Shown here piece after piece: positions 1-64,000 of a DNA stretch of 64,000 nucleotides (its first letter is position 1; the number at the start of each line of letters is the position of its first letter). Below the pieces are notes generated by a model. It saw only the letters and a list, made by a program, of their open reading frames with translations. It searched no databases and was not told the origin of the DNA. The position numbers and the translations under genes are program-made. Source of the DNA: Archivesica marissinica. Taxonomy: Eukaryota; Mollusca; Bivalvia; Venerida; Vesicomyidae. Where the stretch lies: positions 12,590,067-12,654,066 of the forward strand of contig CM026400.1 in the NCBI GenBank assembly GCA_014843695.1, written 5' to 3'.

Positions 1-39
1 TATATGCAGTATGGCAGCCTTAAAGTCTCTCCTGGAATT

Positions 40-2350
40 GTGCTATTAAGCAATGTGATGTGTAAATATGTGATGTACAATGTGTGATGTAATGTGTGAT
101 GTAATATGTAATTGTGGAGAGAATGTCAATAAGCTACAAGCTTCAGATTCAATGTGATGTGCAATGTGTGATGTAATATGTAATTGTGGAGAGAATGTCA
201 ATAAGCTACAAGCTTCAGATTCAATGTAATGTGCAATGTGTGATGTAATATGTAATTGTGGAGAGAATGTCAATAAGCTACAAGCTTCAGATTCAATGTG
301 ATGTGTGATGTAATATGTAATTGTGGAGAGAATGTCAATAAGCTACAAGCTTCAGATTCAATGTGATGTGTGATGTAATATGTAATTGTGGAGAGAATGT
401 CAATAAGCTACAAGCTTCAGATTCAATGTGATGTGTGATGTAATTGTGGAGAGAATGTCAATAAGCTACAAGCTTCAGATTCAATGTGATGTGTGATGTA
501 ATATGTAATTGTGGAGAGAATGTCAATAAGCTACAAGCTTCAGATTCAATGTGATGTGTGATGTAATATGTAATTGTGGAGAGAATGTCAATAAGCTACA
601 AGCTTCAGATTCAATGTGATGTGCAGTGTGTGATGTAATATGTAATTGTGGAGAGAATGTCAATAAGCTACAAGCTTCAGATTCAATATGATGTGTGATG
701 TAATATGTAATAGTGGAGAGAATGTCAATAAGCTACAAGCTTCAGATTCAATGTGATGTGTGATGTAATATGTAATTGTGGAGAGAATGTCAATAAGCTA
801 CAAGCTTCAGATTCAATGTGATGTGTGATGTAATATGTAATTGTGGAGAGAATGTCAATAAGCTACAAGCTTCAGATTCAATGTGATGTGCAGTGTGTGA
901 TGTAATATGTAATTGTGGAGAGAATGTCAATAAGCTACAAGCTTCAGATTCAATGTGATGTGTGATGTAATATGTAATTGTGGAGAGAATGTCAATAAGC
1001 TACAAGCTTCAGATTCAATGTGATGTGTGATGTAATATGTAATAGTGGAGAGAATGTCAATAAGCTACAAGCTTCAGATTCAATGTGATGTGTGATGTAA
1101 TATGTAATTGTGGAGAGAATGTCAATAAGCTACAAGCTTCAGATTCAATGTGATGTGTGATGTAATATGTAATTGTGGAGAGAATGTCAATAAACTACAA
1201 GCTTCAGATTCAATGTGATGTAATATGTAAGTGTGGAGAGAATGTCAATAAGCTACAAGCTTCAGATTCAATGTGATGTGCAGTGTGTGATGTAATATGT
1301 AATTGTGGAGAGAATGTCAATAAGCTACAAGCTTCAGATTCAATGTGATGTGTGATGTAATATGTAATTGTGGAGAGAATGTCAATAAGCTACAAGCTTC
1401 AGATTCAATGTGATGTAATATGTAATTGTGGAGAGAATGTCAATAAGCTACAAGCTTCAGATTCAATGTGATGTGCAGTGTGTGATGTAATATGTAATTG
1501 TGGAGAGAATGTCAATAAGCTACAAGCTTCAGATTCAATGTGATGTGTGATGTAATATGTAATTGTGGAGAGAATGTCAATAAGCTACAAGCTTCAGATT
1601 CAATGTGATGTAATATGTAATTGTGGAGAGAATGTCAATAAGCTACAAGCTTCAGATTCAATGTGATGTGTGATGTAATATGTAATAGTGGAGAGAATGT
1701 CAATAAGCTACAAGCTTCAGATTCAATGTGATGTGTGATGTAATATGTAATTGTGGAGAGAATGTCAATAAGCTACAAGCTTCAGATTCAATGTGATGTG
1801 TGATGTAATATGTAATTGTGGAGAGAATGTCAATAAGCTACAAGCTTCAGATTCAATGTGATGTGTGATGTAATATGTAATTGTGGAGAGAATGTCAATA
1901 AGCTACAAGCTTCAGATTCAATGTGATGTGTGATGTAATATGTAATTGTGGAGAGAATGTCAATAAACTACAAGCTTCAGATTCAATGTGATGTAATATG
2001 TAATTGTGGAGAGAATGTCAATAAGCTACAAGCTTCAGATTCAATGTGATGTGCAGTGTGTGATGTAATATGTAATTGTGGAGAGAATGTCAATAAGCTA
2101 CAAGCTTCAGATTCAATGTGATGTGTGATGTAATATGTAATTGTGGAGAGAATGTCAATAAGCTACAAGCTTCAGATTCAATGTGATGTGTGATGTAATA
2201 TGTAATTGTGGAGAGAATGTCAATAAACTACAAGCTTCAGATTCAATGTGATGTAATATGTAATTGTGGAGAGAATGTCAATAAGCTACAAGCTTCAGAT
2301 TCAATGTGTGATGTGATGTGCAATGTGTGATGCAATGTGTGCTACAAGCT
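40..2350. repeat. Minisatellite, 65-bp unit
   Basis: About 35 head-to-tail copies by span. Each unit contains GTGGAGAGAATGTCAATAAG followed by CTACAAGCTTCAGATTCAAT. The common spacing is 65 bp, with shorter variants lacking a GTGATGTGT block and longer ones carrying GTGCAGTGTG. Copies are nearly identical, which suggests recent amplification or homogenisation. The last copies (2290-2360) are degenerate and run into unique sequence. Open reading frames here are by-products of the repeat. Confidence 0.97.
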
Positions 2351-2480
2351 TCAGATTCAATTTTTGTAAAAGTCCAAGAAAGTATTTACTAACGGGCTCC
2401 TTTAATCATGAACCTAGAAGCATCTTCGTGTCCATCAGTTGATTGCAAATTTATGCATGAATTATGAATTTGTGTTTCAG

Positions 2481-2551
2481 TCGCAGGTGTGGGAGGAGCC
2501 GTTGCCATGGTAGCAGCCGCTTTAACATATATCTTCACTGAAACCACGTGA
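2481..2551 (+). CDS. Candidate terminal coding exon, hydrophobic C-terminus
   Basis: The sequence TTTGTGTTTCAG ends at 2480 and is a good splice acceptor. The following frame (first two bases complete a split codon) reads AGVGGAVAMVAAALTYIFTE then TT and a TGA stop at 2549-2551. The peptide is glycine/alanine rich and could be a C-terminal membrane segment with a GxxGG packing motif. No upstream exon is visible: everything before about 2360 is satellite. The stop lies 97 bp from the convergent stop codon of the minus-strand coiled-coil reading frame. No family is recognised. The call rests on the acceptor, an open frame ending in a stop, and coding-like composition. Confidence 0.4.
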
Positions 2552-2647
2552 ATCTGGCTTGCTACACGTGGTGTCGGGTAATTATGGTTTTAGCCTCTTT
2601 TATTAGCTCAGCAGTTTCTGGACTAAACATGCTATTGTCATGGCTTG

Positions 2648-3074
2648 TCATTCTTCCTTTGCCTGTTTCAAAACTTTACGGATGGCTACAATATCTTTAA
2701 GCTTAGCTATAGCGTCTTTAAGATTGGCTATAACACTGTTAAGGTTGACTACAATGTCTTTAAAGTTAGCTATAGCGTCTTTAAGATTCGGTATAATGTT
2801 GTTACGGTTGGTTATTATGTTGGCTATAGTGTCTATAAGGTTGGCTATACTGTCATTAAGGTTGGCTATAATGTCTTTAAGGTTGGCTATAACATCTTTA
2901 AGGTTGGCTATACTGTCATTAAGGTTGGCTATAATGTCATTAAGGTTGGCTATAGCATCATTAAGGTTGGCTATAACATCATTAAGGTTGGCTATGATGT
3001 CTTTAAGGTTGGCTATGACGTCTTTAAGGTTGGCTATAACGTCATTACGGTTGGCTATGATGTCTTTAAGGTTG
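2648..3074 (-). pseudogene. C-terminal part of a heptad-repeat coiled-coil coding region
   Basis: Read on the minus strand from about 3074 to the stop TGA at 2650-2648, the frame stays open through some twenty 21-bp units. Each translates to a heptad of the type KDVIANL or NDIIANL, with I/V and L spaced as in a coiled coil. The last units diverge (DAIAKL, then KDIVAIRKVLKQAKEE) and end in a stop, as expected for the true end of a coding region rather than a random array. Above 3075 the array contains 20-bp units that shift the frame. With the reading frame at 5967-6236 this looks like the two ends of one coding exon whose middle expanded and decayed. No family is recognised. Confidence 0.45.
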
Positions 3075-5995
3075 CTATAACGTCATTAAGGTTGCTATAA
3101 CGTCTTTAAGGTTGGCTATGACGTCTTTAAGGTTGGCTATGATGTCATTATGGTTGGCTATGATGTCTTTAAGGTTGCTATAGCATCATTAAGGTTGGCT
3201 ATAACGTCATTAAGGTTGGCTATGACGTCTTTAAGGTTGGCTATGACGTCTTTAAGGTTGGCTATGACGTCATTACGGTTGGCTATAATGTCATTAGGTC
3301 TGGTTGGCTATGACGTCATTAAGGTTGGCTATGACGTCTTTAAGGTTGGCTATAACGTCATTACGGTTGGCTATGATGTCTTTAAGGTTGCTATAACGTC
3401 ATTAAGGTTGCTATAACGTCTTTAAGGTTGGCTATGACGTCATTAGGTTGGCTATAACGTCATTACGGTTGGCTAAGATGTCTTTAAGGTTGCTATAACG
3501 TCATTAAGGTTGGCTATGACATCATTAAGGTTGCTATAACGTCTTTAAGGTTGGCTATGACGTCTTTAAGGTTGGCTATGACGTCATTACGGTTGGCTAT
3601 AATGTCATTAAGGTTGGCTATAGCATCATTAAGGTTGGCTATAACGTCATTAAGGTTGGCTATAACGTCATTACGGTTGGCTATGATGTCTTTAAGGTTG
3701 CTATAACGTCATTAAGGTTGCTATAACGTCATTAAGGTTGGCTATGATGTCTTTAAGGTTGCTATAACGTCATTAAGGTTGCTATAACGTCTTTAAGGTT
3801 GGCTATGATGTATTTAAGGTTGGCTATGATGTCATTATGGTTGGCTATAATGTCTTTAAGGTTGGCTATAGCATCATTAAGGTTGGCTATAACGTCATTA
3901 AGGTTGGCTATAACGTCATTACGGTTGGCTATGATGTCTTTAAGGTTGCTATAACGTCATTAAGGTTGCTATAACGTCATTAAGGTTGGCTATGATGTCT
4001 TTAAGGTTGCTATAACGTCATTAAGGTTGCTATAACGTCTTTAAGGTTGGCTATGATGTCTTTAAGGTTGGCTATGACGTCATTACGGTTGGCTATAATG
4101 TCATTAAGGTTGGCTATAGCATCATTAAGGTTGGCTATAACATCATTAAGGTTGGCTATGACGTCTTTAAGGTTGGCTATGACGTCTTTAAGGTTGGCTA
4201 TAACGTCATTACAGTTGGCTATGATGTCTTTAAGGTTGCTATAACGTCATTAAGGTTGCTATAACGTCTTTAAGGTTGCTATAATGTCATTAAGGTTGGC
4301 TATAACGTCTTTAAGGTTGATATAACGTCTTTAAGGTTGCTATAATGTCATTAAGGTTGGCTATAACGTCTTTAAGGTTGGCTATAATGTCTTTAAGGTT
4401 GCTATTACGTCATTAAGTGCTATAACGTCTTTACGGTTGCTATAACGTCATTAAGGTTGGCTATGACGTCATTAAGGTTGCTATAACGTCATTAAGGTTG
4501 GCTATGACGTCATTAAGGTTGCTATAACGTCTTTAAGGTTGGCTATGACGTCTTTAAGGTTGGCTATGACGTCATTACGGTTGGCTATAATGTCATTAAG
4601 GTTGGCTATAGCATCATTAAGGTTGGCTATAACGTCATTAAGGTTGGCTATAACGTCATTACGGTTGGCTATGATGTCTTTAAGGTTGCTATAACGTCAT
4701 TAAGGTTGGCTATAACGTCATTAAGGTTGGCTATGATGTCTTTAAGGTTGCTATAACGTCATTAAGGTTGCTATAACGTCTTTAATGTTGGCTATGACGT
4801 ATTTAAGGTTGGCTATGACGTCATTACGGTTGGCTATAATGTCATTAAGGTTGGCTATAGCATCATTAAGGTTGGCTATAACGTCATTAAGGTTGGCTAT
4901 AACGTCATTACGGTTGGCTATGATGTCTTTAAGGTTGCTATGACGTCATTAAGGTTGCTATAACGTCATTAAGGTTGGCTATGACGTCTTTAAGGTTGGC
5001 TATGACGTCATTACGGTTGGCTATAATGTCATTAAGGTTGGCTATAGCATCATTAAAGTTGGCTATAACATCATTAAGGTTGGCTATGATGTCTTTAAAG
5101 TTGGCTATAACATCATTACGGTTGGCTATGATGTCTTTAAGGTTGCTATAACGTCATTAAGGTTGCTATAACGTCTTTAAGGTTGCTATAATGTCATTAA
5201 GGTTGGCTATAACGTCTTTAAGGTTGATATAACGTCTTTAAGGTTGCTATAACGTCATTAAGGTTGCTATAACGTCTTTAAGGTTGCTATAATGTCATTA
5301 AGGTTGGCTATAACGTCTTTAAGGTTGTATACGTCTTTAAGGTTGCTATTACGTCTTTAAGGTTGGCTATAACGTCATTACGGTTGGCTATGATGTCTTT
5401 AAGGTTGCTATAACGTCATTAAGGTTGCTATAACGTCTTTAAGGTTGCTATAACGTCTTTAAGGTTGCTATAACGTCATTAAGGTGGTTATAACGTTGCT
5501 ATAACGTCATTAAGGTTGCTATAACGTCTTTAAGGTTGCTATAATGTCATTAAGGTTGGCTATAACGTCTTTAAGGTTGCTATAACGTCTTTAAGGTTGC
5601 TATTACGTCATTAAGGTTGGCTATAACGTCATTACGGTTGGCTATGATGTCTTTAAGGTTGCTATAACGTCATTAAGGTTGCTATAACGTCTTTAAGGTT
5701 GCTATAACGTCTTTAAGGTTGCTATAACGTCATTAAGGTGGTTATAACGTTGCTATAACGTCTTTACGGTTGCTATAACGTCATTAAGGTGGCTATAACG
5801 TTGCTATAACGTCTTTACGGTTGCTATTACGTTATTAAGGTTGGCTATAACGTCTTTACGGTTGCTATAATGTCATTAAGGTTGGCTATAACATCTTTAA
5901 GGTTGCTATAATGTCATTAAGGTTGGCTATAACGTCTTTAAGGTTGCTACAACGTCTTTAAGGTTGCTATAACGTCTTTACGGTTGCTATAACGT
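2651..5995. repeat. Minisatellite, 20/21-bp units (heptad-coding origin)
   Basis: About 160 units of the type GGTTGGCTATAACGTCATTAA (21 bp) with many GGTTGCTATAACGTCATTAA variants (20 bp, one base missing). On the minus strand the 21-bp form encodes a seven-residue heptad (K/N-D-V-I-A-N-L). The 20-bp form shifts the frame and has itself been amplified, so the disruption is not a sporadic sequencing error. Edge units on the left are the most diverged, as expected for the oldest part of an array. Confidence 0.95.
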
Positions 5996-6236
5996 CATTT
6001 ATTGACAGATTTATCTGATTATCACATGCAATAACATTACTAATATTTCTTGTTAATATTTCAGTGAGACAATTTCTTCCAAATCGTAAGATCTGAACCA
6101 GTGTAATCTGTTGCAGCATATAATGTGCTTCCTCACTAGTCGATATTATATTCCAGTTAAACTTCTCTTCCAGGAATGTCTCGTCTAATGGCGATGGTAA
6201 CTTGGAATATTCAGGAGTTAAACAAGACAACTCGCA
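5967..6236 (-). pseudogene. Unrecognised coding-like frame leading into the heptad array
   Basis: The minus-strand frame from about 6236 reads SCELSCLTPEYSKLPSPLDE, then a helical segment (ISTSEEAHYMLQQITLVQIL) and NVIACDNQINLSINDVIA before it meets the array. The segment SINDVIA is the first heptad; the first array unit is a one-base-short variant, so the frame shifts and stops a few codons later. The composition is varied and protein-like, unlike the arrays. I infer that this is the N-terminal side of the exon ending at 2648. No splice acceptor could be fixed upstream, and no family is recognised. It could be a decayed gene or a transposon-encoded fragment. Confidence 0.35.
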
Positions 6237-6352
6237 TGAAGATGTTACAGAGACAGTGAAAGATGTTACACAGATAGTGAAAGATGTTACAGTGATAGTG
6301 AAAGATCTTACAGTGATAGTGAAAGTCTTACAGTGACAGTGAAAGATGTTAT
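6237..6352. repeat. Short tandem repeat, 20-21 bp
   Basis: About five units of the type GAAAGATGTTACAGTGATAGT. On the minus strand the 21-bp form reads TITVTSF in the same frame as the downstream coding-like segment; one unit has lost bases. Confidence 0.8.
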
Positions 6353-6950
6353 ATTGTGTGAGACTGACTGTCTACCCACTAGAATTGCTTATTAGCTGCA
6401 CTATATGATGATTATGGAGAGCTATCGTACTTGCCCCGGCTTCAAGTTCCACATTAAGGGAAACCTTTATGTGACTTCTTCTCATGGTAGTAATGTTGAG
6501 GCCAAATATTTCTAAATTTGGTCAGTAACATTTTTACAACAATCTATCAATTTTGGTTACATGGAGTGACTGGTTTAAGATATTGGTCAGTTTAAAGGAA
6601 TCTATCTCGGGGAACCAACTGTAGGACGTTTGTCATATTTGTTCTGCAGTATATACCTATATGTGATCTATACATCCTTGCAATGACGTCTCCAATTTCT
6701 TTTATGCTTTCCAAGGAATGATTTCGAGTTTTCTCAGAGAAGGAAAATGCCATCTTCCACTGTTTCAAAACCTGTCACTGCTTGGGGTTCGTATTTCTTA
6801 GCGGTTGGATGGACTTTTGTATTTTAGCTATTTTCTGACAATCATGAACAGTTAATTATAAAATAATATATTCTAATGAATTTGTTTTGTCCGTAGTTTT
6901 TAAGTTTAAGAGAAAATAACGTTCACACTAACATAAGTTGTTGTGCGGTT
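6353..6950. other. Unassigned sequence
   Basis: Unique-looking AT-rich sequence. I see no convincing exon, RNA or repeat here. Confidence 0.5.
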
Positions 6951-6954
6951 GTGT

Positions 6955-7265
6955 ATTGTAGTGATTACTTGACAGGGTTCATTCTAGGTCAGAATTTTTG
7001 GGAGAAGTGAGAAAGCACGTGATCGCTTTCTTAAATGGTGTTCTTTAATATACTTCTGCAAAATAGGGTTAAAATGCACAGTACAACCATTAAATACAAC
7101 ATTTGAATAGAAGGAGTGCTTTATAATGGGCCAGTGTATCATACTAGACAAAATTTTGTTTGAAAATCGTAAAAACCCAAAATGTTTTTTTTTAGGGAGA
7201 AGTGGGGCCCCCAGAGGGCGAAGTCAGGGTCCCTAGGGCGACATTTCGCCCACATAGCCCTCTAG
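6955..7265 (+). mobile_element. Old interspersed repeat, uninterrupted copy
   Basis: This segment matches, in inverted order, the blocks at about 61137-61214, 62583-62715 and 62959-63025. Shared landmarks are ATTCTAGGTCA, GGGAGAAGTGAGAAAG, GACCATTAAATAC-like, CATTTGAATAGAAG, AATGGGCCAGTGT, a poly-T stretch, and GTCCCTAGGGCGAC. Here the blocks are contiguous; in the other copy they are split by a hAT element and a SINE. Class unknown; no coding capacity seen. Confidence 0.7.
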
Positions 7266-7790
7266 AATGATCTCTGTTTGACGAAATAAATTCCTTACAT
7301 TAGTAAACCAAATATCCTCTATTTCTTGACATGGGATCACTCCCCTCAATTATGGTTAAAGTGTGTGGAGGCTGAATGCATCCAAGCTAACTTTAATTAC
7401 GCCCAATGTACCGTAGTTCATACCCCGATGGAAACTATTAACCCGCGATTAATTACTTATATTTACATTAATGATTCCTTTCAATGACACAAAGAAAATA
7501 TTGCACACTTTGCATTTAAAATGTTTTTAGTCGAGATTTGCAACTTACCGTGTCTCGGAACAGGTAAATAGATCATCCTTGGAACAGCAAAAACGGTAAC
7601 ACATGCCTTTTCTCGTGACAAACGCTGCCTAAAAACACTGCGAATGTGCATGTCCTTAACTTCGTATGCACATGCCAGCTGCATATCATGTGTTGGGAAC
7701 CCTCATACGAAAATGTATACATTTATCGAAGGAAATGCAATTATTGCATAGCAATGTAAATATATAGTGTATAATAGATGTTTTTGTTTT
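7266..7790. other. Unassigned sequence
   Basis: Nothing firmly identified. A short block near 7410-7445 (GTAGTTCATAC...GATGGAAACTATTAA) resembles sequence at 39878-39905 next to a SINE copy, so part of this stretch may be an old repeat. Confidence 0.4.
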
Positions 7791-7794
7791 TTTT

Positions 7795-7960
7795 ATATTT
7801 CGGGTTTTACGCCTGCATCAGCACCATTTCGGGCTATATCGCCGGTGGGCAGTTTACTTAACAACACCTTTCCTGGGCAGTTTCCAGCGGTTAACCAGTA
7901 CTTTGGTGCACCAACCTCCATAAGAAACTGCCAACTTTTTCATAATAGATATACATATGC
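7795..7960 (-). mobile_element. SINE family 1, head-less fragment
   Basis: Carries the family-1 body in the same order as the complete copies at 42766-43035 and 48025-48291 (TTTCGGGTTTTACGCCTGCA, CCTTTCCTGGGCAG, GCGGTTAACCAGTACTT, AAGAAACTGCCAACTT), then diverges before the tRNA-like head. Orientation is given relative to the tRNA-like promoter of the complete copies. Confidence 0.85.
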
Positions 7961-8001
7961 AAGACAGTTGAAAGTGAAATGTTAAAATGGCCTAGTGAAT
8001 T

Positions 8002-8200
8002 CACACGTTGATTCATATATTCACTGTATATACGTAATATACAAACACACGTTGATTCATATATTCACTGTATATACGTAATATACAAACACACGTTGAT
8101 TCATATATTCACTGTATATACGTAATATACAAACACACGTTGATTCATATATTCACTATATATACGTAATATACAAACACACGTTGATTCTTAATTCACT
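8002..8200. repeat. Tandem repeat, 44-bp unit
   Basis: About four and a half copies of a unit beginning CACACGTTGATTCATATATT and ending ACGTAATATACAAA. The last copy is degraded. Confidence 0.95.
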
Positions 8201-8454
8201 ACATAGATACATGTAATTGCATTTATTTTTTCCGTACATTATATTTATTATATAAAGTATTTAATTTGATTTACGGTTAAATTTGTGTGTATTATAGGGT
8301 AATATATTGAAATCACATAATAAAGTGAATATTCATCAAATTAATATTCGTTTTTCATTTTCTGTGTTGCTAAGCACTGTTTTAGAGTTAGATGGAGGTC
8401 CGTCACGCTTCACTTCTTGTACTGGTCTTTATATCTTTATTTGGTTGGTCGATA

Positions 8455-8680
8455 TAAAATTTTATTTAATTTACACTGATTGCGAAACAAACTTTAGCAA
8501 CTTATATTAATCACTACCGTTGGCACGGATGAAAGCGTGTATTTGGTCATTCGTGTGGGAGGAAACCGGAATACTAGAAGAAATCCGACCTGATGACACA
8601 TTCCAGTCTGAGAATCAAACCCGGGTTGCATTGGTGAGTAGCAAGTGTGCTAACCATTGTGCTGATCTCGCAGCCAGTTG
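8455..8680 (-). mobile_element. tRNA-headed SINE (distinct head, shared 3' tail)
   Basis: On the minus strand CAATGGTTAGCACA (A-box-like, about 8647-8660) is followed by CCCGGGTTTGATTC (B-box-like, about 8612-8625), the spacing of a tRNA-derived Pol III promoter. The body has GTGGGAGGAAACCGGA-type sequence (8556-8571 on +). The distal end, GATTGCGAAACAA...CAACTTATATTAATCACT at 8478-8515, matches the tail of SINE family 3 (62745-62790). The tail is therefore shared between SINEs with different heads. Confidence 0.7.
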
Positions 8681-8704
8681 GGCAATGATGACCAGTAGGG
8701 TGTT

Positions 8705-11700
8705 CCTAGGTATCTGTCGTGTATGTACATGTATATATGTCGTGTACGTACATGTATATATGTCGTGTATCTACATGTATATCTGTCGTTTACGTACTTG
8801 TATATATGTGGTGTACGTATATGTATATCTGTCGTGTACGTACATGTATATATGTCGTGTACGTACATGTATATATGTCGTGTACATATATGTCGTGTAC
8901 GTACATGTATATATGTCGTGTACGTACATGTATATATGTTGTGTACATACATGTATATATGTCGTGTAGGTACATGTATATCTGTCGTGTACATACATGT
9001 ATATCTGTCGTGTACATATGTGTATATCTGTCGTGTACATACATGTATATCTGTCGTGTACATACATGTATACCTGTCGTGTACATTTGTGTATATCTGT
9101 CGTGTACATACATGTATATCTGTCGTGTACATATGTGTATATCTGTCATGTACATATGTGTATATCTGTCGTGTACATATGTGTATATCTGTCGTGTAGG
9201 TACATGTATATCTGTCGTGTACATATGTGTATATCTGTCGTGTACATATGTGTATATCTGTCGTGTACATATGTGTATATCTGTCGTGTACATATGTGTA
9301 TATCTGTCGTGTACATATGTGTATATCTGTCGTGTACATACATGTATATCTGTCGTGTACATATGTGTATATCTGTCGTGTACATACATGTATATCTGTC
9401 GTGTACATATGTGTATATCTGTCGTGTACATGTATATCTGTCGTGTACATATGTGTATATCTGTCGTGTACATATGTGTATATCTGTCATGTACATATGT
9501 GTATATCTGTCGTGTACATATGTGTATATCTGTCGTGTACATATGTGTATATCTGTCGTGTACATATGTGTATATCTGTCGTGTACATATGTGTATATCT
9601 GTCGTGTATGTAGGTACATGTATATCTGTTGTGTACATATGTGTATATCTGTCATGTAGGTACATGTATATCTGTCGTGTACATATGTGTATATCTGTCG
9701 TGTACATACATGTATATCTGTCGTGTAGGTACATGTATATCTGTCGTGTACATACATGTATATCTGTCGTGTACGTACATGTATATATGTCGTGTACGTA
9801 CATGTATATATGTTGTGTATGTACATGTATATATGTCGTGTATGTACATGTATATATGTCATGTATGTACATGTATATATGTCGTGTATGTACATGTATG
9901 TATGTACATGTATATATGTCGTGTATGTACATGTATATATGTTGTGTACGTACATGTATATATGTCGTGTACAACATGTATATCTGTCGTGTACATATGT
10001 GTATATCTGTCGTGTACATATGTGTATATCTGTCGTGTACATATGTGTATATCTGTCGTGTACATATGTGTATATCTGTCGTGTACATATGTGTATATCT
10101 GTCGTGTACATATGTGTATATCTGTCGTGTACATACGTGTATATCTGTCGTGTACATATGTGTATATCTGTCGTGTAGGTACATGTATATCTGTCGTGTA
10201 CATATGTGTATATCTGTCGTGTACATATGTGTATATCTGTCGTGTACATATGTGTATATCTGTCGTGTACATATGTGTATATCTGTCGTGTACATATGTG
10301 TATATCTGTCGTGTACATACATGTATATCTGTCGTGTATATCTGTCGTGTACATATGTGTATATCTGTCGTGTACATACATGTATATCTGTCGTGTACAT
10401 ATGTGTATATCTGTCATGTAGGTACATGTATATCTGTCGTGTACGTACATGTATATATGTCGTGTACATATATGTCGTGTACGTACATGTATATATGTCG
10501 TGTACGTACATGTATATATGTTGTGTACATACATGTATATATGTCGTGTAGGTACATGTATATCTGTCGTGTACATACATGTATATCTGTCGTGTACATA
10601 TGTGTATATCTGTCGTGTACATACATGTATATCTGTCGTGTACATACATGTATACCTGTCGTGTACATTTGTGTATATCTGTCATGTACATACATGTATA
10701 TCTGTCGTGTACATATGTGTATATCTGTCATGTACATATGTGTATATCTGTCGTGTACATATGTGTATATCTGTCGTGTAGGTACATGTATATCTGTCGT
10801 GTACATATGTGTATATCTGTCGTGTACATATGTGTATATCTGTCGTGTACATATGTGTATATCTGTCGTGTACATATGTGTATATCTGTCGTGTACATAT
10901 GTGTATATCTGTCGTGTACATACATGTATATCTGTCGTGTACATATGTGTATATCTGTCGTGTAGGTACATGTATATCTGTCGTGTACATATGTGTATAT
11001 CTGTCGTGTAGGTACATGTATATCTGTCGTGTACGTACATGTATATCTGTCGTGTACATATGTGTATATCTGTCGTGTACATATGTGTATATCTGTCATG
11101 TACATATGTGTATATCTGTCGTGTACATATGTGTATATCTGTCGTGTACATATGTGTATATCTGTCGTGTACATATGTGTATATATGTCGTGTACATATG
11201 TGTATATCTGTCGTGTACATATGTGTATATCTGTCGTGTACATACATGTATATCTGTCGTGTACATATGTGTATATCTGTCGTGTACTTATGTGTATATC
11301 TGTCATGTAGGTACATGTATATCTGTTGTGTACATATGTGTATATCTGTCATGTAGGTACATGTATATCTGTCGTGTACATATGTGTATATCTGTCGTGT
11401 ACATACATGTATATCTGTCGTGTAGGTACATGTATATCTGTCGTGTACATACATGTATATCTGTCGTGTACGTACATGTATATATGTCGTGTACGTACAT
11501 GTATATATGTCGTGTACGTACATGTATATATGTCGTGTATGTACATGTATATATGTCGTGTATGTACATGTATATATGTCGTGTATGTCATGTATGTTGT
11601 ACATGTATATTGTCGTGTATGTACATGTATATATGTTGTGTACGTACATGTATATATGTCGTGTACAACATGTATATCTGTCGTGTACATATGTGTATAT

Positions 11701-13400
11701 CTGTCGTGTACATATGTGTATATCTGTCGTGTACATATGTATATCTGTCGTGTACATATGTGTATATCTGTCGTGTACATATGTGTATATCTGTCGTGTA
11801 CATATGTGTATATCTGTCGTGTACATACGTGTATATCTGTCGTGTACATATGTGTATATCTGTCGTGTATACATGTATATCTGTCGTGTACATATGTGTA
11901 TATCTGTCGTGTACATATGTGTATATCTGTCGTGTACATATGTGTATATCTGTCGTGTACATATGTGTATATCTGTCGTGTACATACATGTATATCTGTC
12001 GTGTACATATGTGTATATCTGTCGTGTACATACATGTATATCTGTCGTGTACATATGTGTATATCTGTCGTGTAGGTACATGTATATCTGTCGTGTACGT
12101 ACATGTATATCTGTCGTGTACATATGTGTATATCTGTCGTGTATATCTGTCGTGTACATATGTGTATATCTGTCGTGTACATATGTGTATATCTGTCGTG
12201 TACATATGTGTATATCTGTCGTGTACATATGTGTATATCTGTCATGTACATACATGTATATCTGTAATGTACATATGTGTATATCTGTCGTGTACATATG
12301 TGTATATCTGTCGTGTAGGTACATGTATATCTGTCGTGTACATATGTGTATATCTGTCGTGTAGGTACATGTATATCTGTCGTGTACGTACATGTATATC
12401 TGTCGTGTACGTACATGTATATCTGTCGTGTACATATGTGTATATCTGTCGTGTACATATGTGTATATCTGTCGTGTACATACATGTATATCTGTCATGT
12501 ACATATGTGTATATCTGTCGTGTACATACATGTATATCTGTCGTGTAGGTACATGTATATCTGTCGTGTACATACATGTATATCTGTCGTGTACGTACAT
12601 GTATATATATTGTGTATGTACATATATATATGTCGTGTACGTACATGTATATATGTCGTGTATGTACATGTATATATGTCGTGTATGTACATGTATATAT
12701 GTTGTGTACGTACATGTATATATGTCATGTACAACATGTATATCTGTCGTGTACATATGTGTATATCTGTCGTGTACATATGTGTATATCTGTCGTGTAC
12801 ATATGTGTATATCTGTCGTGTACATATGTGTATATCTGTCGTGTACATACATGTATATCTGTCGTGTACATATGTGTATATCTGTCGTGTACATACATGT
12901 ATATCTGTCGTGTACATATGTGTATATCTGTCGTGTACATATGTGTATATCTGTCGTGTAGGTACATGTATATCTGTCGTCTACGTACATGTATATCTGT
13001 CGTGTACATACATGTATATATGTCGTGTACATACATGTATATCTGTCGTCTACGTACATGTATATATGTCGTGTACATACATGTATATCTGTCGTCTACG
13101 TACATGTATATCTGTCGTGTACATACATGTATATCTGTCGTCTACGTACATGTATATATGTCGTGTACGTATATGTCGTGTATGTACATGTATATATGTC
13201 GTGTATGTACATGTATATATGTTGTGTACGTACATGTATATATGTCGTGTACGTATATGTCGTGTATGTACATGTATATATGTCGTGTATGTACATGTAT
13301 ATATGTTGTGTACGTACATGTATATATATCGTGTACAACATGTATATCTGTCGTGTACAACATGTATATCTGTCGTCTACGTACATGTATATCTGGCGTG
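8705..13400. repeat. Large minisatellite, 23-bp unit
   Basis: About 200 units of TGTATATCTGTCGTGTACAT plus ATG, with variants (GTACGTACATG, GTAGGTACATG, TATATATGTCG). Because 23 is not a multiple of three and the unit has no stop in any frame, all six frames stay open for hundreds of codons (a 23-codon period). These apparent proteins are artefacts. Internal segmental duplications are visible: rare variants at 8881 and 9071 recur 1582 bp later at 10463 and 10653, and the ACAACATG variant at 9971 recurs at 11665 and 12731. Confidence 0.98.
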
Positions 13401-13456
13401 TAAGTACACATACCAACTATGTTTCAGAGCTCAGGATCACATGTGAATACTAGTTA

Positions 13457-13607
13457 TATCCTGTTACTCGCCAGGAATACTAGTTATATCCTGTTACTCG
13501 CCAGGAATACTAGTTATATCCTGTTACTCGCCAGGAATACTAGTTATATCATGTTACTCGCCAGGAATACTAGTTATATCCTGTTACTCGCCAGGAATAC
13601 TAGTTCA
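13457..13607. repeat. Tandem repeat, 30-bp unit
   Basis: Five near-perfect copies of a unit containing AATACTAGTTATATCCTGTT and ACTCGCCAGG. The + frame reads NTSYILLLAR per unit. A TTTCAG acceptor-like motif lies just upstream (13422-13427), but the downstream frame runs into SINE sequence, so coding status is doubtful. Confidence 0.93.
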
Positions 13608-13623
13608 ATAATCAGATTAGACT

Positions 13624-13719
13624 CGGAAGTTCTCCAAATGTGTTCCGGGAATTCACGGAAGTTCTCCAAATGTGTTCCAGGAATTCACGGAAGTTCTCCA
13701 AATGTGTTCCAGGAATTCA
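13624..13719. repeat. Tandem repeat, 32-bp unit
   Basis: Three copies of a unit containing CGGAAGTTCTCCAAATGTGT then TCCAGGAATTCA. Confidence 0.9.
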
Positions 13720-13918
13720 TAATAGTTCAACAAATATATAAGTATGGCTACATTGTTTACAACAAAATGTGTGTAACATATTATTTAAAACGTTTTGAAG
13801 GCTTAATGAATTTCTGTACATCTGTAATTATTAGTTTGTTATCGTCCGCGTTCACGTGCGTATATTTAACAATATGCATTTGCTTTTATAAATATTTAGC
13901 TCCTGTGTGTGTGTGTTT

Positions 13919-14155
13919 TACGTTTATTTATCGTCGCTACCGGTTGCCCATATGAGCGACGCCTCCTGAAGAGATTAGTCATTTTAGATTTTGGAGGATA
14001 GTGCAATGATACAGACAGAGACCCATTCCAGAATCTCCTCTGGTTCTTTTACGTGCACGTGTAAAGCACCGACACGAGACCTCGGTTTAACGTCCCATCT
14101 GAAAGACTGTTAATTTTATTAGGGTCAGACGGGGGATCGAACCTAGCTCCTGGTT
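13919..14155 (-). mobile_element. SINE family 2 copy
   Basis: Shares with 37350-37600, 39655-39900 and 48890-49130 the ordered blocks TTATCGTCGCTACCGGTTGC, AAGAGATTAGTCATTTTAGA, GGAGGATAGTGCAATGATAC, CGGTTTAACGTCCCATCTGA and GGGTCAGACGGGGGATCGAAC. The last block is the reverse complement of a B-box-like motif. The tRNA-like head is degraded in this copy. Confidence 0.85.
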
Positions 14156-14308
14156 CCCATACATATATATACATCCCAAACTTGCCCCGCACAGCTGGTT
14201 CCGACACCTACTGGACACTGACAAACTAGCGCCACTCCTGCTAATAATGTTTTCAATTTTCATTCGGTGAAAATAAATATTCTCTATTTCATTTGGGAAG
14301 CATACACT

Positions 14309-14523
14309 TTGTTTGTTTGTTCGGGTTTTACGCCTTCACCAGCACCATGTTAGGCTATATCGCCGGCGGACAGTTTACCTAACAACACCTTTTCTGTGCA
14401 GGCTCCAGCGGTTAACCAGCACTTGGTACATCAACTGCCAACTTTTTCATATAAAGAAACACGGCCTGACCATCAGTGATGATAGGTTTCAGTGGTATAT
14501 CACTCGACCACGGAGTGGGACAG
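14309..14523 (-). mobile_element. SINE family 1 copy with deleted B box, merging into array
   Basis: Begins TTCGGGTTTTACGCCTTCAC and follows the family-1 consensus to ACACGGCCTGACCATCAGTG. Compared with complete copies it lacks the segment carrying the GGGGCTCGAACCC B-box complement, apparently by a deletion between short TGA repeats, and has lost a second piece before CACTCGACCACGGAG. From that point the sequence becomes the 30-bp array. This copy should not be transcribable by Pol III. Confidence 0.85.
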
Positions 14524-15462
14524 GAAGCACATTCGACCACGGAGTGGCACAGGGAGCACACTCGACCACGGAGTGGGACAGGGAGCACACTCGACTACGG
14601 AGTGGAACAGGAAGCACACTCGACCACGGAGTGGGACAGGAAGCACACTCGACCACGGAGTGGGACAGGTTGCACACTCGACCACGGAGTGGAACAGGAA
14701 GCACACTCGATCACGGATTGGGACAGGAAGCACACTCGACCACGGAGTGGGACAGGAAGCACACTCGACCACGGAGTGGGACAGGTTGCACACTCGACCA
14801 CGGAGTGGAACAGGAAGCACACTCGATCACGGATTGGGACAGGAAGCACACTCGACCACGGAGTGGACAGGAAGCACACTCGACCACGGAGTGGGACAGG
14901 AAGCACACTCGACCACGAGTGGGACAAGAAGCACACTCGACCACGGAGTGGGACAGGAAGCAAAGCATACTCGACCACGGAGTGGGACAGGAAGCACATT
15001 CGACCACGGAGTGGGACAGGAAGCACACTCGACCACGGAGTGGGACAGATTGCACACTCGACCACGGAGTGGGACAGGGAGCACACTCGACCACGGAGTG
15101 GGACAGGAAGCACACTCGATCACGGATTGGAACAGGAAGCACACTCGACCACGGAGTGGGACAGGTTGCACACTCGACCGCGGAGTGGGACAGGAAGCAC
15201 ACTCGATCACGGATTGGGACAGGAAGCACACTGGACCACGGAGTGGGACAGGTTGCACACTCGACCGCGGAGTTGGACAGGGAGCACACTCGATCACGGA
15301 GTGGGACAGGAAGTTCACTCGACCACGGAGTGGGACAGAAAGCACAATCGACCACGGAGTGGGACAGGAAGCACACTCGACCACGGAGTGGGACAGGAAG
15401 CACACTTGACTCGACCACGGAGTGGGACAGCAAGCACACTCGACCACGGAGTGGGACAGAGA
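14505..15462. repeat. Minisatellite, 30-bp unit seeded in a SINE head
   Basis: About 32 copies of ACTCGACCACGGAGTGGGAC plus AGGAAGCACA. The block ACTCGACCACGGAG is identical to the A-box region of SINE family 1 (reverse complement CTCCGTGGTCGAGT), and the array starts exactly where the adjacent SINE copy reaches that block. The unit is a multiple of three, so several frames stay open. Confidence 0.95.
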
Positions 15463-15497
15463 GCATAACCTATTAGTTCTTAACTAATCTACTAGCT

Positions 15498-16145
15498 TTA
15501 CACATAATGAACTTTGAACGCTCCTTCTATGATGACACGGCTATATGTGGGTGGTGCTTCCTCGAGGTCGTCGTAAGCTGGCGGTGGTTCGACATCTATA
15601 GTAAAGCTATCTATCGCTATTTGCGCTATATCTGAATTGCTTACTGGCGGTGGTTGATGAAAAACATTGACTGGCATAGCCGGAGCTGACGGTAACCTTA
15701 CATGACCGGAAACACCATGATTGTAGTCCATATTTGTTGAGAGGTGGTGCGCATGTGCGGGAATATGAGCATCCGCTAACGGCTGTCGTGGACGGTGTTG
15801 ATTCGTTCTTCTGCTGTCCCTGTGTATATGAGAATGAGGCCGCCGGTTAGCTTCGTATGAATAATGTGTGTTACTAAAGTCATATGTGTCTGTGTACAAT
15901 AAACACGAGCACCACGCGGAACACTGTACTATGGTCAGCAAGATGACGAGGACTAAGGTAGCTATGCCATACTTAAGATTAGCTTCGGCATAAGGTACAT
16001 CATATGGTGAGGGAATGTTTTTGAATTTGTCCTGAAACCCGATTGCATCTGTTGCCTGTACAATGGACCATATACCTGATATACCCATGCCGACACACAG
16101 CGCAATTCCTGTCACAGGAACGACAAATACCGCCATCTTCGTAGA
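15498..16145 (-). CDS. Last exon of PPxY membrane protein
   Basis: A splice acceptor (GTAATTTCAG on the minus strand) ends at 16146. The exon continues open for 215 codons to TAA at 15500-15498. It contains an in-frame ATG nine bases in (16136-16134, context GAAGATGG). Hydrophobic segments are at residues 2-25 and 57-82 counted from that ATG. There is a cysteine cluster (CSAWCSC) at the end of the second, and PPAY and PPTY lie within the last 30 residues. The varied composition and preserved length among arrays argue for a real gene. Confidence 0.75.
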   Translation of the reverse strand, partial: STKMAVFVVPVTGIALCVGMGISGIWSIVQATDAIGFQDKFKNIPSPYDVPYAEANLKYGIATLVLVILLTIVQCSAWCSCLLYTDTYDFSNTHYSYEANRRPHSHIHRDSRRTNQHRPRQPLADAHIPAHAHHLSTNMDYNHGVSGHVRLPSAPAMPVNVFHQPPPVSNSDIAQIAIDSFTIDVEPPPAYDDLEEAPPTYSRVIIEGAFKVHYV

Positions 16146-19100
16146 CTGAAATTACAGAACAGAACATTTCTTTTATTCACCCATGTAAAATATCATTACA
16201 ACATGGGGGTGAGACAACATTACATATATACAGTCTACATCCGAAATGTCGAATTCCGTCGGACCGAACACAATACTTCGACATAACCGAAGTTTGAGTT
16301 AACGAAATTCGATATAAACGTAGCCAGTTATATGCAAAATGATAGTGTCTGAAACGGGACTTTGATCCGACTTCGAGATAACCGGATAATTCGACATAGC
16401 CGACTTTGACATAGCAGATGTAGACTGTATCTAGATATTTTGTTCTGGTACAAGTACAACCTTAGTTACATGAAACAACTTACATGTGTACGTGTTTTGT
16501 CAAGAACACAGTATTGCTGTTGCATGTCTTGCAAGTGGGTGTTTAAGAAGTAAGGCGTGTGTCGTGAGGAAGTCGTGATAGCTCAGTGGATGTGCGTTCG
16601 CTTCAGGTGCGAACGGTCCGGAGTTCGAGCCCCGCTGGAGCCGTTACGAGTGTGCCCTTAGGCAAGGCATTTAAATTCCACGTTGCCTCTTCTCTCTCCC
16701 TCGTGGCGATGGATTACATCAGGAATGAGGTCTCGAGAGTGATTAATATAAGTTGAAAGAACTTGTTTCGCAATTGAGCTAAAATAAATTTGTATAAACT
16801 AAGGCGTGTGTGTGGGGGGGGGGGGTATTCTTTGGTATATTATAAGCTATGGGTAACAAGTGTTTGTATACAATAGTATAAGTACTATAGATTTGATTTG
16901 CAACTTTCGAGCAAACAATTGAAAATAAACAAAGCTGCAAAATAGTACAGGATATCGGGAATATACCTTTAAATAAGAACAGGTAGCTTGAGGCATGTGA
17001 AACACGCAATTCCCGTGCAAATAAAGTAGTTCACTGTTACGATTGAATAGTTATTCTGAATGGTAGTTATCTTTCAATCGCTGTGCGTTCTGTGTATAGA
17101 ATGTCCATTGTTGAAGGGCCCACGAACACATTATCAGCTCAGCTGTGATGGCTGAAGTATTTATGTTGGATTTGGATAAAAAAAATGTAAGTATTTATCA
17201 TATCGTATTGAAATGCAAATATAATGATATAAATGTTGAACAGCAAATATGAAGTCGGTACGGTACGTACACTGTTAAACAATCCCACAATACTTTACTG
17301 CGGGTTTTTGTCTCGTCGCTTTATAATAGTGGAAAGCGAGACTAAGCTGCCATCTTTCCAGCCTCGTCAATAATTACATGATATCTATATAACTTAAAGC
17401 GACATTACATCGCAAAAAGCCAATAAAATGTATGTTTTCACGTATAAATGCATTGCTACTACAAATTCTTCTAAATACATTCGAACATTAACATTGAATC
17501 AATAAACAGTGTGTTTGTTGCCTACAAACTTTCAAAAGTGAAAGTAGGATTTCATATTGCGGTCATCCACGCTCCTGAAATGATGTTTGTTTGTCATTGG
17601 TGCTATTGGGTGTACATTGTACATAGTTTTAATTGTATACATACGGAACGTTTTAGCTGTACAGCCTTGGGAGATGTGACCGGCTTGCCAAACCTACACA
17701 GGACAAAGTACATTCCAGTCATGGATTTCTGTCCTTGAACGGAAAGAAGCAGACACCCCAGCAGTAAGTCCTTGCTCTACAAGTGACCTTGAACTTGACA
17801 TTTGGCAATTCGTTTGGCACAATAAAATACATTTTTTATTTTGCTGCACCAGCTCTAGTCTATCGCTGGTGGTTAGACACCCTTGGGGTTGTGACATTGT
17901 TACAGGATTTGTACCGTAAAGGGTATTGTAAATGGGAATCGATCCCAAGATATTTCCCATACCTCTACGGTAACGTGCACGAGCATCACATTCCATATAG
18001 TCTGCATATCAAACACTCGTAAATTTTCGGTTTGTTAACAGGTAGCCCGTCTACTCCAGTTGAGGAGATATGAAAACGGGAAACCAGCTTATGATGTAGG
18101 ACTTTATAAAACGTAGTGTTACTCGTATTGAAAGGGCCAGTTATTTCATAAACGTACAGTGCTTGTTACTCGTATTGAAAGGGCCGGTTATTTCATAAAC
18201 GTACAGTGTTACTCGTATTGAAAGGGCCAGTTATTTCATAAACGTACAGTGCTACTCGTATTGAAAGGGCCAGTTATTTCATAAACGTACAGTGTTACTC
18301 GTATTGAAAGGGCCAGTTATTTCATAAACGTACAGTGTTACTCGTATTGAAAGGGCCAGTTATTTCATAAACGTACAGTGTTACTCGTATTGAAAGGGCC
18401 AGTTATTTCATAAACGTACAGTGTTACTCGTATTGAAAGGGCTGGTTATTTCATAAACGTACAGTGCTACTCGTATTGAAAGGGCCAGTTATTTCATAAA
18501 CGTACAGTGTTACTCGTATTGAAAGGGCCAGTTATTTCATAAACGTACAGTGTTACTCGTATTGAAAGGGCCAGTTATTTCATAAACGTACAGTGTTACT
18601 CGTATTGAAAGGGCTGGTTATTTCATAAACGTACAGTGCTACTCGTATTGAAAGGGCCAGTTATTTCATAAACGTACAGTGTTTGTTACTCGTATTGAAA
18701 GGGCCAGTTATTTCATAAACGTACAGTGTGTGTTACTCGTATTGAAAGGGACAGTTATTTCATAAACGTACAGTGCTACTCGTATTGAAAGGGCCGGTTA
18801 TTTCATAAACGTAACAGTGATACTCGTATTGAAAGGGCCAGTTATTTCATAAACGTACAGTGCTACTCGTATTGAAAGGGCCAGTTATTTCATAAACGTA
18901 CAGTGTTACTCGTATTGAACGGGCCAGTTATTTCATAAACGTACAGTGTTTGTTACTCGTATTGAAAGGGCCAGTTATTTCATAAACGTACAGTGTTTGT
19001 TACTCGTATTGAAAGGGACAGTTATTTCATAAACGTACAGTGCTACTCGTATTGAAAGGGCCGGTTATTTCATAAACGTAACAGTGATACTCGTATTGAA

Positions 19101-22100
19101 AGGGCCAGTTATTTCATAAACGTACAGTGCTACTCGTATTGAAAGGGCCAGTTATTTCATAAACGTACAGTGTTACTCGTATTGAACGGGCCAGTTATTT
19201 CATAAACGTACAGTGTTTGTTACTCGTATTGAAAGGGCCAGTTATTTCATAAACGTACAGTGTTTGTTACTCGTATTGAAAGGGACAGTTATTTCATAAA
19301 CGTACAGTGCTACTCGTATTGAAAGGGCCGGTTATTTCATAAACGTAACAGTGATACTCGTATTGAAAGGGCCAGTTATTTCATAAACGTACAGTGCTAC
19401 TCGTATTGAAAGGGCCAGTTATTTCATAAACGTACAGTGTTACTCGTATTGAAAGGGCCAGTTATTTCATAAACGTACAGTGTTACTCGTATTGAAAGGG
19501 CTGGTTATTTCATAAACGTACAGTGCTACTCGTATTGAAAGGGCCAGTTATTTCATAAACGTACAGTGTTTGTTACTCGTATTGAAAGGGCCAGTTATTT
19601 CATAAACGTACAGTGCTACTCGTATTGAAAGGGCCAGTTATTTCATAAACGTACAGTGTGTGTTACTCGTATTGAAAGGGCCAGTTATTTCATAAACGTA
19701 CAGTGTGTGTTACTCGTATTGAAAGGGCCAGTTATTTCATAAACGTACAGTGCTACTCGTATTGAAAGGGCCAGTTATTTCATAAACGTACAGTGCTACT
19801 CGTATTGAAAGGGCCAGTTATTTCATACGTACGAGACAACTCATAACTACAATAATACACATCAGTAATTGCCGAATCCTATCCTTGCAGTAATCAGTAA
19901 CAGTAGGCCAATTATCGTGTGGCGTCCGTGGTCCAGTGGTAGAGCGTCGGATTTGGAATCGAACGGTCCCGAGTTCGATACTCGGTAAGGCCACGTATGT
20001 AGTGTCATTGAGCAAGGCACCTCGCACACATTGCTTAGTACTGGTTAATCGCTTAGGTCGGCTAAGCCTGCCCAGGAAAACAGGCCTAAGTTCCCGAGAG
20101 GGGTTTGACATTAACGGAACATCACCGTATAGAGCTTAGAGCTCACCATATAAATAGCTTAGAGCTCACCTTATAGAGAGCTTAGATATCACCGTATAGA
20201 GAGAGCTTAGATCTCACCTTATATAGAGCTTATATCTCGCCGTATAGATAGCTTATATCTCACCGTATAGATAGCTTAGATCTCACCGTATAGAGAGCTT
20301 AGATCTCATCTTATAGAGAGCTTATATCTCGCCGTATAGAGAGCTTATATATCACCGTATAGAGAGCTTAGAGCTCACCGAATAGAGAGCTTATATCTCG
20401 CCGTATAGAGAGCTTAGATCTCACCGCATAGAGAGCTTAGATCTCACCGTATAGACAGCTTATATCTCGCCGTATAGAGAGCTTAGAGCTCATCTTATAG
20501 AGAGCTTATATCTCACCGTATAGAGAGCTTAGATCTCACCATATAGAGCTCATCGTATAGAGAGCTTAGAGCTCACCGTATAGAGAGCTTAGAGCTCACC
20601 GTATAGAGAGCTTATATATCGCCGTATAGAGCTTAGATCTCACCGCATAGAGAGCTTAGATCTCACCGTATAGACAGCTTATATCTCGCCGTATAGAGAG
20701 CTTAGAGCTCACCGTATAGAGCCCACCGTATATAGAGCTTAGAGCTCATCGCATAGAGAGCTAAGAGCTCATCGTATAGAGAGCTTAGAGCTCATCGTAT
20801 AGAGAGCTTAGATCTCACCGTATAGAGAGCTTATATCTCACCGTATAGAGAGCTTAGATCTCAATGTATAGAGCTTATATCTCAATGTATAGAGAGCTTA
20901 TATATCACCGTATAGAGCCCACCGTATAGAGAGCTTAGATCTCACCGTATATAGCTCACCGTATAGAGAGCTTAGAACTCACCGTATAGAGAGCTTAGAT
21001 CTCACCGTATAGAGAGCTTAGATCTCAATGCATAGAGCTTAGATCTCAATGTATAGAGAGCTTAGATCTCACCGTATAGAGCTCACCGTATAGAGAGCTT
21101 AGATCTCAATGTATAGAGCTCACCGTATAGAGAGCTTAGAGCTCACCGTATAGAGAGCTTAGAGCTCACCGTATAGATAGCTTAGATCTCACCGTATAGA
21201 GAGCTTAGAGCTCACCGTATAGAGAGCTTAGAGCTCACCGTATAAAGAGCTTAGAGCTCACCGTATAGAGAGCGTAGAGTTCACCGTATAGAGAGCTTAT
21301 AGCTCACCGTATAGAGAGCTTAGAGCTCACCGTATAGAGAGCTTAGAGCTCATCGTATAGCGAGCTTAGAGCTCACCGTATAGAGAGCTTAGAGCTCACC
21401 GTATAAAGAGCTTAGAGCTCACCGTATAGAGAGCGTAGAGCTCACCGTATAGAGAGCTTAGAGCTCACCGTATAGAGAGCTTAGATCTCACCGTATAGAG
21501 CCCACCATATAGAGAGCTTAGAGCTCACCGTATAGAGAGATTAGAGCTCATCGTATAGATAGCTTAGATCTCACCGTATAGAGAGCTTAGAGCTCACCGT
21601 ATAGAGAGCTTAGAGCTCACCGTATAGAGAGCTTAGAGCTCATCGTATAGAGAGCTTAGAGCTCACCGTATAGAGAGCTTAGAGCTCACCGTATAAAGAG
21701 CTTAGAGCTCACCGTATAGAGAGCGTAGAGCTCACCGTATAGAGAGCTTAGAGCTCACCGTATAGAGAGCTTAGATCTCACCGTATAGAGCCCACCATAT
21801 AGAGAGCTTAGATATCACCATATAGAGCTCATCGTATAGAGAGCTTAGAGCTCACCGTATAGAGAGCTTAGAGCTCACCGTATAGAGAGCTTAGATCTCA
21901 CCGTATAGAGAGCTTAGAGCTAACCGTATAGAGAGCTTAGAGCTCACCATATAGAGAGCTTAGATCTCACCATATAGAGCTCACCATATAGAGAGCTTAG
22001 AGCTCACCATATAGAGAGCTTAGATCTCACCATACAGGGCTCACCATATAGAGAGCTTAGATCTCACCGTATAGAGAGCTTAGAGACTTAGACATATGTG

Positions 22101-22387
22101 TTCACACGCATGAATACTAAGCAGGGTGGCTAGTTCTCCTTCCTTCCATCAGCCACATACCGCTTATACCTAACATCCACTACTTTTTCTCCCAATGTAT
22201 ACATTCACACATTTCCCTTCAATCTGCTCTAACTCTAAGACAAGGTAGCAAAGCAGGCAGGTGCACATCAGGTTATTCTCCCTCAGGGCATAAAAAAACT
22301 TACCCAGCTTCGTACACTCGCCAAGTCTTGATACGCCCGTTTGTTGTTGGCGTAAAGTTTTAGTTGACAGGCTGCTGAGAGTAACGA
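15498..22387 (-). CDS. Membrane protein with cytosolic PPxY tail (two 3' exons; 5' end not found)
   Basis: Joining 22387-22304 to 16145-15498 keeps phase 0 and gives the last 243 residues of a probable four-pass protein. The first exon would supply the end of a membrane segment and a basic loop (KLYANNKRAYQDLASVRSW); the second supplies two hydrophobic segments separated by a polar loop (IPSPYDVPYAEANLKY), then a long His/Pro-rich tail. The tail ends with PPPAYDDL and APPTYSRV, two PPxY motifs of the kind bound by WW domains such as those of NEDD4-family ligases; this is known motif behaviour, not shown here. Earlier exons would lie in or beyond the gap. Alternatively translation starts at the ATG at 16136-16134, which has good context, giving a 212-residue two-pass protein. 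No named family is recognised. Confidence 0.5.
16231..16427. mobile_element. TA-flanked MITE, pogo/Tigger-like
   Basis: Terminal inverted repeats CAGTCTACATC (16231-16241) and GATGTAGACTG (16417-16427) are flanked on both sides by TA (16229-16230 and 16428-16429). The interior is rich in TTCGACATAACCG / GTTAACGAAATTCGATATAA motifs typical of pogo/Tigger-derived non-autonomous elements. Its 197 bp have no coding capacity. Confidence 0.85.
16563..16799 (+). mobile_element. SINE family 3, full copy with target-site duplication
   Basis: A tRNA-like head has A box TAGCTCAGTGGATG and B box GGAGTTCGAGCCCC (about 16577-16635). It is followed by a body with TAGGCAAGGCATTTAAATTC and ACGTTGCCTCTTCTCTCTCC, and a tail GAGCTAAAATAAATTTGTAT. 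Direct repeats TAAGGCGTGTGT flank it at 16551-16562 and 16800-16811. The copy at 62727-62947 is the same family in the opposite orientation. Confidence 0.92.
16812..17147. other. Unassigned; possible promoter side of the 17148 candidate gene
   Basis: Contains a G-run (about 16813-16827) and otherwise unremarkable AT-rich sequence. If the first exon at 17148 is real, its promoter lies here, but I see no recognisable core element. Confidence 0.35.
17148..17186 (+). CDS. Candidate first exon (MAEVFMLDLDKKN)
   Basis: ATG at 17148 in good context, 13 codons, then a consensus donor GTAAGT at 17187-17192. Phase 0 end. It could belong to another gene, for example as a PhyH first exon, but nothing shows that. 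Confidence 0.4.
17148..18116 (+). CDS. Candidate small three-exon gene, unknown function
   Basis: Three short pieces can be joined with consistent phase 0: 17148-17186 (MAEVFMLDLDKKN, then GTAAGT), 17719-17763 (SWISVLERKEADTPA, then GTAAGT) and 18042-18116 (VARLLQLRRYENGKP... ending YDVGLYKT and TAG). The result is a 52-residue charged protein with no signal peptide or membrane segment. The start has good context (GTGATGG). The first and last exons have good splice signals; the middle one has a weak acceptor and may be wrong or incomplete. The gene would be nested, on the opposite strand, in an intron of the PPxY membrane protein gene. The 43-bp array starts at its stop codon. I do not recognise the protein. 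Confidence 0.35.
17719..17763 (+). CDS. Candidate internal exon (weak)
   Basis: Follows TTCCAG at 17718 and ends before GTAAGT at 17764. Fifteen codons, phase 0 on both sides. The polypyrimidine tract is poor and other frames across this stretch are partly open. Confidence 0.22.
18042..18116 (+). CDS. Candidate terminal exon
   Basis: Acceptor TTTGTTAACAG ends at 18041. Twenty-four codons of basic, tyrosine-rich sequence end in TAG at 18114-18116. The 43-bp array begins immediately after. Confidence 0.4.
   Translation, partial: VARLLQLRRYENGKPAYDVGLYKT
18105..19826. repeat. Minisatellite, about 43-bp unit with 267-bp higher-order period
   Basis: About 40 units containing ACTCGTATTGAAAGGGCCAG and TTATTTCATAAACGTACAGT. 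Linker variants (GTGCTACTC, GTGTTTGTTACTC, GTAACAGTGATACTC) recur in order: GTAACAGTGATAC is at 18811, 19078 and 19345, exactly 267 bp apart, a six-monomer higher-order repeat. The first unit overlaps the stop codon of the candidate gene (TTTATAAAACGTAGTGTTAC versus TTTCATAAACGTACAGTGTTAC in the array). Confidence 0.97.
19921..20115 (+). mobile_element. tRNA-headed SINE family 4
   Basis: The tRNA-like head at about 19924-19990 has GTGGTCCAGTGGTAGAGCG (A box) and CCCGAGTTCGATACTCGG (B box). The loop TTTGGAA would read as anticodon TGG. The body contains ATTGAGCAAGGCACCTCGCA, comparable with the GGCAAGGCA block of family 3, and GTACTGGTTAATCGCT...GCCTGCCCAGGAAA, comparable with the reverse complement of the family-1 body. 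It is not called as a functional tRNA because the body continues in SINE fashion and the acceptor stem does not close. The 23-bp array starts directly at its 3' end. Confidence 0.8.
20116..22085. repeat. Minisatellite, 23-bp unit (GAGAGCTTAGAGCTCACCGT)
   Basis: About 85 units of GAGAGCTTAGAGCTCACCGT plus ATA, with AGATCTC, ATATCTC and short GAGCTCACC variants. It begins at the end of the SINE copy at 19921-20115. AGCT/GAGCTC/AGATCT palindromes make each unit self-complementary over six bases. Confidence 0.97.
22086..22303. other. Unique sequence between two arrays
   Basis: No repeat or exon recognised on the + strand. On the minus strand it would be the intron following the candidate exon 22304-22387. 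Confidence 0.4.
22304..22387 (-). CDS. Candidate internal exon of PPxY membrane protein
   Basis: On the minus strand TTGTCGCTTCAG ends at 22388 and the exon ends before a consensus GTAAGT (22303-22298). The 28 codons, phase 0 on both sides, read SLLSAACQLKLYANNKRAYQ then DLASVRSW. This fits the end of a hydrophobic helix and a basic cytosolic loop, matching what is needed upstream of the exon ending at 15498. The 32-bp array abuts its acceptor. Confidence 0.42.
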
Positions 22388-22394
22388 CTGAAGC

Positions 22395-25300
22395 GACAAT
22401 AGCATGTATAGGGGGTGATTCTCTTGTAAAATAACATGTATAGGGTGTGATTCTCTTGTAACATAACATGTACAGGGGGTGATTCTCTTGTCAAATAACA
22501 TGTACGTGGGGTGATTCTCTTGTAACATAACATGTACAGGGGGTGATTCTCTTGTCAAATAACATGTACAGTGGGTGATTCTCTTGTCAAATAACATGTA
22601 CAGGGGGTGATTTTCATGTCAAATAACATGTACAGTGGGTGATTCTCTTGTCAAATAACATGTACAGGGGGTGATTCTCTTGTCAAATAACATGTACAGT
22701 GGGTGATTCTCTTGTCAAATAACATGTACAGGGTGTGATTTTCATGTCAAATAACATGTACAGGGGGTGATTCTCTTGTAAAATAACATGTACAGGGTGT
22801 GATTTTCATGTCAAATAACATGTACAGGGGGTGATTCTCTTGTAAATAACATGTACAGGGGGTGATTCTCTTGTAAAATAACATGTACAGGGGGTGATTC
22901 TCTTGTAAAATAACATGTACAGGGGTGATTCTCTTGTAAAATAACATGTACAGGGTGTTTTTGTTTGTGGGGTGATTCTCTTGTTAAATAACATGTACAG
23001 GGGGTGATTCTCTTGTTAAATAACATGTACAGGGGTGATTCTCTTGTAAAATAACATGTACAGGGGGTGATTCTCTTGTCAAATAACATGTACAGGGGGT
23101 GATTCTCTTGTAAATAACTGTACGGGGGTGATTTTCTTGTAAAATAACATGTACAGGGGGTGATTCTCTTGTAAAATAACATGTACAGGGGGTGATTCTC
23201 TTGTAAAATAACATGTACAGGGGGTGATTCTCTTGTAAAATAACATGTACAGGGGGTGATTCTCTTGTAAAATAACATGTACAGGGGGTGATTCTCTTGT
23301 AAAATAACATGTACAGGGGGTGATTCTCTTGTAAAATAACATGTACGTGGGGTGATTCTCTTGTAAAATAACATGTACAGGGGGTGATTCTCTTGTAAAC
23401 TAACATGTACATGGGTGATTCTCTTGTTAAATAACATGTACATGGGGTGATTCACTTGACAAATAACATGTACATGGGTGATTCTCTTGTAAACTAACAT
23501 GTACAGGAGGTGATTCTCTTGTAAAATAACATGTACAGGGTGTGATTCTCTTGTAAAATAACATGTAGGTGGGGTGATTCTCTTGTCAAATAACATGTAC
23601 AGTGGGGATTCTCTTGTCAAATAACATGTACAGGGGGTGATTTCATGTAAATAACATGTACAGGGGGTGATTCTCTTGTAAAATAACATGTACAGGGTGT
23701 GATTTCTTGTCAAATAACATGTACAGGTGGTGATTCACTTGTAAATAACATGTACATGGGGATTCTCTTGTAAACTACATGTACATGGGGGTGATTCACT
23801 TGACAAATAACATGTACATGGGTGATTCTCTTGTAAACTAACATGTACAGGGGGTGATTCTCTTGTAAAATAACATGTACAGGGTGTGATTCTCTTGTAA
23901 AATAACATGTACAGGGGGTGATTCTCTTGTAAAATAACATGTACAGGGTGTGATTCACTTGTCAAATGACATGTACATGGGTGATTCTCTTGTTAAATAA
24001 CATGTACATGGGGTGATTCACTTGACAAATAACATGTACATGGGTGATTCTCTTGTAAACTAACATGTACAGGGGGTGATTCTCTTGTAAAATAACATGT
24101 ACAGGGTGTGATTCTCTTGTAAAATAACATGTACAGGGGGTGATTCTCTTGTAAAATAACATGTACAGGGTGTGATTCACTTGTCAAATAACATGTACAG
24201 GGTGTGATTCTCTTGTAAAATAACATGTACAGGGGGTGATTCTCTTGTAAAATAACATGTACAGGGTGTGATTCACTTGTCAAATAACATGTGTGTGGGG
24301 TGATTCTCTTGTCAAATAACATGTACAGGGTGTGATTCTCTTGTAAAATAACATGTACGTGGGGTGATTGTCTTGTCAAATAACATGTACAGGGTGTGAT
24401 TCACTTGTCAAATAACATGTACAGGGTGTGATTTTCTTGTCAAATAACATGTACAGTGGGTGATTCTCTTTTTGTGGGTGTTTTGTCAAATAACATGTAC
24501 AGGGTGTGATTCGCTTGTCAAATAACATGTACAGGGTGTGATTCACTTGTCAAATAACATGTACAGGGTGTGATTCTCTTGTCAAATAACATGTACAATG
24601 GGTGATTCTCTTGTCAAATAACATGTACAGGGTGTGATTTTCTTGTCAAATAACATGTACAGGGTGTGATTCTCTTGTAAAATAACATGTACAGGGGGTG
24701 ATTCTCTTGTAAAATAACATGTACAGTGGGTGATTCTCTTGTAAAATAACATGTACAGGGGGTGATTCTCTTGTCAAATAACATGTACAGGGGGTGATTC
24801 TCTTGTAAAATAACATGTACAGGGGGTGATTCTCTTGTAAAATAACATGTACAGGGGGTGATTCTCTTGTAAAATAACATGTACAGGGGGTGATTCTCTT
24901 GTAAAATAACATGTACAGGGGGTGATTCTCTTGTAAAATAACATGTACAGGGGGTGATTCTCTTGTCAAATAACATGTACAGGGGGTGATTCTCTTGTAA
25001 AATAACATGTACAGGGGGTGATTCTCTTGTAAAATAACATGTACATGGGGTGATTCTCTTGTCAAATAGCATGTACAGGGGGTGATTCTCTTGTCAAATA
25101 ACATGTACAGGGGGTGATTCTCTTGTCAAATAGCATGTACAGGGGGTGATTCTCTTGTCAAATAACATGTACAGGGGGTGATTCTCTTGTAAATAAATGT
25201 ACGTGGGGTGATTCTCTTGTCAAATAACATGTACAGTGGGTGATTCTCTTGTCAAATAGCATGTACAGGGGGTGATTCTCTTGTCAAATAACATGTACGT

Positions 25301-28300
25301 GGGTGATTCTCTTGTCAAATAACATGTACAGTGGATGATTCTTTTGTCAAATAACATGTACGTGGGGTGATTCTCTTGTCAAATAACATGTACAGGGGGT
25401 GATTCTCTTGTCAAATAACATGTACAGGGGGTGATTATCTTGTATAATAACATGTACAGGGGGTGATTATCTCGTCAAATAACATGTACAGGGTGTGATT
25501 CTCTTGTCAAATAACATGTACAGGGGGTGATTATCTTGTATAATAACATGTACAGGGGGTGATTATCTCGTCAAATAACATGTACAGGGGGTGATTCTCT
25601 TGTCAAATAACATGTACAGGGGGTGATTATCTCGTCAAATAACATGTACGTGGGGTGATTCTCTTGTCAAATAACATGTACAGGGGGTGATTCTCTTGTC
25701 AAATAACATGTACAGTGGGTGATTCTCTTGTCAAATAACATGTACAGGGGGTGATTCTCTTGTCAAATAACATGTACAGGGGGTGATTCTCTTGTCAAAT
25801 AACATGTACAGTGGGTGATTCTCTTGTCAAATAACATGTACAGTGGGTGATTCTCTTGTCAAATAACATGTACGTGGGGTGATTCTCTTGTCAAATAACA
25901 TGTAAAGGGGGTGATTCTCTTGTAAAATAACATGTACAGGGGGTGATTCTCTTGTAAAATAACATGTACAGTGGGTGATTCTCTTGTCAAATAACATGTA
26001 CGTGGGGTGATTCTCTTGTCAAATAACATGTACAGGGGGTGATTCTCTTGTAAAATAACATGTACAGGGGGTGATTATCTTGTATAATAACATGTACAGG
26101 GGGTGATTATCTTGTCAAATAACATGTACAGGGTGTGATTCTCTTGTCAAATAACATGTACAGGGGGTGATTATCTTGTATAATAACATGTACAGGGGGT
26201 GATTATCTCGTCAAATAACATGTACAGGGGGTGATACTCTTGTCAAATAACATGTACAGGGGGTGATTATCTCGTCAAATAACATGTACGTGGGGTGATT
26301 CTCTTGTCAAATAACATGTACAGGGGGTGATTATCTTGTATAATAACATGTACAGGGGGTGATTCTCTTGTCAAATAACATGTACAGTGGGTGATTCTCT
26401 TGTCAAATAACATGTACAGTGGGTGATTCTCTTGTCAAATAACATGTACGTGGGGTGATTCTCTTGTCAAATAACATGTAAAGGGGGTGATTCTCTTGTC
26501 AAATAACATGTACAGGGGGTGATTATCTTGTATAATAACATGTACAGGGGGTGATTCTCTTGTCAAATAACATGTAGAGGGGGTGATATCTTGTCATAAT
26601 AACATGTACAGGGGGTGATTCTCTTGTCAAATAACATGTACAGTGGGTGATTCTCTTGTCAAATAACATGTACAGGGGTGATTCTCTTGTCAAATAACAT
26701 GTACAGGGGGTGATTCTCTTGTCAAATAACATGTACGTGGGGTGATTCTCTTGTCAAATAACATGTACGTGGGGTGATTCTCTTGTCAAATAACATGTAC
26801 AGGGGGTGATTCTCTTGTCAAATAACATGTACAGGGGGTGATTCTCTTGTCAAATAACATGTACGTGGGGTGATTCTCTTGTCAAATAACATGTACGTGG
26901 GGTGATTCTCTTGTCAAATAACATGTACAGGGGGTGATTCTCTTGTCAAATAACATGTACAGGGGGTGATTATCTTGTATAATAACATGTACAGGGGGTG
27001 ATTATCTCGTCAAATAACATGTACAGGGGGTGATTCTCTTGTCAAATAACATGTACAGGGGGTGATTATCTTGTTAATAACATGTACGGGGGTGATTTCT
27101 CGTCAAATAACATGTACAGGGGGTGATTCTCTTGTCATATAACATGTACAGGGGGTGATTATCTTGTATAATAACATGTACAGGGGGTGATTATCTCGTC
27201 AAATAACATGTACAGGGAGTGATTCTCTTGTAAACTAACATGTGCAGGGGGTGATTCTCTTGTACAATAACATGTACATGGGGTGATTCACTTGTCAAAT
27301 AATATGTGCAGGGGGTGATTCTCTTGTAAAATAGCATGTAAAGGGGTGTGATTCTTTTGTAAAATAACATGTGTAGGGGGTGATTCTCTTGTAAACTAAC
27401 ATGTACAGGGGGTGATTCTCTTGTAAAATAACATGTGCAGGGGGTGATTATCTTGTTAAATAATATGTACAGGGGGTGATTCTCTTGTAAAATAGCATGT
27501 ACAGGGGGTGATTCTCTTGTAAAATAACATGTGCAGGGGGTGATTCTCTTGTAAAATAGCATGTAAAGGGGCGTGATTCTCTTGTAAAATAGCATGTAAA
27601 GGGGCGTGATTCTCTTGTCAAATAATATGTAAAGGGGGGTGATTCTCTTGTCAAATAATATGTACAGGGGTGATTCTCTTGTAAAATAGCATGTACAGGG
27701 GGTGATTCTCTTGTAAACTAACATGTACATGGGTGATTCTCTTGTAAAATAACATGTACATGGGTGATTCTCTTGTAAAATAGCATGTACAGTGGGTGAT
27801 TCTCTTGTTAAATAACATGTACAGGGGGTGATTCTCTTGTTAAATAACATATACAGGGGTGATTCTCTTGTAAAATAACATGTACAGGGTGTGATTCTCT
27901 TGTCAAATAACATGTACAGGGGGTGATTCTCTTGTTAAATAACGTGTACGTGGGGTGATTTTCTTGTAAAATAACATGTACAGGGGGTGATTCTCTTGTC
28001 AAATAACATGTACAGGGGGTGATTCTCTTGTAAATAACATGTACAGGGGGTGATTCTCTTGTCAAAAACATGTACAGGGGTGATTCTCTTGTAAATAACA
28101 TGTACAGGGGTGATTCTCTTGTCAAATAACATGTACAGGGGGTGATTCTCTTGTAAATAACATGTACAGGGGGTGATTCTCTTGTCAAATAACATGTACG
28201 TGGGGTGATTCTCTTGTTAAATAACATGTACAGTGGGTGATTCTCTTGTCAAATAACATGTACAGGGGGTGATTCTCTTGTCAAATAACATGTACAGGGG

Positions 28301-29422
28301 GTGATTCTCTTGTAAAATAACATGTACAGGGGTGATTGTCTTGCAAATAACATGTACAGGGGGTGATTCTCTTGTAAATAACATGTACAGGGGGTGATTC
28401 TCTTGTTAAATAACATATACAGGGGTGATTCTCTTGTAAAATAACATGTACAGGGTGTGATTCTCTTGTAAAATAGCATGTACAGGGGGTGATTCTCTTG
28501 TAAAATAACATATACAGGGGGTGATTCTCTTGTAAACTAACATGTACATGGGTGATTCTCTTGTAAAATAACATGTACATGGGTGATTCTCTTGTAAAAT
28601 AGCATGTACAGTGGGTGATTCTCTTGTTAAATAACATGTACAGGGGGTGATTCTCTTGTTAAATAACATATACAGGGGTGATTCTCTTGTAAAATAACAT
28701 GTACAGGGTGTGATTCTCTTGTCAAATAACATGTACAGGGGGTGATTCTCTTGTTAAATAACGTGTACGTGGGGTGATTTTCTTGTAAAATAACATGTAC
28801 AGGGGTGATTCTCTTGTAAATAACATGTACATGGGGTGATTCTCTGTAAAATAACATGTACATGGGTGATTCTCTTGTAAACAACATGTACAGGGGGTGA
28901 TTCTCTTGTAATAACATGTAAGGGTGTGATTCTCTTGTAAAATAACATGTACAGGGGGTGACTCTTGTAAAATAACATGTACAGGGTGTGATTCACTTGT
29001 CAAATAACATGTGTGTGGGGTGATTCTCTTGTCAAATAACATGTACAGGGTGTGATTCTCTTGTAAAATAACATGTACGTGGGGTGATTATCTTGTCAAA
29101 TAACATGTACAGGGTGTGATTCACTTGTCAAATAACATGTACAGGGTGTGATTTTCTTGTCAAATAACATGTACAGTGGGTGATTCTCTTGTCAAATAAC
29201 ATGTACAGGGTGTGATTCACTTGTCAAATAACATGTACAGGGTGTGATTCACTTGTCAAATAACATGTACAGGGTGTGATTCACTTGTCAAATAACATGT
29301 ACAGGGTGTGATTTTCTTGTCAAATAACATGTACAGGGGGTGATTCTCTTGTAAAATAACATGTACAGGGGGTGATTCTCTTGTAAAATAACATGTACAG
29401 GGGGTGATTCTCTTGTCAAATA
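22395..29422. repeat. Minisatellite, 32-bp unit, running into the assembly gap
   Basis: About 220 units containing CTTGTCAAATAACATGTACA and GGGGGTGATTCT, with recurring variants (TTGTAAAATAA, TACGTGGGG, AGGGTGTG). It ends at the N run, so its true length is unknown. Open frames through it are repeat artefacts (such as CTCYFTRESPPVHVI-like strings). Confidence 0.97.
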
Positions 29423-30422
29423 NNNNNNNNNNNNNNNNNNNNNNNNNNNNNNNNNNNNNNNNNNNNNNNNNNNNNNNNNNNNNNNNNNNNNNNNNNNNNN
29501 NNNNNNNNNNNNNNNNNNNNNNNNNNNNNNNNNNNNNNNNNNNNNNNNNNNNNNNNNNNNNNNNNNNNNNNNNNNNNNNNNNNNNNNNNNNNNNNNNNNN
29601 NNNNNNNNNNNNNNNNNNNNNNNNNNNNNNNNNNNNNNNNNNNNNNNNNNNNNNNNNNNNNNNNNNNNNNNNNNNNNNNNNNNNNNNNNNNNNNNNNNNN
29701 NNNNNNNNNNNNNNNNNNNNNNNNNNNNNNNNNNNNNNNNNNNNNNNNNNNNNNNNNNNNNNNNNNNNNNNNNNNNNNNNNNNNNNNNNNNNNNNNNNNN
29801 NNNNNNNNNNNNNNNNNNNNNNNNNNNNNNNNNNNNNNNNNNNNNNNNNNNNNNNNNNNNNNNNNNNNNNNNNNNNNNNNNNNNNNNNNNNNNNNNNNNN
29901 NNNNNNNNNNNNNNNNNNNNNNNNNNNNNNNNNNNNNNNNNNNNNNNNNNNNNNNNNNNNNNNNNNNNNNNNNNNNNNNNNNNNNNNNNNNNNNNNNNNN
30001 NNNNNNNNNNNNNNNNNNNNNNNNNNNNNNNNNNNNNNNNNNNNNNNNNNNNNNNNNNNNNNNNNNNNNNNNNNNNNNNNNNNNNNNNNNNNNNNNNNNN
30101 NNNNNNNNNNNNNNNNNNNNNNNNNNNNNNNNNNNNNNNNNNNNNNNNNNNNNNNNNNNNNNNNNNNNNNNNNNNNNNNNNNNNNNNNNNNNNNNNNNNN
30201 NNNNNNNNNNNNNNNNNNNNNNNNNNNNNNNNNNNNNNNNNNNNNNNNNNNNNNNNNNNNNNNNNNNNNNNNNNNNNNNNNNNNNNNNNNNNNNNNNNNN
30301 NNNNNNNNNNNNNNNNNNNNNNNNNNNNNNNNNNNNNNNNNNNNNNNNNNNNNNNNNNNNNNNNNNNNNNNNNNNNNNNNNNNNNNNNNNNNNNNNNNNN
30401 NNNNNNNNNNNNNNNNNNNNNN
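29423..30422. other. Assembly gap (1000 N)
   Basis: Exactly 1000 N, a conventional placeholder. The sequence on the left is the 32-bp array and on the right the 48-bp array, so the join was made without spanning sequence and the real distance is unknown. Missing 5' exons of the PhyH gene or of the PPxY gene could lie here. Confidence 0.98.
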
Positions 30423-33400
30423 TTTGTATATAATTTGCTAGGGGGAGAGATGTACGACTATCATAAAATGTTTGTATATAATTTGCTAGGGGGAGAGATG
30501 TACGACTATCACAAACCGTTTGTATATAATTTGCTAGGGGGAGAGATGTACGACTATCACAAACCGTTTGTATATAATTTGCTAGGGGGAGAGATGTACG
30601 ACTATCACAAACCGTTTCTATATAATTTGCTAGGGGGAGAGATGTACGACTATCATAAAATGTTTGTATATAATTTGCTAGGGGGAGAGATGTACGACTA
30701 TCACAAACCGTTTGTATATAATTTGCTAGGGGGGAGATGTACGACTCATAAAATGTTTGTATATAATTTGCTAGGGGGAGAGATGTACGACTATCACAAA
30801 CCGTTTGTATATAATTTGCTAGGGGGAGAGATGTACGACTATCACAAAATGTTTGTATATAATTTGCTAGGGGGAGAGATGTACGACTATCATAAAATGT
30901 TTGTATATAATTTGCTAGGGAGCAAGATGTACGACTATCACAACATGTTTGTATATAATTTGCTAGGGGGAGAGATGTACGACTATCACAAACCGTTTGT
31001 ATATAATTTGCTAGGGGGAGAGATGTACGACTATCACAAACCGTTTGTATATAATTTGCTAGGGGGAGAGATGTACGACTATCATAAAATGTTTGTATAT
31101 AATTTGCTAGGGGGAGAGATGTACGACTATCACAAACCGTTTCTATATAATTTGCTAGGGGGAGAGATGTACGACTATCATAAAATGTTTGTATATAATT
31201 TGCTAGGGGGAGAGATGTACGACTATCACAAACCGTTTGTATATAATTTGCTAGGGGGAGAGATGTACGACTATCATAAAATGTTTGTATATAATTTGCT
31301 AGGGGGAGAGATGTACGACTATCACAAACCGTTTGTATATAATTTGCTAGGGGGAGAGATGTACGACTATCATAAAATGTTTGTATATAATTTGCTAGGG
31401 GTAGAGATGTACGACTATCACAAACCGTTTGTATATAATTTGCTAGGGGGGAGATGTACGACTATCACAAACCGTTTGTATATAATTTGCTAGGGGGAGA
31501 GATGTACGACTATCATAAAATTTTGTATATAATTTGCTAGGGGAGAGATGTACGACTATCACAAACCGTTTGTATATAATTTGCTAGGGGGAGAGATGTA
31601 CGACTATCACAAACCGTTTGTATATAATTTGCTAGGGGGAGAGATGTACGACTATCATAAAATGTTTGTATATAATTTGCTAGGGGGAGAGATGTACGAC
31701 TATCACAAACCGTTTGTATATAATTTGCTAGGGGGAGAGATGTACGACTATCACATGTTTGTATATAATTTGCTAGGGGGAGAGATGTACGACTATCACA
31801 AACCGTTTGTATATAATTTGCTAGGGCGAGAGATGTACGACTATCATAAAATGTGTGCATATAATTTGCTAGGGGGAGAGATGTACGACTATCACATGTT
31901 TGTATATAATTTGCTAGGGGGAGAGATGTACGACTATCACAAACCGTTTCTATATAATTTGCTAGGGGGAGAGATGTACGACTATCATAAAATGTTTGTA
32001 TATAATTTGCTAGGGGGAGAGATGTACGACTATCACAAACCGTTTGTATATAATTTGCTAGGGGGAGAGATGTACGACTATCACAAATGTTTGTATATAT
32101 TTGCTAGGGGGAGAGATGTACGACTATCAAAAGTTTGTATATAATTTGCTAGGGGGAGAGATGTACGACTATCACAAACCGTTTGTATATAATTTGCTAG
32201 GGGGAGAGATGTACGACTATCACAAACCGTTTGTATATAATTTGCTAGGGGGAGAGATGTACGACTATCACAAACCGTTTCTATATAATTTGCTAGGGGG
32301 AGAGATGTACGACTATCATAAAATGTTTGTATATAATTTGCTAGGGGGAGAGATGTACGACTATCACAAACCGTTTGTATATAATTTGCTAGGGGGAGAG
32401 ATGTACGACTATCATAAAATGTTTGTATATAATTTGCTAGGGGGAGAGATGTACGACTATCACAAACCGTTTGTATATAATTTGCTAGGGGGAGAGATGT
32501 ACGACTATCACAAACCGTTTGTATATAATTTGCTAGGGGGAGAGATGTACGACTATCACAAACCGTTTCTATATAATTTGCTAGGGGGAGAGATGTACGA
32601 CTATCATAAAATGTTTGTATATAATTTGCTAGGGGGAGAGATGTACGACTATCACAAACCGTTTGTATATAATTTGCTAGGGGGAGAGATGTACGACTAT
32701 CACAAACCGTTTGTATATAATTTGCTAGGGGGAGAGATGTACGACTATCATAAAATGTTTGTATATAATTTGCTAGGGGGAGAGATGTACGACTATCACA
32801 AACCGTTTGTATATAATTTGCTAGGGGGAGAGATGTACGACTATCACAAACCGTTTGTATATAATTTGCTAGGGGGAGAGATGTACGACTATCACAAACC
32901 GTTTGTATATAATTTGCTAGGGGAGAGATGTACGACTATCATAAAATGTTTGTATATAATTTGCTAGGGGGAGAGATGTACGACTATCACATGTTTGTAT
33001 ATAATTTGCTAGGGGGAGAGATGTACGACTATCACAAACCGTTTCTATATAATTTGCTAGGGGGAGAGATGTACGACTATCATAAAATGTTTGTATATAA
33101 TTTGCTAGGGGGAGAGATGTACGACTATCACAAACCGTTTGTATATAATTTGCTAGGGGGAGAGATGTACGACTATCACAAACCGTTTGTATATAATTTG
33201 CTAGGGGGAGAGATGTACGACTATCACAAACCGTTTGTATATAATTTGCTAGGGGGAGAGATGTACGACTATCACAAACCGTTTGTATATAATTTGCTAG
33301 GGGGAGAGATGTACGACTATCACAAACCGTTTCTATATAATTTGCTAGGGGGAGAGATGTACGACTATCATAAAATGTTTGTATATAATTTGCTAGGGGG

Positions 33401-36400
33401 AGAGATGTACGACTATCACAAACCGTTTGTATATAATTTGCTAGGGGGAGAGATGTACGACTATCATAAAATGTTTGTATATAATTTGCTAGGGGGAGAG
33501 ATGTACGACTATCACAAACCGTTTGTATATAATTTGCTAGGGGGAGAGATGTACGACTATCACAAACCGTTTGTATATAATTTGCTAGGGGGAGAGATGT
33601 ACGACTATCACAAACTGTTTGTATATAATTTGCTAGGGGGAGAGATGTACGACTATCATAAAATGTGTGCATATAATTTGCTAGGGGGAGAGATGTACGA
33701 CTATCACATGTTTGTATATAATTTGCTAGGGGGAGAGATGTACGACTATCACAAACCGTTTCTATATAATTTGCTAGGGGGAGAGATGTACGACTATCAT
33801 AAAATGTTTGTATATAATTTGCTAGGGGGAGAGATGTACGACTATCACAAACCGTTTGTATATAATTTGCTAGGGGGAGAGATGTACGACTATCACAAAC
33901 CGTTTGTATATAATTTGCTAGGGGGAGAGATGTACGACTATCATAAAATGTTTGTATATAATTTGCTAGGGAGCAAGATGTACGACTATCACAACATGTT
34001 TGTATATAATTTGCTAGGGGGAGAGATGTACGACTATCACAAACCGTTTGTATATAATTTGCTAGGGGGAGAGATGTACGACTATCATAAAATGTTTGTA
34101 TATAATTTGCTAGGGGAGATGTACGACTATCACAATGGAGAGATGTACGACTATCACAACCGTTTGTATATAATTTGCTAGGGGGAGAGATGTACGACTA
34201 TCACAAGTTTGTATATAATTTGCTAGGGGGAGAGATGTACGACTATCACAAGTTTGTATATAATTTGCTAGGGGGAGAGATGTACGACTATCACAAACCG
34301 TTTCTATATAATTTGCTAGGGGGAGAGATGTACGACTATCATAAAATGTTTGTATATAATTTGCTAGGGGGAGAGATGTACGACTATCACAAACCGTTTG
34401 TATATAATTTGCTAGGGGGAGAGATGTACGACTATCATAAAATGTTTGTATATAATTTGCTAGGGGGAGAGATGTACGACTATCACAAACCGTTTGTATA
34501 TAATTTGCTAGGGGGAGAGATGTACGACTATCACAAACCGTTTGTATATAATTTGCTAGGGGGAGAGATGTACGACTATCACAAACCGTTTGTATATAAT
34601 TTGCTAGGGGGAGAGATGTACGACTATCATAAAATGTTTGTATATAATTTGCTAGGGGGAGAGATGTACGACTATCACAAACCGTTTGTATATAATTTGC
34701 TAGGGGGAGAGATGTACGACTATCACAAACCGTTTGTATATAATTTGCTAGGGGGAGAGATGTACGACTATCACAAACCGTTTCTATATAATTTGCTAGG
34801 GGGAGAGATGTACGACTATCATAAAATGTTTGTATATAATTTGCTAGGGGGAGAGATGTACGACTATCATAAAATGTTTGTATATAATTTGCTAGGGAGC
34901 AAGATGTAGGACTATCACAACATGTTTGTATATAATTTGCTAGGGGGAGAGATGTACGACTATCACATGTTTGTATATAATTTGCTAGGGGGAGAGATGT
35001 ACGACTATCATAAAATGTGTGCATATAATTTGCTAGGGGGAGAGATGTACGACTATCATAAAATGTTTGCATATAATTTGCTAGGGGGAGAGATGTACGA
35101 CTATCATAAAATGTGTGCATATAATTTGCTAGGGGGAGAGATGTACGACTATCACATGTTTGTATATAATTTGCTAGGGGGAGAGATGTACGACTATCAC
35201 AAACCGTTTGTATATAATTTGCTAGGGGGAGAGATGTACGACTATCACAAACCGTTTCTATATAATTTGCTAGGGGGAGAGATTCACAAACCGTTTCTAT
35301 ATAATTTGCTAGGGGGAGAGATGTACGACTATCATAAAATGTTTGTATATAATTTGCTAGGGGGAGAGATGAACGACTATCACAAAACGTTTCTATATAA
35401 TTTGCTAGGGGGAGAGATGTACGACTATCATAAAATGTTTGTGTATAATTTGCTAGGGGGAGAGATGTAGGACTATCACAACATGTGTGCATATAATTTG
35501 CTAGGGGGAGAGATGTACGACTATCACATGTTTGTATATAATTTGCTAGGGAGCAAGATGTAGGACTATCACAACATGTTTGTATATAATTTGCTAGGGG
35601 GAGAGATGTACGACTATCATAAAATGTTTGCATATAATTTGCTAGGGGGAGAGATGTACGACTATCATAAAATGTGTGCATATAATTTGCTAGGGGGAGA
35701 GATGTACGACTATCATAAAATGTGTGCATATAATTTGCTAGGGGGAGAGATGTACGACTATCATAAAATGTTTGTATATAATTTGCTAGGGGGAGAGATG
35801 TACGACTATCACAAACCGTTTGTATATAATTTGCTAGGGGGAGAGATGTACGATCACAAACCGTTTGTATATAATTTGCTAGGGGGAGAGATGTACGACT
35901 ATCACAAACCGTTTCTATATAATTTGCTAGGGGGAGAGATTCACAAACCGTTTCTATATAATTTGCTAGGGGGAGAGATGTACGACTATCATAAAATGTT
36001 TGTATATAATTTGCTAGGGGGAGAGATGAACGACTATCACAAACCGTTTCTATATAATTTGCTAGGGGGAGAGATGTACGACTATCATAAAATGTTTGTA
36101 TATAATTTGCTAGGGGGAGAGATGTACGACTATCATAAAATGTTTGTATATAATTTGCTAGGGGGAGAGATGTACGACTATCATAAAATGTTTGTATATA
36201 ATTTGCTAGGGGGAGAGATGTAGGACTATCACAACATGTGTGCATATAATTTGCTAGGGGGAGAGATGTACGACTATCACATGTTTGTATATAATTTGCT
36301 AGGGAGCAAGATGTAGGACTATCACAACATGTTTGTATATAATTTGCTAGGGGGAGAGATGTACGACTATCATAAAATGTTTGCATATAATTTGCTAGGG

Positions 36401-36988
36401 GGAGAGATGTACGACTATCATAAAATGTGTGCATATAATTTGCTAGGGGGAGAGATGTACGACTATCATAAAATGTGTGCATATAATTTGCTAGGGGGAG
36501 AGATGTACGACTATCACATGTTTGTATATAATATGCTAGGGGGAGAGATGTACGACTATCATAAAATGTTTGTATATAATTTGCTAGGGGGAGAGATGTA
36601 CGACTATCACATGTTTGTATATAATTTGCTAGGGGGAGAGATGTACGACTATCACAAACCGTTTGTATATAATTTGCTAGGGCGAGAGATGTACGACTAT
36701 CATAAAATGTGTGCATATAATTTGCTAGGGGGAGAGATGTACGACTATCATAAAATGTTTGCATATAATTTGCTAGGGGGAGAGATGTACGACTATCATA
36801 AAATGTGTGCATATAATTTGCTAGGGGGAGAGATGTAGGACTATCACAAAATGTTTCTATATAATTTACTAGTTGCTAGGGGGAGAGATGTAGGACTATC
36901 ACAAAATGTTTCTATATAATTTACTAGTTGCTAGGGGGAGAGATGTACGACTATCACAAACCGTTTCTATATAATGTGCTAGTTGCTA
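30423..36988. repeat. Minisatellite, 48-bp unit copying the PhyH intron/exon boundary
   Basis: About 137 units containing TTTGTATATAATTTGCTAGG, GGGAGAGATGTACGACTATC and ACAAACCG or ATAAAATG. The end of the array is continuous with the splice acceptor and first codons of the PhyH exon at 36990: GCTAGGGGGAGAGRTGTA is common to both. In that exon's frame a unit reads GEMYDYHKPFVYNLLG, against the exon's GEVYHYH. Some units carry TAG (GATGTAGGAC), and the last three contain an extra TTGCTAG, which breaks the frame into the exon. It is therefore best read as intronic. A 753-bp segmental duplication is visible (35551 and 36304). Confidence 0.97.
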
Positions 36989-36989
36989 G

Positions 36990-37074
36990 GGGGAGAGGTG
37001 TATCATTACCACACAAAACTGATGAAGAAACCGGCGAAGATTGGAGGCAAACATGTATGGCACCAGGATTACGG
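36990..37074 (+). CDS. PhyH exon with HxD iron motif
   Basis: Acceptor TTGCTAG ends at 36989; donor GTAAGT starts at 37075. Two bases complete a split codon, then 27 codons ([10 protein letters not shown] ... HVWHQDY) and two bases of a Gly codon finished by the next exon. The start of this exon is what the 48-bp array repeats. Confidence 0.88.
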
Positions 37075-40000
37075 GTAAGTTATGAAGTGTGTTATGAAGT
37101 GTTTCACGTATCTCCGGGGCTTTATTCAAGACATGCGTTATAACTAAGGAGGCAACAGGACTCGGACACAGTTCCGATCCGAGTGCTCGAGCCTTGGAAA
37201 CCATCATCTGAGGCTTGGCTACATGTACATTGCATTAATTGAAATAATTAGAATTCCTTACAATGCCTCGATTCTGATTGGCTAATTCAGCTCATGTGAT
37301 CGCCGGCCATAACCCGGTGAACAGTAAAATGATTCTATCCATTAGGAATTAACCACGCAGGTTGTATGCTTAAGTGGTTAGTTCTGGCGCTCAGTACGGG
37401 AACGCAGGTTCGATCCCCTGTACGACACTTTCAGATGGGACTTTAAACCGAGGTCTCATGTCGGTGCTAAACACCAGAGCAGACTCTGGAATGGGTATGT
37501 CTGTATCATTGCACTATCCACCAAAATCTAAAATGACTAATCTCTTCAGGAAGCATCATTCATACGGGCAACCGGTAGTGACGATAAATAAACGTAACCA
37601 CACACGTTATGTCTGTATGTTAAATTGCAAGAAACCCATACAGTACTTGTGTTTAACCCATTTCATTCTGGATACATTTAAAGGCTTTTGCAAACAACAT
37701 AGATCCAGATCAGCTGCAGCATGACGCTGCATGCTGATCAGGATCTAGGTTGTTTGCTACATAGCCAAGTGTCTTAGCAAGATCACCTGAATAGCAAACA
37801 GCATAGAGCCTGATCAGATGGAAAATTCTATGGCGGCTGATCTGGCTCTATGTTCTTTGCAAATACTGTTTGAACGGTATCCAGAATGAAATGGGTTAAT
37901 GTGCTTAGTTTGAAGGTCAGTCAAAAGCTATACACTTAGGGCCACTTGTAACCCGACACTTAAATAAATCGGTATAATTGGATTATTTGTGAAAGGATTT
38001 CGTTCTAATTAGGACTATGTATAAATCAACACATCATACGTACATACAAGAAATTTCTTTTGAATTGATGAACAAAAAGGTACAACATTTAACAAATAAC
38101 AAACATCACTGTAAAATCAAAATTCACAAAATAACACAGCGTAAGACCAGACACTTCAAATCATGGTTCAATATATTAATTTGAAATTATAGATTATGTT
38201 ATTCAGCTACATTATCTGAACACAAATGATCATAACGTTCACCTGTGAGACGGAGGTGTGTGCACGTCGTAAGAGACATGGGAGGACACACTAGATATTA
38301 GTTTCTCGGACATACGGATTGTATTGGGTGACTTTTCACATTGTTCGGATTTTGCGTTGTGTCATTATTTTGTGAATTTTGATAATACAGTGATGTTTGT
38401 TATGTTTTATACATTATTGTTGATGAATTAATAAGATTTCTAGTATGTACGTATGACATGTTGATTTATTCTTGGTCCAAACGTGAACAAAATCCTTTCA
38501 CAAATAATGCAATAATACCGATTTATATAAGTGTCGGGTTACAAGTGGCTCTAAGTGTATATACATAGCTTATGATTTTAATGTTTATATAAACTCGAAA
38601 TAAAATGTGTACGTGTTCTCTAAAACAACTAACGTTCTTTGATCCACGTTAAGATATTGGTACCAGAATGGTAACTTATTCCCGGATATGATGACAGTTT
38701 TTATCGCTATCGACAAATGTACTCGGGAAAATAGTTGTCTACAGGTGAGTAACTTACTATCTGTAACTTATGATGAACACATGCAATATGATAAACAGAT
38801 ATACGGATGATAGATATCATCCACCATGATACCGAGAAATAGGCAGACAGATGGGTGAACACGCACGCACGCAGTTGCAGTAGCCTCCATACCTCACTAA
38901 GCCTTGCTGAATAAGATTAAATTTGTGTATGTATTATAAAACTGACATTATGAATATTACGAGTAGGGACTTTAACTGGTAAGGTTAATTTCACAAGTTG
39001 TCTCTTTAACCTCGGTCGTAATAGTGACCTTTGTTGATGATGTTTGCAAGCTATAGAAATCTCTGCAGGGAGGCTGAAAGGACAATATAATATTTGTCTT
39101 TACGTATCGACAAATGAAGGGTTAACCACAGCTTGGAGTTCTGATGCGTAGGAAATAACTACGCAAGCCGATAAACAACGGCAAGGCAAATTATTTGTCT
39201 CCTTGTCTGTTATTTGGCTGATGGCTTTTCAAAATACCTCCCTGTAAATAAAATACCATCTGTATTACAGGCGCAACTGTGCTTTTTTGCAGATTTTAAC
39301 ACACCGGTAGATTGTTCTCTCGTTATAGGAACAAAATATCAAGTGATGTTAAGAATATATAATTAAATATAGTAAAATCCTTGGTAATCAACTGTGAATT
39401 TATTATGCCTGCGACTATTAAGAACCTGGGCAGTAATGTCACAAACCATAATGGCGGGATAAATGATTTGTGACTAATTGTTGTCACGTTTGATTAAGAT
39501 CTTGAAAGGGTCTAACAGATGTGGACGTATAAAACATGTGAAGATTGGAGGACAAGTTGGAGCCGATATGGAGAGGTTGGACGAGATCGCTAAAGTGTGT
39601 CCACTAGAATATGTTGAAATGGAAGCCGGTACGTGTAGATTAGTTTTCACACACGCTTTACGTTTTATTTATCGTTGCTACCGGTTGCACACATGAGCGA
39701 CACCTCCTAAAGAAGAGATTACCTAGTCATTATGGATATTGGAGGATAGTGCAATGATATAGACAGTGACCCATTGAAAAGCACTGAAACAAGACCTTGG
39801 TTTAAAGTCCCAATTGAAAGGCTGTTAATATTATTAGGGTCAGACAGGAGATCGAACCTGCATTTAAGCATGTCCGATGTAGTTCATACACCAATGGAAA
39901 CTATTAAACTAAACTAAACTGCAATTAGCTAATTATTTATTGACATCAATACTTTACAGTTATAATAAAGCCTAAAAGTAACTATCTAGACCATACATGC

Positions 40001-43000
40001 GAGTATTTGGTTCAACGGCGCATCAGCACAGTTCAGGCTATATCGTGCCAGGGAGACCATATACGAATTTTATGTACATATGCTATATGGAACAATCAAG
40101 ACATGTTTGACCACGATTTGTTTTGGTCGCGAAATTATGCGACAATCAGTGAAGACATGTTTGACCATGATTTGTTTTGGTCGCGAAATTATGCGACAAT
40201 CGGTGAAGACATGTTTGACCCTGATTTGTTTTGGTCGCGAAATTATGAGACAATCAGTGAAGACATGTTTGACCATTTGTTTTGGTTGTGAAATTATGAG
40301 ACATTTTTTGAACAGCAAGAAAGTTACCATAGATACAATAAATCTTGAAAACCCTTTAGATAGTTACCCATAGCATAACTTTGTAATATAGACACTAGAT
40401 GTTCATTCCTTATGGTCGATATGATGCTCAACAAATAATATATTGTTCTAGAGATTAATTAATTAGTCATACGCAGTTGGGCAAATATTTAATTTAATAA
40501 AAATGGGCAGTGATGATGACCCCGAGGCTATAAAAATGTTCTCAGATTTCAAGCTCAAGTGATCTGATTGGATGATTCCGAGTGTGACTGTCAGCTGAAC
40601 CAATCAGACGATTGAGACTGAGTTTTGAAATTGGAGAAGTTTTATAACCTCCAGACATGGCTTTGTATTTTCAACTTATTTGTTTTGTATCAATATCTAG
40701 AATATTTTAGAAGGCATAGCCCCATAATATAGGTGTTTCCAATTGTTACAAGGTAAATAATGTGTTAATTTAGGAGTATATGTAGTTGTACATACTTTCA
40801 GGCGATGCGTTGTTTTTCCACAGTAATCTGATACACTGCAGTGGTCCGAACTCGAGTTCTGCCAGACGTTGGGCGTTCTTGTGCGCCTACAACCGAGCTG
40901 ATAATAACCCTGTCCGGGAACATCATCACCCCAGATACACACCTCTACACAAGGTTAGTTTAGAGTCAGTCATACAGAAAGTTATACGGTCACCAATAAC
41001 CCGGAATACTGCTGGGTACCAATAACCCAGAATACTGCCGGGTACCAATAACCCGAAAATACTGCCGGGTACCAATAACCTGGTATGCTGCCTGGTACCA
41101 ACAACCCAGAAATACTGCCCAGTATCAATAACCCAGAATACTGCCGGGTACCAAACAACCCGGAATACTGCCGGGTACCAAACAACTCGGAATACTGCCG
41201 GGTACCAATGGCTCATACTAACATTGCCCACTGACAATTCTACAAATATTATTTATTTAAGTAATATTTGTCTTTCAGTTATTAATTGGGGAATAAAACA
41301 TGGTTTGAGGTTCAAGGAATTATAGTGTGTGGTTAATTGTGGCGCTCAAAACGCCAAGCCCTGTTTTTATTCGGCAATAAATAATGGAAATACAATTATT
41401 GCTTGATTCAAGCATTACCAAAATATATAAATAGCGCAAACAACATAAACCCAGATCAACCGCAGTGTCGGATCAGGATCTATGATGTTTGCTATTCAGA
41501 CAAGTATTTAAAGCAGCATTACATCGTAATAAAGGATGTTTTGGTAAAATATAAATACTAATGTGTGTTTACAAAAATCGAAATAGTCACTCAGAAACGA
41601 CAACATTTCAATAAATTTAAAACGTCGTATACGCGAATTTGTTTATCAACACATGAAATGTAAACATGCACAGCGCGCATTCGTGAAACAACAGAGGATG
41701 TAGAAACCAACGTATATATTTTGAATAGGATAGACTATCTATCTATCTTCCTCTAATGTCGAACCCCTCGCGGGGATGTAGACATGTCCCTAAAAGACTT
41801 AGCTAACAGAGGTATGAATCAACATATCAAGTAATTTAATTAAAAAAGACAATGTGGGACAAATGGGACGATGCATTCCGAATGTAAACAAGTGCGGACA
41901 ATGCGTTCCGGTTGCAAACAAGTGCGTGACCGATCGACTTGGAAAGTCCTACTTTCGAGTTTGTTTTATCGCAAAAAAACACTGTTTACCAAATGAACAT
42001 AAGCATACAAAGTATAATGTTAGAATGTGTAGCAGCACACATTTTTCAAATATCTTTTATTTCATACGATGTAATGCTGCTTTAAGCTCCACTATCCGAA
42101 TAGCACAGTATAGAGCCTGATCAGACAAGATGGCACATTCTGTGCCCGTCTGATCTGGCTCTATGCTGTTGCCAAAAGTGATTTTATCTGCCAGCGTGTA
42201 AAGGGTTATAATGTGCAAACAATGAATTATATTGTAAAACTATATTTTAGTCATCTCTAATTTTCTATTACCTCCCTTGGCAGATAAAGTCTGATTTATT
42301 CCAAAATGCAAATAGGTCCTATTAGTTGGAATCCTTTGTTTTTACTGTTGTTCCCTAACCAGATGTTGCAGTATGATAATGTGATTTTATCAAAATCTTG
42401 TTACTTAACTGATAACATTCTTTTACAAATAAGTACCCAATGCATATACATACGTCGAGGTATAGTGATTTAATACTCATAAGAAGCGATAGTGGAATAA
42501 AATTGCTAGCAAGAGGGAATAAAACGTTAAAATTAAAATAATACAACAATTATTTGCAAAACTCGTTACGAAAATACTAAAACGGGGTCTTCTGTAGTTA
42601 CTATGCAACATGTAGATATTATAAGACAAAACATTATCGACCATTGAAAGAACATTTAATAAAGTTACATTGTCGACTTCGTCATGAAATAACATTAAAT
42701 CCACATTGCCTCCATCAGAAATGAGCAATTAGATGAATGTTACAAGAATTTGTTTGTGTAAACAGTTGTTATGTTATTTCGGGTTTTACGCCTGCATCAG
42801 CACCATTTTGGGCTATATCGACAGCGGGCAGTTTACCTAACAACACCTTTCCTGGGCAGGCTCCAGCGGTTAACCAGTACTTGGGTGCACCAACCTCCGT
42901 AAGAAACTGCCAACTTGTTCATATAAATGAAGACACGGTCTGAGCGGGGCTCGAACCCGTGACCATCAGTGATGATAGGTTACAGTGGTATACAAGTCAG

Positions 43001-43241
43001 CGACCTTAACCACTCGACCACGGAGGCGGACTCGAGTAAACAGAATTGGAATTAGTGGATAAACTAAAATAAGAAAATATATTTCGAATATTAAAGTTTA
43101 CGGTAACCATTTTAGGTCCCGAATTCAGCCATCTTAGATTGCAAGGACTACACAACAATGGATGGAAAATGGTTCTTAGACCCGGCTGTTGATAAAGAGA
43201 TGAACGTGGATGCAAGACACCTGACACCAGAAGAACAGTGA
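36990..43241 (+). CDS. Phytanoyl-CoA dioxygenase (PhyH) family protein, 3' five exons
   Basis: Exons 36990-37074, 38654-38744, 39499-39628, 40802-40953 and 43116-43241 join with all split codons intact (584 nt) to the last 193 residues of a PhyH-family Fe(II)/2-oxoglutarate dioxygenase. [10 protein letters not shown] carries the first two iron ligands (H24, D26). [14 protein letters not shown] carries the distal histidine (H113), and ARRW carries the likely 2-oxoglutarate-binding arginine (R124). The C-terminus [14 protein letters not shown] is typical of the family, which hydroxylates small-molecule or acyl-CoA substrates; the substrate here is unknown. The N-terminal half of the domain is missing: the intron before the first exon seen is a minisatellite that reaches an assembly gap. 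The gene converges on the minus-strand gene ending at 46746. Confidence 0.9.
37350..37600 (+). mobile_element. SINE family 2 copy in PhyH intron
   Basis: The tRNA-like head (CTTAAGTGGTTAGTTCTGG... GCAGGTTCGATCCCCTGTAC) is at about 37368-37425. The family-2 body follows (CAGATGGGACTTTAAACCGA, TGTATCATTGCACTATCC, AATGACTAATCTCTTCAGGA), ending near GACGATAAATAAACG. Similar AACCAC-containing sequence on both sides may be an imperfect target duplication. Confidence 0.85.
37653..37899. mobile_element. MITE 1, TTAA-flanked, with internal palindromes
   Basis: Outer inverted repeats TTAACCCATTTCATTCTGGA and TCCAGAATGAAATGGGTTAA. Inside are two further hairpins, around GATCCAGATCAGC / GCTGATCAGGATC and GCATAGAGCCTGATCAG / CTGATCTGGCTCTATG. 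TTAA at both ends followed by CCC...GGG is compatible with a piggyBac-type non-autonomous element. A second, interrupted copy is at 41440-42192. Confidence 0.85.
37931..38559. mobile_element. Foldback element with long inverted repeats
   Basis: The left arm (TACACTTAGGGCCACTTGTA, ACCCGACACTT, AAATCGGTATAAT, TTTGTGAAAGGATTT) recurs inverted at the right (AAATCCTTTCACAAATAAT, ATACCGATTT, AAGTGTCGGGTTACAAGTGG, CTAAGTGTA). Arms pair over roughly 180 bp with a loop of about 270 bp; TA dinucleotides flank the ends. No coding frame. It lies in the intron before the exon at 38654. Confidence 0.85.
38654..38744 (+). CDS. PhyH exon [13 protein letters not shown]
   Basis: Acceptor CCACGTTAAG ends at 38653; donor GTGAGT starts at 38745. 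The first base completes Gly, then 30 codons: [20 protein letters not shown] followed by [10 protein letters not shown]. This block follows the HxD motif in PhyH-family proteins. Confidence 0.9.
38745..39498. other. PhyH intron, nothing further recognised
   Basis: AT-rich intronic sequence with no repeat or exon that I can identify. Confidence 0.5.
39499..39628 (+). CDS. PhyH exon [11 protein letters not shown]...
   Basis: Acceptor TTTGATTAAG ends at 39498; donor GTACGT starts at 39629. Forty-three codons ([18 protein letters not shown] ... LEYVEMEA) plus one base of Gly. The LKGSN.CGRI.H motif is characteristic of the PhyH fold downstream of the HxD. Confidence 0.9.
39655..39900 (-). mobile_element. 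SINE family 2 copy in PhyH intron
   Basis: Starts 27 bp after the exon donor with TTATCGTTGCTACCGGTTGC and carries the ordered family-2 blocks to GGTCAGACAGGAGATCGAAC. An internal segment between GACCCATTG and AAAAGCACTG is missing relative to other copies. Confidence 0.85.
40098..40310. repeat. Tandem repeat, about 54-bp unit
   Basis: Four units containing GACATGTTTGACCATGATTT and GTTTTGGTCGCGAAATTATG, in the PhyH intron between 39628 and 40802. Confidence 0.93.
40311..40801. other. PhyH intron sequence
   Basis: No feature identified with confidence. The part at 40555-40650 (CTCAAGTGATCTGATTGGAT ... GTTTTATAACCTCC) resembles 50400-50475, so it may be a diverged interspersed repeat. Confidence 0.4.
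40802..40953 (+). CDS. PhyH exon with distal His and 2OG-binding Arg
   Basis: Acceptor CATACTTTCAG ends at 40801; donor GTTAGT starts at 40954. Two bases complete Gly, then 50 codons: [50 protein letters not shown]. This exon holds the third iron ligand and the conserved Arg-Trp. Confidence 0.93.
40988..41215. repeat. Tandem repeat, about 25-27 bp
   Basis: About nine imperfect units of GAATACTGCCGGGTACCAAT plus AACCC in the PhyH intron before the last exon. Confidence 0.93.
41440..42192. mobile_element. MITE 1 copy split by MITE 2
   Basis: The left block GCAAACAACATAAACCCAGA ... GATCTATGATGTTTGCT (41440-41495) and the right block GCATAGAGCC-like TATAGAGCCTGATCAGACAA ... GTCTGATCTGGCTCTATGCT (42108-42172) correspond to the two internal hairpins of MITE 1. 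Between them sits MITE 2 (41508-42085). Confidence 0.75.
41508..42085. mobile_element. MITE 2, TTAA-flanked, copy 1
   Basis: Inverted ends TTAAAGCAGCATTACATCGT and ACGATGTAATGCTGCTTTAA. The interior includes GTGTGTTTACAAAAATCGAA and TCGACTTGGAAAGTCCTACT, shared with copy 2 at 49534-50099. It is inserted in a MITE 1 copy, which supports TTAA as its target site. Confidence 0.9.
42193..42757. other. PhyH intron sequence
   Basis: No feature recognised. Confidence 0.45.
42766..43035 (-). mobile_element. SINE family 1, full copy with target-site duplication
   Basis: On the minus strand the head has GTGGTCGAGTGGTTAAGGTC (A box) and CACGGGTTCGAGCCCCGCTC (B box), a Leu/Ser-tRNA-like promoter. The body ends CGTAAAACCCG. 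Direct repeats GTAAACAG flank it at 42758-42765 and 43036-43043. It lies 72 bp upstream of the last PhyH exon. Confidence 0.92.
43116..43241 (+). CDS. PhyH terminal exon
   Basis: Acceptor AACCATTTTAG ends at 43115. Forty-one codons ([20 protein letters not shown] ... [10 protein letters not shown]) and TGA at 43239-43241. The stop codon is also the start of the 33-bp array (CAGTGATTCAC), so the 3' UTR is a minisatellite. Confidence 0.9.
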   Translation, partial: VPNSAILDCKDYTTMDGKWFLDPAVDKEMNVDARHLTPEEQ

Positions 43242-44310
43242 TTCACATTGCTATGTAACTCTGTACAACAGTGATTCACACTGCTAGGTAGCGCTGTACA
43301 ACAGTGATTCACACTGCTATGTACAACAGTGATTCACACTGCTATAGCGCTGTACAACAGTGATTTACAATGCTATATAGCGCTGTACAACAGTGATTCA
43401 CGCTGCTATATATCGCTGTACAAGTGATTCACACTGCTATGTAGCGCTGTACAAGTGATTCACACTGCTATGTAGCGCTGTACAACAGTGATTCACGCTG
43501 CTATATAGCGCTTTACAACAGTGATTCACACTGCTATATAACGCTGTACAACAGTGATTCACACTGCTATGTAGCGCTGTACAACAGTGATTCACACTGC
43601 TATATAGCGCTGTACAACAGTGATTCATGCTGCTATGTAGCACTGTACAACAGTGATTCACGCTGCTATGTAACGCTATACAACAGTGATTCACGCTGCT
43701 ATGTAATACTGTACAACAGTGATTCACACTGCTATGTAACGTTGTACAACAGTGATTCACGCTGCTATGTAACGCTATACAACAGTGATTCACACTGCTA
43801 TATAGCGCTGTACAACAGTGATTCACGCTGCTATGTAACGCTATACAACAGTGATTCACGCTGCTATATAGCACTGTACAACAGTGATTCACACTGCTAT
43901 ATAGCACTGTACAACAGTGATTCACCCTGCTAGCAGCTATGTAACGCTGTACAACAGTGATTCACGCTGCTATGTAACGCTGTACAACAGTGATTCACGC
44001 TGCTATATAGCACTGTACAACAGTGATTCACGCTGCTATGTAACGCTGTACAACAGCGATTCACGCTGCTATGTAACGCTGTACAACAGTGATTCACGCT
44101 GCTATGTAATGCTGTACAACAGTGATTCACACTGCTATGTAATGCTGTACAACAGTGATTCACGCTGCAGAACAGTGATTCACACTGCTATGTAACGCTG
44201 TACAACAGTGATTCACGCTGCTATGTAACACTGTACAACAGTGATTCACCCTGCTATATAGCGCTGTACAACAGTGATTCACACTGCTATGTAATACTGT
44301 ATAACAAATT
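43232..44310. repeat. Minisatellite, 33-bp unit, starting on the PhyH stop codon
   Basis: About 32 units containing CAGTGATTCACACTGCTATG and TAGCGCTGTACAA. The first TGA is the PhyH stop. Early units (43241-43440) are the most irregular. The unit is a multiple of three, so other frames are open on both strands (NHCCTALHSSV per unit on the minus strand), with no sign that they are genes. Confidence 0.97.
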
Positions 44311-44397
44311 GTCTCTATGTGAGAATTTGATGCAAATTAAAAATGAATCAAACTTTTTGTGTTCCATTGTATCTAGTATTTATAGTAAATAATGTGT

Positions 44398-44846
44398 TAG
44401 ATCTAGTCGCACAGAGTGCAGATCTAGTTACACAGAGTGCAGATCTAGTTGCACAGAGTGCAGATCTAGTCGCAGAGAGTGTAGATCTAGTCACACAGAG
44501 TGTAGATCTAGTTGCACAGAGTGCAGATCTAGTCACACAGATTGCAGATCTAGTCGCACAGAGTGTAGATCTAGTTGCACAGAGTGTAGATCTAGTTACA
44601 CAGAGTGTAGATCTAGTTACACAGTGCAGATCTAGTTGCACAGAGTGCAGATCTAGTTGCACAGATTGCAGATCTAGTCGCACAGATCTAGTCGCACAGA
44701 GTGCAGATCTAGTCGCACAGAGTGTAGATCTAGTCGCACAGAGTGTAGATCTAGTTGCACAGAGTGCAGATCTAGTTGCACAGATTGCAGATCTAGTCGC
44801 ACAGATCTAGTTGCACAGGGTGCAGATCTAGTCGCACAGAGTGCAG
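44398..44846. repeat. Tandem repeat, 21-bp unit
   Basis: About 21 units of AGATCTAGTCGCACAGAGTG plus C, with GTTGCACAG and ACACAGATTG variants, each with an AGATCT palindrome. Downstream of the PhyH stop, possibly still in its 3' UTR. Confidence 0.96.
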
Positions 44847-44869
44847 TGTATGAACAACTAGACAGCATA

Positions 44870-45215
44870 CCGGTACTAATGCTTAATGCCAAGTTCGTGG
44901 TGAAAATCCAAGAATGTGTCCAAAAAATGTTCAAATGGCCGTAAATCCGAAAAAATAAATCCATGTAAATTCAACAGGGGGTTTGGAGATAAGCTTGGAA
45001 AAGATTTGTTAGATAAATGTCCAAATGGCTCATAAAAGATCATCAAACCAGAACGGGGTATACACTAGACACTAGACCAATGCTTCCTGCCAAGCTTGGT
45101 GAAAATCCAACAAGGGGGTTATGGAGAACATGTGCAGACAAGGTAAAGCGGACGGACGGACGGACAGACAGCAATGACAATATGTCTCACCGCATTAGAG
45201 GAGACATATATACAA
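44870..45215. mobile_element. Interspersed repeat-like sequence ending in GGACGGACGG run
   Basis: Contains two diverged copies of a block (CTAATGCTTAATGCCAAGTT / CCAATGCTTCCTGCCAAGCT, each followed by GTGAAAATCCAA) and then GCGGACGGACGGACGGACAG. I recall this type of block as common in mollusc genomes; its class is not determined. Confidence 0.45.
44954..44959 (+). terminator. Possible polyadenylation signal of the PhyH gene
   Basis: AATAAA about 1.7 kb after the stop codon and beyond both 3' arrays. If used, the 3' UTR would contain the 33- and 21-bp minisatellites. No nearer perfect signal was noticed. Confidence 0.25.
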
Positions 45216-46019
45216 GTATAATAGATCACAATCACAGTACAATCTATTGTGCTTGCTTAGTTCTGTGATGCTTTATAAACAAAATTCATAGTGTCCAAAA
45301 TGAAAAATATTTTCACTTAAAAAAAATATCAAAGTTATTTTATGTCAATATGTTTTTTCGACTTTAATTAGATAGATAGATAGTTTATTCTGAACAAAAA
45401 GCAAATGCTCATGAGTTCATTATAACATTGGCATTACAATACTTGGTCAATGGTGTATAGTTCAATCACTAACATTCAGTACATTCACATTTTGAAAGCA
45501 TAATATCGAATTAAACTACATACATGATCAAATTGAATTCAAATAATTGTATAATATAGTGCAACGATCTGCAACCTGAAAGAGAAATAAATATTTATAC
45601 ATACACGCACATGTTAGATTAGATCATGGTGACTTTGACAGGTGAACCCCAAACTTCCTCATGGTTACCATGGTATCCAAGTATTTCTGTAAAACTTTAA
45701 TACAAATATACATCTGTTTGACAGTTAGACACATTTTAAAGAATGTGTGGTGGAACCTATGCTCTGCGTATTCCTGTGCTCGGCGTATTTTCCATTTTCA
45801 TCCGTATTTAGCATTTACACCGAGCATCGGTTCCAGCACTCTAGAAATTTTGGTTAAAAATATCTCTATGTTATAGCTTACCTTATACCTTAATTATGTA
45901 ATGGCAACCATGACACTTTACCAAAAGATCCACAAAACAATACGGGACCGAAGCCGAACCAGTTTGTTTGGGTTTAAAGTCGCACCAATAGCTTGGATCA
46001 TACAGCAACTCTCCTGCTA
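45216..46019. other. Intergenic sequence between convergent genes
   Basis: No gene or clear repeat recognised. Confidence 0.45.
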
Positions 46020-46200
46020 TTATTGGTGGAGGAAGACCCTGGCTGCCCCTCACGAGCAGCATACGGGTAGAACCACCGACCTACCGCTAGTCAGGTGGAT
46101 CGCTTCCTACCATGAAATAATTTGATTGAACCTACAACGGTGAGGGGCAAGTGATTTGATGTAAACGACTGTAATCACTCGGCCACAGATATTGCTCGTA
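46020..46200 (-). mobile_element. SINE family 5 copy
   Basis: Shares with 60545-60750 the blocks TATTGGTGGAGGAAGACC, GGTAGAACCACCGACCTA, CATGAAATAAT and, at the head, ACTCGGCCAC. The minus-strand reading has TGGCCGAGTGATTAC (A-box-like) and GTAGGTTCAATCA (B-box-like). Confidence 0.75.
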
Positions 46201-46277
46201 TTGGACAAGCTAATGACGTCAATGTGGAGATAATATTCTACAGTTAATTAATAATACACAATTAATAATACACTATA

Positions 46278-46283
46278 TTTATT
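46278..46283 (-). terminator. Possible polyadenylation signal of the nine-exon gene
   Basis: TTTATT on the + strand, i.e. AATAAA on the minus strand, 463 bp past the stop codon at 46746. Weak evidence on its own. Confidence 0.25.
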
Positions 46284-46335
46284 TATACTAGGGCCAAAAC
46301 TATTGATTTTCCTTATTGCGATGTGAATAACACTC

Positions 46336-46500
46336 AGCGGGTCATATGAAAATGTTCCGTCCATATGTTAAAATGTCCGACCCCTTATTTTATATGTGAA
46401 GATAGCCGACTCGCATATGAAAATGTTCCGACCATATGTTAAAATGTCCGACCCCTTATCTTATATGTGAAGATGGCCGAGTCGCATATGAAAATGTCAA
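46336..46500. repeat. Tandem duplication, about 90-bp unit
   Basis: Two copies of a block with CATATGAAAATGTTCCG, CATATGTTAAAATGTCCGAC and TATATGTGAAGAT, with decayed fragments on both sides. Confidence 0.85.
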
Positions 46501-46745
46501 ATTGCATGAGACAATGTCTGACCCATATACATATGTGAAAATATTCGACTAGTTGAAGTCATTATAGCGCAAACGTTTCGTGTGCGAAGCCCCAGAGTTC
46601 GCACCCAGCTGTAGTTGAAATATGAACTAGGTTGGCGACACTGCTCGTATTTCTACTACTGTTACACAGTGATTCAGAGCGACAACCGTCTCTAAAATGT
46701 CAGTATACTGAATTAACATATAGCCGAGGTCAATCAGATGCTAGA

Positions 46746-47234
46746 TCAATCAGACGTCTTTGTTACAGCAGCAGCAGCTGGAGTAGTGGTAGCTTTGAGT
46801 ACATCAGCATGTTTTGGACACTCTGACTTGGGTACTAGCATGTATTTCCCGTACATCTGGCCCTCTTTTAACTGCTTCAAAGCCGCAACGACATCCGACA
46901 TAATTAGTTTACAGTAAACAATAAAGTACGAGTGTCCATCCCTCTGTCTCTGCTCAAATTTAAGCTTGAGGGACAGGACATATGCGCGAATCTCTGCTCT
47001 CTCCTTGTCTGGCACGCCGGGTCCGAACACAAGCTCTTCGGCATCATTACGTGGGAAGAACTTGTCGATCCGTTTCCTGATAGCGTTGACGATGTGCTTA
47101 TCAGCGGGGCGCCGGTCCAGGATATCTACAGGCGGTGTTGGGGCGACATCTCTAGCAACCTTACGTAGAATGGTGGCCTCATTCTCGATGGTTAAGTACG
47201 GAATCCAACGATTTTCATCATTCAATTTCACAAC
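46746..47234 (-). CDS. Exon 9 (terminal), R3H-like domain
   Basis: Acceptor GTAAATTTCAG (minus strand) ends at 47235. Phase 0; 162 codons starting VVKLNDENRWIPYLTIENEA, containing AIRKRIDKFF, NDAEELVFGPGVPDKERAEI and HSYFIVYCKL, and ending ATTTPAAAAVTKTSD with TGA at 46748-46746. Confidence 0.92.
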   Translation of the reverse strand, partial: VVKLNDENRWIPYLTIENEATILRKVARDVAPTPPVDILDRRPADKHIVNAIRKRIDKFFPRNDAEELVFGPGVPDKERAEIRAYVLSLKLKFEQRQRDGHSYFIVYCKLIMSDVVAALKQLKEGQMYGKYMLVPKSECPKHADVLKATTTPAAAAVTKTSD

Positions 47235-50200
47235 CTGAAATTTACGATATCATCTCATACACAATTCAACAGGTATAAAAATATGACCGACATATCATAC
47301 ACAATTCAACAGGTATAAAAATATGACCGACATATCATACACAATTCAACAGGTATAAAAATATGACCGACATATCATACACAATTCAACAGGTATAAAA
47401 ATATGACCGACATATCATACACAATTCAACAGGTATAAAAATATGACCGACATATCATACACAATTCAACAGGTATAAAATGTTTTGTTAAAAATATGAC
47501 GACATCATACACAATTCATCAATAATAAAATAACCCTTACCCCCCCCCCCCCCCCCCCCCGAATTTTTAGCCGGATTTACACAATTCAGGAAAACTGACA
47601 TTTTCACTCTGAAACCCCCCCCCCCCCCCGGAAAACTTTCATCCCTGCTGTAATACTGGTGGCGATTAATACAGAATTTTTTAAGTGCATTCTAATCATT
47701 TGTCTGACAGGTGTGACATGTATTTAATGCAAAGCTTGAAACGACCTACTAACCCTGACAACGTCATTCGTTTCATATATTTGGAATAGATAGTCAACGG
47801 CAGCAAAGTTTCTTGTTTTGTTCTTGCCGTATCCCGTGTGCTCACTCACATTTCCACCCTTCAAGAACATCTCACACCTAAAACACAAAACACGCACAAA
47901 TAAAAAAAAAAACAATGTCCAACAGCGGTGCAATGATTCGCTCGCAAGCATCGATAAACTGGAATTAAATGTGTCGGTTTGATTCTTGATGCCAGTAATA
48001 ATGGTTTCGATGCAATTTGAGTCTTATGTTATGTTATATTTCGGGTTTTACGCCTGCATCAGCACCATTTCGAGCTATATCGCCGGCGGGCAGTTTACCT
48101 AACAACACCTTTCCTGGGCAGGCTCCAGCGGTTAACCAGTACTTGGGTGCACCAACCTCCGTAAGAAACTGCCAACTTTTTCATATAAATGAGACACGGC
48201 CTGAGCGGGGCTCGAACCCGTGACCATCAGTGATGATAGGTTACAGTGGAATAAAAGTCAGCGACCTTAACCACTCGACCACGGAGGCGGACAATTTGAG
48301 TCTGCATTTTAAACGTGTATTTCTCCAATTGTAAAATGACGCACGATTGGCCGAGAACAAGTCAGTAATCCAATCAATGACACAGGGATTCGGCACGTTT
48401 GGGGGTACTAGTATATATATTTAAGTACAGGGATTCTACTCTGTGGGATGTCAGATTTCGCATCGATCAGTAAAATGGCCCTATCTGAAACAATTTTGTA
48501 CAAACGCCTATCCCGAGTCTTTATATTGTTCTTCAAATAAAACACAACTTTAAGCTGCATGCATGTATACTTTGCAAACAATTGCCACATACATTGGCCA
48601 TAGCAGGTCACATTTCCATACTAGGACACGGGTTCTGTCAGCAACAAAAAAAATCTTCGACGGGAGAGTTTTAACTGTGAATAACATTATCAATAAAATG
48701 TGTTTACACTAACGTGTAGGTTTATTCGGCAATAATGTACGTCAAAAAGAGATTTTGTAGCATTTTTAATTTGTTTTGAAAATTTCTATAGCGGCGCAAT
48801 TCGCGTTGAAACGAGCGTTCTGATTGGATTATTAGAATGTAACAAGATGTATTTTTATATAGGAAGAATAATCATAATCCAATCAGAACGCTACATGAAG
48901 AGATTAGTCATTTTATAGTGTTGGAGGATAGTGCAATGATACAGACAGAGACCCATTCCAGAATCTCCTCTGGTTCTTTTACATGCACGGTGTAAAGCAC
49001 CGACACGAGACTTCGGTTTAACGTCCCATCTGAAACTGTTAATTTTATTAGGGTCAGACGGGGGGATCAAACCTGCGATCCCTGGATTACCAGTCCAGCG
49101 TGTTACCACTGGACTACAGATCCGTCTGAAATTTTACCTGAACTTTCCGAACGGTCTATGTTCATTTTTGTAGCTGGGGTGGCCATTATTTTTGATGGGG
49201 CTGAAGCACCACTGCATAACTATGCCATTATATGTCGCCGAGTTCTGAAGTATTGCAAAGGCAAACATCCTTCTGTCTTCATTCCAGGAGCCTGCCTCCA
49301 CAATCACCATGTCCTCTAGGTTTTGCGACGTGTCGTCCGGGTCGTATCCATAGCGACGTAACTGGGAAATGTTGGATTCCCTGTTAGCCCCTTTCTCTCC
49401 CTTGACAACTACATCAAGCACAGTGGGTCCTAGAATTGAAAGAAACATCAGTTTCATGTTCAAATTGTACGTAATATTAGTTTATACAAGCATACATTAG
49501 TTTGATTGGGAAACAAGTTTTCACAACATTAGATTAAAGCAGCATTAAATCGTAATAAAGCATGTTTTGGGTAAAATATAAATACTAATGTGTGTGTGTT
49601 TACAAACATCGAAATAGTCGCTCAGAAACTTTATTAAATTTAAACCGTCGTATATATGAATTTGTTTATCAACACACGAAATGTAAACACGCACAGCGCG
49701 CATGCGTGAAACAACAGAGGATGTAGAAAACAACGTATATATTTTGAACATGAAAGACTATCTATCTATCTTCCTCTAACCTCGCGGGGATGTAGAAATG
49801 TCCCTAAAAGACTTAGCTAACAGAGGTATGAATCAACATATCAAGTAATTTAATTACAAAAGACAACGTGGGACAAATGGGGACGATGCATTCCGAATGC
49901 AAACAAGTGCGGACGATGCGTTCTGGTTGTAAACAAGTGCGTGACCGATCGACTTGGAAAGTCCTACTTTCGGTTTCAAGTTTGTTTTATCGCCAAAAAA
50001 CACTGTTTATCAAAAGAACATAAGCATACAAAGAAGTAGTATCCATACGTAAAAAAAATTCAAATATCTTTTATTTCATACGATGTAATGCTGCTTTAAT
50101 CACTCTTCAAGAGATTTATTCCTGATCAAATTAACCGATAGAATAATAAATTTCAGGACAAGTATCAAGTAATCTTAGAATGCTAAAACTTCTGGTTTGA

Positions 50201-53200
50201 CCACAAGATGCTCAGGACAAAAAAATAGAGTATGAGGTTAACGTGCTATAAATTTATTAGACTCGTCTCAAAAGAAATTAAACTCGACAAAATCTTTTAG
50301 TGTATACACTATTTAATCTCTAATTTGATAATAAACTGAAAATTGCAAGACAATACACTAATACTCTATACTTATCGTTAATGCTTGTCTACAAGGGTGA
50401 GATCAAGTGATTTGATTGGTTGATTCACTCAGCTCAACCAACCATAAACTTGAGATTGGAGAAAAGGTTTTATAACCTTGTGGCCTGTAATCGATTGGAG
50501 GATTTAAGATATGGACTAGCATTAAACCAACCAGAAAACCTGCAATACGACCTCAGAAAGCCTGCTGAATTCAATTCAACCAATGAGAAGGCAGGAGACT
50601 GATTGTGATCCGAGGGCTGGTTGATATACTAACCTGTTGTTTCCAGTGCTTCTATTTTCTTACAGTTGGCGAGGATATCCTCTGGGGAGGTAGTGGTTAT
50701 CACCTCCCATGCCGTGTTATACACTTCATTATTGCAGTCGCTCTTCGATGAACCGTGACCTAAGAAAAGAAAGACAGTAGTTTTATGGTTTAACACTTTA
50801 CTCCACCAAAACGCACTACAACAACTAGCAATCTATCAATATGAGTGAGAATGCAGCAATAGGAGCGAGGATCTAGCAACATGAGTGAGAATGCAGCAAT
50901 AGGAGCAAGGATCTATCAACATGAGTGAGAATGCAGCAATAGGAGTGAGGATCTAGCAACATGAGTGAGAATGCAGCAAAATGAACGAGGATCTAGCAAT
51001 ATGAGTGAGAATGCAGCAATAGGAGCGAGGATCTAGCAATATGAGTGAGAACGCAGCAATAGGAGCGAGGATCTAGCAATATGAGTGAGAACGCAGCAAT
51101 AGGAGCGAGGATCTAGCAATAAAGAATGCAGCAATAGGAGCGAGGATCTAGCAATAGGAGCAAGGATCTAGCAATAGGAGCGAGGATCTAGCAATAGGAG
51201 CGAGGATCTAGCAATAAGAGCAAGGATCTAGCAATAGGAGCGAGAAATCTAGCAATAGGAGCGAGGATCTAGCAATAGGAGCGAGAAATCTAGCAATAGG
51301 AGCGAGGATCTAGCAATAGGAGTGATTATCTAGCAACAGGAGTGAGGATTCAGCAATAGCGAGGATCTAGCAATAAAGAATGCAGCAATAGGAGCAAGGA
51401 TCTAGCAATAGGAGCGAGGATCTAGCAATAGGAGCAAGGATCTAGCAATAGGAGCGAGAAATCTAGCAATAGGAGCGAGGATCTAGCAATAGGAGCGAGA
51501 AATCTAGCAATAGGAGCGAGAAATCTAGCAATAGGAGCGAGGATCTAGCAATAGGAGCGAGGATCTAGCAATAGGAGCGAGGATCTAGCAATAGGAGCGA
51601 GGATCTAGCAATAGGAGCGAGGATCTAGCAATAGGAGTGAGGATCTAGCAATAGAAGCAAGGATTCAGTGAGGATCTAGCTCTAGCAATGAGGATCTAGC
51701 TATAGCAATGAGGATCCAGTGAGGATCTAGCAATGAGGATCCAGTGAGGATCTAGCTATAAGTGAGAATGCAGCAATAAGATTGAGCAATATGTTTATAA
51801 TGACGGTATTACCAACTGCGATGAGATAATTCTCTAGGTAGTACTCGCAGGATGCACATTTGTCGGATGCCACATCAGCCCGTCTGTAGATGCACATGCC
51901 CGTCAGTCCACTATTGTGCACACAGTTGTCCAGTATGGAGATGTTGTGATCTGAGAATGCACTCGCCGACAGCACGTTGTTCAAGTTATGCAACCTGTCC
52001 ACTAGGGAAGCCTCTCTTAACGAAGGTTTAACAACTGGTGGTGGTCCCTCCTGCAATATAACACAATAACTCAACAACGAAGGTTTAACAACTGGTGGTG
52101 GTCCCTCCTGCAATATAACACAATAACTCAACAACGAAGGTTTAACAACTGGTGGGGGTCCCTCCTGCAATATAACCACAATAACAAAGGTTTAACAACT
52201 GGTGGTGGTCCCTCCTGCAATATAACACAATAACAAAGGTTTAACAACTGGTGGTGGTCCCTCCTGGCAATATAACACAATAACTCAACAACGAAGGTTT
52301 AACAACTGGTGGTGGTCCCTCCTGCAATATAACACAATAACTCAACAACGAAGGTTTAACAACTGGTGGTGGTCTCTCCTGCAATATAACCACAATAACT
52401 CAACAACGAAGGTTTAACAACTGGTGGTGGTCCCTCCTGCAATATAACACAATAACAAAGGTTTAACAACTGGTGGGGGTCCCTCCTGCAATATAACACA
52501 ATAACAAAGGTTTAACAACTGGTGGTGGTCCCTCCTGCAATATAACCACAATAAATCAACAACGAAGGTTTAACAACTGGTGGTGGTCCCTCCTGCAATA
52601 TAACACAATAACAAAGGTTTAACAACTGGTGGGGGTCCCTCCTGCAATATAACTACAATAACTCAACAACGAAGGTTTAACAACTGGTGGTGGTCCCTCC
52701 TGCAATATAACACAATAACTCAACAACGAAGGTTTAACAACTGGTGGGGGTCCCTCCTGCAATATAACCACAATAACAAAGGTTTAACAACTGGTGGTGG
52801 TCCCTCCTGCAATATAACACAATAACTCAACAACGAAGGTTTAACAACTGGTGGGGGTCCCTCCTGCAATATAACCACAATAACTCAACAACGAAGGTTT
52901 AACAACTGGTCCCTCCTGTAATATTGCGACAGTTTTACTTACCCACATTCATACACATATCTGACATCAGTCTCGATTGCTTTACCCAGTTGTCAGTTGT
53001 GATTGCCTCATTTTACTTATTCGTCCACCTGTCCAATGTCGGCCACGATTGCCTATATTGACATACCCCCGTCCACCTGTGATTGCCGTACCACCAATCC
53101 GACACCAGCCACAATTGCCTCATGTTTACTTACCCCATCCACCTGTCCGACACCAGCCACAATTGCCTCGTTCTGCACATGGTCTTCCTCCTTCTGTTCT

Positions 53201-56200
53201 ACTTCCTTGGTGATGGGAATTAGCAGCTCCAGCAGTGGTTTCACTATGAGAGCTTCGTGGGCCGACGAATACGTCTCCGCCTTACATGTCTTCTTATTGT
53301 GGTCTGTAGCCCTTGCTATACATGTATCCTCTATAACAACAATTACGATATTACAATGCACAGACATTACACTACACAGACATTACAATATACAGACATT
53401 ATACAGACATTACAATATACAGACATTACAATATACAGACATTACAATATACAGACATTACAATATACAGACATTACAATACACAGACATTACAATATAC
53501 AGACATTATACAGACATTACAATATACAGACATTACAATACACAGACATTACAATACACATACATTATACAGACATTACAATACACAGACATTATAATAC
53601 ACAGACATTACAATACACAGACATTACAATATACAGACATTACACTACAGACATTACAATACACAGACATTACAATATACAGACATTACAATACACAGAC
53701 ATTATACAGACATTACAATATACAGACATTACAATATACAGACATTATACAGACATTACAATATACAGACATTACAATACACAGACATTACAATACACAG
53801 ACATTACACTACACAGACATTACAATACACAGACATTACAATATACAGACATTACAATACACAGACATTACAATATACAGACATTACAATACACAGACAT
53901 TACAATACACAGGCATTATACAGACATTACAATATACATACATTACAATACACATACATTATACAGACATTACATTATACAGACATTACAATATACATAC
54001 ATTACCATATACAGACATATACACTTTATACAGACATTACAATATACAGACATTACATTATACATACATTACAATACACATACATTATACAGACATTACA
54101 TTATACAGACATTACAATATACAGACATTACATTATACAGACATTACAATATACATACATTACCATATACAGACATATACACTTTATACAGACATTACGA
54201 TATACAGACATATACACTTTATACAGACATTACGATACACAGACATTACGATATACAGACATTACAATATACAGACATATACACTTTATACAGACATTAC
54301 GATATACAGACATATACACTTTATACAGACATTACGATATACAGACATATACACTTTATACAGACATTACGATATACAGACATATACACGATATACAGAC
54401 ATATACACTTTATACAGACATTACAATATACAGACATTACAATATACAGACATTACAATACACAGACATATACACTTTATACAGACATTACGATATACAG
54501 ACATATACACTTTATACAGACATTACGATATACAGACATTACGATATACAGACATATACACTTTATACAGACATTACGATATACAGACATTACGATATAC
54601 AGACATATACACTTTATACAGACATTACGATATACAGACATATACACTTTATACAGACATATACACTTTATACAGACATTACGATTTACAGACATATACA
54701 CTTTATGCAGACATTACGATATACAGACATATACACGATATACAGACATATACACGTTATACAGACATATACACTTTATACAGACATATACACTTTATAC
54801 AGACATATGCACTTTATACAGACATATGCACTTTATACAGACATATGCACTTTATACAGACATATACACTTTATACAGACATATACACTTTATACAGACA
54901 TATACACTTTATACAGACATATACACTTTATACAGACATATACACTTTATACAGACATATACACTGTATACAGACATATACACTTTATACAGACATTAAG
55001 ACATACAGACATATACACTTTATACAGACATATACACTTTATACAGACATATACACTTTATACAGACATATACACTTTATACAGACATATACACTTTATA
55101 CAGACATATACACTTTATACAGACATTAAGACATACAGACATATACACTTTATACAGACATATACACTTTATACAGACATATATACACTTTATACAGACA
55201 TATACACTTTATACAGACATTACGACATACAGACATTAAGACATACAGACATATACACTTTATACAGACATATACACTTTATACAGACATGATTACTATC
55301 CATTTTGTTAGTTTCCATGGCATTTGTTATCAACAACATTGTATGCGCAATTTATTACTGGCATGGAGCCAGACTTTCATATTGTTGCTAGGCTTCAAAT
55401 TAGTGATGCCTACCACAGTTCAGGTTACTGTAAAACACTATTATTTCGTGAACACTTCCATTTCGCAATTCTCACAATTTTGAACATTTTCAATTATTTC
55501 GCGAGTTTTGAATTAGCGCATCTGTGGTGATTTCGCTGGGAAAAATGACATCCGGAAGTAGATTAATTTAAATCGGTTATCTCCATATATCCTCGCGTTG
55601 CACTGTGATCATTCTATTAGTATACTGTCGATAATGGCAGTTGGTGTAAAACGTGATAATCCGAGTGAAAGTTCCATATAAATAACTCTACACTTGGATA
55701 GTATTATTCACAGGCAAATGAACCAAATATAACAAGTACTCGTCAATAAATAGTGTTTTACAGTATATGGCTCTAAACAAGACTCAACATTTTGGTTTAT
55801 ATTCTCATTTAAATCAACCAAATCAGAAATGGAATGAAATGTACCGCTACAAGCGGGCATGTACATGACACCCAGGAATTCCTTAGAAGTATATACAAGA
55901 TACCCATGTCTCTTTTCTGATCAACCCTCCCATTTTCTGATCAACCCTCCCATTTTCCCCACTCTAGATAAACCTTTGGTCCCATTTACACCAGGATGTC
56001 ACGGAAACGCACTCGTTTAAAAAACATTCTAGACACAAACAGTATTCCATCATTGTTGCATTCTTACCTAGAATAAATTCTCCCTCGTAGACTGGCTTTC
56101 CTCCATCGTCTTTAGACTCGATCTGGAATATGTGCCGTATGCCACACTTGGACGCCATCATCGCTTGTTCAACCTTCGAAATAATGTTATCTGGCTTCTT

Positions 56201-59200
56201 TGTTGGACCCTGAATAATACGAGGATGCTCGTTTGTCTCTTGTGAATGATCGGATGTCTATTTCACTGTATGCGTTTTCTTCCCGAGGAGTATTTCGCTA
56301 GAGTGGTTTGGTTATATTAACGGAGATCTGATAGGTGTTATTAGCGAGTGTTTGGGTAGCATTATTTACGAGTGTTTCTGTAGCGATATTTGTGAGTGTT
56401 TCTGTAGCATTATTAATGAGTGTTTCTGTAGCGTTATTTGTGAGTGTTTCTGTAGCGATATTTGTGAGTGTTTCTGTAGAGCGTTATTTGTGAGTGTTTC
56501 TGTAGCGTTATTTGTGAGTGTTTCTGTAGCGATATTTGTGAGTTTTTCTGTAGCGTTATTTGTGAGTGTTTCTGTAGTGTTATTTGTGAGTTTTTCTGTA
56601 GCGTTATTTGTGAGTGTTTCTGTAGTGTTATTTGTGAGTGTTTCTGTAGTGTTATTTGTGAGTGTTTCTGTAGCGTTATTTGTGAGTGTTTCTGTAGCGT
56701 TATTTGTGAGTGTTTCTGTAGCATTATTTGTGAGTGATTGGGTAGTGTTATTTGTGAGTGTTTCTGTAGCATTATTTGTGAGTGTTTCTGTAGCGTTATT
56801 TGTGAGTGTTTCTGTAGCATTATTTGTGAGTGTTTCTGTAGCGTTATTTATGAGTGTTTGGGTAGCGTTATTAGTTAGTGCATACACATCAGGTTTATCT
56901 GTTACCTCACCTTCAAGTATGTAATCAACTTTCCTAGACCCGTCTGAAGAATGCGGACTGACTCCAGATTATTCTTGATTTCTGTCACCATATCTCCTAC
57001 AACTGTGTTAACCGGTACACCCATTCCCTCAGTGTAATGTCCCGGGCCCTCCTTCTTCAAGATACGCTCGATACATGCCCTGAAACAAATGATAAGTAAA
57101 GTGAAACTGCTGGAAACACATTACAAAACACTTATTAACATTGGTTTTGTTTAAGATATAAATATCATCTGGAATCTAAATAGCTCTCTATAGCACAACC
57201 TACATAGCTCTCTATAACACAGTCTATGTAGCTCTCTATAGCACAGTCTATGTAGCTCTCTATAACACAGTCTATGTAGCTCTCTATAGCACAGTCTATG
57301 TAGCTCTCTATAGCACAGTCTATGTAGCTCTCTATAACACAGTCTATGTAGCTCTCTATAACACAGTCTATGTAGCTCTCTATAACACAGTCTATGTAGC
57401 TCTCTATAGCACAGCCTACATAGCTCTCTATAACACAGTCTATGTAGCTCTCTATAACACAGTCTATGTAGCTCTCTATAGCAGTCTATGTAGCTCTCTA
57501 TAGCACAGTCTATGTAGCTCTCTATAGCACAGTATATGTAGCTCTCTATAGCACAGTCTATGTAGCTCTCTATAGCACAGTCTATGTAGCTCTCTATAGC
57601 ACAGTCTATGTAGCTCTCTATAGCACAGTCTACATAGCTCTCTATAACACAGTCTACATAGCTCTCTATAGCACAGTCTACGTAGCTCTCTATAGCACAG
57701 TCTATGTAGCTCTCTATATCACAGTCTACATAGCTCTCTATAACACAGTCTACATAGCTCTCTATAACACAGTCTATGTAGCTCTCTATAACACAGTCTA
57801 CATAGCTCTCTATAGCACAGTCTACGTAGCTCTCTATAGCACAGTCTATGTAGCTCTCTATATCACAGTCTACATAGCTCTCTATAGCACAGTCTACATA
57901 GCTCTCTATAGCACAGTCTACGTAGCTCTCTATAGCACAGTCTATGTAGCTCTCTATAGCACAGTCTATGTAGCTCTCTATATCACAGTCTACATAGCTC
58001 TATATAGCACAGTCTACATAGCTCTCTATAACACAGTCTATGTAGCTCTCTATAGCACAGTCTATGTAGCTCTCTATAACACAGTCTACATAGCTCTCTA
58101 TATCACAGTCTATGTAGCTCTCTATAACACAGTCTATGTAGCTCTCTATAGCACAGTCTATGTAGCTCTCTATAACACAGTCTATGTAGCTCTCTATAGC
58201 ACAGTCTATGTAGCTCTCTATAGCACAGTCTATGTAGCTCTCTATAGCACAGTCTATGTAGCTCTCTATAGCACAGTCTATGTAGCTCTCTATAGCACAG
58301 TCTATGTAGCTCTCTATAGCACAGTCTATGTAGCTCTCTATAGCACAGTCTATGTAGCTCTCTATAGCACAGTCTATGTAGCTCTCTATAGCACAGTCTA
58401 TGTAGCTCTCTATAACACAGTCTACATAGCTCTCTATATCACAGTCTATGTAGCTCTCTATAACACAGTCTATGTAGCTCTCTATAGCACAGTCTATGTA
58501 GCTCTCTATAGCACAGTCTATGTAGCTCTCTATAACACAGTCTATGTAGCTCTCTATAGCACAGTCTATGTAGCTCTCTATAGCACAGTCTATGTAGCTC
58601 TCTATAGCACAGTCTATGTAGCTCTCTATAACACAGTCTATGTAGCTCTCTATAACACAGTCTACATAGCTCTCTATATCACAGTCTATGTAGCTCTCTA
58701 TAACACAGTCTACATAGCTCTCTATAGCACAGTCTACATAGCTCTCTATAACACAGTCTACATAGCTCTCTATAACACAGTCTATGTAGCTCTCTATAAC
58801 ACAGCCTACATAGCTCTATATAACACAGTCTACATAGCTCTATATAACACAGTCTACATAGCTCTCTATAAAACAGTCTACATAGCTCTCTATAACACAG
58901 TCTATGTAGCTCTCTATAACACAGTCTACATAGCTCTCTATAACACAGTCTACATAGCTCTCTATAGCACAGTCTACATAGCTCTATATAACACAGTCTA
59001 CATAGCTCTCTATAATACAGTCTATGTAGCTCTCTATAACACAGCCTACATAGTTCTCTATAGCACAGTCTACATAGCTCTCTATATCACAGTCTATGTA
59101 GCTCTCTATAGCACAGTCTATGTAGCTCTCTATAGCACAGTCTACATAACTCTCTATAGCACAGCCTACATAGCTCTCTATAGCACAGTCTGTCTATGTA

Positions 59201-60943
59201 GCTCTCTATATCACAGTCTACATAGCTCTCTATAGCACAGTCTACGTAACTCTCTATAGCACAGCCTACATAGCTCTCTATAACACAGTCTACATAGCTC
59301 TCTATAACACAGTCTATGTAGCTCTCTATTACACAGTCTATGTAGCTCTCTATAACAAGTCTACATAGCTCTCTATAACACAGTCTACATAGCTCTCTAC
59401 AACACAGTCTATGTAGCTCTCTATATCACAGTCTACGTAACTCTCTATAACACAGTCTACATAGCTCTATATAACACAGTCTACATAGCTCTCTATAACA
59501 CAGCCTACATAGCTCTATATAACACAGTCTACATAGCTCTATATAACACAGTCTACATAGCTCTCTATAACACAGTCTACATAGCTCTATATAACACAGT
59601 CTACATAGCTCTATATAACACAGTCTACATAGCTCTATATAACACAGTCTACATAGCTCTATATAACACAGTTTACATAGTTCTCTATAACACAGTCTAC
59701 ATAGCTCTATATAACACAGTCTACATAGCTCTATATAACACAGTTTACATAGCTCTCTATAACACAGTCTACATAGCTCTATATAACACAGTCTACACAG
59801 CTCTATAACACAGTCTACATAGCTCTATATAACACAGTCTACATAGCTCTATATAACACAGTCTACACAGCTCTATAGCACAGTCTACATAGCTCTATAT
59901 AACACGGTCTACATAGCTCTATATAACACAGTCTACACAGCTCTATATAACACAGTCTACATAGCTCTATATAACACGGTCTACATAGCTCTATATAACA
60001 CAGTCTACATAACTCTATATAACACAGTCTACATAACTCTATATAACACGGTCTACATAGCTCTATATAACACAGTCTACACAGCTCTATATAACACAGT
60101 CTACATAGCTCTATATAACACGGTCTACATAGCTCTATATAACACAGTCTACATAACTCTATATAACACAGTCTACATAACTCTATATAACACGGTCTAC
60201 ATAGCTCTATATAACACAGTCTACACAGCTCTATATAACACAGTCTACATAGCTCTATATAACACGGTCTACATAGCTCTATATAACACAGTCTACATAA
60301 CTCTATATAACACAGTCTACATAACTCTATATAACACGGTCTACATAGCTCTATATAACACAGTCTACACAGCTCTATATAACACAGTCTACATAGCTCT
60401 ATATAACACGGTCTACATAGCTCTATATAACACAGTCTACATAACTCTATATAACACAGTCTACATAACTCTATAGCACAGTCTACATAGCTCTATATAA
60501 CACGGTCTACATAGCTCTATATAACACAGTCTACATAACTCTATATATTGGTGGAGGAAGACTGGGTGCCCCTCAGAGCAGTATTGGAGTCAATACGAAC
60601 ACCCAGGTAGAACCACCGACCTATCACAAATCAGATTCCTCGCATGAAATAATACGACACCGTCAGAGGGATTCAAACCAACAGCAGTGAGGCGCAAGTT
60701 ATTTGAAGTCAACAACCGTAACAACTCGGCCACGAAGGCATCAGTGCAACTAATTTTGTGTCGAGATCTTACCGGACCGTATCTAGCCCCGGATCTTTGA
60801 AATCGTTTATGTCGGCGACAGATTTTGTGGTGAGAATTTCTAGTGACTTGTTGTAGACCTCATGTTTCATATCCTTCTTGTTGACACCGACAGAACGGGT
60901 GAGGAAAATACCGCTGACGCTCAGATGGCCCGTAAACAACAAA
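46746..60943 (-). CDS. NKRF-like protein with dsRBD-like modules and R3H-like domain (5' incomplete)
   Basis: Nine exons (60943-60773, 57079-56911, 56209-56068, 53330-53134, 52050-51813, 50759-50634, 49429-49138, 47877-47754, 47234-46746) total 1948 nt. All splice phases close, giving 648 residues and a stop; at least one 5' exon is missing. Four modules end in a motif like the last helix of a dsRNA-binding domain: SVGVNKKDMKHEVYNKSLEI (about 18-37), DHNKKTCKAETYSSAHEAL (about 170-188), GHGSSKSDCNNEVYNTAWEV (306-325) and GYGKNKTRNFAAVDYLFQIY (460-479). Residues about 533-596 (RIDKFF..NDAEELVFGPGV.DKERAEIRAYVLSLKL) resemble an R3H domain, but the R-x3-H histidine is Arg. Repeated dsRBD-like units before an R3H recall NF-kappa-B-repressing factor, though no G-patch is visible. 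Nucleic-acid binding is inferred. Most introns contain a private minisatellite. Confidence 0.7.
47249..47478. repeat. Tandem repeat, 40-bp unit, in intron 8
   Basis: About six units containing ACACAATTCAACAGGTATAA and AAATATGACCGACATATCAT, beginning about 15 bp from the exon 9 acceptor. Poly-C runs follow at about 47540-47560 and 47615-47629. Confidence 0.95.
47754..47877 (-). CDS. Exon 8
   Basis: Acceptor TGTGTTTTAG ends at 47878; donor GTTAGT follows 47754. One base completes Arg, then 41 codons: CEMFLKGGNVSEHTGYGKNK, TRNFAAVDYLFQIYETNDVVR. Carries the fourth dsRBD-like helix motif. Confidence 0.9.
48025..48291 (-). mobile_element. SINE family 1, full copy with target-site duplication (intron 7)
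   Basis: Same structure as 42766-43035, with A box and B box intact on the minus strand. Direct repeats CAATTTGAGTCT flank it at 48013-48024 and 48292-48303. It is in the same transcriptional orientation as the host gene. Confidence 0.93.
48304..48889. other. Intron 7 sequence
   Basis: No feature recognised. Confidence 0.45.
48890..49130 (-). mobile_element. SINE family 2, copy with well-preserved tRNA head (intron 7)
   Basis: On the minus strand the head reads GTAGTCCAGTGGTAACACGC (A box), CTGGACTGGTAATCCAG (anticodon-arm-like hairpin with loop CTGGTAA) and CGCAGGTTTGATCCCCC (B box). The body matches the other family-2 copies. Its promoter end lies about 10 bp from the donor of exon 7. Confidence 0.92.
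49138..49429 (-). CDS. Exon 7
   Basis: Acceptor TTTCAATTCTAG ends at 49430; donor GTAAAA follows 49138. Two bases complete Gly, then 96 codons: PTVLDVVVKGEKGANRESN ... YGYDPDDTSQNLEDMVIVEA ... NEHRPFGKF, and two bases of Arg. The longest internal exon. Confidence 0.93.
49534..50099. mobile_element. MITE 2, copy 2 (intron 6)
   Basis: Ends TTAAAGCAGCATTAAATCGT and ACGATGTAATGCTGCTTTAA; the interior matches 41508-42085 over most of its length. Confidence 0.92.
50100..50633. other. Intron 6 sequence
   Basis: No gene feature. The part 50400-50475 resembles 40555-40650 and may be an old repeat. Confidence 0.4.
50634..50759 (-). CDS. Exon 6, third dsRBD-like helix motif
   Basis: Acceptor CTTTTCTTAG ends at 50760; donor GTTAGT follows 50634. 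Two bases complete Gly, then 41 codons: HGSSKSDCNNEVYNTAWEVI, TTTSPEDILANCKKIEALETT, and one base. Confidence 0.93.
50820..51775. repeat. Tandem repeat, about 20-bp unit, in intron 5
   Basis: About 48 units of GCAATAGGAGCGAGGATCTA with ATGAGTGAGAATGCA and GAGAAATCTA variants; it fills the intron between exons 6 and 5. Confidence 0.96.
51813..52050 (-). CDS. Exon 5, whose start is amplified in the upstream array
   Basis: Acceptor GTTATATTGCAG ends at 52051; donor GTAATA follows 51813. Phase 0; 79 codons (EGPPPVVKPSLREASLVDRL ... CEYYLENYLIAV) plus one base. Includes a cysteine-rich stretch (DKCASCEYY). Confidence 0.93.
52051..52918. repeat. Minisatellite, 57-bp unit, copying the exon 5 splice acceptor and start
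   Basis: About 16 units. On the minus strand each has GTGTTATATTGCAG followed by GAGGGACCACCACCAGTTGT and TAAACCTTCGTT, i.e. the acceptor and first eleven codons of exon 5. Full units are 57 bp; variants are 58 bp (extra C) or about 47 bp (deletion of CTCAACAACG). The two full units next to the exon are open in the exon's frame (EGPPPVVKPSLLSYCVILQ each). Confidence 0.97.
52930..53134. repeat. Degenerate tandem copies of the exon 4 end and splice donor
   Basis: On the minus strand the end of exon 4 (GAGGCAATTGTGGCTGGTGT ... CAGGTGGATGGG, GTAAGTAAA) is followed in the intron by four or five decaying copies. One repeats GAGGCAATTGTGGCTGGTGT exactly, others keep GACAGGTGGACG or GGCAATC, and two keep donor-like ends (AATAAGTAAAATGAGG and GTGGGTAAGTAAAAC). 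Confidence 0.85.
53134..53330 (-). CDS. Exon 4, second dsRBD-like helix motif
   Basis: Acceptor TTGTTGTTATAG ends at 53331; donor GTAAGT follows 53134. Two bases complete Glu, then 65 codons: DTCIARATDHNKKTCKAETY, SSAHEALIVKPLLELLIPIT, an acidic stretch KEVEQKEEDH, and AGVGQVDG at the amplified end. Confidence 0.93.
53340..55288. repeat. Tandem repeat, 16-19 bp units, in intron 3
   Basis: About 115 units, first ACAGACATTACAATAT (16 bp), later ACAGACATATACACTTTAT (19 bp), with a mixed zone at 54000-54700. It starts within a few tens of bases of the exon 4 acceptor. Long open frames in it are artefacts. Confidence 0.96.
55428..55763. mobile_element. TA-flanked MITE in intron 3
   Basis: Inverted ends CTGTAAAACACTATTATT and AATAAATAGTGTTTTACAG, with TA on both sides (55426-55427 and 55764-55765). 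No coding frame; consistent with a Tc1/mariner-type non-autonomous element. Confidence 0.82.
55764..56067. other. Intron 3 sequence
   Basis: Only a short tandem duplication (TTTCTGATCAACCCTCCCAT, about 55914-55955) was noticed. Confidence 0.5.
56068..56209 (-). CDS. Exon 3
   Basis: Acceptor CGTATTATTCAG ends at 56210; donor GTAAGA follows 56068. Phase 0; 47 codons (GPTKKPDNIISKVEQAMMAS, KCGIRHIFQIESKDDGG, KPVYEGEFIL) and one base. It supplies the first strands of the second dsRBD-like module. Confidence 0.92.
56334..56880. repeat. Tandem repeat, 24-bp unit, in intron 2
   Basis: About 22 units of GTGTTTCTGTAGCGTTATTT plus GTGA. The unit is a multiple of three and lacks stops in several frames, so both strands show long repeat-only open frames. 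Confidence 0.96.
56911..57079 (-). CDS. Exon 2
   Basis: Acceptor TTGTTTCAG ends at 57080; donor GTGAGG follows 56911. One base completes Arg, then 56 codons: ACIERILKKEGPGHYTEGMG, VPVNTVVGDMVTEIKNNLES, VRILQTGLGKLITYLK. Confidence 0.92.
57178..60545. repeat. Minisatellite, 24-bp unit, in intron 1
   Basis: About 140 units of TAGCTCTCTATAGCACAGTC plus TATG, grading to TAGCTCTATATAACACAGTC plus TACA after about 59480. In the right part a block with ACACGGTCTACATAG and ACATAACTC recurs regularly (higher-order pattern around 59900-60500). Confidence 0.97.
60545..60750 (-). mobile_element. SINE family 5, with tRNA-like head
   Basis: Minus-strand head CGTGGCCGAGTTGTTACGGT (A box) and TTGGTTTGAATCCCTCTGAC (B box); the body matches 46020-46200. 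It lies between the 24-bp array and the donor of exon 1. Confidence 0.8.
60773..60943 (-). CDS. Exon 1 as seen (internal; upstream exons not found)
   Basis: Acceptor TGTGTTACAG ends at 60944; donor GTAAGA follows 60773. One base of a split codon, then 56 codons (LLFTGHLSVSGIFLTRSVGV, NKKDMKHEVYNKSLEILTTK, SVADINDFKDPGLDTV) and two bases of Arg. First dsRBD-like module. The codon split at its start means at least one more exon lies upstream, beyond 61 kb. Confidence 0.9.
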
Positions 60944-61214
60944 CTGTAACACAAACATATAATATACACCCACGGAAAGTGCCAAGAACGTTCATGAAAT
61001 GGAAGAACCTGCAGCATTGATTGATTAGATGTATGGAAGCCATTCGGTACAACGGCCCCCACCCCATCTCCTCTAGCATAAGGGCCCCCACCGCACCCCT
61101 TGTAGCAAGAGTACAACATTGTCTAATTTCACACCCTGGGCGGACTAGGATGAAATAGTCGCCCTAGGGACCATGATTTCGATCCATGGGGACCTCACTT
61201 CTCTCTAAAAAAAT

Positions 61215-62582
61215 TAGGGATGGCAACGAATAACCGAATATTCGCTCAAACGTCCGAATACTATTACAATATTCGAATATTCGGAATAAAAACAAAATAT
61301 ATTTGCAAAATTTAAATAAACTGTCATAAAATCAGATACGTTGTTGTTTTCTTTTCAATATATCATAAAACCTTACAAAGTTACAATACAAAAGAAATCG
61401 CCCGAGGAGGTGTGAATAAACCATGTTGTGATCGCAACCATGGCAGGTGTTAATTGACACTTTCCATGAAATTGGATAATTACAGTATGTTCTAAGGTAG
61501 GTATTGTTTGAATTTTATTGTTTAATTTATAAACATGTTAATCTATATTACTGATTGAACCAATTCAACATTGCAAACTAATTTGTTTGCAAATCGTTGC
61601 TGCTGGGTAAATATCGGGGGTCTTTGATATGATTTTAAAATTGTTTTGCCGAGAAAATACCTTTGAAATATTACTGAAAGTTTGCAGCAACATTCACGCC
61701 CATATGTATTTAAAATTTTTAATTGCTTGATGCCGCCAAGTTAACACCTATGCTAGCGTCTCTACTAGATCCGCGCTACAAATGTCTCCCATTTCTCACC
61801 AATGAACAACGTCAGATCGCCGAAGAAACACTGGAAGCCTACGTGGAGGACGTACCATTGAAACTGTCTTCACGTGACACTAGTGGTGACTGTGAGCCTA
61901 CGCATAAGCGTAGGAAATTAAACTTTCTAGTGTTTGAGACAAACGAAAAGGAACAGTCTGACGAGTTAGAGCTATCTGCTAGAGAAAATGGATTCCCATG
62001 TGAAACCCCTTGAGTGGTGGCGGAAAAATAACGTAGACTACTGTCAGTGGCAGCAACGTCAGTCCCATCTGAACGCATCTTCTCCGCAACTGGTCTACTT
62101 ATCAACAAGCTAAGGAACAGATTATCCACTTCTCTTGTTGACAACATTATTTTTTTGAACAAGAACAACGTTCAAAAAGGTTGTGACATTGAGTTTTAAT
62201 GTGTACGCATGGTGAGATCGTACGGTACTACCCATTGACATTTATATTGTATGTGTGAAATTTAGTACACATTGAAATGTTTCCAAGTAATTGAATTTGA
62301 ATAAGGTTTAGCATGTTCTTATATAGAATGTTTCATTTATTATATATAGTAGCATAGGTATTAATTTGGTGTACTAACTTAAGTCTCATCGGGAATGGTA
62401 GCATGTCGTCGCCAAATTTACAGGAAGAAGATATGACGTAGGGCATAAAACAGAAAGTAGATTAATTGTGAAAATTTATGTGTTTGAGATATTTTGAGTT
62501 TTTTACAGAATAATACCGAATATTTGAATATCTCCCCGACCAAATATTCGAATACCAAAATCGCTATTCGTTGCCATCCCTA
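61215..62582 (+). mobile_element. Degenerate hAT transposon
   Basis: Terminal inverted repeats TAGGGATGGCAACGAATA (61215-61232) and its reverse complement (62565-62582), typical hAT ends, with further partial symmetry around CGAATATTCG. At 1.37 kb it is shorter than an autonomous hAT and keeps only the 3' part of a transposase. An 8-bp target duplication is not clear, probably through decay in the A/T-rich flanks. Confidence 0.88.
61723..62199 (+). pseudogene. hAT transposase C-terminal remnant
   Basis: The frame from 61723 contains LASLLDPRYKCLPFLT, the conserved hAT segment, then a charged linker to a TGA near 62011. Shifted by one frame, PLEWWRKNNVDY follows. After a further frame change and an apparent deletion, SVAATSVPSERIFSATG and NRLSTSLVDNIIFLNKNN (hAT dimerisation region) run to TAA at 62197-62199. 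Two frame breaks and no N-terminal catalytic part: inactive. Confidence 0.88.
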
Positions 62583-62726
62583 GACATTTTTTTTTTTTTA
62601 CAATTTTCATACACAATTATGCCTAGTAAGAAACACTGGCCCATTAAGAAAGCACTTCTATTCAAATGTAGTATTTAATGGTCATATTTAACCCTAATCT
62701 ATTTTGTTGAAATTTATTAAATAACA

Positions 62727-62947
62727 ATACAAATTTATTTTAGCTCGATTGCGAAACAAGTTCTTACAACTTATATTAATCACTCTCGAGACTTCATTCC
62801 TGATGGAATCCATCACCACGAGGGAGAGAGAAGAGGCAACGTGAAATTTAAATGCCTTGCCTAAGGGCACAATCGTAACGGCTCCAGGAGGGCTCGAACT
62901 CCGGACATGAAGCGAACGCGCATCCACTGCGCTATCACGACTTCCAT
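62727..62947 (-). mobile_element. SINE family 3, full copy with target-site duplication
   Basis: Reverse-oriented counterpart of 16563-16799. The head is on the minus strand (TAGCGCAGTGGATG A box, GGAGTTCGAGCCCT B box) and the tail is ATACAAATTTATTTTAGCTC on the + strand. Direct repeats ATTAAATAACA flank it at 62716-62726 and 62948-62958, inside the older repeat. Confidence 0.93.
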
Positions 62948-63025
62948 ATTAAATAACACAATTTAAGGATGCAATTGCGCACTTTCTCACTTCTCCCAAA
63001 AAGATTTGACCTAGAATGTGCAATG

Positions 63026-63220
63026 TACAACAAAGAGAACAATTTAAATTTTCATTTATTACAATGTTTGTCAATGTATATTTTATCACCAACCGTATTT
63101 CACTATAGGGTTGTTGTACAAGGGGAATAGAAGAGTCTAATACATCATCCTTAATGGCTTCTATATGCATGTAGTCAACATGAAACATCTACTGTAGCCA
63201 AAACTATTTCTCCCCAACTC
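63026..63220. other. Unassigned
   Basis: A minus-strand frame here (IEAIKDDVLDSSIPLVQQ) looks mildly coding-like, but no reliable splice signals frame it. Confidence 0.3.
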
Positions 63221-63500
63221 TCCCTCTAACTTGAGCCCCACAGGGAGAAGCAAGACTCGATCTCCCCAACTCTCCCTCTAACTTGAGCCCCACAGGGAGA
63301 AACGAGGCTCGATCTCCCGAGTCAACCTCTAGTATAAGCCTTGAAGGGAGAAGTGAGGCTATTTTCCCCTAAAGCCTTTCAAATACCGAACTCTCCCTCT
63401 AACTTGAGCCCCACAGGGAGAAGCGAGGCTCGATCTCCAGAGTCAACCTCTAGCATAAGCCTTGCAGGGAGAAGTGAGGCTATTTCCCTCTAAAGCCTTT
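63221..63500. repeat. Imperfect tandem repeat of a GGGAGAAG-containing unit
   Basis: Several copies of TCTCCCTCTAACTTGAGCCC plus CACAGGGAGAAGCGAGGCTC, alternating with a diverged version (AGTCAACCTCTAGTATAAGC, CTTGAAGGGAGAAGTGAGGC). Confidence 0.85.
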
Positions 63501-63519
63501 CACAAGATAACAGTTGCTT

Positions 63520-64000
63520 TCAATGGAACGTCTGTGGTGTAACGAATATAATGTCAGTCGTGTAACCGATACCTTGCGACTGCTAGCCCCATCAGTACCA
63601 CGGTGGTGTAACGAATACTATGTCAGTCTTGTAAACGATACCTTGCAACTGCTAGCCCCGTCAGTACCACGGTGGTGTAACGAATATAATGTCAGCCGTG
63701 TAACCGTTACCTTGCAACTGCTAGCCCCGTCAGTACCACGGTGGTGTAACGAATATAATGTCAGCCGTGTAACCGACACCATGCGACTGCTAGCCCCGTC
63801 AGTACCACGGTGGTTTAACGAATATAATGTCAGCCGTGTAATCGATATCTTGCGACTGCTAGCCCCGTCAGTACCACGGTGGTGTAACGAATATAATGTC
63901 AGCCGTGTAACCGACACCATGCGACTGCTAGCCCCGTCAGTACCACAGTGGTGTAACGAATATAATGTCAGCCGTGTAACCGACAACATGCGACTGCTAG
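63520..64000. repeat. Minisatellite, 69-bp unit, continuing past the window
   Basis: Seven units containing GTGTAACGAATATAATGTCA, GCCGTGTAACCGACACCATG and CGACTGCTAGCCCCGTCAGT. The unit is a multiple of three (23 codons), which keeps a minus-strand frame open; no independent sign that it is coding. Confidence 0.95.

Follow-up and report, generated by a model that had tools for sequence, protein, structure and literature searches.

A minisatellite with 16 copies of the 3' splice site of exon 5 in a clam gene, and the recurrence of boundary-spanning repeats in the clam genome

Introduction

Which splice site is used, and what happens to the protein, when the acceptor in front of an exon is present many times over? 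This question is raised by a locus of the clam Archivesica marissinica, where the intron preceding an exon, here called exon 5, contains a minisatellite with copies of the end of that intron and of the start of that exon. The locus lies within a stretch of 64,000 nucleotides that was analyzed as a whole and is referred to as the window.

Tandem repeats across exon-intron boundaries, at either boundary, are called "mirages" in a paper on amphioxus globins from 2010, the available passages of which report length instability and RT-PCR results that suggest regular splicing (PMC3087553). A paper on amphioxus PGBD5 adds mirage cases, again according to its available passages (PMC3902484). The two excerpts name Adh3, the globins BflGb6 and BflGb9 and, as cited, PGBD5 and troponin C, with units of 10-72 or about 150-160 bp, many of which contain splice signals (PMC3087553, PMC3902484). 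For human genes in segmental duplications, the accessible part of another study reports that splicing is altered by minisatellites located at exon-intron boundaries (PMC2812944). Intron gain by tandem duplication is described, in the portion at hand of a further paper, for ATP2A1 and a potato RdRp (PMC4974935). Amphioxus and human duplicated genes were the cases of boundary-spanning minisatellites that turned up in the searched literature, which was covered by title and the start of the abstract, with most subscription journals outside the search, and none from a mollusc was found there. The excerpt of an abalone study describes a length-variable 27-bp minisatellite within an intron and mentions no boundary copy (PMC6905558), and a clam genome paper contains no passage on minisatellites (PMC11592408).

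Results

Exon 5 (51813-52050, minus strand; the seventh of 11 exons found) begins with EGPPPVVKPSLREASLVDRL... and was recognized by its match to P0001 and its splice sites; it is the authentic copy of the repeated exon start. The array (52051-52915, minus strand) abuts the exon, the true first base of which is 52050, and holds 16 upstream copies. Each unit consists of a 3' splice site, with about 25 nt of intron end, followed by the first 32 nt of the exon. The repeat unit straddles the exon-intron boundary, and the array terminates in the authentic boundary, where the last copy continues into the exon that is matched to relatives. Cutting after each AG|GAG yielded units of, in order, 52, 57, 50, 57, 58, 49, 58, 49, 49, 58, 57, 58, 49, 50, 57 and 57 bp, i.e., five of 57 bp, four each of 58 and 49 bp, two of 50 bp and one of 52 bp; the short units are without 8 or 9 nt. 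An earlier sequence-only reading had described copies of the acceptor and of eleven codons of exon 5, and the alignment of the 16 units confirms this. It had also stated that full units have 57 bp and that each contains the exact acceptor TTATATTGCAG and the exact start of exon 5. This was correct for part of the array, because 57 bp applies to 5 of the 16 units and the rest have 49-58 bp, the acceptor string stands in front of 14 of the 16 copies, and no more than 9 of 16 have the exact 20-nt exon start (the latter two counted by eye).

The exonic part is identical to exon 5 at all 32 positions in 5 units, at 30-31 positions in 10 units and at 26 positions in the distal unit, which is the most divergent, while proximal copies are typical for the array (16 units, one assembly). 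Substitution diversity is 0.033 in the exonic versus 0.055 in the intronic part, a difference that involves too few sites in the 16 units to count as purifying selection on the exonic part. Alignment of the first 30 nt of exon 5 to the upstream intron gave a score of 60, whereas none of 200 dinucleotide shuffles exceeded 26. An exact 37-nt junction string occurs nine times in the 1.54-Gb assembly, including the true exon, and all occurrences are at this array. The acceptor windows from -20 to +3 are identical to the true one for 8 of the 16 upstream acceptors, among them the acceptor at 52107. When the units were read by eye, no GTRAGT donor was seen.

The host gene is encoded on the minus strand. 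In the window it comprises exon A (60773-60944, start set by reading), exon B (56911-57079), exon C (56068-56209), exon 4 (53134-53330), exon 5, exon 6 (50634-50759), exon 7 (49138-49429), exon 8 (47754-47877) and exon 9 with the stop codon (46746-47234). The eight exons from B to 9 join to an open frame of 591 residues that ends in a stop codon, and exon A matches the part of the relatives that precedes this frame. Two further exons, one with a start codon, were found just outside the window (in L009), which brings the gene to 11 exons; together with exon A they match the N-terminal part of the relatives. A glycine-rich stretch lies between exons found for this gene. Exon 5 matches P0001 from residue 536, with 72% identity over a match that extends beyond the exon. 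The best relative is LOC123551531 of Mercenaria mercenaria (74% identical), followed by proteins of Mactra, Dreissena and Mya (45-51%) and of the gastropod Batillaria (about 28%), among seven listed proteins that include second entries for Dreissena and Mya. To judge from these relatives, the host gene is molluscan. The relatives have Pfam dsrm matches, and Pfam and PDB sequence searches with the partial protein from the window gave no significant match. The predicted model of the Mercenaria relative, built from 7 sequences with a mean pLDDT of 61, shows repeated dsRBD-like folds as read from its secondary structure. The exon 4-5 junction corresponds to residues 535|536 of this protein and sits in a linker that is predicted to be disordered, with pLDDT values below 50 at residues 512-544.

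Mercenaria, Mactra, Dreissena and Mya each keep the start of exon 5, GPPPVVKPSL, with no more than two changes, and the annotated proteins of all four have it without an extension; the gastropod relative differs at this site. Since these four bivalves have the exon start and no extension, the exon is ancestral and the array derived from it. At the level of sequence the direction from exon to array is thus shown, in a comparison that rests on annotated gene models, not transcripts.

Could upstream acceptors contribute to the protein? By length, 7 of the 16 are in frame, and two of these, 52107 and 52164, are both in frame and open; the remaining 14 reach a stop. The two belong to the nearest upstream units (52051-52107 and 52108-52164, minus strand, 57 bp each), as had been proposed from the sequence, and their use would indeed add EGPPPVVKPSLLSYCVILQ once or twice, i.e., 19 or 38 residues. 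It was also found that exon 4 ends in phase 0 (GGG|GTAAGT), in agreement with the earlier proposal. The further notion that an extension could be tolerated fits with the position of the junction in the linker predicted to be disordered in the Mercenaria model (mean pLDDT only 61). Isoforms with 19 or 38 additional residues are therefore formally possible, on the basis of these frames. Under random order of the units, two 57-bp units would adjoin exon 5 with a probability of 0.083, thus frame-keeping is not clearly above chance, and frame preservation is not supported as a sign of selection. Because half of the upstream acceptor windows are identical to that of the true acceptor, a local site model cannot separate these from it.

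The 5' boundary of the same intron has been duplicated as well as the 3' boundary. A decayed donor-type array (52934-53121, minus strand) contains three degenerate copies of the end of exon 4 with its donor, at 53055-53121, 53012-53054 and 52934-52980, which reached alignment scores of 55, 46 and 44, compared to shuffle maxima of 36, 28 and 25 (0 of 500 shuffles each); a fourth match in this intron scored 16, which is at chance level. The acceptor side is homogeneous and the donor side decayed. Taken together, the acceptor array and the three donor copies make up most of the 1,083-bp intron, which is therefore built mostly from duplicates of the boundaries at its two ends.

A search of the clam's own 1.54-Gb assembly with exon 5 revealed no second haplotype copy and one match elsewhere, at C2:66221707-66221929 (78% identical). 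As exons 5, 6 and 7 are joined there without introns, this locus is a processed pseudogene. All that is kept before its exon 5 is GGG, in agreement with the final 3 nt of exon 4; in the 100 nt before it the match to the repeat unit did not exceed 6 nt (raw alignment score 12). Judged by its sequence, the pseudogene weakly favours use of the proximal acceptor, given that this copy has been rearranged and could be older than the array. At this locus (L013; C2, about 66221.1-66222.1 kb), one block has the end of exon 4 fused to exons 7-9 and a second block has exons 5-7.

The window contains a second acceptor-type array, on the plus strand at a PhyH gene, which is probably what the earlier sequence-only reading counted as its first case. 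The five PhyH exons found (36990-37074, 38654-38744, 39499-39628, 40802-40953 and 43116-43241) join to one open frame with a stop; no exons that correspond to the initial 100 or so residues of the relatives were found in the window. The authentic copy is the exon at 36990-37074, which was identified by a 31-residue match of P0008 to 36983-37075 with 100% identity, the first two residues being read from the intron end. The array in front of it (30423-36989) has mostly 48-bp units and borders an assembly gap of 1000 N (29423-30422). This gap lies between long arrays at 22398-29422 and 30423-36982, the true sizes of which may differ from these coordinates. By pattern, 130 upstream acceptor copies were found, with the last 7 nt TTGCTAG in 129 of them and the last 15 nt identical in none. 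Behind these copies, an average of 18.0 of 25 positions match the exon start in register; over 6,408 other registers the average was 6.2 of 25, with 19 reached once. Taken alone and with free register, the exonic part is only modestly above shuffles (3 of 200 reached the score). Although 54 of the 130 acceptors are in frame by length, none is in frame and open: 129 meet a stop before the end of the exon, and the exception, 36935, is not in frame. Splicing must bypass all of them for the conserved protein to be made. At the other end of the gene, a 33-bp array (43234-44306, plus strand) begins within the final codons of PhyH; it takes in 8 exon bases and repeats the stop codon.

In the window, exon copies are present at 3 of 27 tested exon edges, the PhyH edge only when the register is considered. 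Tandem arrays occupy 64% of its non-N bases, and six of the eight introns between the host gene's window exons are 44-91% array. An intronic tRNA match (49050-49123, minus strand), at the Rfam gathering threshold and the sole Rfam match in the window, is presumably a tRNA-derived repeat.

Boundary repeats recur elsewhere in the clam genome, with junction-spanning copies at 9 of the 86 edges of 43 exons tested outside the window. The edges are those of matches, not annotated exon ends, the flanks covered 1,500 or 700 nt, and some myosin stretches overlap. The sample is small, with three families, two of them chosen for their presence in the window, and sister paralogs may share events. An edge that scored above shuffles, or in the case of L027 nearly so, was inspected by eye, and it entered the count only when exonic sequence had been copied together with the splice site. 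PhyH paralogs contributed 5 of 32 edges in 16 exons, namely an acceptor at L027 and donors at L030, L036, L037 and L040; L037 and L040 are sister paralogs that may share one event, and L029, the sister of L030, has no boundary copy. Least supported among the counted edges are L036, with one 21-nt copy, and L027, with about 13 exonic nt and a score that 1 of 200 shuffles reached. Myosin heads showed 2 of 40 edges in 20 exons, both donors (L069 and L076), besides one ambiguous and two intronic-only edges; 20 of 74 matches were fetched, and C763:13439-13654 was left out without a rule. A divergent paralog of the host gene (C15:42.11-42.13 Mb) has copies at 2 of 14 edges in 7 exons, both acceptors; the copies closest to the exons, whose starts were set by reading, contain about 29 and about 41 exonic nt. 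The two repeats of this paralog (L061 and L062 together, C15:42109001-42129000) have units of roughly 90-110 bp. As a control, the exon centres were analyzed for myosin and the host-gene paralog, and no copies were found in 20 and 7 exons, respectively. Above shuffles or close to that level, but not counted after inspection, were L025 and L031, with single matches of 13-14 nt, L067, with one decayed copy, and L070 and L080, which are intronic only. At C5:40.04-40.19 Mb some myosin-head exons occur in equal-scoring sets of three, which suggests a recent tandem gene triplication or an assembly duplication.

Discussion

By its anatomy, known here from the DNA, the array at exon 5 has the defining feature of the mirage class, i.e., a unit that spans the exon-intron boundary in an array that terminates in the authentic boundary. 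The amphioxus cases are from a cephalochordate, the clam array is from a mollusc. The clam arrays have 16 and 130 extra copies, compared to 6 and 3 units in the two BflGb6 haplotypes given in the available text on amphioxus, and, unlike the mirages described there, they affect both ends of one intron and recur at 9 of the 86 edges tested outside the window. The human boundary repeats, as far as the accessible part of that study goes, share with the clam array that minisatellites sit at exon edges, and they are able to change splicing. However, they differ from one paralog to another, and novel introns have been reported there, whereas in the clam only extra copies of an existing boundary were seen. 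ATP2A1 and the potato RdRp have in common with the clam that local duplication copied splice signals, but, according to the excerpt, those genes gained introns, whereas in the clam no new intron was seen and reading by eye revealed no GTRAGT.

The explanation that we regard as very probable is that the exon 5 array is a near-neutral, mirage-type minisatellite and that mainly the exon-proximal acceptor is used. Tandem duplication of a segment of about 57 bp across the 3' splice site would have added copies of the acceptor and of the start of the exon to the intron, and turnover of the array would have expanded two unit types, of about 57 and about 49 bp, to 16 extra copies. The spliceosome would mainly pick the proximal acceptor, with exon definition from the coding body of the exon and its 5' splice site as the probable mechanism, and the remaining acceptor copies would be removed with the intron, so that the clam probably splices past most of them. 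Such duplications may be near-neutral because the copy that is still attached to the exon body remains functional. The same process would earlier have copied the 5' splice site of exon 4, of which decayed copies are left, and boundary duplication would act repeatedly in this minisatellite-rich bivalve genome. This explanation is favoured by the conservation of the exon start in relatives, the donor-side copies, the PhyH array and the recurrence outside the window, as well as by the open 591-residue frame, the unextended relatives and pseudogene, and the amphioxus precedent. Against it, the identity of eight of the 16 acceptors means that the local signal by itself would give the proximal copy no advantage, and the human boundary repeats reportedly change splicing (PMC2812944, available portion). 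Furthermore, the pseudogene, with just 3 nt of exon 4 left, could be older than the array, and the exonic part of the PhyH array is modestly above shuffles with free register (3 of 200).

The same eight identical windows, together with the 14 upstream acceptors that lead to stops, would be expected if upstream acceptors were used to a modest extent, with premature stops and nonsense-mediated decay as the consequence and the length of the array tuning the output. We consider such splicing noise unlikely, as the amphioxus arrays, by analogy and in the passages available, are reported to splice regularly (PMC3087553, PMC3902484). Still less probable, in our judgement, are functional alternative 3' splice sites at 52107 and 52164, by which 19 or 38 residues would be added and copy-number alleles would encode different proteins. 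Both frames are open, the acceptor at 52107 is indistinguishable from the true one between -20 and +3, exon 4 ends in phase 0 in front of a linker predicted to be disordered, and the human repeats offer a precedent in the excerpt cited (PMC2812944). However, the other 14 upstream acceptors end in stops, the frame arrangement is not clearly above chance (0.083), and the comparable PhyH array has no usable acceptor among 130. The added residues would include LLSYCVILQ, which is intron-derived and missing from the four annotated bivalve relatives, none of which has an extension. The pseudogene exon 5 has no preceding unit, although no more than 3 nt of exon 4 survive there, and amphioxus genes of the same architecture are reported, as far as the excerpts go, to splice regularly (PMC3087553, PMC3902484). 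A wider version, in which about one in ten exon edges is minisatellite-converted with working-looking splice sites and unit-number alleles lengthen proteins stepwise in several genes, including the exon 5 locus, appears similarly improbable. That misassembly created the array or its copy number is hardly credible: the data are from a single assembly that has a gap of 1000 N, flanked by two arrays, at a distance of about 22 kb, but the units differ by substitutions and fall into two length classes, and junction-spanning copies exist at unrelated loci on other contigs.

If the use of both in-frame acceptors were true, the exon 5 locus, with its linker predicted to be disordered, would encode a length-variable protein. 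Boundary-spanning minisatellites at several genes of a mollusc suggest a general by-product of a high minisatellite turnover. Such arrays may provide a route to changes of exon edges and to intron gain, and they represent natural experiments on how the spliceosome chooses among near-identical acceptors.
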